This document shows positions 1-64,000 of a stretch of 64,000 nucleotides of DNA, piece by piece. The stretch's first letter is position 1, and each line of letters opens with the position of its first letter. The DNA is taken from positions 806,001 to 870,000 of the forward strand of contig CALHBJ010000001.1 of assembly GCA_937930845.1 (NCBI GenBank), written 5' to 3'. The position numbers were made by a program, and so were the translations under genes. The notes below the pieces were generated by a model. The model made no database searches. It was not told the DNA's origin and saw only the letters and a list, made by a program, of their open reading frames with translations. This DNA is from an uncultured Rhizobiaceae group bacterium (lineage in GTDB: Bacteria > Pseudomonadota > Alphaproteobacteria > Rhizobiales > Rhizobiaceae).

Positions 1-1477
1 TGATCTTGGCGGCAATGTCTTCAATCGTGCGGTGGCGGAACATGAAGGCGTAACGACGATCGCTGCAATGGGCATTGATACGCGCTTTCAGGGACTTCAG
101 TGTGGTTTTCTCATAGCGCGATTCCAGCAGGCCCATTTCTTCGTCAATCAAGGCCAACAGGTCAGCCATCCGGTAGGGCACAGCCGTATCAGCGGTGAAC
201 CCGCCCGAAGTTGAATCCTGGCGCAGTTTCACCCGGTCTTCGCTGTCGCGGAACTTTACTTTGGCGTCTGGAATGAATTCCCGCAGGGCATCCACTTCCT
301 CGTGGACAATGGGCTTACCGCGAAACAGCACTTCCACATATTCTTCCAGTTGGAACAGCCAGAATGGCAGGTCCAGATTGATCTGGGAAATTGTGTTCGC
401 TTCGGGAAAGGCACGGGAATATTCATTGTGGGGGTCAAGGATGATCGTGCGCAAATCCGGCACCAATTCCTGGGCTGCATGAAGCAGCAATGATACGGAT
501 GCGGATTTACCACAACCGGTGGATCCCAACACTGCAAAATGCTTCGACAGCATGTCGGGGATGTCTACGAAGGCAGGAATTGAATCGTCCTGGGACAAGT
601 GCCCGATCACAGCATTGGTGTCGCCGGTTGCAGCGTAAATAGATGCCAGATCGGCGGCGCGGATCTGGTGAACCACGGAGCCAACACCGGGATAACGGGT
701 GATGCCCTTTACAAATTTGGGTTTGCCCGTGTCTGAATCTTCATTGACCTCACCCTGAAGCTCGACCTGAAAACGCAACACAGATCTGTCTTCAGGGGTA
801 AATTCGCCATTCGGCATTTCCACATCGCAGATCATGCCGACCACGCGGCTGTCGCCGACAACAATGGACAACATGCGCCCAACTGCCCAGGTCAAGCCTG
901 TCACTGTGTCCACGCAGCCCGTATCCCCCTGAACGACCGCCATATTGCCATTACACGCAATCACAAAGGCTTCGGGCCGTTCTTCCTTACGCATGGGCCG
1001 TGGCCCGTCTTTCAAAACAGGCTCGGCTACTGGTGTGACAGGTCTGAAACTCATCAAAGGTGCGTTGCTGCTGGCCGGCGCTGACTGGGGTGCTGCCTGG
1101 GGAGCAGTTTGTGGCGGCACGACTGGTGGCACCTGCGACTGTTGGGCGGTTGCATGGGAAGGTTGAACCGGCGCTGCTGCCGGTTGCACTGCTGCTGGCG
1201 CCGCCCGTGGGACCACTGCTGAAACCGGTTGAGGAATTGGTTGGGCCGGTGCGGGCTGAGGTGTGGCGCGCGCTACCTGGGGTGCGGCCGGTGCGGCTGT
1301 TGGCTGAGGAGCGACCGGGGGCGGGTTTGTGGGAATGGCCGTGGACTGACGTAAAACCGGCGATTGGCGCATCGGTTGAGCCGCAGCCACCGTTGGCGCA
1401 GTTGTGCGTTGCGCAGCTGCAGCCTTTTTCGCGTCCGTCGCAGCGTTGATCCGCCGCATCAGTGCTTCGTTGTCCAT
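1..1477 (-). CDS. HerA-like (DUF87) ATPase, 3' part missing
   Basis: Minus-strand reading frame open from ATG at 1477 to the window edge, so the C-terminus is missing (about 492 codons visible). Residues 1-150 are low-complexity, rich in Ala, Pro and Gln. A beta-rich stretch like a HAS-barrel follows, with VVGMICDVEMPNGEF near residue 210. A P-loop GSTGCGKS lies near residue 317 and the HerA-like ILDPHNEYSRAF about 30 residues later. HerA/DUF87 proteins are hexameric DNA-translocating ATPases, often working with nucleases in end resection or in defence. No partner is visible because the gene leaves the window. GGGAG lies 11 nt before the ATG. The family call is firm; the biological role is not. 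The proline-rich N-terminal extension is unusual for HerA and may be a flexible linker. Confidence 0.8.
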   Translation of the reverse strand, partial: MDNEALMRRINAATDAKKAAAAQRTTAPTVAAAQPMRQSPVLRQSTAIPTNPPPVAPQPTAAPAAPQVARATPQPAPAQPIPQPVSAVVPRAAPAAVQPAAAPVQPSHATAQQSQVPPVVPPQTAPQAAPQSAPASSNAPLMSFRPVTPVAEPVLKDGPRPMRKEERPEAFVIACNGNMAVVQGDTGCVDTVTGLTWAVGRMLSIVVGDSRVVGMICDVEMPNGEFTPEDRSVLRFQVELQGEVNEDSDTGKPKFVKGITRYPGVGSVVHQIRAADLASIYAATGDTNAVIGHLSQDDSIPAFVDIPDMLSKHFAVLGSTGCGKSASVSLLLHAAQELVPDLRTIILDPHNEYSRAFPEANTISQINLDLPFWLFQLEEYVEVLFRGKPIVHEEVDALREFIPDAKVKFRDSEDRVKLRQDSTSGGFTADTAVPYRMADLLALIDEEMGLLESRYEKTTLKSLKARINAHCSDRRYAFMFRHRTIEDIAAKI

Positions 1478-1613
1478 TGCCCGGTTCGCTCCCAATTTGT
1501 AAGCGGGCAGTTTAGGAAACAAAGCGTTAATTTTCCGTGTTTTGCTAACCATTTGCCATGTGGGTCGGCTCTGCTAGTTTGCGGCGAAATTTCCTCTCAT
1601 TCAGCAGCACTCC

Positions 1614-3017
1614 ATGTCATCCGGCGGCCCCAAAATACCTTCCGAAAAACCCAATGCTAATCGCGGGGTGGACAGCATCGAAGACGCCGCCACATGGCTG
1701 GCGGAACGCCGCATTGAAGACATTGAATGCATCACACCGGATATTGCCGGGGTGGCGCGCGGAAAAATGATGCCTTCGGCCAAATTTCTCAATGATTCCA
1801 CACTGGCACTGCCAAGCTCGGTTTTCATGCAAACCATTTCCGGCGATTATCCTGAAGAAAGCGATATGTTCAGCTACCCGCCCAATGACGGGGATCTGCG
1901 GCTCATTCCTGATCTTTCCACACTGTCGGCGGTACCTTGGGAAAGTGATCCAACCGCGCAAGTGATCTGCGATATGTATGATCATACCGGCGCGCCAACT
2001 GCCTACACACCACGCAATGTCTTGCGCAAAGTCGTCGATATTTATTCAGCAAAAGGCTGGAAACCTGTGGTGGCGCCGGAGATTGAGTTTTATCTTGTTA
2101 AAACCAATTCCAATCCGGACTTCCCCCTGGAGCCGCCCATTGGCCGCTCCGGGCGGCCCATTAGCGGCGGCAACGGTTATTCCATTGCAGGCGTCAACGA
2201 ATTCGATGAGCTGATCGATGATGTCTATGATTTTTCGGAAGCCCAGGGACTGGAGATCGAAACACTCATTCACGAAGAAGGCGCTGCACAGCTTGAAATT
2301 AATCTCAATCACGGTGACCCTATTGAGCTGGCGGATCAGGTGTTCATGTTCAAACGGACCATCCGTGAAGCGGCCATCAAACATGGCATGTATGCCACTT
2401 TCATGGCCAAACCCATTCAAGGCCAACCGGGTTCTGCCATGCATATTCACCAAAGTGTGGTGGACATGGAAACAGGTGAGAATATTTTCAGCGGTGCCGA
2501 AGGGGAAGAAACAGCCCTGTTTCGGGGGTTCATCGGTGGCATGCAGCATTATGTGCCCAAATCGCTGGTCATGATGGCACCTTACGTGAATTCCTATCGT
2601 CGGCTGACGACCCACACATCCGCGCCCGTCAACGTACGCTGGGGTTATGACAATCGCACGACCGGATTGCGGGTGCCCACGTCATCCCACGTGGCGCGGC
2701 GGGTGGAAAACCGTATCCCTTCATCGGACGCGAACCCTTATCTGGCGATTGCCGCATCGCTGGCATGTGGATATCTGGGCATGATCGGCAATCTGGTGCC
2801 CGCATCCGCCACCGATCAAACAGCCAATGAGGGCGACAATGACCTGCCCCGGGGCCTGCTTGACGGGCTGGCCGCATTTGAAGCCGATGACAATCTGATT
2901 GAGGTGTTGGGAGAATCTTTTGTGGGGCTCTACAGCGCGATCAAACGGGAAGAATTTGAAACCTTCATGAAGGTGATATCTCCGTGGGAACGGGAACATT
3001 TGTTGTTGAATGTATGA
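1614..3017 (+). CDS. puuA: Glutamine-synthetase-like gamma-glutamylpolyamine synthetase (PuuA type)
   Basis: 467 aa protein of the glutamine synthetase superfamily. The N-terminal IEDIECITPDIAGVARGK segment is characteristic of the PuuA/GlnT-like branch rather than GlnA. GS catalytic-domain hallmarks include the metal-binding PEIEFYL (near residue 160), EGAAQLEINLNHG, AMHIHQS and the arginine-rich NRTTGLRVP and ENRIP segments. PuuA ligates glutamate to putrescine using ATP, the first step of the gamma-glutamylated putrescine route. The next gene, 6 nt downstream, encodes a PuuB-like amine oxidase, which supports a polyamine substrate over ammonia. Related enzymes act on other amines such as ethanolamine or spermine, so the exact amine is inferred. 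It is transcribed divergently from the HerA-like gene. Confidence 0.88.
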   Translation: MSSGGPKIPSEKPNANRGVDSIEDAATWLAERRIEDIECITPDIAGVARGKMMPSAKFLNDSTLALPSSVFMQTISGDYPEESDMFSYPPNDGDLRLIPDLSTLSAVPWESDPTAQVICDMYDHTGAPTAYTPRNVLRKVVDIYSAKGWKPVVAPEIEFYLVKTNSNPDFPLEPPIGRSGRPISGGNGYSIAGVNEFDELIDDVYDFSEAQGLEIETLIHEEGAAQLEINLNHGDPIELADQVFMFKRTIREAAIKHGMYATFMAKPIQGQPGSAMHIHQSVVDMETGENIFSGAEGEETALFRGFIGGMQHYVPKSLVMMAPYVNSYRRLTTHTSAPVNVRWGYDNRTTGLRVPTSSHVARRVENRIPSSDANPYLAIAASLACGYLGMIGNLVPASATDQTANEGDNDLPRGLLDGLAAFEADDNLIEVLGESFVGLYSAIKREEFETFMKVISPWEREHLLLNV

Positions 3018-3023
3018 AGTTTC

Positions 3024-4328
3024 ATGACAGTTGACATGACCGACCCAAACTATCGCTCTCCGATTTCTCCAGGGCTTTCATGGTATGAGAGTTCCTGCGG
3101 CCCCCGCCCCCAATACCCTTCGCTTGATGGGGATTCCAATTGTGATGTGGTGGTGATTGGTGGTGGGTTTTGCGGTCTTTCCGCGGCACTTGAGCTGGCG
3201 CGCAACGGCACGGATGTGGTGTTGATTGACGCCCATCGGTTTGGCGATGGCGCGTCCGGCCGCAATGGCGGACAAATGGGGTCGGGACAGCGCGCCGAAG
3301 TCGGCGAGCTGGAAAAGGCTGTCGGAAATTCCCGGGCCAAAGCCCTTTGGGATATGGCCGAGGATGCCAAGCGTGAATTGCTCGACACCGCCAAACGCGA
3401 GAAATTTGATACCGACTATCAGCCAGGACAACTTACCCCCATGCACCGGGCGCGGTTTGAGGCCGAAGCCCGTGAGGAGGTTGACCACCTGCGCACCCAT
3501 TACGGCTATGATGCAATTGAATGGCTCGACCGCGAAAAGATGGCCGCCCATTTGGGGAGTAATCATTATTTTGGTGGCACACGGGATACAGGCACCGGCC
3601 ATATTCATCCGCTTAAATATGTCATCGGGCTGGCCAAAGCTGCAGCGCGGGCCGGTGCGCGCATTTTTGAGGATACGCCTGCCCTCTCCATCAAAGTGGA
3701 AGGAAAAATTGTCGTTACAACCTCCACTGGCACGATCACGGCCCAACGGGGGCTTGTGGCTCTCAATGGTCACCATAACGATCTGATGCGCGACGTTGCC
3801 CGGCACGTGATGCCAATTCAAAGCTTTATTGGATCGACCGTGCCGCTGGGCGACAATTCACCCGTGTTGCCAGGTGGCGAAGCGGTGGACGACAGCCGTT
3901 TCGTTGTGCGCTATTTCCGCAAGACCGCTGACAACCGGCTGTTGTTCGGCGGGCGCGAAGCCTATGGCAGATCAACACCGGGGGATATTGAGCGCACTAT
4001 CCGCAGGCAAATTGCTGAAATCTATCCCGATCTTGCCAAGGTGGAGCTAACCCACGCCTGGGGTGGCAATGTTGCGATTACCATGCCGCGCCTGCCTTAT
4101 GTGCGGGAACTGAAACCGGGCTTGTGGACCGCCGGTGGTTTTTCAGGCCACGGCGTAATGTTGTCCAACCATACCGGGCGGTTGATCGCACGGCGTTTTT
4201 TGGGCCAAAGCGACCAGATCAAACTGCTGCAGGAATTGAAGATACCGGCCTTCCCCGGCGGCACGCTGTTGCGCCACCCTCTGAAAACCCTGGCGCTAAC
4301 ATGGTATGCAATGCTTGATCGGATTTGA
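3024..4328 (+). CDS. puuB: FAD-dependent gamma-glutamylputrescine oxidase (PuuB type)
   Basis: 434 aa DAO-family flavoprotein. The Rossmann dinucleotide motif VVVIGGGFCGLSAALELA is near residues 43-60 and is followed by GASGRNGGQMGSGQR, the FAD-contacting loop typical of PuuB/OrdL-like amine oxidases. Near the C-terminus, LWTAGGFSGHGVMLSNHTGR is the second FAD-binding segment. PuuB oxidises the amine end of gamma-glutamylputrescine to the aldehyde, releasing ammonia and peroxide. It lies 6 nt after the PuuA-like synthetase, so the two are almost certainly cotranscribed. The next pathway enzymes (PuuC aldehyde dehydrogenase, PuuD hydrolase) are not in the window. Confidence 0.87.
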   Translation: MTVDMTDPNYRSPISPGLSWYESSCGPRPQYPSLDGDSNCDVVVIGGGFCGLSAALELARNGTDVVLIDAHRFGDGASGRNGGQMGSGQRAEVGELEKAVGNSRAKALWDMAEDAKRELLDTAKREKFDTDYQPGQLTPMHRARFEAEAREEVDHLRTHYGYDAIEWLDREKMAAHLGSNHYFGGTRDTGTGHIHPLKYVIGLAKAAARAGARIFEDTPALSIKVEGKIVVTTSTGTITAQRGLVALNGHHNDLMRDVARHVMPIQSFIGSTVPLGDNSPVLPGGEAVDDSRFVVRYFRKTADNRLLFGGREAYGRSTPGDIERTIRRQIAEIYPDLAKVELTHAWGGNVAITMPRLPYVRELKPGLWTAGGFSGHGVMLSNHTGRLIARRFLGQSDQIKLLQELKIPAFPGGTLLRHPLKTLALTWYAMLDRI

Positions 4329-4392
4329 CTCTCCGGGGGTCACGGCGATATTCTGTACATCCAGGGGCGACGTTCTACCGCGAGGCTAGACG

Positions 4393-6195
4393 ATGGCACA
4401 AGCACCCGAACGACCTGGAAATTTACAAGATAGCCCTGCACCAAATGATGCAGCAGGGGCAGATGCGAATAACGAATCCACGTCAGATTCCTTCTTCAGG
4501 AATTTCGACGCTGTGGTTGTTGCCTGCATTGTGATCGGGCTGGCTTTCGCTTCGGCGGGTTATTTTGAGCTGCGCCACAATTCAGGCATCAACCAATTTG
4601 TCCTCGTCATGGGGTTGGGCTTCCTGTTTGGTGCCTTGGGGGCCACTGCCAGAATCGGAAACAAAGTCTGGTCCATGAGCGGTGGGGCTGCCATTGGCGT
4701 AATACTTGGACTATTTTTAAATTCCTGGATCGGACAAAATTTTGACACTGTTCAACTGCGCGCCTTGCCCAAGTCAGCCAATCTGATTGCCAGCGCGGCT
4801 GACGAAAACATCCCTCAGGTTTTAAAACTGTCTTCCGACCGCAAAACTCGCACGGCAAAACTAATTTTGACAGAAGAGAATTTCAAAAGCGGAATTTTGA
4901 GCTTTCATGTAACGGTGCCTGCCTTGCGCAAATCGATGCGGTGCGTCGATTCTCAATTAATACGGGAAGCGCTCCTGGTCAGTCCATCATCGGGCTGGAA
5001 AATCGCCACAAGCTCAGATGGTTCCACGCATATTCACAGTGAAACCGGCACCACTATTGCTCGGGTTGAGGACTGCGAAACACTTGAACAGCAAGGGGCA
5101 GAGTTCACGTTTGAATGTGTTGAAGCCTCTTTAATTCAAAAAGCACTGACGACAACTGGTCAGGCTTCATTGCTGCTGAAAACCAGCGAAGATCATTCAA
5201 CTGGTCAGCTGGAATTGAACGGTGAATATATCGCAAAATTTCCAACGCCTACTTCCAAGAATGATGAGAATCTCGATCACTGTCAGGAAATGCGTAAACG
5301 GCTGGCGAATAAGCAAACCGCGTCACTGGACATCAACTCCTGGGTTCGCAGCTTCAAAAACGGATTCACAGCTTTTGCAAGTGACGGTGTATCCCCGCAG
5401 ATATTGATCGAAGAACTGCAATCTGAAGATACCATCACCCGAAGAAACGCCCGGTTCGATCTGGCAAAACAGGGACTGGCTGCTGTTGAACCAATGATGC
5501 AGGCATTTGAACAAAAGGGCCCGCTATACAGAACGCGACTGGGCGTGCTTGTCGCAATCAACAAATTTCTGCTGGACAATCCAGGCAAGAATGAAGAGGT
5601 GTCGAAACGCATTACCGACGAACAACTCAACCAAATTGCCAGATACGCTGGCGATAGGGGTGCAACTATAAGAAACTATGCTCAAATCGTCCTTTCGCGG
5701 CTGGACGACTCCCGGGCAACACCAATGTTGCTACGCAGCTTAAAAGGTGCGGACCGCACCGCTGTCCCCAGCCTATTGGAACTGTTGAAAGGTGAGGTTG
5801 TTTCCCAAACGGTGCAGAACAAACAGGTCACCGAGCTTAATGTAACAGCCACATTGCGCGGCAAGGATGCCGATCCAAGTTTCCAGACCATCGCAAAGCA
5901 GATCGAAGCTATTTCTGCTGGCAAGGCCGAGGCAGCCGATAAACGGTTTTTCGTGATGACCGGAACGTTCAGCACCAGAAAAGCAGCCGAAAGTTGGAAA
6001 TCAGTGATCAACAAGCGCAATCCACCAGCCCCGGCAATGGTGGTTGCGCCGAGACCTGGAGAAAACCTTTTTCGGGTGGTTGTTGGTGAATATGTCGACG
6101 CCGAAGAAGCAAAGAAGTTGAAAGAGGCGTTGCTGACAAATAAGACCGTCAGCGAAGCATATCTTTCAAACTATCCTTTTGTACCGCTGCGTTGA
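4393..6195 (+). CDS. Membrane protein with HEAT-like repeats and SPOR-like C-terminus, unknown function
   Basis: 600 aa, not assigned to a named family. Three hydrophobic segments lie near residues 34-56, 62-82 and 95-112 (one ends FASAGYFEL, the last includes GGAAIGVILGLFLNSW), so the N-terminus is a membrane anchor. Residues 120-310 look like a soluble mixed region with four cysteines. Residues 335-460 resemble HEAT/armadillo-type helical repeats (LIEELQSEDTITRRNARFDL, RNYAQIVLSRLDD). The last 90 residues (FFVMTGTFSTRKAAESWK to the end) have the beta-alpha-beta-beta pattern of a SPOR domain, which binds denuded peptidoglycan. This suggests a cell-envelope or septal role, by inference only. 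It starts 64 nt after puuB, so cotranscription is possible but not required. Confidence 0.7.
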   Translation: MAQAPERPGNLQDSPAPNDAAGADANNESTSDSFFRNFDAVVVACIVIGLAFASAGYFELRHNSGINQFVLVMGLGFLFGALGATARIGNKVWSMSGGAAIGVILGLFLNSWIGQNFDTVQLRALPKSANLIASAADENIPQVLKLSSDRKTRTAKLILTEENFKSGILSFHVTVPALRKSMRCVDSQLIREALLVSPSSGWKIATSSDGSTHIHSETGTTIARVEDCETLEQQGAEFTFECVEASLIQKALTTTGQASLLLKTSEDHSTGQLELNGEYIAKFPTPTSKNDENLDHCQEMRKRLANKQTASLDINSWVRSFKNGFTAFASDGVSPQILIEELQSEDTITRRNARFDLAKQGLAAVEPMMQAFEQKGPLYRTRLGVLVAINKFLLDNPGKNEEVSKRITDEQLNQIARYAGDRGATIRNYAQIVLSRLDDSRATPMLLRSLKGADRTAVPSLLELLKGEVVSQTVQNKQVTELNVTATLRGKDADPSFQTIAKQIEAISAGKAEAADKRFFVMTGTFSTRKAAESWKSVINKRNPPAPAMVVAPRPGENLFRVVVGEYVDAEEAKKLKEALLTNKTVSEAYLSNYPFVPLR

Positions 6196-6237
6196 AGTTT
6201 TGGTTTTGCGCCCTCGATTATGAGGCCTTGAAGCGCC

Positions 6238-7368
6238 CTACCCCGTATTCACGCGGTCCATATCGCCTTCGGCCCATGCCATCACTTTCGGGTTCATGAC
6301 CTTGAACCAGATGAACGGGATTGCGGCCAAGGCAAATGTGCCGGGATAGCCTGAGGGCAGGCGCGGCAGATCATTGAAATTGCGCAATGCCTGATAGGGC
6401 CGCATGGGATTTGCGTGGTGATCGCTGTGGCGCTGAAGATGGAACAGCATCAAATTGGATACAATGTGATTGGTGTTCCACGAATGGCGCGGGGCGCAAG
6501 GCTCGTAGCGTCCGTTCTCTTTCTTGCGGCGTTTCAATCCGTAATGCTCCACATAATTTGCCTGGGTAAGCGAATACCACCCAAGGAAATTATGGATGAG
6601 CAGGAACGGCACCATGACCCAGCCGAAGGCGATGATAAGGATAATGTCCACCACCAAGGTTACTGCATAACCTTGCAGGGTCTCGTTCTTCCAGTGCCAG
6701 AAAGGCAATCCCTTTTTGGCCATGCGCTCACGTTCATGCATGAGACCACGCTTCAACGTGCCCGGTATTTCCCGCGCGGCAAACGCATAAACACTTTCAT
6801 TCAAGCGGGCTGACGCGGGGTCTTCCGGCGTTGCCACCCAGGTATGATGGCCTTTGTTATGCTCGACACAAAAATGGCCATAGCCCGTTATTGCATTGGC
6901 CATAAGCGCGGAAAACTTGTCCGCCTTGCTGGATTTATGTCCCAGTTCATGACCTACAGTGATGGCCGTTCCCGATGAGAAACCCGCGCCAGCCGCCGTT
7001 GCAAGCACTGCCCACCAGGGCAAATCCTGGGTTCCCACAAACCAGGCGGGCACAAGAAGGCCAAGCCAGTAAAGCGGCACCGAGATATGGAGTAACACAC
7101 GGTAATAATTGTCATCCGCCATCTGCTCCACCACTTCTGGCGGCGGGTTGGAATGGTCCTCTCCCATCAACAGGTCGAGCATGGGAATGAATATGTAGGA
7201 ATAAACAATGGGCAACAGCGTTACCCATGCATGGCCACCAGTTGCAAAATACAGCCAGACTGCGATCACCGGCATCAAAGGTACGGTCAAAGACAAAACC
7301 CAAAGATAACGCTTGGTATCGCGGTATTCGATGCGATTGCCATCCCTGGTTTCGGCCACAAAAATCAT
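6238..7368 (-). CDS. alkB: Alkane 1-monooxygenase (AlkB-type integral membrane diiron hydroxylase)
   Basis: 376 aa polytopic membrane protein with the full histidine set of the AlkB/desaturase class: HELGH (residues 140-144), HNKGHH (170-175), NYVEHYG (about 270) and QRHSDHH (about 315). AlkB uses rubredoxin electrons and O2 to hydroxylate the terminal methyl group of medium-chain alkanes; some relatives hydroxylate fatty acids or xylene-like substrates. No rubredoxin or rubredoxin reductase gene is adjacent. Its ATG lies 3 nt after the stop of a ketoacyl-ACP synthase III gene, a strong sign of cotranscription. Six to eight hydrophobic helices are visible, for example VLSLTVPLMPVIAVWLYFA. The chain length accepted cannot be read from the sequence. 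Confidence 0.9.
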   Translation of the reverse strand: MIFVAETRDGNRIEYRDTKRYLWVLSLTVPLMPVIAVWLYFATGGHAWVTLLPIVYSYIFIPMLDLLMGEDHSNPPPEVVEQMADDNYYRVLLHISVPLYWLGLLVPAWFVGTQDLPWWAVLATAAGAGFSSGTAITVGHELGHKSSKADKFSALMANAITGYGHFCVEHNKGHHTWVATPEDPASARLNESVYAFAAREIPGTLKRGLMHERERMAKKGLPFWHWKNETLQGYAVTLVVDIILIIAFGWVMVPFLLIHNFLGWYSLTQANYVEHYGLKRRKKENGRYEPCAPRHSWNTNHIVSNLMLFHLQRHSDHHANPMRPYQALRNFNDLPRLPSGYPGTFALAAIPFIWFKVMNPKVMAWAEGDMDRVNTG

Positions 7369-7371
7369 GGA

Positions 7372-8499
7372 TCAAGCAACTCTTTTTACAATGACGTTTC
7401 CAACCGAATATCCAGCGCCAAAGGAACAGATAATTCCCATGGCGTTGACCGGCAGATCATCGCTGTTTTGAGCAAATGCGATGATCGAGCCTGCTGAAGA
7501 CGTGTTGGCATATTCCTGCAGAATATTGGGCTGTTCGGTGAGTTCGGGGACGCGACCAAGCACTTTGCGCCCGATAAAATCATTCATCGATTTATTGGCC
7601 TGATGCAGCCACATGCGGTCAAGTTTGGTGGGGTCCACCCCTTCATCGGCACAATGCTGCACCACCATGTCGGAGACAATCGGCACCACCTGCTTGAACA
7701 CCTGACGACCGTTTTGCATGAACTGCATATCGCGCTGATCTTGCACGCCCGAGGGGCGGGAACGGCGCAGAAAACCGTTATTGTTGCGAATGTTGTTGGA
7801 AAATTGAGTAAGGCAGCGTGTGGACAGGATCTCAAACTGGGTTTGTGAAGTGGCCCTTGATTTTTCCTGCAGGACCACAGCCGTGCACACATCACCAAAG
7901 ATGAAATGACAATCCCGGTCGCGCCATTCCAAATGGCCCGAACAAATTTCAGGATTGACCATCAAAATGCAATCGGTGGAGCCGGAGCGGATCATGTCGG
8001 CAGCGGCCTGAATACCAAAAGTTGCCGACGAACAGGCCACATTCATGTCAAAGCCAAATCCGGCAATGCCCAGGGCATCCTGAATTTCAATGGCGATGGC
8101 CGGATAGGCGCGCTCATGGTTTGATGCAGCGCAAATGACAGCGCCCACCTGATCGGCGCTCACCCCAGCCTTTTCCATGGCTTCCCGGGCGGCGGCCACA
8201 GCCATTTCGGTCATAATTCCCTGTTCGTCATCATCACGTTGGCGCAGATTTGGATGCATGACATCAGGATCAAGCACGCCGGATTTATCCATCACATGGC
8301 GGCGTTCAATGCCGGAGGCCTTGAAAATGAACTCTTCGCTGGAATGGGCCATCGGCTCGCGGGTTCCTGCCGAAATCTCATCGGCGTGGATCGCGTTTTG
8401 CTTATCGGCATATGCGTTGAATGCCTCCACCAGTTCCGCATTGGTGATGACTTCTGGCGGTGTGAAAACACCAGTGCCACTTATGACGACATGTTGCAT
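7372..8499 (-). CDS. Beta-ketoacyl-ACP synthase III-like (acyl-CoA primed, long FabH paralogue)
   Basis: 375 aa thiolase-fold protein with the KAS III triad: Cys in VACSSAT (residue 156), His in WLHQANK and Asn in YANTSSAGS. It is longer than housekeeping FabH (about 320 aa). The N-terminal insert around residues 25-95 (AYADKQNAIHADEIS, DPDVMHPNLRQRDDDEQ) recalls the Pseudomonas PA3286 type, known to condense octanoyl-CoA from beta-oxidation with malonyl-ACP and shunt it into fatty acid synthesis. It sits immediately upstream of and in line with alkB. I infer that it feeds medium-chain acyl groups, perhaps from alkane oxidation, into lipid synthesis. The start is ATG 8499, with GAGAA 8 nt upstream. 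The housekeeping fabH is expected elsewhere in the genome. Confidence 0.85.
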   Translation of the reverse strand: MQHVVISGTGVFTPPEVITNAELVEAFNAYADKQNAIHADEISAGTREPMAHSSEEFIFKASGIERRHVMDKSGVLDPDVMHPNLRQRDDDEQGIMTEMAVAAAREAMEKAGVSADQVGAVICAASNHERAYPAIAIEIQDALGIAGFGFDMNVACSSATFGIQAAADMIRSGSTDCILMVNPEICSGHLEWRDRDCHFIFGDVCTAVVLQEKSRATSQTQFEILSTRCLTQFSNNIRNNNGFLRRSRPSGVQDQRDMQFMQNGRQVFKQVVPIVSDMVVQHCADEGVDPTKLDRMWLHQANKSMNDFIGRKVLGRVPELTEQPNILQEYANTSSAGSIIAFAQNSDDLPVNAMGIICSFGAGYSVGNVIVKRVA

Positions 8500-8592
8500 A
8501 ATTTTGTTCTCAATTCAGCTGTGCCCATCGAAACTAAAGGCACTATTGTGGCATAACAAGATTTGAACAGAAAAGATCGGGGCACATTCAAC

Positions 8593-9780
8593 ATGCTGAA
8601 CGCAAACCCAACGGCCAGCGATTCAATCGCCATGCTGGAGCGATTGGTGGGATTTGACACCACATCGCGCAATTCCAATCTCGATCTCATCGAAGATTTG
8701 CGCGTCATGCTGAGCGAATTGGGCATTGAGAGCCGCCTCACATTTAATGCAGAAAAGACCAAGGCCAATCTTTGGGCGACCATTGGCCCGTCTGGTCGCG
8801 GCGGCGTGGTACTTTCCGGCCACACAGATGTTGTGCCTGTAGACGGGCAGGATTGGTCAAGCGATCCTTTCAAACTGACCCAACGCGATGGTCGCCTTTT
8901 TGGCCGTGGAACATGCGACATGAAAGGGTTCATCGCCTGCGTGATGGCGCACGCAAAACAAATGACGCAATCTGAGCTAAAAACCCCCCTGCATTTTGCC
9001 TTCTCCTATGATGAGGAAGTTGGCTGTACCGGCGTTCGCGGCCTGATTGATGATATGCGCGACAACCTGCCTGCCCCGCTTGCCGTTATAGTGGGCGAGC
9101 CTACCAGTATGCAGATCGTTGGCGGCCACAAGGGTGGTCACAGTTATGACACGATTGTCCACGGTGTGGATGGGCATTCCAGCGCGCCTGATCTGGGCGC
9201 CAATGCGATTTTTCATGCCGCGCGTATTTTGACCTTCCTGCAAGACCTTGCACAAAGGCTGAAAGACAATGGAGATCCCTCCAACGGCTTTTCTCCTTGT
9301 TATACCACGGTCGATTGCGGACTGATCAGCGGCGGCACGGCGCAGAATATTATTCCCGCCCGATGCGCCTTCTCCTGGGGACTTCGCAATATACCTGGCG
9401 ACGACACACAGGCTATTGTCGATGAGGTGTTTGCCTTTATCGAGACGGAAATTGTGCCTTCGCTTAAGGCGATTTCGCCAGATGCGGGTGTGACTCATGA
9501 ACTGCGCCATTACCTGCCTGCGATGACACCGGACGAAGCATCGCCTGCGGAATCTCTGTTGCGCCATCTGACAGGGCTCAATCAATCTGGTCGTGTAGCC
9601 TATGGCACCGAAGCGGCGCATTTTCAGCAGGCAGGCGTGCCCGGCGTGATATTTGGCCCCGGTTCGATCAAACAAGCGCATCTGCCGGATGAATATATTG
9701 ATATATCGCAGATGGAAGCATGCCACGATTTCATCAGCAAGCTGACCCATTGGGCCGCCAATAATGAGAGCATTACATGA
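8593..9780 (+). CDS. argE: Acetylornithine deacetylase (M20 peptidase family)
   Basis: M20 metallohydrolase of about 395 aa. Metal-binding and catalytic landmarks are SGHTDVVPVDG, GRGTCDMKGF, the catalytic glutamate in YDEEVGCTG, and GEPTSM. The dimerisation domain includes GGHKGGHSYD and HGVDGHSSAP. ArgE removes acetyl from N2-acetylornithine in arginine synthesis, and many alphaproteobacterial members are annotated this way. I chose ATG 8593, with GATCGGGG 10 nt upstream, over the in-frame TTG at 8563, which lacks a ribosome site. The gene overlaps chaN by 4 nt (ATGA), so it is the first gene of a three-gene unit. It is divergent from the KAS III gene; the shared intergene is about 90 bp. 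Succinyl-diaminopimelate desuccinylase is an alternative but less likely. Confidence 0.85.
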   Translation: MLNANPTASDSIAMLERLVGFDTTSRNSNLDLIEDLRVMLSELGIESRLTFNAEKTKANLWATIGPSGRGGVVLSGHTDVVPVDGQDWSSDPFKLTQRDGRLFGRGTCDMKGFIACVMAHAKQMTQSELKTPLHFAFSYDEEVGCTGVRGLIDDMRDNLPAPLAVIVGEPTSMQIVGGHKGGHSYDTIVHGVDGHSSAPDLGANAIFHAARILTFLQDLAQRLKDNGDPSNGFSPCYTTVDCGLISGGTAQNIIPARCAFSWGLRNIPGDDTQAIVDEVFAFIETEIVPSLKAISPDAGVTHELRHYLPAMTPDEASPAESLLRHLTGLNQSGRVAYGTEAAHFQQAGVPGVIFGPGSIKQAHLPDEYIDISQMEACHDFISKLTHWAANNESIT

Positions 9781-10862
9781 TCACCCGGCTCGCCTTCGTC
9801 TGTATTTTTCTTCTTTCGACCACCATTGCACGGGCGGCGGAACCATGGACGAACTGGCAATCCAGCCACTATCAGGATCACAAACTGGCGGGAAAACTCT
9901 ACGTACCGGGTTTGAACAGGCCGATTGATCTGTCGGATGGCGGACAGGCCATCCGCCGCCAGATTCTAACGAGCTATGCACAGGCTGCCCGCTATGTGCT
10001 GATCGGTGAGCAGCATGACAATCCAGACCATCACCTCATTCAGGCGTGGTTGATTGATGAAATCGTCAAGGATGGTCGACGCCCTTCTGTCGTACTTGAA
10101 ATGGTGCCGCAATCCTATGCCGCGCAGATATCCGATTATGATCTCAACAAGGATCCCCAGTTGGATGACTTTGCCAAGCGGTTGGATTGGGAGAAACGTG
10201 GCTGGTTTTCCTGGGACATTTACCGGCCCGTTGGGCTGGCCGCAGCCCGCAACGGGTTGCGCATGGTCGCGGGCAATCTGGATCGGGACCGCACGCGGGA
10301 CATTTCGAAACGCGGCACCGATGCACTGTCGCAGGAAGAACGTGAACGGTTTGCGCTAAACGAAGCCATGGACCCGAAGCTGCGAGATGGCCTCGCTGCC
10401 GAGTTAAGCGGTTCCCATTGCGGCCTTTTGCCCAAATCCGCCCTGCCCTCCATGGCTCTGGTTCAACGCGCCCGCGATGGTGTGATGGCAGATGCGATGA
10501 TTGCAGCGGGCAGTCGCAACGGTTCGGTTCTGATCGCCGGGAATGGCCATGTGCGCAAGGATCGCGGCGTTCCCATGGTGCTGGCAAAACGATTGCCTGG
10601 CCATGACGACGTGACGCTGGAAAAGGATGGGACCACCCGCACGGTGCGCACGCCACGGGCACAGAATTTCGCCATTGGATTGATCGAGGTGCAACCGGGC
10701 AAGAATGACCCGGCCGATTATGGCTTAAGCAATGCGCAAGGCACACCGCTCTACGACATTGTTATGTTTACGCCCAAGGCAGATATTACCGACCATTGTG
10801 CCGAGATGCGCAAACGGTTTGCGCCTGAGAAAAAAGACCCTGAGAAAAAGAAGTCGCCATGA
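9777..10862 (+). CDS. ChaN-family (haem-binding uptake, Tiki-like) protein
   Basis: 361 aa protein with a short N-terminal signal sequence (MITRLAFVCIFLLSTTIARA, then AEPW), so it is exported. The ChaN/Tiki core follows: YVLIGEQHDNPDHHLIQ near residue 75, with the conserved GE and HDN-HH residues; VVLEMVPQSY; and later GNGHVRKDRG. Campylobacter ChaN binds haem, and the Tiki fold is EreA/TraB-like and proposed to be hydrolytic. The C-terminus is Lys/Glu/Pro-rich. There is no lipobox cysteine, unlike some ChaN lipoproteins. It overlaps argE at its start and the PLP enzyme at its end (ATGA each time), so all three are translated as a unit, although no shared pathway is evident. Confidence 0.8.
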   Translation: MITRLAFVCIFLLSTTIARAAEPWTNWQSSHYQDHKLAGKLYVPGLNRPIDLSDGGQAIRRQILTSYAQAARYVLIGEQHDNPDHHLIQAWLIDEIVKDGRRPSVVLEMVPQSYAAQISDYDLNKDPQLDDFAKRLDWEKRGWFSWDIYRPVGLAAARNGLRMVAGNLDRDRTRDISKRGTDALSQEERERFALNEAMDPKLRDGLAAELSGSHCGLLPKSALPSMALVQRARDGVMADAMIAAGSRNGSVLIAGNGHVRKDRGVPMVLAKRLPGHDDVTLEKDGTTRTVRTPRAQNFAIGLIEVQPGKNDPADYGLSNAQGTPLYDIVMFTPKADITDHCAEMRKRFAPEKKDPEKKKSP

Positions 10863-11995
10863 CCGACCAGAAGAATTCGCCCTCGTTGCCTACACTTTTT
10901 GCGCAGGCAGGAGGGGCGATTGACCCGCAAACCGGCGGTGTTGTGCCGCCCATCCAGTCGGCGACCACATTCGTGCGTGATGAAGATTATGCGCCCCTGT
11001 CGCCCAATCATATTTATTCACGTGATGACAATGATCTCGCGCGGCTGGTGGAATCCATGCTGGCACAGGCCGAGCGCGGGGAAGCAGCCTTGTTGTTTCC
11101 GTCTGGCATGGCTGCAGCAGTCAGCGTGTTGCGCACTGTAGCCAAGGGTGGGCGTATCGTCATGCAGACCGGCATTTACTGGGGCGTGACGAAATGGGCA
11201 CGGGACTTTTGTGCGCGACGCAATATCGAACTGGTGGAAGTCGACTGTGCCGAACCCGGCGTATTGCAAGCCGTTACCGGCCCTGCCGATATTGTGTGGA
11301 TTGAAACACCCTCCAACCCCTATTTGAAAACCAGCGACATTGCCGTCTGTGCCAACCATGCCCATAAAATGGGGGCCAAGCTGGTGGTGGATTCAACGGC
11401 GGCCACGCCGGTGCACAGCCAGCCGCTGACCCATGGTGCAGACATCGTGATGCATTCGGCGACCAAGGGCATTAATGGGCACAGTGATGTGCTCGCGGGC
11501 GCATTGATATGTGCTGATGCGACCACGCCAATCTGGCAGGACATCGTTGTAGACCGCCATGATGCGGGCGCGGTTATCGGCTCGTTTGAAGCCTGGCTGC
11601 TAATTCGGGGAATGCGCACCCTGCCCTTGCGGGCGCAGCGCATGAGCGCCAACGCACTTACCATTGCACAAACCCTGCAAGACCATCCGGCAGTCGCCCG
11701 GGTGCTTTACCCGGGTCTTGCAAGCGATCCGGGCCACGAGATCGCCTGCAAACAAATGAGCGATGGTTTTGGTGGCCTGCTCTCCATCCGCCTGCATGGC
11801 GGTTTCGATGCGGCCCATGCCACGGTCGGCAAGCTACAACTGTTTAAGCGCGCCACATCACTTGGCGGTGTGGAAAGTCTGGTGGAACACCGCCATGTCA
11901 TTGAAGACAGTGTTCCTGATGATCTGTTGCGCCTGTCGGTGGGCATTGAAGAGGCGCAAGACCTGATCGACGATCTCAATCAAGCGTTAACCTAA
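10859..11995 (+). CDS. Cys/Met metabolism PLP enzyme (cystathionine gamma-synthase / sulfhydrylase family)
   Basis: 378 aa fold-type I PLP enzyme. The Schiff-base lysine is in MHSATKGINGHSDVLAGA (near residue 202). PLP-contact motifs LFPSGMAAA, WIETPSNPYL and VVDSTAATPV precede it, and the family C-terminal segment TSLGGVESLVEHR is present. Members include cystathionine gamma-synthase, cystathionine gamma-lyase, methionine gamma-lyase and O-succinylhomoserine sulfhydrylase. Sequence alone does not decide among them. The gene overlaps chaN by 4 nt and is the last of the argE-chaN cluster. A 149 bp spacer without a clear terminator separates it from the next gene. Confidence 0.85.
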   Translation: MTDQKNSPSLPTLFAQAGGAIDPQTGGVVPPIQSATTFVRDEDYAPLSPNHIYSRDDNDLARLVESMLAQAERGEAALLFPSGMAAAVSVLRTVAKGGRIVMQTGIYWGVTKWARDFCARRNIELVEVDCAEPGVLQAVTGPADIVWIETPSNPYLKTSDIAVCANHAHKMGAKLVVDSTAATPVHSQPLTHGADIVMHSATKGINGHSDVLAGALICADATTPIWQDIVVDRHDAGAVIGSFEAWLLIRGMRTLPLRAQRMSANALTIAQTLQDHPAVARVLYPGLASDPGHEIACKQMSDGFGGLLSIRLHGGFDAAHATVGKLQLFKRATSLGGVESLVEHRHVIEDSVPDDLLRLSVGIEEAQDLIDDLNQALT

Positions 11996-12144
11996 CACGT
12001 CAAAGGCTGGCAGGTATTACCGAGCCGTTAACTGGCTGCGTTGCAAATTGCGCCAAATCTTATCATGCGCCGTTTTCCATGGGACAAATGGGGTGGCGTT
12101 CTGGGCGGGTTCGCCATGGGCGAGCGGGTAACGGGAGTTAGAAT

Positions 12145-13119
12145 ATGATTCATCAACGGCGCAAGAGCGATCTGAAAAACCAAAAGAGCCATACGCATCG
12201 CGAATGGCCAACGGTTGCACGTCAAAAGGAAAAACGCGCTGCACTGCTGGACAAAAGCGGGCGTGGCATTGCGATTTTTGACATCAATTACGAGATGATC
12301 GATTGCAACACCGTTTTCGCAGACATGCTGGATCTGCCGCCTTCTTTGCGTGCGCAATCGGCTGCATTTATGGATGTGATGAACCACCGCGTGGAAAGCG
12401 GCGATGTGCCGGGCAATGATGGTGACCATTATGTCACCAAACATCTCAATATTGTGCGCAACGCAAGTGTTGAAAACCTGTTTGAAACACTTCCAGATGG
12501 CCGGGTGTTGTCCGTTGGATATATCCCGGTGGAAACCGGCGGCTTTATCACCACGCTGGATGATGTGAGCGATATTTATGCCATTAAGGACGAGTTGGAA
12601 CATGCGGGTTTCTACGACCGGCGCACAAGCCTGCCCAATGAGCGGGTGCTGTTGCGCTGCATCGATGAAGCCTATGCGCAAAGCTGGGAAGAAGAGTATT
12701 TCGCACTCATCACAATTCAGGTGACCAATTTTAACGCGCTCGCAGAACGCCATGGCGAAGAAGCCGGCCATGAATTGCTGCGCCAGATTGGTGGCCGCAT
12801 TCGCAATTGTGTGCGTAAGGAAGATTTGTCGGCCAAACTCAAAGGGGCTGAATTTGCTGTTCTGGAACAGTCTGTGACCGATCCACAAAACGCAGAAGCC
12901 CTGGCATCACGCCTGATTAGCCAGTTGAACATGCCTTATGATTTGGCGGGCCGACCGGTTCTGGTTGAATTCGCACTTGGCATTGCCTTGCCAAATGCCG
13001 AAGATGATCGTGAAGAAACTCTGCTGGCCAATGCGCGCGCCGCAGCCGCCACAGCCAGCGGCCAGATTGGCCAACGCTATGCGTTTTATGTGGCCGATCA
13101 CCACGCGCTGTCAGCGTAA
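12145..13119 (+). CDS. PAS-domain protein with degenerate GGDEF domain
   Basis: 324 aa, no membrane segment. Residues 30-140 form a PAS-like fold (LLDKSGRGIAIFDINYEMID; RVLSVGYIPVETGGFITTLDDV). A GGDEF-like domain follows (FALITIQVTNFNALAERHG...HELLRQIGGRIRNCVRKED). The signature is degenerate: where GG(D/E)EF is expected the protein has KGAEF. The catalytic Gly and Asp/Glu are therefore missing, and diguanylate cyclase activity is unlikely. Such proteins may bind GTP or c-di-GMP or act as protein partners. There is no EAL domain. Upstream, 149 bp separates it from the PLP enzyme gene. It converges with the SDR gene 28 bp downstream. Confidence 0.75.
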   Translation: MIHQRRKSDLKNQKSHTHREWPTVARQKEKRAALLDKSGRGIAIFDINYEMIDCNTVFADMLDLPPSLRAQSAAFMDVMNHRVESGDVPGNDGDHYVTKHLNIVRNASVENLFETLPDGRVLSVGYIPVETGGFITTLDDVSDIYAIKDELEHAGFYDRRTSLPNERVLLRCIDEAYAQSWEEEYFALITIQVTNFNALAERHGEEAGHELLRQIGGRIRNCVRKEDLSAKLKGAEFAVLEQSVTDPQNAEALASRLISQLNMPYDLAGRPVLVEFALGIALPNAEDDREETLLANARAAAATASGQIGQRYAFYVADHHALSA

Positions 13120-13147
13120 GACATCGGCACAGCCTTGATTGCGGGCG

Positions 13148-13894
13148 CTATACGCAGCGCCCGCCGTCCACTTCCATTGCCACGCCGGTGACAAAATCAG
13201 CTTCATCTGAGACAAGATAAAGCGCCGCATTGGCCATGTCGCGCGGCTGGCTGAACCGGCCCAGCGGTATCACGCTCTTGAACTTATCGCGGATTTCCGG
13301 CGTATCCTCGCCCATGAAATCGGCCAGCATGCCCGTTTCTCCGGCGACCGGGCACAGGCTGTTGACCCGTATGTTGTGGGGGGCCAGTTCCACCGCCATA
13401 CATTTGCAGGCATTGATCACCCACCCTTTGGATGCGTTGTACCACACCAGACCGGGGCGCGGTCGCAACCCTGCCGTGGATGCGGTTGCCAAAATGGACC
13501 CGCCGCCATTTTCGATCATCGCAGGCACAATGTGTTTGGAGGCATGGAACAGCGCCTTCATATTCACATCGCCTATTCGGTCAAACATCGCTTCATCCAC
13601 ATCCAGCAAGCTCATATTCTTGTGGGTCACACCGGCATTGAGAACGAAAATATCAAGCTTGCCGAAATGTTCTTTTGCGGCTGCCACCATGGCTTCGTTG
13701 TCGCCTGCGCTGGCGACATCAACTTCCATCGCGATTGCGCTGGCACCGAGGTCACTTGCAACCCTTTGCGCTGCATCCCCATTTAGATCGGCCACCACAA
13801 CGCTTGCACCTTCGGCGACAAATCGTTGTGCCATGCCTTCGCCAAAACCGGATCCGGCACCTGTGATGATTGCAACTTTCTCCTTAAGGCGCAT
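13148..13894 (-). CDS. Short-chain dehydrogenase/reductase (SDR)
   Basis: 248 aa classical SDR: cofactor motif TGAGSGFG near residue 12, VLNAGVTHKN, and the catalytic YNASK (Tyr-x3-Lys) near residue 155. The C-terminal segment VTGVAMEVDGGRCV is typical of the 3-oxoacyl-ACP reductase / glucose dehydrogenase-like branch. The substrate cannot be assigned. ATG 13894 is chosen because AGGAGA lies 5 nt upstream; a longer in-frame extension to 13948 has no ribosome site and no family similarity. An aspartate near the end of beta-2 (VVVADLNGD) suggests NAD rather than NADP preference. It is divergent from the GNAT gene. Confidence 0.85.
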   Translation of the reverse strand: MRLKEKVAIITGAGSGFGEGMAQRFVAEGASVVVADLNGDAAQRVASDLGASAIAMEVDVASAGDNEAMVAAAKEHFGKLDIFVLNAGVTHKNMSLLDVDEAMFDRIGDVNMKALFHASKHIVPAMIENGGGSILATASTAGLRPRPGLVWYNASKGWVINACKCMAVELAPHNIRVNSLCPVAGETGMLADFMGEDTPEIRDKFKSVIPLGRFSQPRDMANAALYLVSDEADFVTGVAMEVDGGRCV

Positions 13895-13970
13895 GGGTGT
13901 CTCCTCTTGTGCCGCTGAATGATTTGGCCCCACGATGGGCCAAACCACGCACCAAGGAAAGGGGGTCGTT

Positions 13971-14444
13971 TTGTCAGCGAAACTTGTGGCCGCATCGGCC
14001 AGTGATCTTGCCCAAATTGCCGATTGCGCCCGCAGTGCCTACGCCCATTATGTTGAGCGTATGGGACAGATACCGGCTCCCATGATTGCGGATTTTCCTG
14101 CGCATCTGGCCGATCCGCAAGATCATGTTGATCTTATCCAGCATGATGGGATGTTTGCCGGGTATGTGGTGTGGCGCTTGCGCCCCGATGATCTGTTCAT
14201 TGACAATATTGCTTTATTGCCATCGGCCCAGGGCCAGGGCTTGGGGCGCGCTGCAATATTAATGTTGCAGCAAGCGGCACTATCCCACAGTCGCACGGCG
14301 CTGGAGCTTTATACGAACGAAAAGATGGTGGAGAATATCGCGTTTTATAAACGCCTGGGCTTTGTCGAAACCCGCCGCATTACCGAGCATGGTTTTGCCC
14401 GCGTTTACATGCGCTGTGAGTTGCAAAACCAGGCTGGAGCCTGA
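13971..14444 (+). CDS. GNAT-family N-acetyltransferase
   Basis: About 157 aa GNAT protein. The acetyl-CoA-binding motif A is IALLPSAQGQGLGRAAILMLQ (Q/R-x-x-G-x-G/A type), followed by ALELYTNEKMVENIAFYKRLGF, the usual GNAT motif B. The substrate is unknown. I prefer the TTG start at 13971 because AAGGAAAGGGGG ends 5 nt before it. An ATG at 13935, in frame and 12 codons upstream, has no visible ribosome site and would overlap the SDR leader. It lies about 100 bp before zwf and is on the same strand. Confidence 0.82.
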   Translation: MSAKLVAASASDLAQIADCARSAYAHYVERMGQIPAPMIADFPAHLADPQDHVDLIQHDGMFAGYVVWRLRPDDLFIDNIALLPSAQGQGLGRAAILMLQQAALSHSRTALELYTNEKMVENIAFYKRLGFVETRRITEHGFARVYMRCELQNQAGA

Positions 14445-14547
14445 GTTTTTACCCAATTTACATCTGCTTTTAAATCGATTAGATTGCCCCAAATTCTGGC
14501 AGGCGCAGACAGGCGTATCATGCCTTGTGAAACCGGCAGGACAAGCC

Positions 14548-16038
14548 ATGACGCGACAGATTATCCCTGTAGAGCCTTTTGATTACGTGCTTTTTGGTGG
14601 CACTGGCGACCTGGCCCAGCGCAAATTGCTCCCCTCGCTCTACCAGCGCGACCGAGATGGCCAGCTTCCTGCCCCTTCCCGCCTGATTGGGGCGTCGCGT
14701 GCAGAATTAACCAGCGAGGCTTATCGGGAGTTTGCCCGTGACGCACTCAAGACCCACGTGCCTGACAATGAACGTGAAGAAGAGCATGTGGAACGCTTCA
14801 TCGCCCGGCTGCACTATGTGCCCGTGGACGCCAAAAGCGATAATGGCTGGGCTGAGCTGCGCGATCTGGTCAAGCAATTTGATGATGGCCGCATCCGCGC
14901 GTTTTATCTGGCTGTGGGGCCTGGCTTGTTTGGCGATATCAGCGCTCAACTTGAAAAATTTGACCTGATTGATGACCGCACACGCCTTGTGATCGAAAAA
15001 CCATTGGGGCGCGATCTGGAATCAGCGCGTGAACTCAACCGGGTGGTTGGCGAACATTTTGACGAGCATCAGGTTTTCCGCATCGACCACTATCTTGGCA
15101 AGGAAACCGTGCAGAACCTGTTGGCCCTGCGTTTTGCCAATGCCCTGTTCGAGCCGCTGTGGAACGGCACCCATATTGACCACGTGCAAATCACCGTGGC
15201 GGAGACCGTGGGCGTGGGCAGTCGCGCAGGCTATTATGATAAATCCGGTGCCATGCGCGACATGGTGCAAAACCACCTGCTGCAACTGCTTTGCCTTGTG
15301 GCGATGGAACCACCTGCGAGCGGCGAAGCCGATGCCATACGCGACGAAAAGCTCAAGGTTTTGCGGGCCCTGAAACCGATCACCAGCCAAACGGCTGCCA
15401 ACACCACGGTACGTGCTCAATATGGTCGCGGAACGGTGGAGGGCGAACAGGCGCAGGGCTATCTGGACGAATTGGGAACCGAGTCCAGCACGGCCAGTTT
15501 CGTGGCACTTAAAGCCGAGATCGACAATTGGCGTTGGGCAGGCGTGCCGTTCTATCTGCGCACCGGCAAGCGCATGGCCATGCGCATGTCTGAAATTGTG
15601 ATTCAGTTTCGCCCGGTGCCCCATTCCATTTTCGCCAAGGGTGCCGGGGCAATGCATTCCAACAAATTGGTCTTGCGGTTGCAGCCAGATGAAAGCGTTA
15701 AACAATGGATCATGATCAAGGATCCTGGCCCCGGCGGCATGCGCTTGCGCCACGTACCGCTGGATATGAGCTTTGCTGTGAACTTCGAAGAGCGCAGCCC
15801 CGATGCCTATGAACGGCTGCTGCTGGATGTCATTCGCGGCAATCAGACCCTGTTCATGCGGCGCGATGAAGTGGAAGCTGCCTGGCGTTGGATTGATCCC
15901 ATATTCGATGCCTGGGAAGAAACCGAACAAGCGGTTGAAACATATCCATCGGGTTCCTGGGGACCGCCCCAATCGATCAATCTGATCGCCCGTGACAACC
16001 GTATCTGGAACGATGGTGGCCCCGATGCGCCCCGTTGA
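14548..16038 (+). CDS. zwf: Glucose-6-phosphate 1-dehydrogenase
   Basis: 496 aa, normal length for Zwf. The NADP-binding FGGTGDLAQRKLLP is at residues 16-29 and the active-site signature RIDHYLGKE begins near residue 178. It oxidises glucose 6-phosphate to 6-phosphogluconolactone, the first step of the Entner-Doudoroff and oxidative pentose phosphate routes. ATG 14548 (GGCAGGA just upstream) gives the family N-terminus; the upstream in-frame extension to 14362 lies partly in the GNAT gene and is spurious. It is the first gene of zwf-pgl-edd and its end overlaps the pgl start. Confidence 0.96.
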   Translation: MTRQIIPVEPFDYVLFGGTGDLAQRKLLPSLYQRDRDGQLPAPSRLIGASRAELTSEAYREFARDALKTHVPDNEREEEHVERFIARLHYVPVDAKSDNGWAELRDLVKQFDDGRIRAFYLAVGPGLFGDISAQLEKFDLIDDRTRLVIEKPLGRDLESARELNRVVGEHFDEHQVFRIDHYLGKETVQNLLALRFANALFEPLWNGTHIDHVQITVAETVGVGSRAGYYDKSGAMRDMVQNHLLQLLCLVAMEPPASGEADAIRDEKLKVLRALKPITSQTAANTTVRAQYGRGTVEGEQAQGYLDELGTESSTASFVALKAEIDNWRWAGVPFYLRTGKRMAMRMSEIVIQFRPVPHSIFAKGAGAMHSNKLVLRLQPDESVKQWIMIKDPGPGGMRLRHVPLDMSFAVNFEERSPDAYERLLLDVIRGNQTLFMRRDEVEAAWRWIDPIFDAWEETEQAVETYPSGSWGPPQSINLIARDNRIWNDGGPDAPR

Positions 16039-16723
16039 ATTGTGCGAATTTTCCAACCGCGAAGAATTGGTCCGCGCCCTGGCAGACTCGTTGGTGGCTG
16101 ATTTAGCCGGTGCGATTGAGCAACATGGAAGTGCGCGGTTTGCAGTCTCGGGCGGCAACACCCCTCGCGCTCTGTTTGGTGAGCTTGCAAACCGTGAACT
16201 CGACTGGGCAAAGGTTCATGTGACACTGGTGGATGAACGGTGTGTTGGCGATGATGATGGGCGCAGCAATGCACGAATGGTGCGCTCAACCCTGTTGACC
16301 GACAAAGCGGCGTCCGCCCAATTTGCACCCCTGTGGTGCGCCAGAACTCACGGCATCAAATCCGAACCTGGACCGGCATCAGCATCGGCATCGGCGCGCA
16401 AATTTGATGTGGTTATTTTGGGCATGGGCACAGATGGTCACACGGCCTCTTGGTTTCCAGGTGCTGAAAACCTCGATATATTGACCAGTGCTGAAACCAG
16501 TGAAGCCCTGATGCTCACGTCAGCACCGGGCGCGGGCGAGCCGCGGGTGACGTTCACCTTGCCGCCAATTGCATCTGCCCAAAAGATCTATCTGCATATC
16601 GAGGGCGATGAAAAGCGCACGGTCTATGAAGACGCGATGGACGAGGGCGCTGCCTGTGACATGCCGGTTCGCCATATCCTGCGCCATCCAGATGCCAAGA
16701 TCACCACCTATTGGGCACCATAA
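16025..16723 (+). CDS. pgl: 6-phosphogluconolactonase
   Basis: 232 aa NagB/Pgl-fold enzyme. [13 protein letters not shown] near residue 40 and the signature [18 protein letters not shown] near residue 135 identify Pgl, which hydrolyses 6-phosphogluconolactone. The start overlaps zwf by 14 nt; ATG 16025 and ATG 16013 are both possible, and neither has a strong ribosome site, which suggests coupling to zwf translation. Residues 118-123 are an Ala-Ser triplet repeat coded by a three-unit GCATCR hexamer (16376-16393), in a loop region where length change may be tolerated. Confidence 0.93.
16376..16393 (+). repeat. Three-unit hexamer repeat inside pgl
   Basis: GCATCA-GCATCG-GCATCG encodes Ala-Ser three times, in frame. 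Unit gain or loss would keep the frame. Confidence 0.7.
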
Positions 16724-16725
16724 AC

Positions 16726-16745
16726 CTGCCCTGCCCTGCCCTGCC
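16726..16745 (+). repeat. Pentanucleotide repeat CTGCC x4 between pgl and edd
   Basis: Four perfect tandem CTGCC units lie 2 nt after the pgl stop and about 45 nt before the edd ATG, followed by a near-copy CCGCC. They fall in the intercistronic leader of edd, where unit-number change could alter spacing or mRNA folding. Any regulatory meaning is inference. Confidence 0.75.
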
Positions 16746-16790
16746 CCGCCTTTGTATTTTGCCCTGTCTCCGAATCTTGAAAGACTGCCC

Positions 16791-18608
16791 ATGACCATCG
16801 CGCCCATCGCTGCCGTTACCGAACGTCTGGTTGAACGCTCTCGCAAGACCCGCGAGGCCTATCTGGACCGGGTCAACACCGCTGCGGCCCAAGGGCCCAA
16901 TCGCACTGCTCTGAGTTGCGGCAATCTCGCCCATGGGTTTGCCGCCTGCGGACCGGGTGACAAATCAGCATTAAAGGCAGGTGAATGCCTGAACATCGGC
17001 ATCATCACGTCGTTCAACGATATGTTGTCGGCCCACCAGCCGTTTGAGGATTTTCCCAACATCATCAAACAGGCAGCGCGGGATGCGGGCGGCGTGGCGC
17101 AGGTTGCCGGTGGCGTGCCTGCCATGTGTGATGGTGTCACCCAGGGTCAAAAGGGCATGGAATTGTCGCTTTTTTCACGCGATATCATCGCCATGGCGAC
17201 TGCCGTAGGCTTGTCTCACAACATGTTTGACGCGGCCATGTATCTGGGCGTGTGTGATAAGATTGTGCCGGGCTTGATGATCGGCGCGCTCACTTTTGGA
17301 CATTTGCCAGCAGTGTTTGTGCCTGCCGGTCCCATGCCTTCAGGCTTGCCCAACAAAGAAAAAGTGCGTGTGCGCCAGCTCTATGCCGAGGGCAAAGTGG
17401 GGCGTGAAGAATTGCTGGAGGCTGAATCCTCATCTTACCATTCGCCCGGTACTTGCACATTTTATGGCACCGCTAATTCAAACCAGATGTTGATGGAATT
17501 CATGGGGCTGCATCTGCCGGGGTCCAGCTTCATCAACCCGGGAACAGAATTGCGCGACGCGCTCACCCGCACGGCAACGGAGCGGGCGCTTGCGATAACC
17601 GCAAGTGGCAATGAGTTCACCCCTATTGGCCACGTGATCAATGAAAAAGCGATTGTAAACGGGGTGATCGGCCTGCACGCTACGGGCGGGTCCACGAACC
17701 ACGTTATGCATCTTGTGGCCATTGCGCGGGCGGCGGGCATTCAGCTTACCCTGGAAGACATGTCCGACCTGGCAGAATGCACTCCCTTGCTGGCGCGGGT
17801 TTATCCAAATGGACCCGCCGATGTGAACCATTTCCATGCCGCTGGGGGCTTGCCCTTCCTGCTGCGGGAATTGCTGGAAAACGGCATGCTGCATGAGGAT
17901 GTGAAAACAATCCATGGGGACGGGCTTTTCGGCATGGCGCAGGAACCCTTCCTGGACGGGGCAACCGTGAAATGGAAACCAGCGGCGAAAACTTCAGGCA
18001 ATCCTAAAGTGGTTGCAACGGCTGACGCTCCGTTTTCCGAAGATGGCGGGTTGAAGATGCTCAGCGGCAATCTGGGCCGCGGGGTGATCAAGATTTCTGC
18101 GGTGCGCAAGGAGCATCACATCGTGGAAGCCCCGGTGCGGATATTTGAAACCCAGGACGGCATTCGTGAGGCATTTGAAGCGGGGGAATTGAATTGCGAT
18201 GTGGTGGCCGTTTGCCGCTTTCAAGGCCCCGTTGCCAATGGCATGCCCGAATTGCACAAGCTCACCCCGCCACTGGGCGTTTTGCAGGACCGGGGCCACA
18301 AGGTGGCGCTGGTAACCGATGGCCGCATGTCGGGCGCGTCAGGCAAGGTGCCTGCGGCCATTCATGTGACGCCGGAGGCGGCCGAAGGTGGCCCGATTGC
18401 CAAATTGCGCGACGGCGACATCGTGCGTGTGGATGCCGTCAACGGCGCCATTGAAGTGTTGGTGGATGAAAAAGAATGGGCCGCCCGTGAGGCCGCCGTG
18501 GCTGATCTTTCAGCCAATGCTTTTGGCCTTGGTACAGAATTGCTCGCCGGATTCAGGGCAAGTGTCTCGCGTTCGGACGCAGGCGCCAGTGTTTTCGCAG
18601 ACGATTAA
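16791..18608 (+). CDS. edd: Phosphogluconate dehydratase
   Basis: 605 aa, matching Edd length. It is an IlvD/Edd-family iron-sulfur dehydratase. [21 protein letters not shown] and [17 protein letters not shown] contain the conserved cysteines that ligate the cluster; [15 protein letters not shown] and [19 protein letters not shown] are family signatures. It converts 6-phosphogluconate to KDPG, the committing step of the Entner-Doudoroff pathway. ATG 16791 gives the family N-terminus ([15 protein letters not shown]); the upstream open frame to 16569 lies inside pgl. No eda gene follows. The only KDPG/KDPGal-type aldolase in the window is at 30.9 kb. Confidence 0.96.
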
Positions 18609-18640
18609 TCAGGCAGAACAGATACCCAGTTTTAGCGCCA

Positions 18641-20101
18641 CTACCGGGTCGGCGTCTGCACGAACTCGAACTGATTGTCAGTGATGTCGGCTATGCCCAC
18701 ATTGCGCAAACGGATGGTTCGGCCAGGCACCTGAACCAGAACATCATCGCCGGACTGGGCCACACGGGTTTGCGCACGGGTGGCTGGCAGGACCAGCGTA
18801 TCCGCCGTTTCAAAATCTTCGATCACCGCATTGCCGCGCACCACGAAACGGTCCTCGCCATAGCCACCGGCCAAAATTGCACCATTGCCCCCTACCAGGG
18901 TTTCATCGCGCCAGGAGCCTGTGGCGCGAATGAGCGACACATCATTGACGGCAAGAAAATCGGTTGCTGCGTGGTTGCGCCCACCAGGGGACAGAATGCG
19001 CCACACATTGGCGCGGCGGCCAGGTCCACGGTCTGCGGCATATTTGAGCTCGATTTCCTCAACCCGCACCACATTGTCGAGATCTTCCGACCCGTGGAAA
19101 TTGATGTCACGATTGGTGCGCACGACTTCAACATGGTTGCGCGCTTCGGCGTGCCAGGCGGACAGGATGACTGCATGGCGCACATCTTCGACGACCAGGC
19201 CGGTCAACCGATTGTCGAACGCTTCGTGCAGGGTAATGCCATATCCATTGCCGCCGCCGCCTTTGTTGTGCACGCCGGTCACATGCACATCTTCAATGGT
19301 TGCTTCAATTGTGCTGGTCAAAATAAGCGCACTGCTGGGCAGGTTGCGAAAGCCCACATCTGCAATGCGAAGACCCATGGTGCCACGTGCACGCAGGGCG
19401 GTTTTCAGCGTGAATTCAGGATATGGATTGTTAAAATCGTCACCCGCCACAGCACCCAGCGGCGTGGTGATGGTGAAGCCGGACAGCGTGAGATTGCGGC
19501 GCATGGCAACCCGCTGGGCCAGGGCATCTGATGATGGCATGTCGAACACCAAGGGCGTTGCCAATGTGATTTGCGTACCATTTACGGCGGCAATGCGATG
19601 AATGCTTTCGCGGAATGGGCGGTGTTCAGCCTGTTTCCATGGCACATTGGTCCAGCGCGCAATATAGGCCTTGGTATTGGGGCGGTGCAGATAGATGGCA
19701 TCACCGGGCTTGAAACCGTGCCCGCCTTCAATTGCGATCACCGCATCACCGCGTTTGGCATTTGCGGCCACTTTGCTGGCACGGCCCTTCCGGCCCGCAT
19801 CAAGCGTCATGTAGTCGCCCGATGTCTGATCAAAACGCAGATAGGTAGCATGACGGCCAGCGCCACGCAGTGTGATGTTGTCCCGCTGAACCACCAGCGG
19901 TGCATCAAATGTGTAAATGCCCGGGGCGAATATCAGCTCATCGCCATCATGGGCGGCAGCGATCATGGCATTAAGCCTGGCCGCACTCGTTCCAATTTCG
20001 ATCCTGATTTCCCGTGCCACAGCAGCACCACTGGTCAACATCAGGACAAGCGCACAAAGGAAGACTCCAAAATGGCGGCGAACTGTTTCAAAATGGGGCA
20101 T
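18641..20101 (-). CDS. Secreted right-handed beta-helix protein (pectate-lyase/epimerase-like fold)
   Basis: 486 aa with an N-terminal signal peptide (FGVFLCALVLMLTSGAAVA, then REIRIEI). The body shows the rung pattern of parallel beta-helix proteins: DGDELIFAPGIYTFDAPLVV, DNITLRGAGRHATYLRF, then repeated short strands (LTLSGFTIT, IADVGFRNLPSSALILT, IEDVHVTGV, LTGLVVEDVRHAVIL). The last 80 residues include a Gly/Asp turn GGYGEDRFVVRGNAVIEDFE that resembles an RTX-type calcium-binding unit. Such proteins are lyases, epimerases or glycoside hydrolases; no catalytic set is identifiable here. It follows the GH42 gene on the same strand, separated by 67 bp with a perfect palindrome, so a role on an external glycan is plausible. 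Confidence 0.72.
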   Translation of the reverse strand: MPHFETVRRHFGVFLCALVLMLTSGAAVAREIRIEIGTSAARLNAMIAAAHDGDELIFAPGIYTFDAPLVVQRDNITLRGAGRHATYLRFDQTSGDYMTLDAGRKGRASKVAANAKRGDAVIAIEGGHGFKPGDAIYLHRPNTKAYIARWTNVPWKQAEHRPFRESIHRIAAVNGTQITLATPLVFDMPSSDALAQRVAMRRNLTLSGFTITTPLGAVAGDDFNNPYPEFTLKTALRARGTMGLRIADVGFRNLPSSALILTSTIEATIEDVHVTGVHNKGGGGNGYGITLHEAFDNRLTGLVVEDVRHAVILSAWHAEARNHVEVVRTNRDINFHGSEDLDNVVRVEEIELKYAADRGPGRRANVWRILSPGGRNHAATDFLAVNDVSLIRATGSWRDETLVGGNGAILAGGYGEDRFVVRGNAVIEDFETADTLVLPATRAQTRVAQSGDDVLVQVPGRTIRLRNVGIADITDNQFEFVQTPTR

Positions 20102-20116
20102 TTGCAGCGTTCCGAG

Positions 20117-20130
20117 TTGGCATATGCCAA
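20117..20130. promoter_or_regulatory. Perfect 14-bp palindrome upstream of the beta-helix gene
   Basis: TTGGCATATGCCAA is a perfect palindrome 16-29 nt upstream of the beta-helix ATG and downstream of the GH42 stop. Its form suits a dimeric repressor site of LacI/GntR/TetR type, though it could also be chance. It does not match the palindrome at 24440. Confidence 0.4.
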
Positions 20131-20168
20131 TCGGGCTGCAAGCGCGGGGCCAGTTTTACAGGTGTTGT

Positions 20169-22163
20169 CTATGTTTTAGCACGGTGCAGGATGGTCACGC
20201 CTGCCACATCCATATCGCTTGAGCCGATCAAGACGGTGTCGCCTTTCGCGATCAGATGGCTCGCATCATGGGCGCGCGGTCCGTAATTGACGATGGTGCG
20301 CAAGGGACCGTGGTCACGGATGCGCAAATCGTCGCCGGTCTCCACCCATGGACAGCCGGCCAATGTCAGTTCTTTTTCCAGCACATATTTGCGCAGGCGC
20401 TCATCGGGCCACCCGGCCAGATAGGACGCCTTGTCCTGCACCATCCAGGCGGGATGCCCTTGTTTGGTTTGCAACTTGACCTCAACGGCATCGCCGGTAA
20501 TAACGTGTTCGGCCCAGGCATGGAAGCGGCCCTCATGGCCAACAGGATGGCTTACACCTGGGCGCAGGCTCTCCACCCGCTCAACACGGATGTCGATCAA
20601 TTGCCGCAACCCGTCAGGTGCCAGCCCCTGGGGTATGTGGTGATTTTCGTCGCGCGACCCGCAGCGCGGGCCAAACAATAAATGCCCGTCAAAGGCTTTA
20701 AACGCCTCAAGCGCATTCTCATCAACGCTGATCAGCTGGGGTACGACCACAAGCCTGTACCCCTTCAGATCATCTCCGGGACGCACAATATCGATCGATT
20801 GTCCTAACCGACGCAGCATGGAATAGAATTCAAAAACGATCTGGTAGGCGTGGTGCCCCTGTCCCTGGGGTTGGGTTTCTGTTGCCCAGAAGGACGGATA
20901 ATCAACCACCAACGCCACCGGTGCCGGTGCCTGGCCAATTTCAACCTGCGGCAATTGGCCAAGTTCACCGGCAACGGATTTTGCCTCAGCCAGTCCACGG
21001 TCTGCCGAATTATCGGGACGGTTCAGGCCGGCGTGGAACTGTTCCTGGGCAAAAGGCGCCTGTCGCCAACGGAAATAACTTACCACTTCTGCACCATGGG
21101 CAAATGCCTCATGGCTCCACAGGCGCACCATGCCGGGATGGGGGTCGGGATTGTAAGGTGCCCAATTTACCGGGCCGGGCTGTTGCTCCATGACCCACCA
21201 GCGCCCCCGGTCCCGGCCCTGCCCGTTTCGAGTGCCGCAGGATCTGTACAGGTCATGGTGGAAGGCCTGAAAGTCGGGATCACCAGCCCGCATGTACCAG
21301 TTTTTCCACGCATTATCCTGGCCAAATTGCTCCAGGAATCCCAGCGGATAGGAATCCCACGAGGCGATGTCCAAGTCTGCCGATACATCAAAATGATCGA
21401 ATTCCAGGTAGCGGCCCATAAAATTGTGAATGATGTCGCGCCCTGGCGACAGCCGGCGCAGAATTTTGGTCTGCACGCGGTTGAACTCAACCACCTGCTG
21501 GGAGGCGAAACGGCGGAAATCCATTACATGGGTCGGGTTTGGTTCCGTTACGGTCAACACGGGAAGTTCGACTTCTTCAAAGGAACCAATTTCCATCGAC
21601 CAGAAGATATTGCCCCAGGCCCGGTTGAGTGCCTCGGGGGACTGATATTTCTGGGCCAACCAGTTTTGAAACGCGGTGCGGGCCGTGTTTGAATAGCTCA
21701 GCGTTGTGTCATGGCAGCCATATTCATTGTCTGTTTGCCACGCGACAACGTGTGGATTTTCCCCATAGCGCTTGGCAACCACTTCGGTAATCCGTGCACA
21801 TTCCCGACGATATCCCTCATGGGAAAAATCGTAATGTCGACGGGAACCGAAACCACGGGGATTGCCGTTAGCATCCACCGCCAACATGTCCGGCATTTCA
21901 TCCACCAACCATTTGGGTGGGGTTGCGGTGGGCGTGCACATGACAATTTTCAGCCCTGCCGCGCCAAGGGTTTCAACGGCAGTGTCGAGCCAGTCGAATT
22001 GAAAATCGCCGCGCTTGGGCTCTATGCGGGACCAGATGAACTCGGCAATTCGAACATAGGAAAGGCCATTTTCCACCATTCGCCGTGCATCATCAGCCCA
22101 CATTTCCTGAGGCCAGTGTTCTGGATAATAACAAACGCCAAGGGCTGGGTCCGAAATGGGCAT
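20169..22163 (-). CDS. Beta-galactosidase, glycoside hydrolase family 42
   Basis: 664 aa, usual GH42 length. The N-terminus GVCYYPEHWPQEMWADD and the motif YVRIAEFIWSRIEP are typical of the family. The acid/base glutamate is in WQTDNEYGCHDT (near residue 147) and the nucleophile glutamate in WVMEQQPGPVNW (near residue 320). GH42 enzymes remove beta-galactosyl residues from oligosaccharides; no signal peptide is visible, so it acts in the cytoplasm on imported sugars. It lies 98 bp after the ABC ATPase on the same strand. Paired with the GH36 enzyme across the divergent promoter, it implies use of mixed alpha- and beta-galactosides. Confidence 0.93.
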   Translation of the reverse strand: MPISDPALGVCYYPEHWPQEMWADDARRMVENGLSYVRIAEFIWSRIEPKRGDFQFDWLDTAVETLGAAGLKIVMCTPTATPPKWLVDEMPDMLAVDANGNPRGFGSRRHYDFSHEGYRRECARITEVVAKRYGENPHVVAWQTDNEYGCHDTTLSYSNTARTAFQNWLAQKYQSPEALNRAWGNIFWSMEIGSFEEVELPVLTVTEPNPTHVMDFRRFASQQVVEFNRVQTKILRRLSPGRDIIHNFMGRYLEFDHFDVSADLDIASWDSYPLGFLEQFGQDNAWKNWYMRAGDPDFQAFHHDLYRSCGTRNGQGRDRGRWWVMEQQPGPVNWAPYNPDPHPGMVRLWSHEAFAHGAEVVSYFRWRQAPFAQEQFHAGLNRPDNSADRGLAEAKSVAGELGQLPQVEIGQAPAPVALVVDYPSFWATETQPQGQGHHAYQIVFEFYSMLRRLGQSIDIVRPGDDLKGYRLVVVPQLISVDENALEAFKAFDGHLLFGPRCGSRDENHHIPQGLAPDGLRQLIDIRVERVESLRPGVSHPVGHEGRFHAWAEHVITGDAVEVKLQTKQGHPAWMVQDKASYLAGWPDERLRKYVLEKELTLAGCPWVETGDDLRIRDHGPLRTIVNYGPRAHDASHLIAKGDTVLIGSSDMDVAGVTILHRAKT

Positions 22164-22261
22164 GATGTGTGTCCGTGAAGCGGCGTCCTACTTGCCGCGA
22201 AGCGGTCAGCCACTAACGCGCGAATTACACCGCGTCCAGAGTGTATTTTTCCCTTCGCAGA

Positions 22262-23347
22262 TTAAATGCGCAATCCGTCAGCGCCGAACAGCATCGCCGT
22301 CGACGGATCAACGCCCACACTGGCAACTTCACCGTCGGCAACCTTGGTATGGCCCTTTTGCTCCACCGTCAGTGGCACTTCTGCACCCACATCGAGGTAA
22401 AGATAAGAATTGCCACCCAGTTGTTCGACCACAGAGGTGGGAGCCTTGAATTTGTGTTTTGCACCGGTTGCCGAAATGAAGTGTTCCGGGCGCAGCCCAA
22501 CCTTTACGCTCTCGCCTTTTTCCGGTTTGCGATCGCGGGTTGATACCGGGATTTTCAAATTGCCCAATTGCGGCACGACCACTGTGGCCGACCCTGCCTT
22601 GGAAGTTGTGACTTCCCCATTGAGAAAGTTCATCCGGGGCGACCCGATAAAGCCGGCCACGAATTCATTGTCTGGATTGTCATAGAGTTCCAGCGGCGAA
22701 CCATATTGTTCGACAATCCCCGCCCGCAGCACCACAATTTTGTCCGCCAGTGTCATGGCTTCCGTCTGGTCATGGGTGACATAGATCATTGTGGAATCAA
22801 GACTGTTGTGGAGTTTGGCAATTTCCAGCCGCATCTGAACCCGCAGTTCTGCGTCCAGATTCGACAGCGGTTCATCAAACAGGAACACCTTGGGTTCGCG
22901 CACAATCGAACGGCCGATTGCCACGCGCTGGCGCTGGCCACCAGACATTGCGGCGGGTTTGCGGTCTAGAAGAGGTTTCAGCTCAAGAATCTCGGCGGCT
23001 TTTTGAACGCGCGAATCAATCTCAGCACCGTCATGACCGGTCATTTTCAGGCCAAATGCCATGTTGTCGTAGACCGTCATATGGGGATAGAGCGCATAGG
23101 ACTGGAACACCATTGCCACACCGCGTTCGGAAGGTTCTGTGTGCGACACGTCCACATCACCAATATGAATTTGGCCAGATGTGATTTCTTCAAGCCCGGA
23201 GACCAAGCGCAAAAGGGTGGATTTGCCACAACCGGAAGGGCCAACAAATACGATGAAATCTCCATCATCAATGTCCAGATCGACGCCTTTGATCACGTCG
23301 ATAGCCCCGAAGGATTTTTTGACATTGGTCAGTTTTACACCAGCCAT
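22262..23347 (-). CDS. Sugar ABC transporter ATPase (MsmK/UgpC type)
   Basis: 361 aa, the length of MalK/UgpC-type ATPases with a C-terminal regulatory OB-like domain. Walker A is GPSGCGKST, the Q-loop is in VFQSYALYPH, the signature is MSGGQRQRVAIGRS, Walker B is VFLFDEPLSNLDA, and the H-loop is VTHDQTEA. The C-terminal segment VGLRPEHF is typical. It most likely energises the binding protein and permeases encoded rightward from 24.6 kb, although ATPases of this class can serve several importers. GGGAGA lies 6 nt before the ATG. It follows the iclR gene by 72-73 bp on the same strand. Confidence 0.92.
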   Translation of the reverse strand: MAGVKLTNVKKSFGAIDVIKGVDLDIDDGDFIVFVGPSGCGKSTLLRLVSGLEEITSGQIHIGDVDVSHTEPSERGVAMVFQSYALYPHMTVYDNMAFGLKMTGHDGAEIDSRVQKAAEILELKPLLDRKPAAMSGGQRQRVAIGRSIVREPKVFLFDEPLSNLDAELRVQMRLEIAKLHNSLDSTMIYVTHDQTEAMTLADKIVVLRAGIVEQYGSPLELYDNPDNEFVAGFIGSPRMNFLNGEVTTSKAGSATVVVPQLGNLKIPVSTRDRKPEKGESVKVGLRPEHFISATGAKHKFKAPTSVVEQLGGNSYLYLDVGAEVPLTVEQKGHTKVADGEVASVGVDPSTAMLFGADGLRI

Positions 23348-23419
23348 AATTCTCTCCCAAATTGATCATCCTGGACGGGCTTCAACCCCCTGTCCGAAGA
23401 AATTTCATTTAACAAACTC

Positions 23420-24292
23420 TTATTCATGACTGCGCGGACCCAGCCCTGAACGCATGTCCAGTTCAATTGCGGCTGCGGCCTCTCGCACGAGGTGCTGCCA
23501 ATTTTCAACGGTTTTATCATCAATGCGATAAGCCGGTGCTGTGACGGATACACCGCCAATCAGGTCAATATCGGTATTGTTGATGCCAGCGGCGACACAG
23601 CGAATGCCCGGCTCGTGCTCTTCACGGTCGTGGGCAATGCCGGTTTCGCGGATAATTTCAATTTCTCCCAACAGAAGTTCAGGAGTGTAGAGCGTCGCCG
23701 CGGTGTGGCGCTTGTAGGATATGCGCCGGGCGCGGGCCACACATTCTTCGCGGGGCAACAATGCCATCATAGCTTTGCCAATGCCGGTGCAATAGAGCGG
23801 CGAAGCATTGCCCACCTGGGAATGCATGCGGACCGATTGTCGCGTTTCCAGCTTGTCCACATAGATCACTTCGAGATCGTTCATCACGCCCAAATGTACG
23901 GTTTCGCCGGTTGCGGCGTGTAGGGAACGCACATGGGATTCGGCGATCAGGCGAAACGAATTTTGCGACCAGGCGCGGGCAGCGAGCTTTAGCAACCGCA
24001 GACCGGGAATGTAGGATTGATCGGCGTTCTGGCAGATCAGCCCCTCTTCAAGCAGATTTTTGATCTGTCTGTGCAGGGTGCCACGGGGCTGGTCGGTCTG
24101 ACGTAAAATATCTGTAAAGCGCAGAGGTTGCTCAGAAAGCGCTATCATATCAAGAACTTCAAGCGCCTTGCCCAGGGTCCCGGTTGACCGTGAAGGCGCG
24201 TGCTCATCGCGGGGCGAATCCTCACAAGGGTCGCCATCGGTGCCTGGCGCACCGACCACGTTGTGCTGATATGTATGTCCTTCAACGGACAT
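23420..24292 (-). CDS. IclR-family transcriptional regulator
   Basis: 290 aa. After a polar 40-residue N-terminus comes a winged helix-turn-helix (LGKALEVLDMIALSEQPLRF, then DILRQTDQPRGTLHRQIKNL), followed by the IclR effector-binding domain (ETVHLGVMNDLEVIYVDKLE, GNASPLYCTGIGKAMMALLP, HDREEHEPGIRCVAAGI). ATG 24292 is chosen over GTG 24298 because GGGAGG then lies 9 nt upstream. It is divergent from the sugar-binding protein operon and heads the ATPase and beta-galactosidase genes, so it probably regulates both. The ligand is likely a galactoside or catabolite, by inference. Confidence 0.88.
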   Translation of the reverse strand: MSVEGHTYQHNVVGAPGTDGDPCEDSPRDEHAPSRSTGTLGKALEVLDMIALSEQPLRFTDILRQTDQPRGTLHRQIKNLLEEGLICQNADQSYIPGLRLLKLAARAWSQNSFRLIAESHVRSLHAATGETVHLGVMNDLEVIYVDKLETRQSVRMHSQVGNASPLYCTGIGKAMMALLPREECVARARRISYKRHTAATLYTPELLLGEIEIIRETGIAHDREEHEPGIRCVAAGINNTDIDLIGGVSVTAPAYRIDDKTVENWQHLVREAAAAIELDMRSGLGPRSHE

Positions 24293-24392
24293 ATTCACAG
24301 TCCTCCCAAACCATACGCCATCGCATTCGTTGTTGACCGGCTGCCCGACTTTTCGGACGAATAAAAAAACCGGGCGAGCCGAATGCGCGCGC

Positions 24393-24421
24393 TTGACATC
24401 TGGCGATACTAGTCGAATAAT
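24393..24421 (+). promoter_or_regulatory. Sigma70-like promoter of the galactoside operon
   Basis: A perfect -35 TTGACA (24393-24398), 17-nt spacer, and -10 AATAAT (24416-24421; five of six consensus bases). Transcription would start near 24428, about 190 nt before the binding-protein ATG. It is the best promoter match I see in the window. Confidence 0.7.
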
Positions 24422-24439
24422 TCTACATAGTCAAATTCA

Positions 24440-24456
24440 GTTCCAGTAAATGGAAC
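24440..24456. promoter_or_regulatory. Candidate IclR operator palindrome
   Basis: GTTCCA-gtaaa-TGGAAC is a perfect inverted repeat with 6-nt arms and a 5-nt centre. It would sit about +12 to +28 from the predicted start, where a bound repressor would block transcription. IclR-family sites are commonly short palindromes of this kind, and the iclR gene is adjacent. Confidence 0.55.
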
Positions 24457-24618
24457 TACGGGTTCACCCTTTTTGACGCAATCGCTTGCCAGTCTTGCGA
24501 AACACGAACACACTAAGAATGCCCTGGCCGATCACCGATCTGCCGCCGGGCATCCTGACAGCCGAGGTCAAATACAGCCGCACGTTTTCAGGAACTGATT
24601 CAACCGGGAGGAAATTCC

Positions 24619-25857
24619 ATGATCAAGTCGCTCATCAGAGCTTCTGCTGTATTTGGAGCAGCAGCATTCCTGGCCACCACCGCATTTGCCGGTGATCTGG
24701 TCATCAACTTTGACGATCCAAACCCAGGGCCCAAAAAAGGCTTTGAAGACGCCGTGGCTAAATTTAAAGCCGCTAATCCAGACATCAACGTGTCGGTGAA
24801 CATCACGGACCGCGAAGCGCACAAGACCGCTATCCGTAACTTCCTGTCCGCAGACGCGCCCGACATCACATCCTGGTATCCGGGCAACCGCATGGCGCCC
24901 TTCGTCAATGCCGGTCAGTTCGAAGACATTTCTGATTTGTGGTCCAGCGATGCGAACCTGTCTTCCAAGTTTGAGGCGATCAAGCCAACGATGACAATCG
25001 ACGGCAAGCAGTGGGGTGTTCCATACACATATTACCAGTGGGGCATTTATTACCGCAAAGACATCTTCGACAAGATGGGCATTGCCGAGCCAAAGACCTG
25101 GGCTGAGCTGATTGCAGCTTCGAAAAAGCTGAAAGAAGGCGGTGTGACACCGTTCACCATTGGCACCAAGTTCCTTTGGACTGCGGCTGGCGTGTTTGAC
25201 TATCTGAACCTGCGCACCAACGGCTATGACGTTCACAACCAGCTGACCGCCGGTAAAATCAAATACACCGACCCGCGCATTCGCGCGACATTCGCCAAGT
25301 GGAAAGAACTTGTCGACATGGGTGCTTTTGTGGACAACCACGCAACAATGTCCTGGCAGGATGCGATTGCGCCTTTCTCCAAGGGCGAAGCGGCCATGTA
25401 TGTCATGGGTAACTTCTCGGTCGATGCTTACAAGAATGCCGGTCTGAAAGATGAACAGATCGACTACTTCCCATTCCCGGAAATCACCCCTGGCATTCCC
25501 CGCGCGGAAGAAGCGCCAGCTGATGCTTTCTTCATTCCATCGAAAGCCAAGAACAAAGCGGAAGCCCGCAAGTTCCTGTCATTCATTGCCCAGCCTGACG
25601 TTCAGTCTGAGTGGAATGCGACCATCGGCCAGCTGCCTCCGAACTCCGACGCCAAGGTTGGCGACGACAAGTTCATCCAGCAGGGTTTTGAGACCGTCTC
25701 CACCGCCGCCGGGCTTGCCCAGTTCTTTGACCGTGATGCACCAGCTGAAATGGCCAAAGCAGGCATGGAAGGTTTCCAGGAGTTCATGATCAAGCCTGAT
25801 CGTCTGGACGCCATTCTGGAGCGCCTCGATAAAGTTCAGGCGCGCGTTTACAAATAA
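24619..25857 (+). CDS. ABC transporter sugar-binding protein (galactoside operon)
   Basis: 412 aa extracellular solute-binding protein of the carbohydrate (CUT1) class. It has a cleavable signal peptide (FGAAAFLATTAFAGD) and no lipobox. The body has the usual segments (FEDAVAKFKAANPDINVSV, DITSWYPGNRMAPFV, WGVPYTYYQWGIYYRKDIFDKMGI, KGEAAMYVMGNFSVDAY). It binds sugar in the periplasm and delivers it to the permease pair encoded downstream. The ligand is inferred to be an alpha/beta-galactoside from the neighbouring GH36 and GH42 genes. GGGAGGAAATTCC precedes the ATG, suggesting high expression. A hairpin follows the gene. Confidence 0.92.
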   Translation: MIKSLIRASAVFGAAAFLATTAFAGDLVINFDDPNPGPKKGFEDAVAKFKAANPDINVSVNITDREAHKTAIRNFLSADAPDITSWYPGNRMAPFVNAGQFEDISDLWSSDANLSSKFEAIKPTMTIDGKQWGVPYTYYQWGIYYRKDIFDKMGIAEPKTWAELIAASKKLKEGGVTPFTIGTKFLWTAAGVFDYLNLRTNGYDVHNQLTAGKIKYTDPRIRATFAKWKELVDMGAFVDNHATMSWQDAIAPFSKGEAAMYVMGNFSVDAYKNAGLKDEQIDYFPFPEITPGIPRAEEAPADAFFIPSKAKNKAEARKFLSFIAQPDVQSEWNATIGQLPPNSDAKVGDDKFIQQGFETVSTAAGLAQFFDRDAPAEMAKAGMEGFQEFMIKPDRLDAILERLDKVQARVYK

Positions 25858-25874
25858 GCGCCTGAAGCCAAATT

Positions 25875-25902
25875 CCGGGGAGCGACATGGTTCGTTCCCC
25901 GG
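25875..25902 (+). terminator. Hairpin after the sugar-binding protein gene
   Basis: CCGGGGA (25875-25881) pairs with TCCCCGG (25896-25902), with partial extra pairing inside the loop, followed by TTATTTGT. It lies in the 139-bp gap between binding-protein and permease genes. It probably acts as a partial terminator or mRNA 3'-end stabiliser, giving excess binding protein. Confidence 0.6.
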
Positions 25903-25996
25903 TTATTTGTCCCACTTATTTCCCTTCAAAAATGCGCCGTGCCACAATTGCCCTTCGCATTTTTAAAGTGAAATATCAGAAGATCGGGAGCTTCTC

Positions 25997-26938
25997 ATGT
26001 CGGTAACCACCGTTTCCACACCAAGCCCCTCTGGCGGTAGCGTCGATCGGCGCAGCTGGTATGCGCGCAACAAGCTTAAGGTTGCGCCATGGCTGTTCCT
26101 TGCCCCGGCCATGATCTTCTTCACCGTTTATGTCATTGCGCCGATATTTCAGTCCCTGTGGATTTCGTTCTACGCCTGGGACGGATTGGGTGAAGCCACC
26201 TGGGTTGGCCTGGGCAATTACGAGGAACTGGTGGACGATGACCGGTTCTACACGTCGCTCTATAACAACGTGCTGTGGCTGGTTTTGTATATGCTGGCGG
26301 TGCCGGCAGGGCTGTTCATTGCCCTGTTCCTGAACCAGACCGTCCCTGGAATGCGGATTTACAAGTCCCTGTTCTTCTTCCCCTTTGTTATTTCCCAGGT
26401 GGTTGTGGGCCTGATTTTCACGTGGTTCTACAATCCCAATTTCGGCATCGTGGGAGTGGTGTGGCAGTTCTTTGGTGCCACGCCGCCATCGATTTTGGGC
26501 GATGAAAATCTGGTAACCTACGGCATTATTTTTGCAGGCCTGTGGCCGCAGATTGCCTATTGCATGATCCTTTATCTCACCGGATTGAACAACGTGTCCC
26601 CCGATCAGGTGGAAGCTGGGCGTTTGGACAATGCCAAGGGCTGGAAGATGCTTTGGTATGTGATCCTGCCACAATTGAAACCAGCCACATTCATCGCCAT
26701 TGTGGTGACCGTGATTGGGGCGTTGCGATCGTTTGATATGATCGCGATCATGACACAGGGTGGCCCCTACGGTTCATCCAATGTGTTGTCCTATTATATG
26801 TTTGAAACGGCGCTGTCGGAATATGGTTTCCGAATGGGCTATGGCTCGGCAATCGCAGCCGTGTTGTTCTTCATCATGATCTTCTTCATCAGCTACTTCC
26901 TGTGGAGCATGTATCAAGACGAAAAAGTGGGGCGCTAA
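25997..26938 (+). CDS. Sugar ABC transporter permease (MalF/UgpA type)
   Basis: 313 aa with about six membrane helices (WLFLAPAMIFFTVYVIAPIF; VLWLVLYMLAVPAGLFIALFL; AAVLFFIMIFFISYFLWSMY). The EAA-loop contact for the ATPase is in EAGRLDNAKGWKMLWYVILPQLKP. It forms the inner-membrane channel together with the next gene, 3 nt downstream. Confidence 0.92.
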   Translation: MSVTTVSTPSPSGGSVDRRSWYARNKLKVAPWLFLAPAMIFFTVYVIAPIFQSLWISFYAWDGLGEATWVGLGNYEELVDDDRFYTSLYNNVLWLVLYMLAVPAGLFIALFLNQTVPGMRIYKSLFFFPFVISQVVVGLIFTWFYNPNFGIVGVVWQFFGATPPSILGDENLVTYGIIFAGLWPQIAYCMILYLTGLNNVSPDQVEAGRLDNAKGWKMLWYVILPQLKPATFIAIVVTVIGALRSFDMIAIMTQGGPYGSSNVLSYYMFETALSEYGFRMGYGSAIAAVLFFIMIFFISYFLWSMYQDEKVGR

Positions 26939-26941
26939 GTT

Positions 26942-27793
26942 ATGTTTCCAACACCAATTGAAAAATCAAGCCCAACAGCCCGAACTGCTTACCAGGCATT
27001 TTTGCCGGTGGCGCTCATCATCTGGCTATTGCCGTTGATCGCTATTTTTCTAACCTCAATCCGCCCGGCCTCAGACATCAATTCGGGCAATGTCTTTGGC
27101 TGGCCAACTGATTTCCTGATGTTGGAAAACTATTCGGCGGTATTCATTCAGTCCAAGGCCGGTTTATTTTTGTGGAACTCGGTGCGCATCACCGTTCCAA
27201 CCGTAATCATCTCCGTATCGCTGGCCTGTCTGGCCGGATATGCCCTGGCGATTTACCGATTCAAGGCGGCGATCCCGTTGTTCTTTGTGTTTGTTGCGGG
27301 CAATTTTGTACCATTCCAGATTCTCATGGTGCCGGTGCGCAATCTATCGGTCAGTACCGGTCTCTATGACACGGTCACCGGGCTGGTGCTGTTCCATGCG
27401 GCGTTCCAAACCGGATTTTGCACCTTGTTCATGCGTAATTTCATTAGGGCGCTGCCCTTTGAACTGATTGAATCTGCGCGTATTGAAGGTGTGGGGGAAT
27501 TCAAGATTTTCTGGCACTTGGTATTGCCATTGGTGCGCCCAGCGCTGGCCGCGTTAGCAGTGTTGATTTTCACCTTTGTGTGGAACGACTTCTTCTGGGC
27601 CACGGTGCTGACCAAAAGTGATGCATCCCTGCCGATCACTGCGGGTGTACGTGCGCTCAACGGCCAATTCGTCAGTCAGTGGCACCTGGTATCGGCAGCT
27701 TCGTTGCTGGCAGCCGTACCACCGGTTGCGATGTTCTTCTTAATGCAGAAGCATTTCATTGCCGGGCTGACGCTTGGCGCCACCAAGGGATAA
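26942..27793 (+). CDS. Sugar ABC transporter permease (MalG/UgpE type)
   Basis: 283 aa with six predicted helices, starting ALIIWLLPLIAIFLTSI. The EAA motif is ELIESARIEGVGEFKIFWHLVLPLVRP. It starts 3 nt after its partner permease. Its 3' end lies only 7 nt upstream of the chosen TTG start of the alpha-galactosidase gene. Confidence 0.92.
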   Translation: MFPTPIEKSSPTARTAYQAFLPVALIIWLLPLIAIFLTSIRPASDINSGNVFGWPTDFLMLENYSAVFIQSKAGLFLWNSVRITVPTVIISVSLACLAGYALAIYRFKAAIPLFFVFVAGNFVPFQILMVPVRNLSVSTGLYDTVTGLVLFHAAFQTGFCTLFMRNFIRALPFELIESARIEGVGEFKIFWHLVLPLVRPALAALAVLIFTFVWNDFFWATVLTKSDASLPITAGVRALNGQFVSQWHLVSAASLLAAVPPVAMFFLMQKHFIAGLTLGATKG

Positions 27794-27800
27794 AATTGCG

Positions 27801-29948
27801 TTGGCCGCTGTACATACTCACCGCCTCGATGCTGAGGCGGCAACAATTCTGTTTGGCTGGAACGATGGTGTGCCCGAAATCCTGTATTTCGGCTCACCCC
27901 TTGCTGCCGACCTCGATTTGGAAACATTTGCGCGCACACGCACCCGTCCCCGCGGCTTTGCCACGCTGGACGACAATGCGCCCATTTCCATGCAGCCGGA
28001 AATTTCGCGCGGGTTTATGGGCCACCCGGGACTGATTGCTCACCGTGCCGGTTCCAATCATGCGGGCTGGGCCGGTCTGTTTGTTTTCGCCGGTAAAACA
28101 GAAATCACAGATGGTATTGTGTTCCATTGCTTTGATGCCCATCGCGGTTTGAGAATGGACATTTCATGCCGGCTTTGCCCCCATTCCAGCGTGGCTGTAC
28201 TGAAGACAAAACTCATCAATGAAGGTGATGAGAACTGCATTGTCGATTGGATGAGTGCGCCTGTGATCCCCGTGCCCCAATCGCTGTCGGAATATCTTCA
28301 TTTCCACGGGCGCTGGTGCGCCGAGTTTACGATTGATCGCCGCACCGTACCCATGGGGCTGGTGAAGGCGGAAAACCGCCGTGGCCGCACCAGCCACGAG
28401 GCTTTTCCCGGCACGATCATGTTGCGCCCCACCACGGATGAGGAATCCGGCCATTGCCTGGGCGTGCATTTGGGGTGGAGCGGCAATCACCGCATGGTGC
28501 TGGAGCGCATGACAACGGGCGAATGCCAGTTGCAGATGGGTGTCTTGCATTTTTCCCGCGAGGGCAATTTGCCGGTGGGAAAATCCATTGAAACGCCGGA
28601 AATATTCGTTGCCCATTCCGACGATGGGCTCAACGACATGAGTCAGAAATTTCACGCCTATATTCGCCACAATATTCTAAAATTCCCTAATCCCCAAAAG
28701 CCGCGACCTGTCACGGTCAATACCTGGGAAGCGCTGTATTTTGATCATACGATTGACCGCCTCAAAGCACTGGCGGATGCCGCTGCCGAAGTGGGGGCGG
28801 AGCGCTATGTGCTCGATGATGGCTGGTTTCGCGGGCGCAATGATGACACCACATCATTAGGTGACTGGTATCCCGATGAGCAGAAATATCCTGACGGTCT
28901 CGCACCAATCGTAGACTATGTGGTCGATGAAAAAGGTATGGAGTTTGGTCTTTGGGTTGAACCGGAAATGGTCAACCCCCATAGCGATCTGTATCGCGAG
29001 CATCCAGATTGGGTGTTGCGGCTGGATCCTTATCCCCGCATGACCGGGCGCAACCAGCTTGTGCTTGATCTGACTAATTCCAACGTGACTGACTATCTGT
29101 ATGAGCGGCTGGGTGATCTGTTGTCCAACAACCGGATTTCCTATCTGAAATGGGATATGAACCGCGATCTGGTGCTGCCGGGCGACCGCACCGGCAACGC
29201 GGCGGTTCATCGCCAGACAACTGAATTATATGCGCTGATCGATAGGCTTCGTATTGGATTTCCCCATGTGGAGATTGAAAGTTGTGCGTCGGGCGGTGGG
29301 CGCATCGATTACGAAATCCTCAAACGCACGCACCGGTTTTGGACATCTGATTCCAACGACGCTGTGGAGCGCACCCGCATCCAATCGGGCTTTTCATATT
29401 TCTTACCGCCTGAGGTCATGGGATCACATATCGGACCCGCCTGGTGCCACACGTCCGGCCGCGGCTTCCATCCCAATTTCCGAGCACTGGTTTCCAGCTA
29501 TGGCCATATGGGGCTGGAACTTGATCTGACCAAGGTGGACGCCAGTGATATGGCGATATTCAAGGATGCGGTTGAGCGTTACAAAGCCGACCGGCATTTG
29601 TGGCATTCTGGCCGCTTTCACCGCATCTTGACCGTCGATGCGGACTTGTTGGGTGCTGCAACTGTCAGCGATGATCAAAATTCCGCGCGTGTTGTCATGA
29701 TGCAAATCGACCGGCCCCGCGCTGTTGTGCCACCCTGCATTCCAATACCTGGCCTTGATCCGTTGAAAAACTACAAGGTCACCCTGCAAACGCCACCGGA
29801 ACTGGCCAAGCGGGCAAGCCGCCATTTCGACAATCCGCTGATGGATGACGGGTTTGTATTGTCAGGAACCGTTTTGGGCACGGCAGGTATTCAACTGCCC
29901 GTCCTTTACGCGCAAACCGGCGTGGCGCTGGCGCTGGAGGCCGTTTAG
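27801..29948 (+). CDS. Alpha-galactosidase, glycoside hydrolase family 36
   Basis: 715 aa, full GH36 length. The nucleophile aspartate is in ISYLKWDMNRDL and the acid/base aspartate in WTSDSNDAVERTRIQ. Other signatures are YVLDDGWFRGRNDD, FGLWVEPEMVN and ESCASGGGRIDYEIL. It removes alpha-1,6-galactosyl groups (for example from raffinose-family sugars or galactosylglycerols). No signal peptide, so it is cytoplasmic. I prefer TTG 27801, preceded by AAGGGA 10 nt upstream, over TTG 27774, which lies inside the permease gene; either is a rare start codon. It is followed without a gap by dgoK. Confidence 0.93.
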   Translation: MAAVHTHRLDAEAATILFGWNDGVPEILYFGSPLAADLDLETFARTRTRPRGFATLDDNAPISMQPEISRGFMGHPGLIAHRAGSNHAGWAGLFVFAGKTEITDGIVFHCFDAHRGLRMDISCRLCPHSSVAVLKTKLINEGDENCIVDWMSAPVIPVPQSLSEYLHFHGRWCAEFTIDRRTVPMGLVKAENRRGRTSHEAFPGTIMLRPTTDEESGHCLGVHLGWSGNHRMVLERMTTGECQLQMGVLHFSREGNLPVGKSIETPEIFVAHSDDGLNDMSQKFHAYIRHNILKFPNPQKPRPVTVNTWEALYFDHTIDRLKALADAAAEVGAERYVLDDGWFRGRNDDTTSLGDWYPDEQKYPDGLAPIVDYVVDEKGMEFGLWVEPEMVNPHSDLYREHPDWVLRLDPYPRMTGRNQLVLDLTNSNVTDYLYERLGDLLSNNRISYLKWDMNRDLVLPGDRTGNAAVHRQTTELYALIDRLRIGFPHVEIESCASGGGRIDYEILKRTHRFWTSDSNDAVERTRIQSGFSYFLPPEVMGSHIGPAWCHTSGRGFHPNFRALVSSYGHMGLELDLTKVDASDMAIFKDAVERYKADRHLWHSGRFHRILTVDADLLGAATVSDDQNSARVVMMQIDRPRAVVPPCIPIPGLDPLKNYKVTLQTPPELAKRASRHFDNPLMDDGFVLSGTVLGTAGIQLPVLYAQTGVALALEAV

Positions 29949-30887
29949 ATGGGACACGCGGTTCTTGCAGCCATTGACTGGGGAACCACCCATGCGCGCG
30001 CAATCTTGCTCGATGCCCAGGGCGATGTGGCAGATATCCGCGAGATGAAAAGCGGCGTTGGTTCCTATCGGCGCGACGAGTTTGAAAACACGTTTGATTT
30101 TCTGGTCGATCAGATTGACGGCCTGCCTGCCATTATGGCTGGCATGGTGGGGAGCCGTCAGGGCTGGCAGGAAGCGGGATATTTACCCTGTCCTGCGCGG
30201 GCCAGCGACTTTGCTGCCAATCTGCACCGGTTTACATATGACGACCACGACATCGCGATTGTTCCTGGACTGGCGAAAGAAACACCAGGCGCGGAAGATG
30301 TCATGCGGGGCGAAGAAACCCAGATTGCCGGGCTGTTGATCGACAATCCTGACTTCTCCGGCACGGCGGTACTGCCCGGCACCCACTCCAAATGGGCGCG
30401 CATTGAAAGCGGCGTGATTGTCGATTTCCGCACCTATATGAGCGGGGACATTTTTGCTGCACTGAAAAGTGCCACCATCCTGCGTCACTCGCTGGAAGAC
30501 TATGATGAAGAAGCCAGTCATGACAACGCAATTGATGCGTTTGAATCTGCGCTTGAGCGCATTGATGGCGGTTTGAGTACGTGGGGTCAGCTATTCACGA
30601 TCCGCGCCCAGGACATCATGCTGGGACTGGATGCGTTAGACGCCCACGAAACACTCTCGGCTCTGGTGTTGATGATGGAATTTGAAGCCGCAAAAAAGGA
30701 TGGGTTGATGGCCACGAACCTGCATCTCATCGGCGGCCAGGAACTGATGCAGCGCTACGCCCTGATCGCACAGAGCAAGGGTTTGAACGCCCATTGCCAT
30801 GGCGCGATGAAACATATTTGCGATGCATTAGTCGGCATTGCGCAACAAGCCGGCATTGTGTCGTTTAAAGCAGGAGCCGCGAAATGA
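29949..30887 (+). CDS. dgoK: 2-keto-3-deoxygalactonokinase
   Basis: 312 aa DgoK-family sugar kinase (actin-like ATPase fold): AAIDWGTTHARAILLDAQGD at the N-terminus, MAGMVGSRQGWQEAGYLPCPA, and VLPGTHSKWARIESG. It phosphorylates 2-keto-3-deoxygalactonate at C6, the fourth step of the De Ley-Doudoroff galactose pathway. The ATG is directly after the GH36 stop, and the end overlaps dgoA by 4 nt. This position makes free galactose the expected product of the operon's hydrolases. Confidence 0.93.
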   Translation: MGHAVLAAIDWGTTHARAILLDAQGDVADIREMKSGVGSYRRDEFENTFDFLVDQIDGLPAIMAGMVGSRQGWQEAGYLPCPARASDFAANLHRFTYDDHDIAIVPGLAKETPGAEDVMRGEETQIAGLLIDNPDFSGTAVLPGTHSKWARIESGVIVDFRTYMSGDIFAALKSATILRHSLEDYDEEASHDNAIDAFESALERIDGGLSTWGQLFTIRAQDIMLGLDALDAHETLSALVLMMEFEAAKKDGLMATNLHLIGGQELMQRYALIAQSKGLNAHCHGAMKHICDALVGIAQQAGIVSFKAGAAK

Positions 30888-31507
30888 CCGCACTTTTTGA
30901 AGGCCATCGACCGCTGGTTGCCATATTGCGCGGCGTAGCTCCAACCGAAATTGAAGCCATTGGTACTGCGCTGATCGAAGCCGGATTCGGCATGATTGAA
31001 GTGCCGCTCAATTCACCAGAACCTTTCGAAAGCATCAGCATTCTTGCCAAGCGCTTTGGTGACAACGCAATTGTCGGTGCGGGAACTGTCATGGCCCCTG
31101 AGGAAGTGGACAGGGTGATTGACGCAGGCGGGCGTTTGATCGTTTCCCCTAATATGAACCCGAACGTCATAGCGCAAACGCGCAAACGCGATGGCCTGTC
31201 CTTTCCCGGCGTGTTCACACCCACAGAGGCATTTGCGGCGATTGAAGCCGGATGCCATGCGCTGAAATTCTTCCCCGCCAGCCTGCACGGACCCGGAGGG
31301 GTGAAAGCCATCAAGGCCGTATTGCCGCCCCATGTACCTGTGCTCGCAGTGGGTGGGGTTACGGCTCAAACCATCGGTGAATGGCTCAATGCCGGAACGG
31401 CGGGATTTGGCATTGGATCAAATGTGTATAAACCGGATTGGTCGGTTGCGCAGATTTCCACTGAGGCAAAATCATTCGCGGCTGCCTATGATGCAGCGGT
31501 TCAATAG
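30884..31507 (+). CDS. dgoA: 2-dehydro-3-deoxy-6-phosphogalactonate aldolase
   Basis: 207 aa class I aldolase of the KDPG/KDPGal family. PLVAILRGVAPTEIEAIG carries the catalytic Glu region, VGAGTVMAPEEVDR is conserved, and the Schiff-base lysine is in HALKFFPASLHGPGG. The PLNSP motif near residue 45 favours the KDPGal (DgoA) subgroup over Eda. It cleaves KDPGal to pyruvate and glyceraldehyde 3-phosphate. Because no eda gene follows edd here, this enzyme might also act on KDPG, but that is speculation. It overlaps dgoK by 4 nt and converges with soxG, 7 nt away. Confidence 0.92.
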   Translation: MTALFEGHRPLVAILRGVAPTEIEAIGTALIEAGFGMIEVPLNSPEPFESISILAKRFGDNAIVGAGTVMAPEEVDRVIDAGGRLIVSPNMNPNVIAQTRKRDGLSFPGVFTPTEAFAAIEAGCHALKFFPASLHGPGGVKAIKAVLPPHVPVLAVGGVTAQTIGEWLNAGTAGFGIGSNVYKPDWSVAQISTEAKSFAAAYDAAVQ

Positions 31508-31514
31508 AGCCCTG

Positions 31515-32108
31515 TCAAGTAACTCTATAACCCACTTCAGCGCCCGCATGGGTGAGCCAATGCCACAAACCATGTGCCAGTGACGTGAAGGCGTAGAGTT
31601 CAAAATGGTTGGCGCCAAGACGGTGAATGGTCACGCCAATTTCGTGATGGTGTCCTAGTTGTACGCCGCCCCCCGGAAATGCATTGACGTGAAAGTCCAT
31701 TGCAATGCCGCTTGATAAAACCCACTCGGCTTTCTCACCCGACACACTTATGACAACACGGGCATGGGTCAGCCCCGTGAGCGCACCCAGATCTGAAGGA
31801 AGCGCCTTGCGCAGCTTCTCTTCCAAGCCTTCCATCTCATCGTCGACCAGCCAGCGACCCGGCCCAGTGGACATGAGGATTGTCTCGTCTTTCATGTGTG
31901 CCAGACGTGCCTTGGGAACCGGCAAGCCAAGCACTTGTTTCAATACCGCTTCCACTTTGCCCGTGGTGCCCGGCCAGGCCTGCACCTGAACCAGCGCGCC
32001 GCACAGGCGTTGTGAATATTCCACGCCGGGCGAGTTGGTTACAGCTCCGAAGTCACCCGGCTCAAAGAGACCGTCTAGCGGTGAAATACGATCAGGAATT
32101 TCAGCCAT
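31515..32108 (-). CDS. soxG: Sarcosine oxidase gamma subunit
   Basis: 197 aa SoxG-type protein (LDGLFEPGDFGAVTNSPGVEYSQ; ETILMSTGPGRWLVDDE; VLSSGIAMDFHVNAFPGGGVQLGHHHEIGVTIHRL). It is part of the heterotetrameric sarcosine oxidase and structurally resembles a GcvT-like domain. Its start overlaps the soxA stop by 8 nt (ATGGCTGA), so translation is coupled. It is the last gene of soxBDAG. Confidence 0.93.
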   Translation of the reverse strand: MAEIPDRISPLDGLFEPGDFGAVTNSPGVEYSQRLCGALVQVQAWPGTTGKVEAVLKQVLGLPVPKARLAHMKDETILMSTGPGRWLVDDEMEGLEEKLRKALPSDLGALTGLTHARVVISVSGEKAEWVLSSGIAMDFHVNAFPGGGVQLGHHHEIGVTIHRLGANHFELYAFTSLAHGLWHWLTHAGAEVGYRVT

Positions 32109-35094
32109 GCATCCGCGCTCCCTTGGGATCGACCATATGGGGATTGATTACTTCCACCGCCACGTGGCTGTCGCGCACGGGGTTGGTGGCGTACATTTTT
32201 TCACCAAATCGCGCGCGTCCCCGTTCAAGCAATGCCAGCGAGATATAGGCGTTGAGTGCGGGCGAAAAACAGGTGGATGTGGTGTGGCCTTCCGATAGGC
32301 CCGGCTCGTCTTTTGTGCCTTTGACAAGATGCGAACCACCGATAATGCGCTGCCCATCAATGGAACGAATGGCCACCAATTGCAGGCGGTCCTCCGCTTG
32401 CATGGCTGGCCGGTTGTTCAATACCGCGCCGACAAAGTTCTTCTTCGACGACACCATACCCTGCAATCCCAGATCACCGGGTGTTGTGCGGCCATTGAGT
32501 TCCGGTCCGGCCACATGTCCTTTTTCAATCCGCAATGTGCTCAACGCTTCAAGCCCATAGGGAACGATGTCGTGCTTTTCACCGGCAGCCATGAGCGCGT
32601 CCCAAAGGGCCTGCCCCCAATTGGCACCGCAATAGACCTCATAGGCCATTTCGCCTGAGAATGAGAGACGGGCAATCCAAACAGGTATTCCCACGATCTC
32701 CCCCGTTCGAACCCCCATGAATGGTAGCGCTTCGTTGGACACATCGCACTTCGTCACACAGGCCGCCAACACCTGACGGGATTTCGGTCCGGCAACAGCC
32801 ACGCCAGCCCATTCGTCAGACACGGAGGTCAGCGCGACTTTCAAATCCGGCCAGACCACATCACGGTGATATTCCAGATGTTCCATCACGTGGCCCGCAC
32901 CGGCCGTCGTCGTTGTCATCAGGAAACGGTGTTCGTCCAGCCGCCATGTTGTGCCATCGTCAAAAAGGAAACCGTCTTCGCGCAGCATCAGTCCATAGCG
33001 AGCCTTGCCCACCGGCAATTTTGCAAACCCATTTGAATAGATACGGTTTAAGAACTCAGCTGCATCCGGCCCCTGCACATCAATTTTGCCCAGGGTTGAA
33101 ACATCCACCAGACCAACACTTTCACGCACTTTGCGCGCTTCACGAATATAGGCCTGTTCTACGGTTTCACCGGGTGCATTGTAGCTTTCCGGGCGCAGCC
33201 ACGGACCATTGGCATACATATGTGCACCATTGGCCACATGCCAGTCGTGCATGGGTGTTCGGCGCACTGTGGACAAATGCCCATATTGCTCACCGGCTAA
33301 AGTTGCCAAAGCGACGGGTGTGTAAGGGGGACGGAACCGCGTTGTGCCCACTTCCGGGATGGACATGTCGCGGGTCTGGGCCATGATTGCCAAACCTGTA
33401 ACATTGGATGTCTTGCCCTGATCTGTCGCCATGCCCAGCGTGGTATAACGTTTGAGATGTTCAACCGAAACAAAACCCTCACGATGGGCAAGGCGAACAT
33501 CATCAGCCGTTACATCATGTTGCAAATCGACAAATGATTTTCCGGGGGAATTAATTTCAAGAACAGGTGCAGGCGCATAGTCAATTGCGTCCCCTTCGAT
33601 TACGGGAACACTGCTTTCACCTTCTCCAAAACCCGCCTGAGTGAGCGCGCGAACGGCAGCTTCCTCACCTGTACGGAAGGCATTGCGCAGGCCAAATTTT
33701 CCAGCCATTGCGCCAGCGCCAAACCAGTTGGCGCTCGCCTCCCCCGGCAGGAATGCCTGAAGTTCTGCATCCCATTGGGGTTTGCCGCCCTGTTGCGATG
33801 TGAGGTGGAAGGCCGGAGACCAACCGCCGGAAACTGCGATGCAATCACATCCGATAAAGCGCTTCTTACCGCCCAGAGTATTGCTGACTTCATGAAAGTC
33901 ACGCACATGGGCACCCTGCAATTCCTGCCAGCCGCGCGTGCCAGTTATGGCGGCACCAAGAAAAATTTCAGCACGGGATTCCTCCCCTGCCTTGCGCACA
34001 TCATCCTGCACATCGGCGCGCACATCGACAATTGCCGACACAATCACGCCAGCACGGGCCATATCCCGCGCGGCCAGCCAGCCAGTATCATTATTGGTGA
34101 AAACGGCCACGGCGCGCCCTGGGGCCACACCATATTCCACCGCATAGCGCCGCGCAGCATCGGCAAGCATGACGCCGGGCCGGTCATTACCGGCAAACAC
34201 GATGGGGCGTTCAATCGCACCCGTGGCAATGACAGTTGACGCCGCCCGAATGGTCCAGGCCCGTTGCCGTGGCTGATGGCGCTTCGGTTCGTCGCGGTGG
34301 TCGTTTACCCGCTCCACGGCAAGATAGGTATCCCCGTCAAACATCGACTGCACAGTCGTGCGGGTGAGAATTGTAACATTGTCCAGTTCTGCCAGTTCTT
34401 CCATGGCATCGCTGGCCCATTCGGCTGCAGGTTGACCGTCCAGCAGTTCCGGCGCACCCGTCAGTGAGCCGCCACCCCGGGCACGTTCGTCACACATTAT
34501 GACCCGTGCTCCGGCGGATGCGGCGCGTCCTGCTGCGGCGATGCCAGCCGCACCGGCCCCAATCACCAACACATCGCACCAGGCATTCATGCGCGAATAG
34601 GTGTCCGGGTCAGCGCTTGTTGCGCCCTTGCCCAGTCCTGCGGCACGGCGAATGAACTGTTCGCAGAAATACCAAAACTGCGTTGCCTTATGACCAGCTC
34701 TGCGCGGGCCCATGAATGTCTTGTAATAGAAACCGGCAGAAAATGCTTTGCCCGCAAGTTGGTTTACGGCCATCAAATCGAAACGCACGGAAGGCCATCG
34801 GTTTTGGGACCGGGCTTCCAGCCCTTCGTATAGTTCAATCTCGGTGGCACGCACATTGGGTTCGTGGCGTCCGCCAGAACGCAGGGTTACAAGGGCGCTT
34901 GGTTCCTCGGAACCTGCGGTAAAAATCCCTCTTGGCCGGTGATATTTGAACGACCGCCCGACAATACTAACTCCGTTCGCCATCAAAGCTGAAGCCAGCG
35001 TATCGCCCTCACGCCCGACAAACGATTTGCCATCAAAGGTGAAATGAAGCGCTTTGCCACCCGTCTCGGCAGCCTTTAGGCGAAAACCACTCAC
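32101..35094 (-). CDS. soxA: Sarcosine oxidase alpha subunit
   Basis: 997 aa. The N-terminus has a ferredoxin-like fold without cysteines (LHFTFDGKSFVGREGDTLASAL). A dinucleotide-binding domain follows (DVLVIGAGAAGIAAAGRAA), and a C-terminal aminomethyltransferase (GcvT-like) domain binds tetrahydrofolate (VGLVDVSTLGKIDVQGPDA). The complex demethylates sarcosine to glycine, passing the one-carbon unit to folate as 5,10-methylene-THF and making peroxide. GTG 35094 is chosen: GGGAGC lies upstream and it overlaps the soxD stop as GTGA. The open frame continues upstream to 35235 but only across soxD. Confidence 0.95.
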   Translation of the reverse strand: MSGFRLKAAETGGKALHFTFDGKSFVGREGDTLASALMANGVSIVGRSFKYHRPRGIFTAGSEEPSALVTLRSGGRHEPNVRATEIELYEGLEARSQNRWPSVRFDLMAVNQLAGKAFSAGFYYKTFMGPRRAGHKATQFWYFCEQFIRRAAGLGKGATSADPDTYSRMNAWCDVLVIGAGAAGIAAAGRAASAGARVIMCDERARGGGSLTGAPELLDGQPAAEWASDAMEELAELDNVTILTRTTVQSMFDGDTYLAVERVNDHRDEPKRHQPRQRAWTIRAASTVIATGAIERPIVFAGNDRPGVMLADAARRYAVEYGVAPGRAVAVFTNNDTGWLAARDMARAGVIVSAIVDVRADVQDDVRKAGEESRAEIFLGAAITGTRGWQELQGAHVRDFHEVSNTLGGKKRFIGCDCIAVSGGWSPAFHLTSQQGGKPQWDAELQAFLPGEASANWFGAGAMAGKFGLRNAFRTGEEAAVRALTQAGFGEGESSVPVIEGDAIDYAPAPVLEINSPGKSFVDLQHDVTADDVRLAHREGFVSVEHLKRYTTLGMATDQGKTSNVTGLAIMAQTRDMSIPEVGTTRFRPPYTPVALATLAGEQYGHLSTVRRTPMHDWHVANGAHMYANGPWLRPESYNAPGETVEQAYIREARKVRESVGLVDVSTLGKIDVQGPDAAEFLNRIYSNGFAKLPVGKARYGLMLREDGFLFDDGTTWRLDEHRFLMTTTTAGAGHVMEHLEYHRDVVWPDLKVALTSVSDEWAGVAVAGPKSRQVLAACVTKCDVSNEALPFMGVRTGEIVGIPVWIARLSFSGEMAYEVYCGANWGQALWDALMAAGEKHDIVPYGLEALSTLRIEKGHVAGPELNGRTTPGDLGLQGMVSSKKNFVGAVLNNRPAMQAEDRLQLVAIRSIDGQRIIGGSHLVKGTKDEPGLSEGHTTSTCFSPALNAYISLALLERGRARFGEKMYATNPVRDSHVAVEVINPHMVDPKGARMHG

Positions 35095-35396
35095 GCGCCT
35101 GCTCCCTTCAGTTTCGCCACGTTGCGAGCAAGTTGTTTGGCAAACGGGCCAACAGGTTCGCAGGAAAATATCTCGTGGGAGACCGTGTCGCGCACAACAA
35201 CCACATGGGTGCGGCAGCCTGATGTGTGGTTCCACAATTCACGGTGGGTGCCTGCAGTATTTTTGCGGTCATACACAAAGGCCTGATGATCATCCAGGCT
35301 GGTATTGTCGATGGACGGACGGATGGCGGTTGCATCTCCGCGATAGGTGAATTCCCGGTGATCGCGCTCACCACAATAAGGGCATGTGATCTTCAT
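35091..35396 (-). CDS. soxD: Sarcosine oxidase delta subunit
   Basis: 101 aa SoxD: MKITCPYCGERDHREFTYRG, then HTSGCRTHVVVVRDTVSHEI. The conserved Cys/His residues bind zinc in the known structure. It is a small structural subunit of the heterotetramer. It lies between soxB (12 nt) and soxA (4-nt overlap). Confidence 0.95.
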   Translation of the reverse strand: MKITCPYCGERDHREFTYRGDATAIRPSIDNTSLDDHQAFVYDRKNTAGTHRELWNHTSGCRTHVVVVRDTVSHEIFSCEPVGPFAKQLARNVAKLKGAGA

Positions 35397-35408
35397 CTCT
35401 GCATCCCC

Positions 35409-36668
35409 CTAGTGATACCAGGGCGTTGGCCCAGCCCCAAGTTCATCGATGGACTGGCCGTTTTTGAAACGCTCAAGTGTGAAGGTCTCATTATATTCAC
35501 TGGCTTTGTCATTGGCGATTGTGTGGGCAAAACACCAGCCCGACGCCGGAGTTGCCTTGAAGCCCCCGTAACACCACCCCGCATTGAGATACATGCCATC
35601 TATCGGGCCAGTTGTGATGATCGGGCTTCCGTCCATCGACATGTCCATGACACCGCCCCAGGACCGCAGAAGTTTCACCCGGGCGAAAGCTGGAAACATG
35701 GCCAGCAATTCGCTGATCACTTCTTCCCATACGGGCAGATTTCCGCGCTGTGCATAGGAATTGTAGTAGTCGATATTGCCGCCAAAAACCAAACCGCCCT
35801 TGTCGGACTGGGAAACATAAAGATGGCCAGCACCAAATGTGACCACGTTCTTGATGATTGGCTTGATCGATTCTGAAACAAATGCCTGCAAGACAGTCGA
35901 TTCAATGGGCAAATTATCTATTCCGGCAAGCTTCATCACCTTGCCCGTATTGCCAGCCACAGCAACGCCCGTTTTTGCCGCACGAATTGTGCCGCGCGTT
36001 GTTTCCACGCCGGTGATACGGCCACCCTCTTTGAGAAAGCCGTTCACTTCGCAATTTTCAATAATATCCACCCCCAATTGGTCTGCGGCGCGGGCATAAC
36101 CCCAGGCCACCGCATCATGGCGGGCATTGCCCGCATCAGGTTGCAGCAACCCACCTTCAATGGGGAAACGCGCTGAGCCGGAAACGTCCAGGCCAGGGTT
36201 CAAACGTGCGACCTGATCGCGGTCGAGCAATTCGCTGCGCACCCCCATCAGCCGCATCTGATTGCCCCGTTCGGCATAGGTGTCCATCTGGCCCGGGGTG
36301 AGGGCGAGGTTGAGCACGCCGCGCGGTGAAAACATGACGTTATAATTGAGATCGTGGGAAAGCTCGCGCCACAATTCCATCGATTTTTCATAAAAGCGGC
36401 TATTGGGTGTTAGGCGATAATTGGATCGCACGATTGTCGTGTTGCGCCCCACGTTTCCAGAACCAAGATAGCCCTTTTCGACTACTGCGACATTGGTGAT
36501 GCCGTGCACTTTCGCAAGATAATAGGCGGTCGACAGGCCGTGGCCGCCGCCGCCAATGATGATGACATCATAGGCTGATTTAGGCTCGGCGCGCCGCCAG
36601 GCCGGTGTCCAGTCCCGATTGCCCTTAACGGCATTCTTGAGGATTTCCCAGGCGGAATATCGGCTCAT
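35409..36668 (-). CDS. soxB: Sarcosine oxidase beta subunit
   Basis: 419 aa flavoprotein. The dinucleotide motif is VIIIGGGGHGLSTAYYLA. The His in GNARHDAVAWG (residue 184) corresponds to the family's covalent FMN attachment site. This subunit carries the amine-oxidation site. ATG 36668 has AGGAGC 7 nt upstream and gives the canonical MSRYSAWEILKNA start; the ATG at 36683 is less likely. It is the first gene of soxBDAG and divergent from folD over a 231-bp intergene. Confidence 0.95.
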   Translation of the reverse strand: MSRYSAWEILKNAVKGNRDWTPAWRRAEPKSAYDVIIIGGGGHGLSTAYYLAKVHGITNVAVVEKGYLGSGNVGRNTTIVRSNYRLTPNSRFYEKSMELWRELSHDLNYNVMFSPRGVLNLALTPGQMDTYAERGNQMRLMGVRSELLDRDQVARLNPGLDVSGSARFPIEGGLLQPDAGNARHDAVAWGYARAADQLGVDIIENCEVNGFLKEGGRITGVETTRGTIRAAKTGVAVAGNTGKVMKLAGIDNLPIESTVLQAFVSESIKPIIKNVVTFGAGHLYVSQSDKGGLVFGGNIDYYNSYAQRGNLPVWEEVISELLAMFPAFARVKLLRSWGGVMDMSMDGSPIITTGPIDGMYLNAGWCYGGFKATPASGWCFAHTIANDKASEYNETFTLERFKNGQSIDELGAGPTPWYH

Positions 36669-36800
36669 ACACGGCTCCTGCATTGCATAATTTACACAGT
36701 CCGGTGAACTGGTTCGGCGTCGTATCTGTGATCTAACATGGCGCGTTCCAACCCTGCCTTCAATTGGAAAATAATGCGAAAGAAATCAGATGGAGAAATT

Positions 36801-36819
36801 ACGCAAAAACGTCTTGCGT
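36801..36819. promoter_or_regulatory. Inverted repeat in the soxB-folD divergent intergene
   Basis: ACGCAA (36801-36806) and TTGCGT (36814-36819) form perfect arms around a 7-nt centre, about 80 nt before folD and 130 nt before soxB. It is a possible operator for coordinated control of sarcosine and one-carbon genes, but no regulator can be assigned. Confidence 0.35.
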
Positions 36820-36899
36820 CCTGTTAAAAATTCGACAGATATGAGGCAGATAACACACGCACGAATGCGGCGCTGCCAAATTCAGAGGAACCCCGGTCA

Positions 36900-37808
36900 A
36901 TGAGTGATGAAGGCAAGAGAATCGACGGCAAACTGATTGCTGAGGATGTGGTGGCGCGCGTGGCGGCGCACACGCAAAAACTGGGGGCTGAAAAGAACGT
37001 CACGCCAGGGTTGGCTGTAATTATCGTTGGCGAAGACCCGGCCAGCCAGGTCTATGTGGCTTCCAAGGGGCGCAAGGCTAAAGAATGCGGGTTCCATTCG
37101 GTCCAACACACATTGCCCGCTGACACCAGCGAAGAAGATGTTTTGGCACATGTGCGCGCGCTTAACGATGACCCGGCCATCCACGGCATTTTGGTTCAAC
37201 TGCCGCTTCCCAAACATATTGATGAGAACAAAGTCATTCAGACCATTGCGCCGAACAAGGATGTGGACGGCTTTCACTACATGAATGTGGGCAAACTGGG
37301 GACAGGTGACCTTTCCACCGCCTATGTGCCGTGCACTCCCGCCGGTTCGATGATCCTGATCCGCCGCGTGTTGGGTGATGATCTTTCCGGCCTGAGTGCG
37401 GTGGTGATTGGCCGTTCCAATATCGTGGGCAAGCCGATGGCAAATTTGCTGTTGGGTGCCAATTGCACCGTCACCATTGCCCATAGTCGCACAAAGGATT
37501 TGCCTGCACTGACCCGCACCGCAGACATTGTGGTTGCCGCTGTTGGCCGGCCTGAAATGGTCAAGGGTGACTGGATCAAGCCGGGCGCTACGCTGGTGGA
37601 TGTGGGCATTAACCGGGTGGATGCGCCAGAACGTGGCGAAGGCAAGACTCGATTGACGGGAGACGCCGATTACGAGGGCGTGCTGGAAAACGCTGCCCAT
37701 GCAACGCCCGTGCCCGGCGGGGTTGGGCCCATGACAATTGCCATGTTAATGGCCAACACGCTCACATCTGCCTGCCGCCATGCCGGTTTTGATGAGCCGG
37801 ATCTCTAG
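36900..37808 (+). CDS. folD: Methylene-THF dehydrogenase / methenyl-THF cyclohydrolase
   Basis: 302 aa bifunctional FolD. The active-site region [14 protein letters not shown] holds the catalytic lysine. [32 protein letters not shown] (NADP site) and [18 protein letters not shown] are all present. It converts the 5,10-methylene-THF made by sarcosine oxidase to 10-formyl-THF. Its divergent placement beside soxBDAG fits disposal of methyl groups from betaine/sarcosine breakdown. AGAGGAA lies 9 nt before the ATG. Confidence 0.96.
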
Positions 37809-37816
37809 GCGTGTGA

Positions 37817-38806
37817 ATGCAGGCAAGCGCGGAACTCTCACCCGGCAAAGCAGAGCTTCAACAGCATCGCCATCTGGCGTTTCTGGTCATGGATCAGTTT
37901 TCCATGTTGTGTCTTGCCGCTGCCATGGATCCGCTGCGATCTGCAAACCGAATGAGCGGCAGGGAGTTTTACCGCTGGTCGCTTGTTTCCATTGACGGCA
38001 ATCCCGTTGCCGCTTCCAATGGCATGTCGGTTAATATTGACAGTTCCATCGACGATCTTGGCACATGCGATATTCTGTTTGTCTGTTCCGGTTACCGGTT
38101 GCGCGTTCCCGGCCAATCTCACATGTTGGCGAAATTGCGGGAGCGTTCCCGCCGGGGCGGTGCTGTGGGCGCACTTTCCGTGGGCAGTCACGTGTTGGGC
38201 CAGGCCGGGCTGTTGAACGGTTATCGGTGCACAATTCACTGGGAAAACCGGGCCTCATTCCAAGAAGATTTTCCCGATGTGAACTGTACCGGCCGGGTGT
38301 TTGAAATTGACCGCAATCGCTACACATCCGCCGGGGGCACCACATCAATAGACCTGATGCTGCAAATTATCGGAGACGACCTTGGCCCGCATCTTGCCAA
38401 TGAGGTCGCCAATCAGTTCCAGCATGAGCGCATCCGCACTCCTGAAGATCGCCAGCGCGTGGGACCGGAACGTGATCTCGCCGGCAAGTCCCTAAAGCTG
38501 CAAAAAGCCGTGGAACTAATGTCGGAAAATCTTGAAGACCCGCTCTCTGCCTTGCAGGTGGCACAGCAGGTTGGGTTGTCATTGCGCCAGGTCGAGCGAT
38601 TGTTCTTGCGCCATCTCTCTTGCACGCCGGGGCGCTACTATATGTCAGTGCGGCTGGAGCGGGCGCGCGAACTATTGCGCCACACCAATGCGCCCATTCT
38701 TGATGTTGCCCTGTCAACGGGGTTTACGTCCCATTCCTATTTTGCGCAAAGTTACCGAAACCATTTTGGATGTTCGCCCTCGCAAGAGCGGCGCGGCCGG
38801 GAATAG
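37817..38806 (+). CDS. GlxA-family transcriptional regulator (DJ-1/PfpI + AraC HTH)
   Basis: 329 aa. Residues 10-190 form a class I glutamine-amidotransferase-like (DJ-1/PfpI) domain (LAFLVMDQFSMLCLAAAMDPLR; GAVGALSVGSHVLGQAGLLNGY), with Ser in place of the usual nucleophile Cys. Residues 220-325 are an AraC-type double HTH (LSALQVAQQVGLSLRQVERLF; PILDVALSTGFTSHSYFAQSYR). This is the architecture of GbdR/CdhR, which control glycine betaine and carnitine catabolism. Its position beside folD and sox makes a betaine- or sarcosine-responsive activator likely, though not proven. It starts 8 nt after folD. Confidence 0.88.
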   Translation: MQASAELSPGKAELQQHRHLAFLVMDQFSMLCLAAAMDPLRSANRMSGREFYRWSLVSIDGNPVAASNGMSVNIDSSIDDLGTCDILFVCSGYRLRVPGQSHMLAKLRERSRRGGAVGALSVGSHVLGQAGLLNGYRCTIHWENRASFQEDFPDVNCTGRVFEIDRNRYTSAGGTTSIDLMLQIIGDDLGPHLANEVANQFQHERIRTPEDRQRVGPERDLAGKSLKLQKAVELMSENLEDPLSALQVAQQVGLSLRQVERLFLRHLSCTPGRYYMSVRLERARELLRHTNAPILDVALSTGFTSHSYFAQSYRNHFGCSPSQERRGRE

Positions 38807-38816
38807 GAGACCACCT

Positions 38817-39914
38817 ATGGGGCACAAACCGCTTGCCGGAATCAAAGTCGTTGAACTGGCATCTATTGGCCCCGGCCCGTTTGCTGCGATGATGTTGGCG
38901 GATCATGGCGCCGATGTTGTGCGCATTGAAAAGCCGGGGGGACGTGCGGTTGGCACATCTCATTTTCCCAAGGATCCTTTGTTGCGCGGTCGGCGTAAGG
39001 TCGAGCTTGATCTGAAAAATGAAGACGATGTTGCCTACGCCCTCGCCCTGATTGAACAGGCTGATGTGCTCATTGAAGGTTTTCGCCCCGGTGTCACCGA
39101 ACGGCTTGGGCTTGGCCCGGCCCAATGCCACGCGGTCAATCCCGCACTGGTCTATGCCCGGATGACGGGCTGGGGACAAGACGGACCCCTTGCTGCTCGC
39201 GCCGGGCACGACATTAACTACATCGCAATTACCGGGGCACTTGATGCCATTGGCACAGCGGAGTCCGGACCCGTGCCGCCGATGAATCTGGTGGGCGACT
39301 TTGGCGGCGGCGGCATGCTGATCGCCTATGGCATCTGTGCCGCCCTGTTACCAGCCAAAATTTCCGGCAAGGGCACCGTGGTGGACGCCGCCATGGTGGA
39401 AGGCACCGCATTGTTGATGGCCATGCCCTATTCCCTCAAAGCGCAAGGCATGTGGGATGGGGGACGCGGCAATAATTTCCTCGACGGGGGCGCGCCATTT
39501 TACGGCACTTTCGAAACCAGAGACGGGCGGTGGATTGCCCTTGGCGCGATTGAAGAACCGTTTTGGCGCGAACTGATCGACACGCTTTCGCTCAAAGGCG
39601 ATGTGCTCGTCCACCGACACAACCGCATCTATTGGCCGCAAATCAAAACGCTGATCGGCGAAAAAATAAAGGCCAAATCAATGCATGAATGGGTGGATAT
39701 TTTTGCTGGCAGTGATGCGTGTTTTGCACCCGTTCTGACCATGGATGAAGCGCCGGACCACCCTCACAATGCCGCGCGGGAAGTGTTCCAGAATGTTGAC
39801 GGTGTGGTGCAACCCGCCCCCGCACCTCGGTTTGACGGGGTGGTGCCCATGGCGCAAGCGGTGATTGGTGAACCAGTTGATTATGAAATCGTCCTCGAAG
39901 AATGGAACACATAA
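38817..39914 (+). CDS. Alpha-methylacyl-CoA racemase-like CoA-transferase family III protein
   Basis: 365 aa CaiB/BaiF-family protein. The N-terminus PLAGIKVVELASIGPGPFAAMMLADHGADVVRIEKPGG is the family signature. RAGHDINYIAITGAL and VVDAAMVEGTALLMA match the catalytic His and Asp of alpha-methylacyl-CoA racemases rather than true CoA-transferases. It would epimerise 2-methylacyl-CoA esters during branched-chain or sterol side-chain oxidation. ATG 38817 has AGGAGA 7 nt upstream; the upstream open frame to 38532 lies in the regulator gene. Its link to the sox/folD genes is unclear. Confidence 0.87.
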   Translation: MGHKPLAGIKVVELASIGPGPFAAMMLADHGADVVRIEKPGGRAVGTSHFPKDPLLRGRRKVELDLKNEDDVAYALALIEQADVLIEGFRPGVTERLGLGPAQCHAVNPALVYARMTGWGQDGPLAARAGHDINYIAITGALDAIGTAESGPVPPMNLVGDFGGGGMLIAYGICAALLPAKISGKGTVVDAAMVEGTALLMAMPYSLKAQGMWDGGRGNNFLDGGAPFYGTFETRDGRWIALGAIEEPFWRELIDTLSLKGDVLVHRHNRIYWPQIKTLIGEKIKAKSMHEWVDIFAGSDACFAPVLTMDEAPDHPHNAAREVFQNVDGVVQPAPAPRFDGVVPMAQAVIGEPVDYEIVLEEWNT

Positions 39915-39920
39915 AGTGCT

Positions 39921-40772
39921 TTAGGCACAATAATTGGTGGTAACTTCGTACTTGAATTCGTCCAACCATTTTGGAGAACTGAAGAAACCCTCAAAATCCT
40001 GACGCTGCAGATATCCAAACTGGAACAACAACTGAACGCGTTGGAATCCGGGGGCGTATTTGCCCCTTTTTGTAAGTCGGTCTAACTTCTCCAGCTGTTC
40101 AGGCGTTTTTTTGCTTCTCATCTTTGCAGTGTGCTTCTGCATAATCGCGATGGCCCTACCGCCACCGATATTCGACTCCATATATTTTGATACCAGCTTC
40201 GAATAATTTTCGCGAAATGGTGCTTTGCATAAGTTGGTGAGAAATTTGTCGCTTATGCAAGTCAGAATTCTGCCCATCCTTTTGCTGCGTCTGCCATCTC
40301 CCATCGCACTGAAAGATATGCCAAAATTCATCAACCTTCCGTCTTTACCCATTGCTTTGAGTTTGACGACTTCAATTTGCCGGCAATGTGCAAGCGCTCG
40401 GTCAAACGGTGTTTTCCCAGCGGAAGTGTCATCAGGCAGTTGCATCACATCCTTGGCCATCTTTTCCACTGCCACCAAATTTTGCTTAAATGCCGCTTTG
40501 TTAACGCGCACGGTCGTTGTGTCCGATTTTCCAGCTGACTTCGGGGCTGTTATCGATAATGCAACGGTTTGATTGAGAGCGTTTCCGTTCGTGAAGTACA
40601 CAAAAGCTAACATCCCAACTGATACCGCCGCAAAAGCGAAGGTGCCAATCGTGATCATCTGATCACGACCCAATGCTGGTTTTGATTTGTTAGCACTGGT
40701 TTGACCGAGTTGCCTTAGCTCGTCCATGTCCATGATGATTGCCCGCAGTGTTCCCTCATTTGGAATAACCAT
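39921..40772 (-). CDS. Single-pass membrane protein of unknown function
   Basis: 283 aa (or 270 if ATG 40733 is used). I do not recognise the family. One membrane segment (MITIGTFAFAAVSVGMLAFVYFT) lies near residues 39-61, with a large polar C-terminal part on the outside by the positive-inside rule. Later segments include FDRALAHCRQIEVVKLKAM and a basic helix MQKHTAKMRSKKTPEQLEKLDRL. Four cysteines are spread through the C-terminal domain. It converges with the racemase-like gene (6-bp gap). An intergene of about 240 bp with no clear motif lies upstream of it, before the end of the DUF1194 gene at 41010. Confidence 0.6.
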   Translation of the reverse strand: MVIPNEGTLRAIIMDMDELRQLGQTSANKSKPALGRDQMITIGTFAFAAVSVGMLAFVYFTNGNALNQTVALSITAPKSAGKSDTTTVRVNKAAFKQNLVAVEKMAKDVMQLPDDTSAGKTPFDRALAHCRQIEVVKLKAMGKDGRLMNFGISFSAMGDGRRSKRMGRILTCISDKFLTNLCKAPFRENYSKLVSKYMESNIGGGRAIAIMQKHTAKMRSKKTPEQLEKLDRLTKRGKYAPGFQRVQLLFQFGYLQRQDFEGFFSSPKWLDEFKYEVTTNYCA

Positions 40773-41009
40773 CGCCGGGAATTGCTAAGTTGTGCTGAAT
40801 ATTGGGGACTTACCTGATGTATTGGTTTTCATAGTTTACGGGAAGTAACACGCCATAATGATGCAAAACCTCATACATGTCGGTCGAACTCACGTCTAAA
40901 TGCCTGAATATGACTGCTCGAAGACTTTTTTGGAAACCAGCCTGGCCGTTTCTGATATCCGGCGAACGCTGCTTACGATCACTTGTATCAATCGACCCTG
41001 CATGCGACC

Positions 41010-41738
41010 TCAAAACAAGGTCTGGCCATTTATCTCCCGCAGCAATTTTCGATGAAATGCGGGGGCGAAATCATCATAGCTGTCGATCTGTTCAACAAAC
41101 GCACCAGAGCCACCGATCACTCGATTGGCGAGGTAATGGTGCAGCCAGTAAAACTGGCCCAATATGCCCAGCGCGTTAATGGTCGTGCCACGGCGGATGG
41201 TGCGGTCTCGCACCGGTTCGATGCGCTCGCCGCTGTTATTTTCACCGTCCACGACCAGATTAATCACGTTACGGTCGGCACGAAATGGCGCGTGTTCAAG
41301 TGCTTTTTGCCCATGGATGAGCGCGCTTGAAATGGATGTGCCGCCTTCGACCGGCAACCGTGGTGCCACATCAACCATTTTGGCGAACAGACTTGCATCC
41401 GCTGCATTGGCGATGCGAGTCCATGGAACAGCGACAACCTGGCTTTTTTCCGACGACCATTGGGTCAAGATCACGCCAATTGCCTTACGGTTTCCACCTT
41501 CAATGGCGGCCATTATTTCAGGGTGTTGAAGCGTTGCGACAATGCCGTCCAGCTGCAGACGAAACTCAAAACGGTTCACACTCCAGGAGCAATCGATTGC
41601 AATGACGATATTGGCGTCGGTGCGGTTGCTGTCCTGGGCGCGGGCGCGGGTGCCGCCCCCTATGGACCAGGGGAAGAGCGAGCCGAACATGGCAAAAATT
41701 GTTGATCGGCGCGTCAGGTCTGTGCCTTTGCCGCGCAT
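41010..41738 (-). CDS. DUF1194 protein with von Willebrand A-like fold, exported
   Basis: 242 aa. The N-terminus RRSTIFAMFGSLFPWSIGGG has a twin-arginine-like pattern and ends in TRARAQD, so Tat export is plausible. The mature part begins IVIAIDCSWSVNRFEF, where D-x-S-x-S is a MIDAS metal site. GGTSISSALIHGQKAL (the Thr/Ser metal loop) and NLVVDGENNSGERIEPVR follow, as in vWA domains. It is recognisable as DUF1194, whose function is unknown. The start lies 6 nt after the PotC-like permease gene, so it is part of that transport operon. A substrate-sensing or envelope-adhesion role would be a guess. Confidence 0.78.
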   Translation of the reverse strand: MRGKGTDLTRRSTIFAMFGSLFPWSIGGGTRARAQDSNRTDANIVIAIDCSWSVNRFEFRLQLDGIVATLQHPEIMAAIEGGNRKAIGVILTQWSSEKSQVVAVPWTRIANAADASLFAKMVDVAPRLPVEGGTSISSALIHGQKALEHAPFRADRNVINLVVDGENNSGERIEPVRDRTIRRGTTINALGILGQFYWLHHYLANRVIGGSGAFVEQIDSYDDFAPAFHRKLLREINGQTLF

Positions 41739-41744
41739 GCTCGA

Positions 41745-42872
41745 CTATCCCGGGCTTAGGCCGCGCAAGCGTTCGGACCTGCGGCGCAGCAATTCAACAG
41801 TTGTGAGCAAGGCAATCGACATCAGTACCAGAATTGTGGCGACCGCCAGGATGGTCGGGCTGATCTGCTCACGCAATCCAGAGAACATTTGGCGCGGAAT
41901 GGTGCGCTGATCCACATCGGCCATAAAGATAACTGCGACCACTTCGTCCAATGATGTGATGAAGGCAAACAAAGCGCCGGAAATCATTCCAGGAATAATC
42001 AGCGGCATGATCACACGCCTGAATGTGGTCCAGCTATTCGCCCCCAAACCTTCACTGGCACGGATGAGCGATCGGTCAAAACCGGTCAAAGTCGCGGTGA
42101 CCGTGATGATGACAAATGGAATTCCAAGCGTGGCGTGGGCCAATGTGAGGCCTGTATAGGTACCAGTCAGGCGCAAGTCTTCCACGTTCCAGCCCGTGCC
42201 AAACGCATCAAACAGGCTTTGCAAACCATTCAGCATAAAGTCTGGAAAAATGCTCAACGGTGCGCTGTAGAAGAAAAACATGCCCGTTGCCGTAATCACC
42301 AATGGCACAATCATGGGCGAGATCAGCAGGCTGGTGATGGCGGAACGGAACGGCATTTCGGGCCGCGACAGGCCAAGTGCAGCAAGCGTTCCCAGGAACG
42401 TTGCGACAATCGTCGACATGATGGCGAGGAAGAAAGAATTGCGAAACGCGCGCACCCAGGTCGCGTTGTTCCACATGTCGGACCACCAGTTTTCCGTACC
42501 ATCGGGGGCGGTCATGCCAAAGCGCACGATGTCCGCATACCAGCGGGTTGAATAGGCCTTGGCATCAAGCGCCATCATGCCTTCGGTGAAACTGAAATAA
42601 GGTTCAGCGTTGAATGACAGGGGCATGATGATCAAAATTGGCGTGATCAGGAAAAGAAAAATCAATGTGCATACGGCCAAAAATGCATATTTGCCCACCT
42701 TGTCGCCCATGGTTGCGTAAGGCGGCAGAGGCTTCATCGCAAAAAGCGGAATGCCAAATATCAGGGCGAACCCGATTGTGCCGGCAATCGACTGGGTGAA
42801 CAGGGCAAACAGAATTACGGCAACAATCAATGCCATAAATCCCTGACTCTTAATGCGTTCGTTGAATGTCAT
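41745..42872 (-). CDS. Polyamine-type ABC transporter permease (PotC-like)
   Basis: 375 aa, about 100 residues longer than PotC because of two extra N-terminal hydrophobic segments (FMALIVAVILFALFTQSIAG; TIGFALIFGIPLFAM). The core has the usual six helices and the EAA loop RASEGLGANSWTTFRRVIMPLIIPG. It forms the channel with the PotB-like partner 10 nt upstream. The substrate is inferred to be a polyamine or related amine from the adjacent agmatinase gene. Confidence 0.88.
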   Translation of the reverse strand: MTFNERIKSQGFMALIVAVILFALFTQSIAGTIGFALIFGIPLFAMKPLPPYATMGDKVGKYAFLAVCTLIFLFLITPILIIMPLSFNAEPYFSFTEGMMALDAKAYSTRWYADIVRFGMTAPDGTENWWSDMWNNATWVRAFRNSFFLAIMSTIVATFLGTLAALGLSRPEMPFRSAITSLLISPMIVPLVITATGMFFFYSAPLSIFPDFMLNGLQSLFDAFGTGWNVEDLRLTGTYTGLTLAHATLGIPFVIITVTATLTGFDRSLIRASEGLGANSWTTFRRVIMPLIIPGMISGALFAFITSLDEVVAVIFMADVDQRTIPRQMFSGLREQISPTILAVATILVLMSIALLTTVELLRRRSERLRGLSPG

Positions 42873-42882
42873 GATCGCCGCC

Positions 42883-44178
42883 TCACCCGAACTTCAGATT
42901 GTCGACGCCGACAAGTCGGTTGTAGAGCCAGTAGAATATCAACACGACGACCAACAAGATGGTCCCCAGTGCTGCACCCAGTGACCAGTTCAGGGTTTTC
43001 TTGATGTGATCGGCGATCAGGTTGGAAATCAACAGGCCATCGCTGCCGCCCACAAGAGCAGGCGTGATGTAATAGCCGATGGCTAATATGAACACGAGCA
43101 ACGTGCCGGCTGCGATGCCCGGAACCGTCTGGGGGAAATATACTTTGGTGAAAGCATAAGTGTTGGACGCACCCATTGAACGTGCTGCGCGCATATAGCT
43201 GGGTGGAATTGTTTTCATCACGGAATAAAGCGGCAGGATCATGAATGGCAGCAAGATGTGCACCATCGCGATGACAGTGCCAGTGGCATTATAGATCATC
43301 TGGATGCGCTGCTCTTCGGCAATAAAGCCTAGATAGACAAGTATGTTGTTAACGATGCCCTCTTTTTGAAGCATCGCAATCCACGCCGATGTGCGCACCA
43401 GAAGCGATGTCCAAAACGGCAACAAAACCAGGATCATTAAAAGATTGGATGCGCGTAACGGCAGGGTCGAAAGCAGATAGGCGACAGGGTAGGCAATGAT
43501 GAAGCACAAGGCCGTAATCAGGGCTGACAGCAATATCGTCTTGCGCAAGATTGGCAGGTAAATCTGATAAAGTTCATCGGCCATGACGATGCTGCCGGAT
43601 TCGTCATATTTGCGGTCGGTGGCCGCCAGATAGAATGACAATGTCTTGTCCCGCGTCACGCGCTTGAGCGTGAACCACAGGTTTGGATTGTTCCAGCGTT
43701 TGTCGATGTCAAACAGCGCTTGTGTGTAAGGCCCTTCTTCAAGCTTGCGCACTTTGCGCGCTGTCTTGGTGAACAGGCTGCGCGATCCGGGCAATTCATA
43801 GTTTACCCGCGTAGCCAGATTGCCTACGGTTTTGCCGACTTCGCGGTTACGGCTCGCCAGTGCCAGATCTTTGACGAATATCTCGATGAGCTCTTCGGAT
43901 GGAATGCCCTCACCATCCCAGTTTTGAATGGCCTGGGCGAAGTTTGGGACGACATTAGTACCGGCTGGATTGTGCACCGAGCGATAGAGCATCTGCCCGA
44001 TGGGAATTACGAATGAAATAATGAGGAACAGAACCAGCGGCACAGTGAGCAGAAACGCGCGAATCTTCATGCGCCGCGTTGTGCGCGCCAGCTTTTGTTT
44101 CAGCGGAATGCCATCGGCTGCGATCAGTGGTTGTGATGCAGTAGACAGGCTCGCTGATGGTATGGTGGCGTCGGTCAT
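42883..44178 (-). CDS. Polyamine-type ABC transporter permease (PotB-like) with large periplasmic insert
   Basis: 431 aa against about 285 for PotB. After the first helix (FLLTVPLVLFLIISFVIPIG) comes an extra 140-residue hydrophilic region (about residues 68-210; YELPGSRSLFTKTARKVRKL, YTQALFDIDKRWNN), which should lie in the periplasm. The normal permease core follows, with the EAA loop MRAARSMGASNTYAFTKVYF. The insert resembles no domain I can name, and may touch the binding protein or the DUF1194 protein. A 12-bp hairpin lies 53 nt upstream of the ATG. Confidence 0.87.
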   Translation of the reverse strand: MTDATIPSASLSTASQPLIAADGIPLKQKLARTTRRMKIRAFLLTVPLVLFLIISFVIPIGQMLYRSVHNPAGTNVVPNFAQAIQNWDGEGIPSEELIEIFVKDLALASRNREVGKTVGNLATRVNYELPGSRSLFTKTARKVRKLEEGPYTQALFDIDKRWNNPNLWFTLKRVTRDKTLSFYLAATDRKYDESGSIVMADELYQIYLPILRKTILLSALITALCFIIAYPVAYLLSTLPLRASNLLMILVLLPFWTSLLVRTSAWIAMLQKEGIVNNILVYLGFIAEEQRIQMIYNATGTVIAMVHILLPFMILPLYSVMKTIPPSYMRAARSMGASNTYAFTKVYFPQTVPGIAAGTLLVFILAIGYYITPALVGGSDGLLISNLIADHIKKTLNWSLGAALGTILLVVVLIFYWLYNRLVGVDNLKFG

Positions 44179-44230
44179 TTCACCCCGTTACAATGCCCAA
44201 TTGTTGCGGCCCGTGTGAACCGAAAATAGA

Positions 44231-44257
44231 TCAGGGGGCGCAGATTGCGCCCCCTGA
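44231..44257 (-). terminator. Perfect 12-bp hairpin between binding-protein and permease genes
   Basis: TCAGGGGGCGCA, a 3-nt loop, and TGCGCCCCCTGA form a perfect GC-rich stem 11 nt after the binding-protein stop. On the transcript it is followed by TCTATTTT, not a full U-run, so partial termination or protection of the upstream mRNA from 3' decay is more likely than full termination. Confidence 0.7.
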
Positions 44258-44268
44258 ATAGTCAAGAC

Positions 44269-45357
44269 TTACTTAGCCAACCAAGCGTTGAAACGCTCGT
44301 TCAGCTGGTCTGCATTGTCTGCCCAGAACTCAAAATTGTTCTGTACAGCGTTTGTCAGGTTGGCTGGATCGGTTGGCATCTGTGGGCCCATGTCGATGTC
44401 CTTGTTGTGGTATTTGCCAACAAGGGGAGCCGACGATTTACGTGCAGGACCGTAGGAGATGTAAGAAGCCTGTTTGGCAAGCTGCTCGGTCTCAGTTGAG
44501 AACTTGAGGAAGTCCAGTGCGGTATCCTTGTTCTTGGCACCTTTTGGGATAACCCAAAGGTCAAGATCCCATACGTGACCGTCCCAGACGATTTCGAATG
44601 GCTTATCTTCACCGGCAACAGCATTGAAGATACGGCCGTTGTAAGCAGTTGTCAGAGCAACTTCACCATCGGCAAGCAGCTGTGGCGGCTGAGCACCAGC
44701 TTCCCACCACACAACTTCAGATTTGATGGTGTCGAGCTTGGCAAAAGCGCGATCAACGCCTTCTGGTGTTGCCAATACGGAGTACACATCTTTCGCAGGA
44801 ACGCCATCGGCGATCAAAGCGAATTCGAGGTTCACTTTAGCGCCTTTACGCAGGCCGCGCTTGCCTGGGAATTTGGCAAGGTCGAAGAAGTCAGCCATTG
44901 TGGTTGGCACAGTGCCTGAGATCTTAGATTTGTCGTAGGCGTAGATTGTTGTCCAAACGATGTTTGCGACAGCACAATCGTACAAAGTGCCTTCGATGAA
45001 ATCTTCGGTTGCAGGCGTGCCATCGGTACCGGCTGGCAACGAAGAGTGGTCGATGGTTTCCAGCAGACCCTCGTCACAGGCGCGGATCGCGTCGGACAAT
45101 TCAACGTCCACAATGTCCCAGGTCACATTGCCAGCTTCAACCTGAGCTTTGATCTCAGCGATGCCGCCATTGTAGTCTTCGGACTTGATGTTAACGCCGG
45201 TCTTGGCGATGTAAGGCTTGTGATAAGCCTCAACCTGGGACTTGGTGTAAGCACCACCCCAGGAAACAATGGTCAGGTCTTTTGCATTTGCAGCGACCGA
45301 ACCCAATGCAATGGCAGCGCCTACAGCGGTGCTTGCAAGAAGTTTTGTAAGTTTCAT
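44269..45357 (-). CDS. Polyamine-type ABC transporter binding protein (PotD-like)
   Basis: 362 aa periplasmic binding protein. Signal peptide KLLASTAVGAAIALGSVAANA, then KDLTIVSWGGAYTKSQVEAY, typical of the PotD/PotF/AfuA-like class. WDIVDVELSDAIRACDEGLL and TTMADFFDLAKFPGKRGLRK are family segments. In PotD, acidic residues in such regions bind amines; the ligand here is inferred as putrescine, agmatine or similar. It lies 97 bp after the ATPase gene. Confidence 0.88.
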   Translation of the reverse strand: MKLTKLLASTAVGAAIALGSVAANAKDLTIVSWGGAYTKSQVEAYHKPYIAKTGVNIKSEDYNGGIAEIKAQVEAGNVTWDIVDVELSDAIRACDEGLLETIDHSSLPAGTDGTPATEDFIEGTLYDCAVANIVWTTIYAYDKSKISGTVPTTMADFFDLAKFPGKRGLRKGAKVNLEFALIADGVPAKDVYSVLATPEGVDRAFAKLDTIKSEVVWWEAGAQPPQLLADGEVALTTAYNGRIFNAVAGEDKPFEIVWDGHVWDLDLWVIPKGAKNKDTALDFLKFSTETEQLAKQASYISYGPARKSSAPLVGKYHNKDIDMGPQMPTDPANLTNAVQNNFEFWADNADQLNERFNAWLAK

Positions 45358-45454
45358 TTTCAGTTCTCCCTTAGAGATTTAATCTGATTGACCAGAGTAT
45401 CTGGCACCAGATCAGTGAGCCGGTCAGGTTGCCCCTGCCCTGCATTGTTTCAGA

Positions 45455-46564
45455 TCAAATGGCCATCGGATCAAGGGCTTTGCAGTCCTCGGCCTTCCAG
45501 CCAACTTTCACTGTGGAACCTTCCGCGAGGGGTTTGTTCCCTGCGCTGTTGGGCACCTTGACGATAAACTCGTCATTACCGGCAACCGACATACGTGTGC
45601 GTATATGGTCGCCAAGATAGATCAGTTCCTTGATTTCACCGGACAGAATGTTCGGCAAGGAACCGGACTTGGGGGCTATTTCAACCCGTTCAGGACGTAA
45701 AGACAAGGTTGTGCGGCTGCCAATACCACCCACATTGACCGCATCGGCGGTAACTTCACCGCCATTGTCCAGCTCAACTGTGGCTTTGTTGCGTGTGATC
45801 TTTTTCACCTTGCCGTGCAGTTTGTTGTTCTCACCAATGAACTGGGCAACAAAGGAATTTTGCGGGCGCTCATAAAGATCGTCCGGTGTGGACAATTGTT
45901 GAATGACACCATCATTGAACACGGCAATACGGTCTGACATGGTCAGCGCTTCCGCCTGATCGTGGGTCACATAAACAACTGTCACGCCCAGGTTCTCATG
46001 GATGTGTTTGATCTCGTATTGCATTTGCTCGCGCAATTGCTTGTCGAGCGCACCCAGCGGTTCGTCCATGAGGATCAGGCTGGGATCAAAGACGAGGGCA
46101 CGCGCGACAGCCACGCGCTGTTGCTGGCCACCGGACAATTGCGCCGGGCGACGTCCGCCCATATCGGGCAATTCCACCATTTCCAGCGCGCGTTGCACTT
46201 TGGCTTCTATTTCCGCCGCGCCCATTTTCCGCACTTTCAGCGGAAAGGCGAGGTTCTCCGCCACAGTCATGTGGGGGAACAGGGCATAATTTTGGAACAC
46301 CATGCCAATGCCACGCTTGTTAGGTGGCACATGGTTGATGGAGCGCCCATCAAGATAGATATCGCCATGGGTCGCAGGTTCAAACCCGGCCAACATCATC
46401 AATGACGTGGTCTTGCCTGACCCGGAAGGCCCAAGCATGGTTAGGAACTCACCCTTTGGAATGTCCAGATTAAGATCTTTTACGACGAGTATTTCGCCGT
46501 CATAGCTCTTTTGAACATTTTCGAAGCGTACGAATGAATTCGCCTGCACCTCTCCAGCCGCCAT
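45455..46564 (-). CDS. Polyamine-type ABC transporter ATPase (PotA-like)
   Basis: 369 aa. Walker A is [10 protein letters not shown], the Q-loop [10 protein letters not shown], the signature [14 protein letters not shown], Walker [14 protein letters not shown] and the H-loop VTHDQAEA, followed by a C-terminal TOBE domain ([12 protein letters not shown]). ATG 46564 gives the family N-terminus [17 protein letters not shown], although no strong ribosome site is visible. An in-frame extension to 46681 has no family similarity. It is the first gene of a five-gene operon. Confidence 0.9.
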
Positions 46565-46724
46565 TATGAGCAGCAAGCCGTTTGATTTTGCAATCCGGCT
46601 CTCCCTGAAACTGTTGTCATCTGAGTGCTCTTCTCGGCGCTCTTGTAAGGCGAGCGCCTCACATTGGGACGCAATGAACAATGGTTCTTACTGTTCGTCA
46701 ACAAAAATGCATGGATTGAATGTT

Positions 46725-46756
46725 ACTAATCACAAAACTGTCGTTTTATGACTAAT
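46725..46756. promoter_or_regulatory. Imperfect 32-bp inverted repeat upstream of the polyamine operon
   Basis: Two 14-nt arms (ACTAATCACAAAAC and GTTTTATGACTAAT, 11 of 14 paired) flank TGTC. It lies in the AT-rich 246-bp gap between agmatinase and the PotA-like gene, 160-190 nt before the latter. A possible -35 TTGACG reading left is at about 46694-46699, with a poor -10. It may be an operator, or a weak terminator for the agmatinase gene. Confidence 0.45.
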
Positions 46757-46810
46757 ATCGCTGCAAAAAGCGCCATTTTGCCTGTTTTTTTAGCTGGACT
46801 CCGGTCGCAA

Positions 46811-47782
46811 CTAAGCCTGTTGGGCTTTTTCGTGGAAAATAAATCCCAGAAAATTCAACAGAATCTGGGCTGCGAGCGTACTGGTTGAGCCGGTGAGGTC
46901 ATAATCGGGCGCCACTTCCACCAGATCCATTCCCACAATGTGGTTGTGCTGCGCCAATTGCTGCAAAAATTCGAGAACTTCATAATATAAAAACCCGCCA
47001 TGGCTGGGCGTACCCGTGCCCGGCGCGATGGACGGGTCAAAGCCATCAATATCAATCGTGACATAAACACGTGCGCCCTGGGGCACACGCTGTGCCATGG
47101 CCTTTGAACCCAGTTCCCGGAATTGGCGCACGGAGCGAATATCACTGCCTACGGCACGGGCTGCATCATAGCCTTCCTTAGCGGTGGAGGAGACATTGCG
47201 AATGCCAAACTGGGACAGTCCCGTGACATAGGATTTCTCCGAAGCGCGTCGCATGGGATTGCCATGGCCAAACCGCACGCCATGGCGCTCGTCAACAAAA
47301 TCCAGATGGGCATCAAGCTGAACCAGATGGAAGGGTTCCTCATCACTGAACGCATTTATCGCAGGGATGTTGACCGAGTGATCGCCGCCCAGAACAACCG
47401 GCAATGCCCCGGCGGCCAGCGCCTTGCGCACACCAAGTTCAATATTGGCATGGCTCTTGACCGTGTCGGTGTGGACGATATCCGCATCGCCCATATCGAC
47501 AATGGAGACATCGCCGGGAAGATACGTGACATCATCTTCATGGTCATAGGCACCGGCATGGCCGAAAGAAAACAGAGTCGATGCTTCGCGGATGGCGCGC
47601 GGGCCAAATCGCGCCCCAGCGCGGAATTGGGTGCCAAAGTCAAACGGCGCACCCAACACGGCCACATGGGGCTTGATGTCGGCCAACGCATCCCAGTCGG
47701 CACAAACAGGCCGTTTGCCAAATGTCGCGATGCCCACAAAGGGCAGATCCAGCCTGCCCGTTTCGTAGCCGTGTCCACTCAT
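46811..47782 (-). CDS. speB: Agmatinase (ureohydrolase family)
   Basis: 323 aa arginase/agmatinase-family enzyme. All manganese-binding motifs are present: GGDHSVN, LDAHLDF and VTIDIDGFDPSIAPGTG, plus GMDLVEVAPDYD. It hydrolyses agmatine to putrescine and urea; guanidinobutyrase or guanidinopropionase activity is an alternative in this family. GGAGG lies 9 nt before the ATG. It is upstream of and in line with the polyamine-type ABC operon, which supports an amine substrate. Confidence 0.88.
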   Translation of the reverse strand: MSGHGYETGRLDLPFVGIATFGKRPVCADWDALADIKPHVAVLGAPFDFGTQFRAGARFGPRAIREASTLFSFGHAGAYDHEDDVTYLPGDVSIVDMGDADIVHTDTVKSHANIELGVRKALAAGALPVVLGGDHSVNIPAINAFSDEEPFHLVQLDAHLDFVDERHGVRFGHGNPMRRASEKSYVTGLSQFGIRNVSSTAKEGYDAARAVGSDIRSVRQFRELGSKAMAQRVPQGARVYVTIDIDGFDPSIAPGTGTPSHGGFLYYEVLEFLQQLAQHNHIVGMDLVEVAPDYDLTGSTSTLAAQILLNFLGFIFHEKAQQA

Positions 47783-47879
47783 GATCTTTGCCTCCGCCCG
47801 TGAATGGGTGTTTTATCCGTTCCCATTCCCCGCTACGCTTTGCAGCAGGAAATTGCAACGCACCCTTCGTGAGGCCACC

Positions 47880-48443
47880 ATGTTCGCATTGACTATGCCA
47901 AGACCATCCCACGCCCTGCCCTTTCAATTGGGCCGATTCATTGCTGCACTGTCTGCTCTTTTGGTTTCCGCCTTGCTTTGGGCGGGCCCTGCTGTTGCCG
48001 CACAAGAAGAGTGGCAAACTTACAAGAATGAGCGGTTTGGGTTCTCGCTTGATATTCCCACCCACCTGTTCACCAGCAACAAAGCCTCTGACAATGGGGA
48101 TGGCATCGAGTTCATGTCCGCAGATGAAAAGATAATTCTGACAATCTACGGATTTAACAATGGGGATGAATTGCCGTTGGAACAGGTGCGCGACATCTTG
48201 CTGGAGGACAATGATGGCCGAAATATCACCTATAAGCGCGCCAAGAATAATTGGATTGTTCTGTCTGGATATGAAAACGAACCCGCTGATGTGCGGGTCA
48301 TTTTCTATCAACGCCTTGTGGCTGCCAGAGATATGAGCCGGTTTTCGTCTTTCGAACTGCGCTATCCGGAGAACCGACGGGCTGATGTGGACAAGCTTAT
48401 AAAACGCTTATCTTCCAGCATCACCGCACCTGATCCTTTATAG
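47880..48443 (+). CDS. Small exported protein of unknown function
   Basis: 187 aa. The signal peptide (FIAALSALLVSALLWAGPAVAA, then QEEWQTYKNERFGFSLDIP) makes it periplasmic. The mature part looks like a PsbP/DUF-type single domain (YKNERFGFSLDIP; ADEKIILTIYGFNNGDELPL). I do not assign a family. ATG 47880 is chosen, with GTGAGG upstream; the open frame reaching back to 47781 overlaps the agmatinase start and lacks support. It is divergent from agmatinase and convergent with the deacetylase. Confidence 0.7.
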   Translation: MFALTMPRPSHALPFQLGRFIAALSALLVSALLWAGPAVAAQEEWQTYKNERFGFSLDIPTHLFTSNKASDNGDGIEFMSADEKIILTIYGFNNGDELPLEQVRDILLEDNDGRNITYKRAKNNWIVLSGYENEPADVRVIFYQRLVAARDMSRFSSFELRYPENRRADVDKLIKRLSSSITAPDPL

Positions 48444-48485
48444 GCCGCAGAAATATCCCCGCCGCCAACATGTTTTCAAATCATG

Positions 48486-49775
48486 CTAGCGCAAAATCCA
48501 TTGGGACCGCCGCAGCTTCCAGCCATTTGCCAAAATAACACCCTTGGCGCGGGTACGCCGTTTTTTACGGGATTTTTTGGCCAGCTTCTTACGCGGTTTG
48601 GCTTTCTTTTCAACCGAACCGGCAACGACACGCAAACTTGACTTTTTGCGCTTTGATACCTTTTTAGCCGGTGCAGATACCGCGCGGGTGCCCTCCAGTT
48701 GGGCTGCATCCAATGATGCCACCTCAACGGGTGTGGTCAACGGTTCAGGGGAACCTGCCAGCTTGACCGTTTTTGGTTGCGCGGTGGGCGGCGTCAACGG
48801 CTCAGATGCGGCCAGCTTTACGTCTGCCAGCCGGGGCAAGGTTTCGTTTTGTGGCAATGATTTAACCGGGCGGAGCTTAGGCTCGATTGCCGGGCGTGAT
48901 GCGGAGGCAACCACAATGGTTTCATCAATTGCCGGCAATGGATCGGGTTTGGTCGACGGCGTGGCACTGCCACCAGGCACAATGTGGACAACCTTGTAAC
49001 CTTCACGCTTGAGGGTTGCCAGCAACATGGGCAGCATTTTTGCGGTGCGGCGGTGAATATCATGCATCAGGATAATGCCCTTACCGTCACGGCGCAGACG
49101 TTTCATGATGCGATTGTGAATGGTTTTCGGGCTGTGGCGTTTCCAGTCCAGCGCATCAATATTTGCGCCAAACACCACCATGCCCTGGCTGCGCACCACC
49201 GCATCCGTGCGTTTGCTGCGCGACAGATAGGGATAGCGGAAAAACGGTACGCGAATTTTTTCGCTGCCGCCCCGATAACCAATCTTCTCCACAGTGCGTG
49301 CGCCACGCGAAATCAACGAACGCACTTTGGCGGTCGAATATTTGGGCAAGGCGTTATGGTTATGCGTGTGGTGTCCCAGCGTGTGGCCAGCGGCCACAAC
49401 CTTGCGCACGGTTTTTGGAAAAGCCTTGGCCATGCGACCCACATAAAAGAAGGTCGCCTTCACGCAGTGGTCTTTCAGCGTCTTCAAAATTCGCGGCGTA
49501 TTGCCGGCAATCGGGCCATCGTCAAAGGTCAGCACGACCTCTTTATGGCGCAGTCCAAAACTCTTTTCGGTGCCCCGAATAATGCGAAACTTGGAAGTAT
49601 CCACTTCCATGACACGGCTCGTCCCCAGCTTGTTAGGGCCGCATGCTGCATATGCCGATAAAGGAAAAGCAAGGCTGACCGCACAGGCCAGGGCAAGGCC
49701 GATAAGGCCATTGGAAATACGCAAAACTGTCACCCATACGCAAAACAAAAAAGGGGCAAGGCGCAAAGAATACAC
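48486..49775 (-). CDS. NodB-type polysaccharide deacetylase with very basic C-terminal tail
   Basis: 429 aa. A signal peptide (GLIGLALACAVSLAFPLSAYA) precedes residues 60-260, a carbohydrate esterase 4 domain: VVLTFDDGPIAGNTPRIL (catalytic/metal Asp pair), LGHHTHNHNALPKY (metal His pair) and GIILMHDIHRRTAKML. Such enzymes remove acetyl groups from peptidoglycan, chitin-like or exopolysaccharide chains. Residues 270-370 are Pro/Ala-rich and the last 60 residues hold about 25 Lys/Arg. The tail may bind DNA, LPS or anionic cell wall. The start could instead be the GTG about 15 codons in; the signal peptide remains either way. Confidence 0.85.
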   Translation of the reverse strand: MYSLRLAPFLFCVWVTVLRISNGLIGLALACAVSLAFPLSAYAACGPNKLGTSRVMEVDTSKFRIIRGTEKSFGLRHKEVVLTFDDGPIAGNTPRILKTLKDHCVKATFFYVGRMAKAFPKTVRKVVAAGHTLGHHTHNHNALPKYSTAKVRSLISRGARTVEKIGYRGGSEKIRVPFFRYPYLSRSKRTDAVVRSQGMVVFGANIDALDWKRHSPKTIHNRIMKRLRRDGKGIILMHDIHRRTAKMLPMLLATLKREGYKVVHIVPGGSATPSTKPDPLPAIDETIVVASASRPAIEPKLRPVKSLPQNETLPRLADVKLAASEPLTPPTAQPKTVKLAGSPEPLTTPVEVASLDAAQLEGTRAVSAPAKKVSKRKKSSLRVVAGSVEKKAKPRKKLAKKSRKKRRTRAKGVILANGWKLRRSQWILR

Positions 49776-49850
49776 CTGTGCGCCTGTCCGACATGGTAAA
49801 TTGAAGTGGTTAGTGAATTATGAAGCGCGCACGCGATGCAAATACGATGT

Positions 49851-49883
49851 AAAAAGGGCCGCCCAGATCAATCTGGACGGCCC
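49851..49883 (-). terminator. Rho-independent terminator of the taurine-type ABC operon
   Basis: On the minus strand, GGGCCGTCCAGA pairs with TCTGGGCGGCCC around a 4-nt loop and is followed by TTTTT. It is a classic intrinsic terminator 30 nt after the permease stop. Confidence 0.88.
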
Positions 49884-49912
49884 TTATATCGTTCCACATC
49901 AAGGATGGTGGA

Positions 49913-51244
49913 TTAGCCGCGACCCTTCCACGGCACCAGCTTGCTCTCAGCCATGCGCATGAGCACATCGATGCCAAAGCCAATCACACCGATGATGATA
50001 ATGCCGATCAACACGATATCGGTCAGCTGGAATTTGGAAGCGGCAATGATCATCTTACCGGCACCTTTTTCAGCGGCCACCAGTTCGGCGGCAACAACTG
50101 TGCCCCAACAAACACCCATCGCCACACGGGCTGCGGTGAATATTTCCGGCAATGAATTGGGCAGGATCACCCGCATCAACAATTGTCGTTTGCTCGCGCC
50201 CAGGGAATAGGCCGCGTGAACCTTTGAAATATTCACACCGGAAACACCTGCACGGGCACCAATGATCATGATCCAGAGGGCGGCAAGAAACAGCAGACTG
50301 ACTTTGCCCTGTTCGCCGATGCCAAACCAGATGATGACCAGTGGGATGAGTGCCAGAGGCGGCACGGGCCGCATGAATTCAACGATGGGATCAAACCAAC
50401 CGCGCAACCAGGAGTTCAGCCCCATTGCAAAGCCAAGCGGAATACCAAACAGACACCCCAGGAAGAAGCCAAGAACAACACGGATCAGGGACCACATGAC
50501 GTTTTCCCACAATCCAACCCCCTGATAGCCCTCTGCATTCAACTGCAAAAAGCGCGTCCACACTTGTTCTGGCGGCGGCAGATATAGCGCCTCCATCGTA
50601 TAGCCTTCTTCAGGTCTGACCTGCAGGCTGCCGGAGGCCAACATGACAACTTTACCACCGGGAAACGGCACGGCCGCACCGGGTTCGATTGGTTGGCCGT
50701 TAATTTGGGTTATCTTGTAGCCTTTTTCTTTGCCGCCCTCGTCATTGCTTTGAACGCGCACGATTTTACGGCGGCGTTCGGGCAATGCGACTGTGTCATT
50801 GATCGCAATTCCACTGGCCCCTTCGCTCAAAACTTCAGGCGCAGCGGTATCTTCCGATCCGAATTTAAAGACCTTAACGGCAACCTGTGCCGTGCCCTGT
50901 TCGCCAGCCGCATTGACGGCGGTATATTCAAACTGTGTTGTGCCTGTGAACGGCTTAGGCAGGCTGAAAGGCAAGAGGGCAGAACCGGTGGCTACTCCCC
51001 AAATGACAAACACGGTCACGACACCCGCGATTGAGGCCACGCGGTTGGCGGTCACGGCGGATTCATCGCCAAAGGTGACGGTTTTCAAACTGCCATAACC
51101 GCGCATCTGCTCGCGTTTGTTGCCGATGAAATTCCAGACAAAATAGACCAGCCCACTGATCGCGATAAAGAGTGCGAAAATGAGCGATATGCCAATCACC
51201 ATCCAAAACGTGGTGATTAAGACGTCGACGAGTTCCTGCAACAT
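49913..51244 (-). CDS. NitT/TauT-type ABC permease with extra N-terminal periplasmic domain
   Basis: 443 aa, against about 275 for TauC/SsuC. The C-terminal 230 residues are a normal BPD permease (LIRVVLGFFLGCLFGIPLGF; EAA-like HAAYSLGASKRQLLMRVILP). The N-terminal part has two helices (FWMVIGISLIFALFIAISGLVY; VASIAGVVTVFVIWGVATGS) around a cytoplasmic loop. A beta-rich section of about 150 residues follows; TTQFEYTAVNAAGEQGTAQVAVKVF looks like an Ig/cadherin-type strand set. Topology puts it in the periplasm, where it may contact the binding protein. The substrate is unknown within taurine, sulfonate, nitrate or similar. Confidence 0.87.
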   Translation of the reverse strand: MLQELVDVLITTFWMVIGISLIFALFIAISGLVYFVWNFIGNKREQMRGYGSLKTVTFGDESAVTANRVASIAGVVTVFVIWGVATGSALLPFSLPKPFTGTTQFEYTAVNAAGEQGTAQVAVKVFKFGSEDTAAPEVLSEGASGIAINDTVALPERRRKIVRVQSNDEGGKEKGYKITQINGQPIEPGAAVPFPGGKVVMLASGSLQVRPEEGYTMEALYLPPPEQVWTRFLQLNAEGYQGVGLWENVMWSLIRVVLGFFLGCLFGIPLGFAMGLNSWLRGWFDPIVEFMRPVPPLALIPLVIIWFGIGEQGKVSLLFLAALWIMIIGARAGVSGVNISKVHAAYSLGASKRQLLMRVILPNSLPEIFTAARVAMGVCWGTVVAAELVAAEKGAGKMIIAASKFQLTDIVLIGIIIIGVIGFGIDVLMRMAESKLVPWKGRG

Positions 51245-51256
51245 ATCCCCTGCCCC

Positions 51257-52060
51257 TTAAGCTGTTTCGGTCCGACCCATGATTTCCTCTTCCATGTCCC
51301 AGATCATGTTGAGGATTTCATCGCGTGTTTTGCCGAAGTCTTTGTGCTGTTTGACCACACGCAAATCGGCACCAACGCCAATTTCTGCAAATGGCAAACG
51401 ATATTGCTTGTGAATGCGTCCCGGGCGCGGCGCCATGACAACCAGACGTTCCCCCAGCAACAATGCTTCTTCAACGGAATGGGTGATGAGGATGATTGTC
51501 TTGCCGGTCTTCTTCCAGATGTCGAGCACCAGGCTCTGCATTTTTTCGCGGGTGAGTGCGTCGAGGGCCCCAAGGGGTTCGTCCATCAAAATCACATCGG
51601 GGTCATTGGCCAGGCAACGGGCCAAAGCAACGCGCTGCTGCATGCCGCCCGACAATTCGTAGATCATTTTCTGACCAAAATCCTGAAGGCCAACAATGCC
51701 CAGAAGTTCGGTCACCCGGCGGTCGATTTCAGCCTGGGGCGTGCCGCGCATTTGCGGGCCAAAGCCGATATTCTTGGATACATTCATCCATTCAAACAAC
51801 GCGCCCTGCTGAAACACCATGCCGCGTTCGGAACTGGGCCCTTTTACAGGGTGCTCATTCAATGTGATTTCGCCGCCTGTGGGTGCCAAAAAACCTGCCA
51901 GAATGTTCAGCAGCGTGGTTTTGCCACAACCCGATGGACCAAGAACCGAGATCAACTCGCCTTCCTTGATATCCAGGCTGACGTTTTTCAACGCTTCAAC
52001 ACTGCCACCTGCCGGCAGTTCAAAGGTCATGGATATGTCATCAACGATGAGACCGGACAT
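51257..52060 (-). CDS. NitT/TauT-type ABC ATPase
   Basis: 267 aa. Walker A is GPSGCGKTT, the Q-loop VFQQGALFEW, the signature LSGGMQQRVALARC, Walker [14 protein letters not shown] and the H-loop ITHSVEEA; this set is typical of TauB/SsuB. ATG 52060 has GAGAGAG about 5 nt upstream; the open frame to 52114 includes terminator sequence and is not used. It lies 12 nt before the permease gene. Confidence 0.92.
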   Translation of the reverse strand: MSGLIVDDISMTFELPAGGSVEALKNVSLDIKEGELISVLGPSGCGKTTLLNILAGFLAPTGGEITLNEHPVKGPSSERGMVFQQGALFEWMNVSKNIGFGPQMRGTPQAEIDRRVTELLGIVGLQDFGQKMIYELSGGMQQRVALARCLANDPDVILMDEPLGALDALTREKMQSLVLDIWKKTGKTIILITHSVEEALLLGERLVVMAPRPGRIHKQYRLPFAEIGVGADLRVVKQHKDFGKTRDEILNMIWDMEEEIMGRTETA

Positions 52061-52084
52061 ATGCTCTCTCTCAATTTCGGTGAT

Positions 52085-52122
52085 AAAAAAGGCGCAGCAG
52101 AATTTGATTTCCACTGCGCCTT
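52085..52122 (-). terminator. Hairpin with U-run between binding-protein and ATPase genes
   Basis: On the minus strand, AAGGCGCAG, a loop of about 16 nt, and CTGCGCCTTTTTT form a good intrinsic terminator. It lies between the binding-protein gene and the ATPase start, so only part of transcription would continue into the ATPase and permease genes. Confidence 0.78.
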
Positions 52123-52190
52123 AGTGAAACAAGTTGCGCGCACCGTGGCAATGAACCGATTGACCGGGTGCCACGCCGCGCACACATATA

Positions 52191-53204
52191 TTACATCTTC
52201 GAAGCAGCTTCCAGGTAGGAAGTGTTCACCAGTGCATTGTAGTCAGACAAGGCTTTGATCTTGCCGTCTGATTCCAGGCTCTTGGCGCTGTCTGTGAGGT
52301 ATGTGCCCACAAAGCCACCCATCCATTCTGCAGAAAGCTGTTCAGCAGCGGAAGGGAATACGAATGTGCTGATCACAGCCTTCGTGCCTTCAATATCCAT
52401 ACCAGCAGATTTCTGGATGTCACCGATCATGGCATCAGCTTCGGCTGTGTATTTGGCGTTCATGTCGGCGGTTACCTTCAGGAACTTGGCGAGCAGTTCG
52501 GGGTTTTCTTCACCGAATGCTGTGGGGATCGACGTGACGTCGAACACTTTACCGACAACAGATTCTTTTTCCTTGCCGGAAATGATTGGGTTGCCGTGCT
52601 CTTTCATTTTGCGAAGCGAGCCGCCCCAGCCGCAAGCCATGGCGAGGTCTGTGTTCGGCTGCGAGAATGCTGCAGCGGAATCAGAAGGAGCCATGTCCAC
52701 GATTGTCAGATCAGATTCAGCGATGTTGAGGTATTTGATCTGCTTGAGGAAGCCAGAATGGGCAGCTGTACCCAATGGCACTGCAACCTTTTTGCCTTTG
52801 AGTTTGGCGGCAGCATTGTCCTTGTTCACTTCCAGCTCCGAACGAACAACGCAGTTGTCGTTGTCGGAATAGGAAACTGCGATATCAACAATCTGCAGGT
52901 CCTGACCGGCAGCTGTGGCAACCAGGAACGGTGTTACGCCCTGTGAGAAGGAAATATGCACATCGCCCGAAGCCATGGCAGCAGACATTGCTGTACCGGC
53001 ATCGAAGGAAACCCAATTCACTTTCACACCAAGTTCTTTTTCATAGATCTTGTTGGTCTGAGCAAACTGGTTTGGTGTTGGCCACTCGAGGAAGTAAGCA
53101 ACGGTGATTTCTTTAAGATGGCTGTCAGCCAATGCAGATGTTGCACCAGCGGCCAATACAGTTGCGCCAGCAAGTGCAGCGGCGAGTGTTTTCATGATCT
53201 TCAT
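52191..53204 (-). CDS. NitT/TauT-type ABC binding protein (TauA-like)
   Basis: 337 aa periplasmic protein. Signal peptide (LAAALAGATVLAAGATSALA, then DSHLKEITVAYFLEWPTPNQ). The body has GTAMSAAMASGDVHISFSQG, LKGKKVAVPLGTAAHSGFLKQ and WGGSLRKMKEHG, as in taurine/sulfonate-binding relatives. The YFLEWPTPNQFAQ start resembles taurine-annotated proteins, but the ligand is unproven. GGGAGA lies 6 nt before the ATG. It is the first gene of the operon. Confidence 0.88.
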   Translation of the reverse strand: MKIMKTLAAALAGATVLAAGATSALADSHLKEITVAYFLEWPTPNQFAQTNKIYEKELGVKVNWVSFDAGTAMSAAMASGDVHISFSQGVTPFLVATAAGQDLQIVDIAVSYSDNDNCVVRSELEVNKDNAAAKLKGKKVAVPLGTAAHSGFLKQIKYLNIAESDLTIVDMAPSDSAAAFSQPNTDLAMACGWGGSLRKMKEHGNPIISGKEKESVVGKVFDVTSIPTAFGEENPELLAKFLKVTADMNAKYTAEADAMIGDIQKSAGMDIEGTKAVISTFVFPSAAEQLSAEWMGGFVGTYLTDSAKSLESDGKIKALSDYNALVNTSYLEAASKM

Positions 53205-53600
53205 TTAGTTCTCCCTGATGGTCTTTTTCGACCGGTCGTTTACGGAGCCCGTTGGTTCGCCATTTGCTGGCAATCAACAGACAGGTTCAGCGCATGAACG
53301 CCAGTTCCCTGACAGCAGCGGACATGGATTGCAATAGGCACCCCCATGGCGGCTGATCAAGTCAACTAAAAGACTACAACACAGGACGCAGATTGAAATA
53401 GTGAAGGACAATATTTTTTGGCACCAGAACTGAAACGGGTTTGAATCCAATTTTTGCGCGATCCGCCAGGTGACGGCTGCAAAATAGACGCTTTTGCTTG
53501 CGAGACAGCGCTGGTGCGCTTACCAAGTGATCCACGCTTAAGGGTTGTGTTGCGCGATTAAGGGCAACACATCTACATCAGAACAAATGCACGGGTGCTT
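53205..53600. other. Divergent intergene before the housekeeping block
   Basis: About 395 bp between the TauA-like gene and DUF2948. It must hold the leftward promoter of the transport operon and the rightward start of the housekeeping block. I see a palindromic GACCGGTC near 53240 and AT-rich stretches near 53360-53420, but no convincing -35/-10 pair and no coding signal. Confidence 0.5.
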
Positions 53601-54053
53601 ATGTCTGACTTACTGAAATTAATGGCGCTGGACGCTGAAGACCTGTCGGTGATTTCCGCACATGCACAGGATGCCGTACTTAAAGTCGGACATATCGACT
53701 TTTCAGCCAAAGCAGAGCGATTGCTGCTGCCGTTGAACCGGTTTGTCTGGGAATCCCCTGGTGCGCGACGCTGGATATTCAAATCCTACGAACGGCGCCA
53801 AAGCGTGTTGCATATTGACCGGGTGCTTTCGGTTCAAACAAAGGGCATCGACCGCAATGCCCCTGAATCTGTGTTGTCGCTGCTTAATGTTGCCTATGTG
53901 GAACCATTGGAAGGGGACGAAACCGCGCCATCGCTGGTTTTCACTTTTGGTGGCGGCGCGCAAATGACGGCGGTGATCGAAGATATCGAGGCCCGGCTCA
54001 CCGACCTGGGTTCCGCCTGGGCGACCCGCGCCCGCCCGCGACACGGAATTTGA
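53601..54053 (+). CDS. DUF2948 family protein
   Basis: 150 aa cytoplasmic protein recognised by [33 protein letters not shown] and [22 protein letters not shown]. The function is unknown; the family is largely alphaproteobacterial. ATG 53601 is used, and GTG 53595 is possible. In many Rhizobiales it stands before hisD; here UPF0262 follows directly, 10 nt later. Confidence 0.85.
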
Positions 54054-54063
54054 AAGAACACCC

Positions 54064-54555
54064 GTGACCGAAAAGCCGCAAACAGCCTGCCTTGTTGATA
54101 TTCAGCTTGATGAAAAAACCATTGGGCGCGCCAACGCAGACATTGAACACGAACGCGCCGTGGCCATTTTTGATCTGCTGGAGCAAAATTATTTCTGGCC
54201 AGTGGGTGACAAGGGTAAAGACAAGGCGGAATATCACCTTGTGCTGGGCGTTGTGGAACAGCGGCTGGTGTTTGATATTCGCGATGCAAGCGACAACAAG
54301 ATTGCCGCTCATATTTTGTCGCTGACGCCGTTTCGCAAAATCGTCAAAGATTATTTCGCCATTTGCGAAAGCTATTATGAAGCAATCCGTTCCTCCACAC
54401 CCAGCCAGATCGAGGCCATCGATATGGCCCGTCGCGGCTTGCACAATGAAGGGTCTGAAACCCTGCAAGAACGGCTTGCTGGCAAAGTTGAGGTCGATTT
54501 TGTCACCGCACGGCGGCTGTTCACCCTGATTTGCGTATTGCACTGGCGCGGATAG
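54064..54555 (+). CDS. UPF0262 family protein
   Basis: 163 aa. The pattern [40 protein letters not shown] and [18 protein letters not shown] identifies UPF0262. The function is unknown. It starts with GTG and ends 3 nt before the phosphatase gene, so it is in the same operon. Confidence 0.9.
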
Positions 54556-54558
54556 TCC

Positions 54559-55023
54559 ATGGATTTGCCCCCATCAAATACACCGGAACCGACCCGCAAG
54601 CTGCCCCAGTCTGTTCTTTACCTGTGCAATCATAACATCATTCGCTCGCCCATGGCCGAGGCCCTGACACGGGCCCATTTTGGGCATGTCATATATGTGG
54701 CAAGTGCCGGTGTGCGCACGGGGCAGCCCGATCCATTTGTTGAAGCGGTGATGGATGAACTGGCCATTGACGTGCATAATCGCCAGCCCCAAGCACTGGA
54801 GGATCTGGAAGATACCTGGTTCGACATGATCATCACCCTGTCCCCCACAGCCCATCACGTGGCGCTTGAAATGGCCAATGTGGAAGCCGGCGAAGTCATT
54901 TACTGGCCCTCCGGCGACCCCACCGTGGTGCAAGGGGCGCGAGATCAGGTGCTTGAGGCCTATCGCGATGTGCGCGACAGGCTGGCTGAACGCATCCAAA
55001 AACAGTTTGGTGCGCCCGGTTGA
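54559..55023 (+). CDS. Low-molecular-weight protein tyrosine phosphatase-like protein
   Basis: 154 aa LMW-PTP fold. The P-loop is LCNHNIIRSPMAEA (C-x5-R-S), and the general-acid region is WPSGDPTVVQGARDQ near residue 115. It may dephosphorylate proteins; arsenate reductase activity is the other known role of this fold. The P-loop composition (NHNII) differs from the usual LGNIC. It follows UPF0262 by 3 nt. Confidence 0.86.
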   Translation: MDLPPSNTPEPTRKLPQSVLYLCNHNIIRSPMAEALTRAHFGHVIYVASAGVRTGQPDPFVEAVMDELAIDVHNRQPQALEDLEDTWFDMIITLSPTAHHVALEMANVEAGEVIYWPSGDPTVVQGARDQVLEAYRDVRDRLAERIQKQFGAPG

Positions 55024-55150
55024 GGGGCACCGGATTTCGCGCCATAACCGGCGGGTGCAGAACTGCATGGGCAATTGCCGGAACGGGCAAAAATGTCAAC
55101 GGTTCACAAATGCGCGCAATAGGTCTAGTTTCCGGCGCAAATCAGAGTAT

Positions 55151-55167
55151 TGCGTTGCAATAACGCA
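55151..55167. promoter_or_regulatory. Inverted repeat upstream of infA
   Basis: TGCGTT-gcaat-AACGCA lies about 45-60 nt before the infA ATG, in the 188-bp gap after the phosphatase gene. It could be an operator or a leader hairpin. Confidence 0.35.
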
Positions 55168-55211
55168 TTTTCTCAATCAATCGAACACAATTCGAAGGAC
55201 AACAGATACGC

Positions 55212-55430
55212 ATGGCGAAAGAAGAAGTTCTGGAATTTCCAGGCACCGTGAGCGAATTGCTCCCGAACGCGACATTCCGGGTTAAACTGGAAAATGATCA
55301 TGAAATCATCGCCCACACGGCAGGCCGCATGCGCAAGAACCGCATTCGTGTGCTGGCCGGCGACAAGGTGTTGGTTGAAATGACGCCATATGATCTGACC
55401 AAAGGGCGGATCACCTATCGATTTAAATAA
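55212..55430 (+). CDS. infA: Translation initiation factor IF-1
   Basis: 72 aa, the canonical IF-1 length. It is a single S1/OB fold: [20 protein letters not shown], then [20 protein letters not shown] and GRITYRFK. It binds the A site of the 30S subunit during initiation. GAAGGA lies about 15 nt before the ATG. Confidence 0.98.
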
Positions 55431-55582
55431 GTACATGAGTGCAAGGGCACGGGCGTGAACATAAATTGAAAATGGGGGCCGACCAGATTGCTTGTTGCAA
55501 GCACTCAGCCTGGCACCGACCAAACCACACCCTTCCCTCAACCAAGTGCATGACAAAAGCATAAGCTTTGAAAGCCCGGGCA

Positions 55583-56200
55583 ATGTCTGATCAGTCCAAA
55601 CTCATTCTCGCATCCGGCTCACCGCGCAGGCTTGCGCTTTTGCAACAGGTGGGCATTGAACCGGCTTTGCTTGCGCCCGTGGATGCGGACGAAACACCGT
55701 TGAAATCTGAAGCGCCAAGATCACTGGCCAAACGCCTTGCCAAAGTCAAAGCCGAACTAGCGGTTGAAGCGATGAAACGCAGCGGCGATCTGGACGGCAG
55801 CTTTATTCTGTCTGCCGATACCGTGGTGGCGGTGGGCAAGCGCATTTTGCCAAAGGCGGAATTGCTTGATGAAGCCTCATTTTGTCTGCGCTTGCTTTCC
55901 GGCCGTGCCCACCGGGTCTATACGGGCCTGACAGTGGTGACCCCCAAAGGGGCGTTTCGACACCGGTTGGTGGAGACCCGTGTGCGTTTCAAAAAATTGT
56001 CCAGCGATGAATTTGACAGCTATCTTGCTTCCGGCGAATGGCGGGGCAAAGCCGGTGGCTATGCCATTCAGGGCATAGCGGGATCGTTTGTGCTGAAACT
56101 GGTGGGATCCTATACAAATGTGGTGGGGCTTCCCCTTTACGAGACCACCAGCCTGCTTCAGGGGGAAGGTTTTCCAACGCATACGAACTGGATTACGTGA
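55583..56200 (+). CDS. maf: Maf-family nucleotide pyrophosphatase
   Basis: 205 aa. [18 protein letters not shown] at the N-terminus, [23 protein letters not shown] and YAIQGIAG are Maf signatures. Maf hydrolyses dTTP, UTP or modified nucleotides and is linked to septum control. ATG 55583 is used; the in-frame TTG 55568 is less likely. yacG follows 7 nt later. Confidence 0.94.
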
Positions 56201-56207
56201 GCAAGTT

Positions 56208-56429
56208 TTGAGCCGTGACGTGACACAACACAACAAAGTCGCGCCGCTGCGCAAACCTGTCCCCTGCCCGCGATGCCGAAAACCAAGCCACCGCGCCACA
56301 TACCCATTTTGCTGCCAAAGATGTGCTGATCTGGACCTTGGCGCGTGGCTGGGCGGCGGCTACGCCATCACTCAGGTGGAAGAAGACGAAAGTGTGCCGG
56401 ATCATTTTGACCAAAGCGACAGGGGTTAA
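56208..56429 (+). CDS. yacG: DNA gyrase inhibitor YacG
   Basis: 73 aa zinc-finger protein: VPCPRCRKPSHRATYPFCCQ, then RCADLDLGAWL. It has the C-x2-C...C-x3-C zinc ligands and the D-L-G-x-W-L box of YacG, which inhibits gyrase by binding GyrB. The start is uncertain: TTG 56208 or GTG 56220. An ATG at 56118 lies inside maf and is unlikely. Confidence 0.85.
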   Translation: MSRDVTQHNKVAPLRKPVPCPRCRKPSHRATYPFCCQRCADLDLGAWLGGGYAITQVEEDESVPDHFDQSDRG

Positions 56430-56445
56430 CCGCCCCTGTTGTTTT
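56419..56445 (+). terminator. Terminator after yacG
   Basis: ACAGGGG pairs with CCCCTGT around a 7-nt loop that includes the yacG stop, followed by TGTTTT. It is a plausible intrinsic terminator for the housekeeping operon. Confidence 0.7.
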
Positions 56446-56693
56446 CTAAAAATCATGTCCCCTGGCGCAGCCGCCCCGGCACGGCGCAAGAGCGGCCTGA
56501 TACGAGGCAAAAAATCTTTCAGATCGGAGTAGAATCCACCCACAAAGCGGGTGGACAGCGGCAAATCCAATGACTATACATCGCGAGCTTCAAGGGCTTA
56601 TGTCTGTGGAGAATACCCCGTTCGCAAATGCGATCTGCCATCTGGGACTGGCTTCCAAACCCGGCAAATCGCATCACATAAAGCGGCATCAGT

Positions 56694-56768
56694 GCCCGGG
56701 TAGCTCAGGGGTAGAGCAGCGGATTGAAAATCCGCGTGTCGGTGGTTCGATTCCGCCCCCGGGCACCA
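56694..56768 (+). tRNA. tRNA-Phe (anticodon GAA)
   Basis: 75 nt cloverleaf. The acceptor GCCCGGG pairs with CCCGGGC, with discriminator A and encoded CCA (56766-56768). The D-loop region is GTAGCTCAGGGGTAGAGC, the anticodon stem GCGGA/TCCGC encloses TTGAAAA (anticodon GAA at 56726-56728), and the T-loop is GGTTCGATTCC. It follows yacG and marks the change from conserved to accessory-looking genes. Confidence 0.97.
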
Positions 56769-57083
56769 TAAAATCAATTGTTCCCCGTCAGCGTCTTCAA
56801 TGCCTTCAAACGGCAAAGAAACGCGGCGCGATGGGCGCGGCTATTTTGCGGTGTTCCTTACCCTCAAAAGGAGACATGCGAGAAGTGGTTGGCCGTCACT
56901 TGTCGGTTTCAAACGACAGCTCAAAAATGAAGTCCGAGCCTATTCGGTTTGCCAATTTACTGGGCGTCTATATCATGGGCTTGATGAGATTTGCGTTGAT
57001 GGTGGTTTAGCGTTGGTGCGTATGCCGGCTTCCTGTTCTTGATCTAAAGGGAGACTCAATTTGATCGTGAGTATTCGCCCGTG
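56769..57083. other. Gap between tRNA-Phe and the carrier-thioesterase gene
   Basis: About 315 bp. It holds a weak 44-codon frame (ATG 56876 to TAG 57010, hydrophobic C-terminus, GGAG only 2 nt before the ATG). It also holds a seven-codon frame MIVSIRP (TTG 57061 to TGA 57082-57084) with a strong AAAGGGAG site, whose stop overlaps the next gene's ATG. No integrase fragment or repeat of the tRNA 3' end was seen. Confidence 0.5.
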
Positions 57084-58352
57084 ATGGAGCAAAACAGAGG
57101 ATATATTGCGCGCCATGATTTGGGGCTGCCCAACATTTTTGTTCGACCCACCAGCCCAACTGAAAAATCAGTCGCTGACATTTGGCGCAAAGAACTCAAC
57201 TTAGACGCTGTTGGCCTGGATGATGATTTTTTCAATTTAGGTGGCGACTCCCTTTCCGCTGCCAATATTGCTGTGGCGATCAGCGATGAGTTTAAACGTA
57301 AATTCGAACCAGCCATGCTTTTTGAGCGGCCCACCATTCGCGACATATTGGATTGGAATGATGGCGCGCAACATGAAGGCGCAACCCTACCGAATTGTCT
57401 TCTTGCGTTGAAATCATCCGGCAGCTTGCCCCCTGTGTTTCTCATTCATGGCCGAAGCGGATTGTTGTTTCCCAAGCCAAACTTCATGGCAGGGTTCGAT
57501 CCGGCGCAACCTGTTTACGCATTTCAGGCACCTGGATATGACGGATCGATGGAACCGCTGGAGGAAATTGAAGCAATTGCCGAGGAATATTTGCGCGCAA
57601 TGTTGCTGGTTCAACCGTCAGGCCCTTGGTTTATTGGTGCATTCTGCAATGGCAGCTGGATTGCTGTTGAGATGGTCCGACTGATGGAGTCCCAAGGACT
57701 GAATGCGCAATCTGTAACTCTGTTAGACCCCGGTGCTCTCAACGGCGAAATGAGAGAGGCGTACAAGGCAAACAAAGGGCTTGTTTCGGGATTGGGTCTT
57801 CCCGTTGTTTCGCCAGTGGCTGCTCAATTGAAGCGTTCCTATTTTTGGTTTTCCAGAAGACTGAACTGCCTTTGGCACACAGGGCGCTGGAAAGACTTTA
57901 AGTCCCGTGACGCCTATGCATCACCTCCCGTTGCGAAATGGATCACCCAACGGCGCGCCGATCAAGCCAAGAAACTGTCGCGGCGTGTTTTGCGTGAAGA
58001 TGCTGAAAATAAATATCCGGAACTGCGCAATTCTCAGGACCTGCATTCAGTCTGTGAAAACTTTTCTAGCGCTTCTGCAGCTTTTGCACTGGCAAAAATG
58101 CAAACCGCATTTTGGAACCACAATCCAAAAGAACCAAGTGACTTTGAATATGATCTCGTCGTGAGCGCATCCAGACACAACGAATTGCGCGACCCAGATC
58201 ATCCGATAAACTTGATAATGAAGAACGCGCGGGTCATTCAGTCTGGCGAAACCCATATTGAGACCGTGGGTGCTTACTCCGCGCAAAACTCGAAATTTAT
58301 TCAAGAGAAGGTGTTTAAGTTCGGGACGACCGAGAATGATCTTGAAAGTTGA
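57084..58352 (+). CDS. Free-standing peptidyl carrier protein fused to a Cys-type thioesterase (NRPS-like)
   Basis: 422 aa. Residues 22-92 are a phosphopantetheine carrier domain (EKSVADIWRKELNLDAVGLD, then FFNLGGDSLSAANIA; Ser56 accepts the arm). Residues 115-420 are an alpha/beta-hydrolase thioesterase: PVFLIHGRSGLLFP, YAFQAPGYDG, and the nucleophile elbow WFIGAFCNGSW. There Cys188 replaces the usual Ser; Asp in VTLLDPGAL and His in SGETHIETVG complete a triad. This is the terminal half-module of a nonribosomal peptide synthetase standing alone, with no condensation or adenylation domain. Cys thioesterases occur in some NRPS systems (for example beta-lactone-forming ObiF). Its stop/start overlap with a mini-ORF suggests coupled translation. 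The substrate is unknown. Confidence 0.85.
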   Translation: MEQNRGYIARHDLGLPNIFVRPTSPTEKSVADIWRKELNLDAVGLDDDFFNLGGDSLSAANIAVAISDEFKRKFEPAMLFERPTIRDILDWNDGAQHEGATLPNCLLALKSSGSLPPVFLIHGRSGLLFPKPNFMAGFDPAQPVYAFQAPGYDGSMEPLEEIEAIAEEYLRAMLLVQPSGPWFIGAFCNGSWIAVEMVRLMESQGLNAQSVTLLDPGALNGEMREAYKANKGLVSGLGLPVVSPVAAQLKRSYFWFSRRLNCLWHTGRWKDFKSRDAYASPPVAKWITQRRADQAKKLSRRVLREDAENKYPELRNSQDLHSVCENFSSASAAFALAKMQTAFWNHNPKEPSDFEYDLVVSASRHNELRDPDHPINLIMKNARVIQSGETHIETVGAYSAQNSKFIQEKVFKFGTTENDLES

Positions 58353-58404
58353 GGCCCCCAAAAAATCTAACCGCTATTCGCGATTGCGGGGCTCCAGATT
58401 GGTC

Positions 58405-59880
58405 TCAGCGAGAGCGTGAAAACATTTCTTTCAACTGATATTTCATAACCTTCCCCATGCCGTTTTTTGGCAAACTATCGACTGTTACGATGTGTCGGGG
58501 GCATTTGTCGGAGGGCAATTGCGTTCGAACATGGCCGGCGATCAGATCTTGATCAAAATCCTTGTACTTCACAACGAAGGCGACAATTTCTTCACCCAGC
58601 AAATCATCTGAAACCCCAACGACTGCCACTTCATGGACGGCGGGCAGTTGATTGATGCAATTCTCAATTTCCTGCGGATACACATTGGCGCCACCACGAA
58701 TGATCAGTTCAGAGTTTCTGCCTGTGATCGTCAGAACATTGTCGTCACTCAGCACCCCGATATCTCCTGGAATCGCCCAGCCATCGACAATACGATCCGA
58801 GTTGTGACTGCTGGAACCCACAATCGCCTGGGCCATCGCCGGTCCACGGACTTTGATTAAACCTTCTTGCCCCCTTGGGACAGGATTGCCATCAGGGTCG
58901 GTGATTTCAATATTGTTCAATCCCAACACATATCCAACCGAGTCTGGTATGATCTCGTTGTCGGCACCGAAAAGCTCTGAAACCAAACCTGTCAGGCTGG
59001 ACGCATAGTTCATTTGATAATTGTTGGACAATTCGCGGTAGGATCTTTGGTTTTCCTCTGCGTTTGTGGGTCCGCCCCCGTTTATGAGCGACCGCAGGCC
59101 CGATAAAACTGGCTCTTTGCTGCCTTTGGATTCAGCCAAAAGCTCACGCAATTGCTTGGGCACAACAAAGAGTTTGTCCGCGGATGTGCTGTTCACCGAT
59201 TCAATGAGTTGAGATGCGGTTGCAAAAAAAGACATTATGTGAACGCAGCCGCCCTGGAGTAATTGCCCCAGAGCCTTGTTAAATGGGGCTGCAAAATTCA
59301 ACGGTTGTGCAAGCAATAAAGTGCCCCCAACGCTCGTGTGTTTTCCAGATTGCTCAAGGAGATTACGTGCCAAAATTGTGTTGTGGCCCCGTTGAATTCC
59401 CGTTGGCTCTCCAGTGGTCCCCGATGTGAGCATGATCATGGCCGGATGGCCGCTATTGTCCGGTTGGAACGGAAGTGTTGGCATCTTCGATACGCGCTCA
59501 AGCCAATTTTGGTCTATATCAAGAGCCTGATAATTTGCAGCCCCTGAGGGTTTAACATCTTGAATTATTGTTCGGATATTGAACTTCTTCGCCATCTTGT
59601 CTCGCTGCTCACCGCGCAGTCGAAAGTCGAGATTCACCATCACAGCTCCGACATTCCACAGCGCAATTGTGGTGGCGATTAATTCTATAGGTGAGCGGAT
59701 AGCAAGACCGACACGATCACCGGACACGATACCTTCCTCACGCAGCAATTGCGCGATCTGAAAAGACCGGGCGTTCAATTGACGATGGGAGATACGATCA
59801 GCCCCGGCAACAATCGCTGGATGATCGCTCATCCGATTGGCCATACCCTTATAGCAATCAGCCAGGTTGATATTCTGCAT
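58405..59880 (-). CDS. AMP-forming acyl-CoA ligase / adenylating enzyme (ANL superfamily)
   Basis: 491 aa. AMP-binding core MIMLTSGTTGEPTGIQRGH; core 5 is the unusual NYASSLTGL; GWAIPGDIGVL has Pro where Thr is usual in the TGD box. The hinge/C-domain GRNSELIIRGGANVYPQEIE follows, and the catalytic lysine is in LPKNGMGKVMKYQLKE. It adenylates a carboxylic acid and passes it to CoA or possibly to a carrier protein. It faces the carrier-thioesterase gene end to end (52-bp gap), so pairing of the two is an inference from position. ATG 59880 is used; the upstream TTG 59889 is less likely. It is divergent from the TRAP genes. Confidence 0.87.
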   Translation of the reverse strand: MQNINLADCYKGMANRMSDHPAIVAGADRISHRQLNARSFQIAQLLREEGIVSGDRVGLAIRSPIELIATTIALWNVGAVMVNLDFRLRGEQRDKMAKKFNIRTIIQDVKPSGAANYQALDIDQNWLERVSKMPTLPFQPDNSGHPAMIMLTSGTTGEPTGIQRGHNTILARNLLEQSGKHTSVGGTLLLAQPLNFAAPFNKALGQLLQGGCVHIMSFFATASQLIESVNSTSADKLFVVPKQLRELLAESKGSKEPVLSGLRSLINGGGPTNAEENQRSYRELSNNYQMNYASSLTGLVSELFGADNEIIPDSVGYVLGLNNIEITDPDGNPVPRGQEGLIKVRGPAMAQAIVGSSSHNSDRIVDGWAIPGDIGVLSDDNVLTITGRNSELIIRGGANVYPQEIENCINQLPAVHEVAVVGVSDDLLGEEIVAFVVKYKDFDQDLIAGHVRTQLPSDKCPRHIVTVDSLPKNGMGKVMKYQLKEMFSRSR

Positions 59881-59967
59881 TTTTACCAATCTATTGCGTG
59901 ACTTACCAGCTGTGTATATTCAAGAAGCTGCAGGGATACAAATTCTTCACGCGAGAGGCTGTAAATC

Positions 59968-60930
59968 ATGATCGTTCGATATGGTGCATCTGTACTGATG
60001 CTGATCTTCGGGATTTCACTTGCGCAAGCAGAACCCGTCTCGTTTGGATCGGCTCGCGTGGGATCGACCACCCATTCAGTTTCTGTCGCCATTGCCAAAG
60101 TAGTGACCACAAACTCTCAGTTGGACATACGTGTTGTTCCAATGAAAACCCCCACCCAGGTGTTACCGAGGGTCGCGACCGGCGACATGATGATCGGAAC
60201 GGCAGGCGCAGTTGAATTGCAGTTGGCACGAGCTGGCGAAGGGTTTTTTCAAGGCAAGGCCATGGACAACCTTGTAGCGGTCGGAAACATTTTTCCATTC
60301 AGAATGATGTTTGCAAGCCGGACGACTTTGGATGCCAACGATATCTCGCAATTGTCCCAAAAATCAGTACCGCGTGGCTTTAGGGCAACGTCAACTGGCG
60401 AGTTACTGATGCGTGCGCTTATCAGTGGTGCAGGTCTGGAATTGGACGGTGTAAATTCAGTTCCCGTCACCGGCTTTCCGGGCGGTCGAGATGCATTCAA
60501 ATCAGGCCTGGTCGAAGTCATGCCGTTTATTGTCGGTACTCCTCAAATGGTGAAAATGGAAAAGGTCGTTGGCCCGATGAAGGCATTGGGGTTGCCGGCG
60601 GGTTTGGATGTTGATGAACGGGTGCGCTCTGTCCATCCTGCTTTCCGTGTGGTGGATGTGGATGTGGATGTGGATGCTGACCCAAAGTCATTTGGCCAGG
60701 AAGGGGCGTTGCGCGCGCTCGCCTATGATTATGTACTTTATACCCGCAAGGATGCACCAGACGATCTGGTGACGTCACTGGCAACTGCGCTGGTCGAAAA
60801 TCATAAGGACATGGCAAAGTCTGTGCGGGCATTTCGCAACCTGGAAATGGAACGTGTGGCGCTCGAAATCGGCATTCCATTCCATCGCGCTGCGGTCAAA
60901 GTGTATCGTGAGAAAGGCTTGCTTAAGTAG
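59968..60930 (+). CDS. TAXI-family TRAP transporter solute-binding protein
   Basis: 320 aa. Signal peptide (MIVRYGASVLMLIFGISLAQA, ending before EPVSFGS). The body has the TAXI pattern: GSTTHSVSVAIAKVV, TPTQVLPRVATGDMMIGTAG and LPAGLDVDERVRSVHP. TAXI proteins capture organic acids (glutamate, 2-oxoglutarate or others) for TRAP importers. Residues 229-236 are a Val-Asp repeat coded by a four-unit hexamer. The membrane subunit gene follows 9 nt later. Confidence 0.88.
   Translation: MIVRYGASVLMLIFGISLAQAEPVSFGSARVGSTTHSVSVAIAKVVTTNSQLDIRVVPMKTPTQVLPRVATGDMMIGTAGAVELQLARAGEGFFQGKAMDNLVAVGNIFPFRMMFASRTTLDANDISQLSQKSVPRGFRATSTGELLMRALISGAGLELDGVNSVPVTGFPGGRDAFKSGLVEVMPFIVGTPQMVKMEKVVGPMKALGLPAGLDVDERVRSVHPAFRVVDVDVDVDADPKSFGQEGALRALAYDYVLYTRKDAPDDLVTSLATALVENHKDMAKSVRAFRNLEMERVALEIGIPFHRAAVKVYREKGLLK
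60652..60675 (+). repeat. Four-unit GTGGAT hexamer inside the TAXI gene
   Basis: Four perfect GTGGAT units, in frame, encode (Val-Asp)4. Slippage would change the number of Val-Asp pairs without a frameshift. Confidence 0.85.
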
Positions 60931-60939
60931 GCCTGTGCT

Positions 60940-62847
60940 GTGGATACAACGAGCGGCAGGCCCACCAAAACAGCGACGTCCATTTTAGCTACGTGGCTGA
61001 GTTTTCTCATAGTCACACTTCCATTTTTAGCAGCCGTAGATCCAAGCGGGCTGTTTCAACGCTACGCGCTTCAAGAACAGTTCCTCATCGTCGAGCTGTC
61101 GATGGCAATGTGCCTGGTGCTTTGGAAACAAAACGCTAGTGACGGCAACCAACCTGTCAGCCTGTTGAACTGGTGGCTGGGAATTATTGCGCTTACCATG
61201 GGGATGTGGGCGACCGTTCGATATTCTGACTATGGCCATGGCTTTGCGACCTATTGGGAGGAGCCAGTCGCAATCGCCGTCATACTGACACTTCTCACTT
61301 TAGAGTGTGTCCGTCGATATGCGGGTTTGCAGATGATGTGCCTCATTCTGGTCTTCATACTGTATGGCTTTTTTGGCCAATATCTCGGTGGCTGGCTGTC
61401 GGTTCCGGCAGTTTCGGGATCAAGTTATGCCACTTACCTGGTTTTTGGCGGGGATGCTCTTATTGGCCGGGCATTGGCAATAATTGTCACAATAGTGAGC
61501 ATATTCATTCTATTGGGCGGCCTGTTTGAACTAGCAGGCGCGACAACGTTCATAAAAGATTTGGCTGTGCGGCTGACGAGTTCCAGCCGTGGCGCACCCA
61601 TTAAGGTTGCTATTCTCTCGTCGGGACTTATCGGGTCCATCATAGGTTCAACAACGTCCAACATCATGACATCGGGTCACTTTTCCATGCCCATGATGAA
61701 GAAAATGGGGCTTCGCCCAAACGAATGCGCAGCAATTGAAGCTGTGGCGTCGACCGGTGGGCAACTGACCCCTCCTGTCATGGGCTTTGCCGCATTCCTG
61801 ATAATCGACATTGCTGGAATTTCTTACTCAACCCTCATCATCGCTACTCTTCTGCCATCAATCCTGTTTTATTTTTCATTGTTTGTGCAGGCAGATCGGA
61901 TGGCCGCTCAACGCGACAACCTTCAACATCCCCTGGCAAGCATCGTCTCCAATGAGCAATTGATTGTTGGATCGATCCCCATCGTTGTAATTTTTGCAGC
62001 GCTCTTGATCGCATTTTGGAGCAATCCATTTGCGCCCGAACAGGCAGCAGCAATAGGCGCCACTGTCGCATTGGTGTTTGGCGTTTCAAGGATTGTGAAA
62101 ACGCAAAGCAGCTTCAAGCAGATTCTTGAATCAATCACGGCCGCTGGAAGATCGGCAGCCGGTGTGATCGTCATTGCAGCAGGGATTGGTATCATTCTTG
62201 GCGTTATTAATTCGACGGGTCTGGGAGTTGCGCTTGCAATTGCTGTGAGCAATGCGGCGGCAGGGAGCTTGCTGGCCGGATTACTTCTGGCGGCGTTGGC
62301 CAGCTATATTTTGGGCATGGGTCTGGCAACGGTGGGCGTATATGTCATCGTGGGAACCGTGGTGGCTCCCATCCTGATTGACCTTGGCATCACGCCAATC
62401 GCAGCACATCTTTTCGTCTTTTACACCGCCATGTTGTCGATGATTACACCACCCGTCGCCATTGCCTGCGTGGTGGCCAGCGCGATGGCGGGCGCTCAGT
62501 TCCTGCCCACGGCGTGGTTTGCGGTCAGGTTTGGTTGGATTAAATTTGTGCTTCCGTTCCTATTCGTTTACTCGCCCTCACTTTTGCTTGGCAATGGAAC
62601 CTATCTTGATAGCGCCATCACGTTATCTTCGATGCTGGTCGCCATCGTTCTTTTCACCAATGCCACAAGTGGGTTTGAAAAAGCACGGATACCCATTGCC
62701 ACCCGTGTCATCTACTTCTTGCTTGCCCTCATATTGCTGTTTCCAATAGTTGATCCGTTCGTCAAAAGCGTGATGACATTATGCCTTGCGGCGTGGATAT
62801 TCCGCGCCAGTATTTTGAGACAATGGCGTATTTTTCAAAGGCGGTAA
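60940..62847 (+). CDS. TRAP transporter fused membrane subunit (DctQM type)
   Basis: 635 aa polytopic protein. It is the fused 4TM-12TM TRAP permease that usually partners TAXI proteins. It begins with GTG. The first helices include ATSILATWLSFLIVTLPFLA. The large-subunit signature GSIIGSTTSNIMTSGHFSMP, then EAVASTGGQLTPPVMGFAAF, lies near residues 230-290. It imports the TAXI-bound acid, driven by a sodium or proton gradient. The ligand is not determinable. Confidence 0.92.
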   Translation: MDTTSGRPTKTATSILATWLSFLIVTLPFLAAVDPSGLFQRYALQEQFLIVELSMAMCLVLWKQNASDGNQPVSLLNWWLGIIALTMGMWATVRYSDYGHGFATYWEEPVAIAVILTLLTLECVRRYAGLQMMCLILVFILYGFFGQYLGGWLSVPAVSGSSYATYLVFGGDALIGRALAIIVTIVSIFILLGGLFELAGATTFIKDLAVRLTSSSRGAPIKVAILSSGLIGSIIGSTTSNIMTSGHFSMPMMKKMGLRPNECAAIEAVASTGGQLTPPVMGFAAFLIIDIAGISYSTLIIATLLPSILFYFSLFVQADRMAAQRDNLQHPLASIVSNEQLIVGSIPIVVIFAALLIAFWSNPFAPEQAAAIGATVALVFGVSRIVKTQSSFKQILESITAAGRSAAGVIVIAAGIGIILGVINSTGLGVALAIAVSNAAAGSLLAGLLLAALASYILGMGLATVGVYVIVGTVVAPILIDLGITPIAAHLFVFYTAMLSMITPPVAIACVVASAMAGAQFLPTAWFAVRFGWIKFVLPFLFVYSPSLLLGNGTYLDSAITLSSMLVAIVLFTNATSGFEKARIPIATRVIYFLLALILLFPIVDPFVKSVMTLCLAAWIFRASILRQWRIFQRR

Positions 62848-62883
62848 CTCCAAGCTGGAGGGTGCAGGCCGCTTCTAGACTGC

Positions 62884-62902
62884 AAGACCGGCCAACGGTC
62901 TT
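62884..62902 (+). terminator. Weak hairpin after the TRAP operon
   Basis: AAGACC-N7-GGTCTT lies 36 nt after the TRAP stop and is followed by a T-rich but interrupted stretch. It is a possible terminator in the 201-bp gap between the convergent TRAP and reductase genes. Confidence 0.4.
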
Positions 62903-63048
62903 AGGGTCTTCTTGGGTTCGTAATGTTGCTGGTAAGAGCGTTTTTCTGTGCTCGTTCTTTTGCTGAAAACCTGCCTTCTGAACACCATTAAAACCAATTG
63001 CTCTCGGCACAGTTGGTCAGTTGGGGAGAGCTCTTTTTCTTTAAAAAG

Positions 63049-64000
63049 CTATCCTGTGAACAACGCTGCAAGGCGGTTTTTCAAGCTGTTTTTGGCGGGC
63101 GGGGCATGGGTTGGTTCCTGGAAGAATGAATCGCAATGGATACGTTCATCCGACAGGCCTTTTGTTTTTGCGACCAATTTTACAGCATCCACCATCTTTG
63201 TTGGGCCTGCAGTGTAGAGGCATCCATCGGGCAAATTTCCGAAATCTGCATCAAATGCCTGATGCACAAAACCTGTTCGATATCTGGGATGGCCCGCCGG
63301 TTCGGAGAGAACGGCGCTGATGCGGACCTTGTCATGATCCGCTGACAGTCTTTCAAGATCGGTTTTGGCATAGAGATCCGACTGATCTCTCACACCATGA
63401 TAAAGATAAATGTCTCTGGCCGGATTGCCCTTTAACGACGCCTTGATGATCGACAGGATTGGCGCCAGACCCGTTGCCCCTGCGACAGCGAGCAAGGGGC
63501 CTGTTTTGTCCGCGCGAAGATAGGAAGCTCCAAACGGCCCCTCAATCTCCACCATATCATCGGGTCGCAACTTGCTGCCAATATATCCACTGACGCATCC
63601 CCCTTCGACAAGTGCAATGTGAAGTTCAATCGTGCTGGTGCCCGGCAGGTTCGCCATGGAATATGATCTGGGTGGCAGATCACCGATCCGCAGACGCAGA
63701 TACTGGCCCGCCGCGAATTCGAGCGGCTGACCGACCGGCTCAATCACGAGTCTTACAACCGTGCGCGACACCTTATCCAGACTAAGGACAGATGCTTTGA
63801 TCTTTCGCCTTTGAAAACGAGCCGCATATTCGTCACCCAGCCACCGGATTTCCAAATCGGTTATGGGCTGGCTGCGACACGCCAGTATGATATTTTCCGC
63901 CCGCTCATCGGCGCTCAGGGCATCGGAAAGGCAGGGATATTGCCTGACCCTCCCCTTCAGCAGTTGAGTCTTGCATTCGCCGCAATCGCCTGACCGGCAT
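63049..64000 (-). CDS. Ferredoxin-FAD-NAD(P)H oxidoreductase (oxygenase reductase type), N-terminus missing
   Basis: The minus-strand frame is open to the right edge, so the N-terminus is lost; 316 codons remain. At the edge it reads CRSGDCGECKTQLLKG and, about 30 residues on, NIILACRSQP: the plant-type 2Fe-2S ferredoxin cysteines (C-x4-C-x2-C...C). An FAD domain follows (FAAGQYLRLRIGDLPPRSYS), then an NAD domain (LLAVAGATGLAPILSIIKAS; CLYTAGPTKMVDAV). This is the layout of BenC/Rieske-oxygenase or monooxygenase reductases. The oxygenase gene is probably just outside the window. A downstream TTG (63855) could be misread as the start, but the 2Fe-2S part argues against it. Confidence 0.88.
   Translation of the reverse strand, partial: CRSGDCGECKTQLLKGRVRQYPCLSDALSADERAENIILACRSQPITDLEIRWLGDEYAARFQRRKIKASVLSLDKVSRTVVRLVIEPVGQPLEFAAGQYLRLRIGDLPPRSYSMANLPGTSTIELHIALVEGGCVSGYIGSKLRPDDMVEIEGPFGASYLRADKTGPLLAVAGATGLAPILSIIKASLKGNPARDIYLYHGVRDQSDLYAKTDLERLSADHDKVRISAVLSEPAGHPRYRTGFVHQAFDADFGNLPDGCLYTAGPTKMVDAVKLVAKTKGLSDERIHCDSFFQEPTHAPPAKNSLKNRLAALFTG

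Follow-up and report, generated by a model that had tools for sequence, protein, structure and literature searches.

What a lone carrier-thioesterase (PCP-TE) does beside a lone adenylating ligase is the question raised by this locus, which lies in a window (the whole stretch of DNA that was analysed) of 64,000 nucleotides from an uncultured Rhizobiaceae bacterium. The original prediction held that the two proteins may form a minimal NRPS-like pair. The pairing stands, through co-occurrence, neighborhood, a shared clade, and a natural fusion. However, the ligase has its nearest matches among acyl-CoA ligases, and a transporter had been overlooked. The features of the locus are as follows.

57084 to 58352, + strand: PCP-TE, 422 aa from ATG (frame start 57081/57084; ORF; Pfam PP-binding and Thioesterase; AlphaFold2 pLDDT 88.8)
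57171 to 57356, + strand: peptidyl carrier domain (PCP), residues 30-91 (Pfam PF00550)
57249 to 57251, + strand: Ser56 codon, predicted phosphopantetheine attachment site in GGDS (LGGDSL), invariant in 34/34 PCP-TEs
57645 to 57647, + strand: Cys188 codon, thioesterase (TE) nucleophile in GAFCNG, invariant in 34/34
57726 to 57728, + strand: Asp215 codon, predicted triad acid directly after strand 210-214 (strand from the model), invariant in 34/34
57729 to 58151, + strand: TE lid, residues 216-356, six predicted helices (DSSP on the model)
58254 to 58256, + strand: His391 codon, predicted triad base, invariant in 34/34
58405 to 59880, - strand: stand-alone ANL ligase, 491 aa from ATG (ORF; Pfam AMP-binding and AMP-binding_C; model pLDDT 87.6)
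58984 to 59010, - strand: core 5 of the ligase, NYASSLTGL, residues 291-299, with Leu at the Glu position of YGxTE enzymes (alignments)
59881 to 59967, no strand: divergent intergenic stretch of 87 nt between the ligase and transporter genes (coordinates; no promoter-like match listed there)
59968 to 60930, + strand: TAXI-family TRAP solute-binding protein (TIGR02122 above cut-off, PF16868)
60940 to 62847, + strand: TRAP fused permease (TIGR02123 above cut-off, PF06808)

By their ORF coordinates, the PCP-TE (+) and ligase (-) genes are convergent, with a gap of 52 nt. Their GC3 is low (0.49 and 0.52); among 17 other genes checked in the window, 16 have values of 0.53-0.66 and one has 0.50. A search of 14 further genomes of the genus, some of them incomplete, gave no match to either gene. 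Together, the low GC3 and the lack of matches within the genus suggest that both genes were acquired by this genome. Scans of the locus for promoters and terminators gave little above shuffled sequence. A tRNA-Phe gene, not mentioned in the original prediction, is present at 56694-56768. Insertion of a mobile element at this gene was considered and rejected; no downstream copy of the tRNA end was found, so no attachment site is claimed. A ferredoxin-reductase-like gene is found at 63049-63999.

The PCP-TE has the makeup of an NRPS-type carrier-thioesterase didomain, with a GGDS-containing PCP ahead of a TE that has the alpha/beta-hydrolase fold and a triad. Pfam (PP-binding, 8e-16; Thioesterase, 7e-12) agrees with the sequence on the LGGDSL carrier and the GAFCNG elbow, with Cys in place of Ser, that had been read in the 422-aa protein. 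The best PDB match of the TE, by sequence and by fold, is AB3403 (4zxh), and plasmid searches with the PCP-TE returned mostly NRPS/PKS genes among the best 25 of 132 records. The triad of Cys188, Asp215, and His391 is invariant in all 34 PCP-TEs of alignment A4, which leaves out two Ser-type TEs found later (L149 and L160). In a profile alignment, Cys is the nucleophile in 14 of 15 frames up to 530 aa and in 5 of 38 longer frames, counts that include a few genes two times, with different locus ids, and some frames truncated by the end of a locus or contig. Since the TEs of L149 and L160 carry Ser, Cys is not obligatory.

The window TE resembles the Cys-type NRPS TEs ObiF1, SulM, and AB3403 in being an alpha/beta-hydrolase with a Cys nucleophile. 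It differs in standing outside any NRPS and in its lid of about 142 residues in the model, whereas the available text of PMC11298585 gives 54-101 residues for characterized NRPS TE lids. DSSP on the AlphaFold2 model assigned no strand of at least 3 residues between 214 and 357. A strained-ring TE of the ObiF/SulM kind was also considered. The GxCxG nucleophile fits (Cys188, 34/34 in A4), but the position of the Asp does not. In ObiF and SulM it follows a later strand, and in the model of the window TE Asp215 comes directly after the pre-lid strand, unlike ObiF1 and SulM as described in that part of PMC11298585. According to the available text of PMC6668435, a Cys-to-Ser change in ObiF1 made hydrolysis dominant.

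The only PPTase found in the window genome is AcpS-like, the one PF01648 match over the cut-off. Eight of the 12 pair-bearing genomes, this one included, have a single such match. Thus, either AcpS modifies the PCP or the PCP is unloaded, unless PF01648 misses another PPTase. The predicted absence of a condensation domain extends to the whole genome, with 0 matches to PF00668 at E <= 0.001. A remnant of a multimodular NRPS was rejected on this ground and because the activating enzyme is nearest to CoA ligases.

The ligase has the 491-aa length, the NYASSLTGL core 5, and the GDI motif that were predicted. Pfam identified AMP-binding (6e-45) and AMP-binding_C (2e-18), and the P-loop, A7 Asp, A8 Arg, and A10 Lys of ANL acyl-CoA ligases are all present in the alignment. 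Acyl-CoA ligases are its best matches among families, PDB sequences, and folds, with feruloyl-CoA synthetase and MatB as the best PDB matches of the model; NRPS A domains match more weakly, and the NCBIfam matches shown all fall below their curated cut-offs. Closer as it is to acyl-CoA ligases, the enzyme does not qualify as an NRPS-type A domain. It also lacks the core-5 Glu (YGxTE) of ANL acyl-CoA ligases. In the tree set, this Glu is absent from 16/16 ligases linked to a PCP-TE and from 9/38 carrier-free relatives, and it is kept in the other 29/38. Plasmid searches with the ligase yielded one Comamonas record.

The two genes recur together in several bacterial genera, culturable ones such as Aquibium and Flavimaribacter among them. 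The ligase and the PCP-TE were found in the same 3 genomes of 101. Among 394 genomes of the family, a close ligase occurs in nine, and each of the nine belongs to the set of 13 in which a stand-alone PCP-TE was found (hypergeometric probability 1e-15, or 3e-10 by genus). "Stand-alone" here denotes an open frame of at most 500 aa, which leaves frames of 700 aa (G392) and 811 aa (G125) uncounted. Since the survey scored 3-4 top candidates in each genome, its absences are no proof. In G313 and G243, which are 83% and 79% complete, a PCP-TE was found and the ligase was not. A scan of genome contigs with single proteins found no relative. Both genes stand together, in varied orientations, at 14 loci in 11 genomes, which bears out the predicted pair. 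One of these loci, L115, has a shortened ligase frame. The same four genes are present at L149, in another alphaproteobacterial family. One genome, G033, has nine PCP-TEs and one close ligase; here and in G174, the ligase lies far from the PCP-TEs. In one genome, A, T, and TE are in a single chain (L160), a natural fusion that retains the core-5 Glu. Twelve of the 14 paired ligases, with two from genomes whose PCP-TEs lie elsewhere, form one clade (support 100/96); the remaining two (L120 and L125) fall outside it. Chance or unrelated neighbors were rejected in view of the co-occurrence, the shared clade, and the A-T-TE fusion. On sequence evidence, the functional pairing of ligase and PCP-TE is well supported and the pair is a conserved unit.

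A third element is a transporter that comes with a dedicated solute-binding protein and is of a type used for organic acids. It is present at 10 of the 14 paired loci, as read by eye and with Pfam on chosen genes and without a background rate. The types are TAXI-TRAP, DctP-TRAP, or TctA, and a DctM fragment is present at L115. The window has both parts of a TAXI-TRAP system, a TAXI solute-binding protein and a fused permease. In the frames searched, its TAXI protein had five other matches (E <= 1e-8), all in PCP-TE loci. No such transporter was seen in the stretch examined at L120, L125, or L060, where the contig is short. At L117 and L118, the solute-binding genes had no Pfam match at 1e-6 and TctA was clear. 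One literature search for a TAXI/TRAP transporter together with a carrier-thioesterase found no paper, and in another the best 10 of 23 papers did not mention a TRAP transporter. Transporters also stand beside some carrier-free sister ligases (L147), so it may be the ligase, and not the pair, that the transporter goes with.

The reading preferred here, at a probability of about 0.57, is a transporter-coupled, minimal NRPS-like module in which an imported acid is activated, loaded on the carrier, and transferred by the TE. The TAXI-TRAP system would bring in a small carboxylic acid. The ligase, tied to the PCP-TE by comparative genomics, would adenylate the acid and load it onto the phosphopantetheine of the PCP, not onto CoA. 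The acyl group would then pass to Cys188 and, under the large helical lid, to an acceptor other than water, because the Cys nucleophile is conserved and plain hydrolysis would be futile. The acceptor could be a further molecule of the same acid, or else a different small molecule or a sugar that offers a hydroxyl or an amine. The nine PCP-TE paralogs with one close ligase in G033 suggest that one activated acid is shared out by several TEs with different acceptors. The products named earlier (a simple ester, amide, hydrolyzed acid, or lactone) are guesses.

Tailoring on the carrier offers another, unlikely explanation. The acid would be held on the PCP, modified by a redox enzyme, and hydrolyzed off by the TE. 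The model for this is tetrabromopyrrole biosynthesis. Bmp1 is a carrier-TE didomain. In the available text of PMC5577590, proline is attached by Bmp4 to the ACP domain of Bmp1, where Bmp3 and Bmp2 act on it. The window pair likewise has a separate adenylating enzyme and a carrier-TE protein, a likeness drawn at the level of domain makeup. An FAD enzyme adjoins the ligase in G033 and G174, the G033 copy being a weak Trp_halogenase match, and a gene with an Acyl-CoA_dh_2 domain adjoins the PCP-TE in L125. However, no flavin dehydrogenase or halogenase partner was recognized among the eight neighboring window proteins scanned; a TRAP transporter is there instead. The recurrent neighbors are transporters, and no recurring redox gene was seen across the loci from ORF starts read by eye and chosen genes by Pfam.

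It is improbable that the pair is a split A-T-TE synthetase whose TE joins two (alpha-keto) acid molecules into a furanone, quinone, or lactone. The domain set without a C domain is that of the NRPS-like quinone/furanone synthetases, fungal enzymes of this kind condense two aromatic alpha-keto acids (PMC9047271, available text), and L160 is a fused relative with all three domains in one chain. In contrast, the window has two genes and two polypeptides, and the activating enzyme is nearest to acyl-CoA ligases. On the window side, the TE has a Cys nucleophile and a very long lid.

A catabolic role is very unlikely. In this reading, the ligase would act as an acyl-CoA synthetase on the acid that is imported, and the PCP-TE would be a hydrolase with a separate or an editing role. 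The nearest folds to the ligase are CoA ligases, and two carrier-free sisters stand beside transporter and acyl-CoA dehydrogenase genes. L147 has TAXI and TRAP genes; by eye, an acyl-CoA dehydrogenase and a hydrolase adjoin it. The Comamonas ligase (L178) is annotated with TctC, an amidohydrolase, an acyl-CoA dehydrogenase, and an alpha/beta hydrolase. These sisters share with the window locus a related ligase and similar transporter neighbors. Ligase homologs that always act as acyl-CoA synthetases in catabolic operons lacking the carrier gene had been named in advance as evidence against the pair. That is not the pattern found: these two carrier-free, catabolic-looking ligases retain the core-5 Glu and are not part of the paired clade. 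No PCP-TE gene was found in the stretch examined near L147 (by profile) or L178 (by gene table). In addition, no acyl-CoA-degrading gene was recognized in the window cassette.

The transporter-coupled module may belong to a wider class of uptake-coupled, carrier-templated acyl transfer. This is a tentative proposal. The class would have a dedicated importer, a Glu-less PCP loader derived from a CoA ligase, and a family of Cys TEs, with large and diversified lids, that serve various acceptors. Surface glycans are possible acceptors: in five genomes, glycosyltransferase or sulfotransferase genes are near PCP-TEs, as read by eye and with Pfam on chosen genes and without a background rate. Of the 32 class-wide loci, 7 had their gene neighbors read by eye. 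Polysaccharide-type genes surround a Cys-type A-T-TE protein in Aliifodinibius, and the same holds for similar proteins in Pontiellaceae. A literature search on glycan acylation found no paper.

If the transporter-coupled reading is true, the locus would represent a minimal conserved pathway, in which acid uptake, carrier activation, and Cys-TE transfer are encoded side by side. A CoA ligase that became a carrier loader would be accessible to study here, alongside its carrier-free sisters. The locus would also stand for a diversified family of large-lid TEs, of which one genome has nine paralogs and just one close ligase. Through the solute-binding protein, the substrate could be approached directly by experiment, an advantage that most orphan NRPS-like genes do not have.

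The window contains a carrier-thioesterase gene and a stand-alone ligase gene that are convergent, with a gap of 52 nt, followed by a transporter. The features are:

57084-58352, + strand: PCP-TE, one carrier domain and one thioesterase (TE) domain, 422 aa
58405-59880, - strand: ANL ligase, 491 aa
59881-59967: divergent intergenic stretch between ligase and transporter, 87 nt

A tRNA-Phe lies upstream of the PCP-TE gene. Past the ligase there is a TAXI-type TRAP solute-binding protein and then a fused TRAP permease. The original prediction had described the pair and its motifs correctly, all of the quoted motifs being present in the sequence, and had passed over the solute-binding protein and the permease. 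The layout at the short divergent stretch between ligase and transporter is the same in L149, a locus from another alphaproteobacterial family. In the related locus L110, the PCP-TE is divergent from the TAXI gene. These divergent layouts suggest shared regulation.

The two proteins had been proposed to work as a pair, and their occurrence in other genomes agrees with this. In a set of 101 genomes, made up of the window's own and those of 100 relatives, full-length PCP-TE matches were found only in the window's genome, G033, and G053, and close ligases (E <= 1e-60) were found in exactly the same three. A total of 394 genomes of the family, taken to be Rhizobiaceae because named contigs match them, were also explored, with the best three to four candidates per genome scored. 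The ligase was present at E <= 1e-110 in nine, and 9/9 are among the 13 with a PCP-TE (a match within an open frame of <=500 aa). The hypergeometric value for this overlap is 1e-15 by genome, which kinship makes too small, and 3e-10 at the genus level. Of the other four PCP-TE genomes, G338 and G318 possess a lower-scoring ligase adjoining the PCP-TE, and no ligase was found in G313 and G243, which are both incomplete.

Ligase and PCP-TE occur together at 14 loci in 11 genomes, the window, L039, L110, L111, L113, L114, L115, L116, L117, L118, L120, L125, L060 (a Holophagaceae MAG), and L149. The genes are adjacent and convergent at five loci, on the same strand at six, and divergent at one (L118), and transporter genes sit between them at L117 and L149. 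Because the linkage persists despite rearrangement, it argues for a function of the pair. In G734, A, T, and TE are found in one 855-aa frame (L160). At 10 of the 14 paired loci, the two genes are accompanied by a transporter that has its own solute-binding protein. These are TAXI and TRAP (window, L110, L111, L113, L114, and L149), a TctA-type transporter (L039, L117, and L118), and DctP with DctM (L116). A DctM fragment is near the pair in L115, and no such transporter was seen near the pair in L120, L125, and L060. L116 has PCP-TE, ligase, DctP, and DctM in that order on one strand. The order in L039 is TctC, TctB, TctA, ligase, and PCP-TE, with TctB called from position and sequence only. 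In G338 (L120:4659-14324), the pair has a carboxyltransferase gene on one side and a gene for biotin carboxylase on the other.

The ligase matches acyl-CoA ligases best, and in the PDB feruloyl-CoA synthetase and MatB come first. Among the NCBIfam matches listed, all are under the curated cut-offs. Conservation of core 3, A7 Asp, A8 Arg, and A10 Lys makes adenylation look feasible. One clade (100/96) of a 58-ligase tree unites 14 of the 16 PCP-TE-linked ligases; two of these rows, G033 and G174, count as linked on the strength of PCP-TEs found elsewhere in the same genome. The L120 and L125 ligases form a separate clade, the fusion L160 is a third branch, and all 38 rows of carrier-free ligases are outside the main clade. 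The core-5 Glu, Leu in the window (NYASSLTGL), is absent in 16/16 linked ligases and kept in the fusion and in the outgroup (3/3). Carrier-free ligases keep it in 29/38 and lack it in 9/38, so its loss accompanies the carrier but is not diagnostic by itself. Among 32 class-wide loci, a PCP-TE match was found only in L149 and L160. At L163, L174, L172, and L173 (G624, G622, G607, and G704), two to four ligases from the same superfamily stand in tandem, with no PCP-TE match within the locus stretch around them.

Ser56, Cys188, Asp215, and His391 are invariant in 34/34 rows of a PCP-TE alignment (A4). The nucleophile is Cys in 39 of 40 PCP-TEs of another set, the exception (L067) being unpaired, and in 14/15 frames up to 530 aa versus 5/38 longer frames. 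Ser takes its place in the linked TEs of L149 and L160. The predicted structure (pLDDT 88.8) is an alpha/beta hydrolase fold, and its top hits in the PDB are AB3403, EntF, and further NRPS TEs. In this model, Asp215 comes directly after strand 210-214, with the next strand listed at 357, whereas the SulM study (PMC11298585) places the triad Asp of ObiF1 and SulM after the later strand. The same study reports 54-101 residues for the lids of NRPS TEs of known structure; the modelled lid has about 142 residues and six helices. Asp-His spacing is 97-182 residues across the PCP-TEs compared and 176 in the window, and a lid this long is not common to all paired TEs.

Some genomes possess many PCP-TEs. 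G033 (Flavimaribacter sediminis, judging by contig match) has nine, and in G174 (Pararhizobium sp. ih9 MAG) nine were counted in the loci that were read; each genome has one close ligase. Genes for GT25, GT2, other glycosyltransferases, methyltransferases, or sulfotransferases are near PCP-TEs of G033, G053, G115, G313, and G338. In Aliifodinibius (L061), a Cys-type A-T-TE protein is encoded amid surface-polysaccharide-type genes, and so are similar frames in Pontiellaceae (L062); these neighbours were called partly by Pfam and partly by eye. This gene-neighbour association, taken without a background rate, hints at sugar acceptors. L062 also has three consecutive large genes (2643-11122; 886, 1058, and 886 aa) that match the ligase and PCP-TE models; two of three have a Cys TE, and the middle one has approximately 200 extra residues in front. 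In G229 (L112:9736-11061 and G229:C1:1531451-1531723, L194), a second PCP-TE adjoins a phosphopantetheinyl-transferase match and a frame of 2,395 aa that matches the PCP-TE and ligase models more weakly.

The comparisons show the pairing, its conservation, and its linkage to a transporter; beyond these, a mechanism can be proposed. An organic acid would be imported by the transporter, adenylated by the ligase, and loaded onto the PCP. The acyl group would then move to Cys188 and be passed to an acceptor other than water. We give this model as a whole a probability of roughly 0.57. The main doubt is phosphopantetheinylation of the PCP. A single PF01648 match over the cut-off was found in 8 of 12 pair-bearing genomes, with a model that could miss an Sfp-type enzyme. 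The match in the window's genome is AcpS-like, and from its length and the family signature we take it to be of the AcpS type. A second doubt concerns the transporter. The carrier-free sisters examined have catabolic-looking surroundings, such as TAXI-TRAP at L147 and, at L178 of Comamonas, genes for TctC, an amidohydrolase, an acyl-CoA dehydrogenase, and an alpha/beta hydrolase. Because some of them also have TAXI-TRAP or TctC neighbours, the transporter may be linked to the ligase instead of the pair. The original prediction noted the absence of a condensation domain, and this extends to the window's whole genome, where no match was found. A non-water acceptor has indirect support: a Cys-to-Ser change in ObiF1 gave mainly hydrolysis (PMC6668435), and it would be futile to spend ATP on activation if the acyl group were then simply hydrolysed.

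Among characterised systems, Bmp4/Bmp1 (PMC5577590) is closest in arrangement; it has redox partners, whereas the window is without them. In domain logic, quinone/furanone synthetases of the A-T-TE kind come nearest (PMC9047271 and PMC10316625); unlike these, the module of the window is split and its activating enzyme is different. On a transporter combined with a carrier-thioesterase, nothing relevant was found in the literature searched, most subscription papers being outside its scope. The pair in this Rhizobiaceae bacterium would be a variant among NRPS-like minimal modules, a member of neither group.
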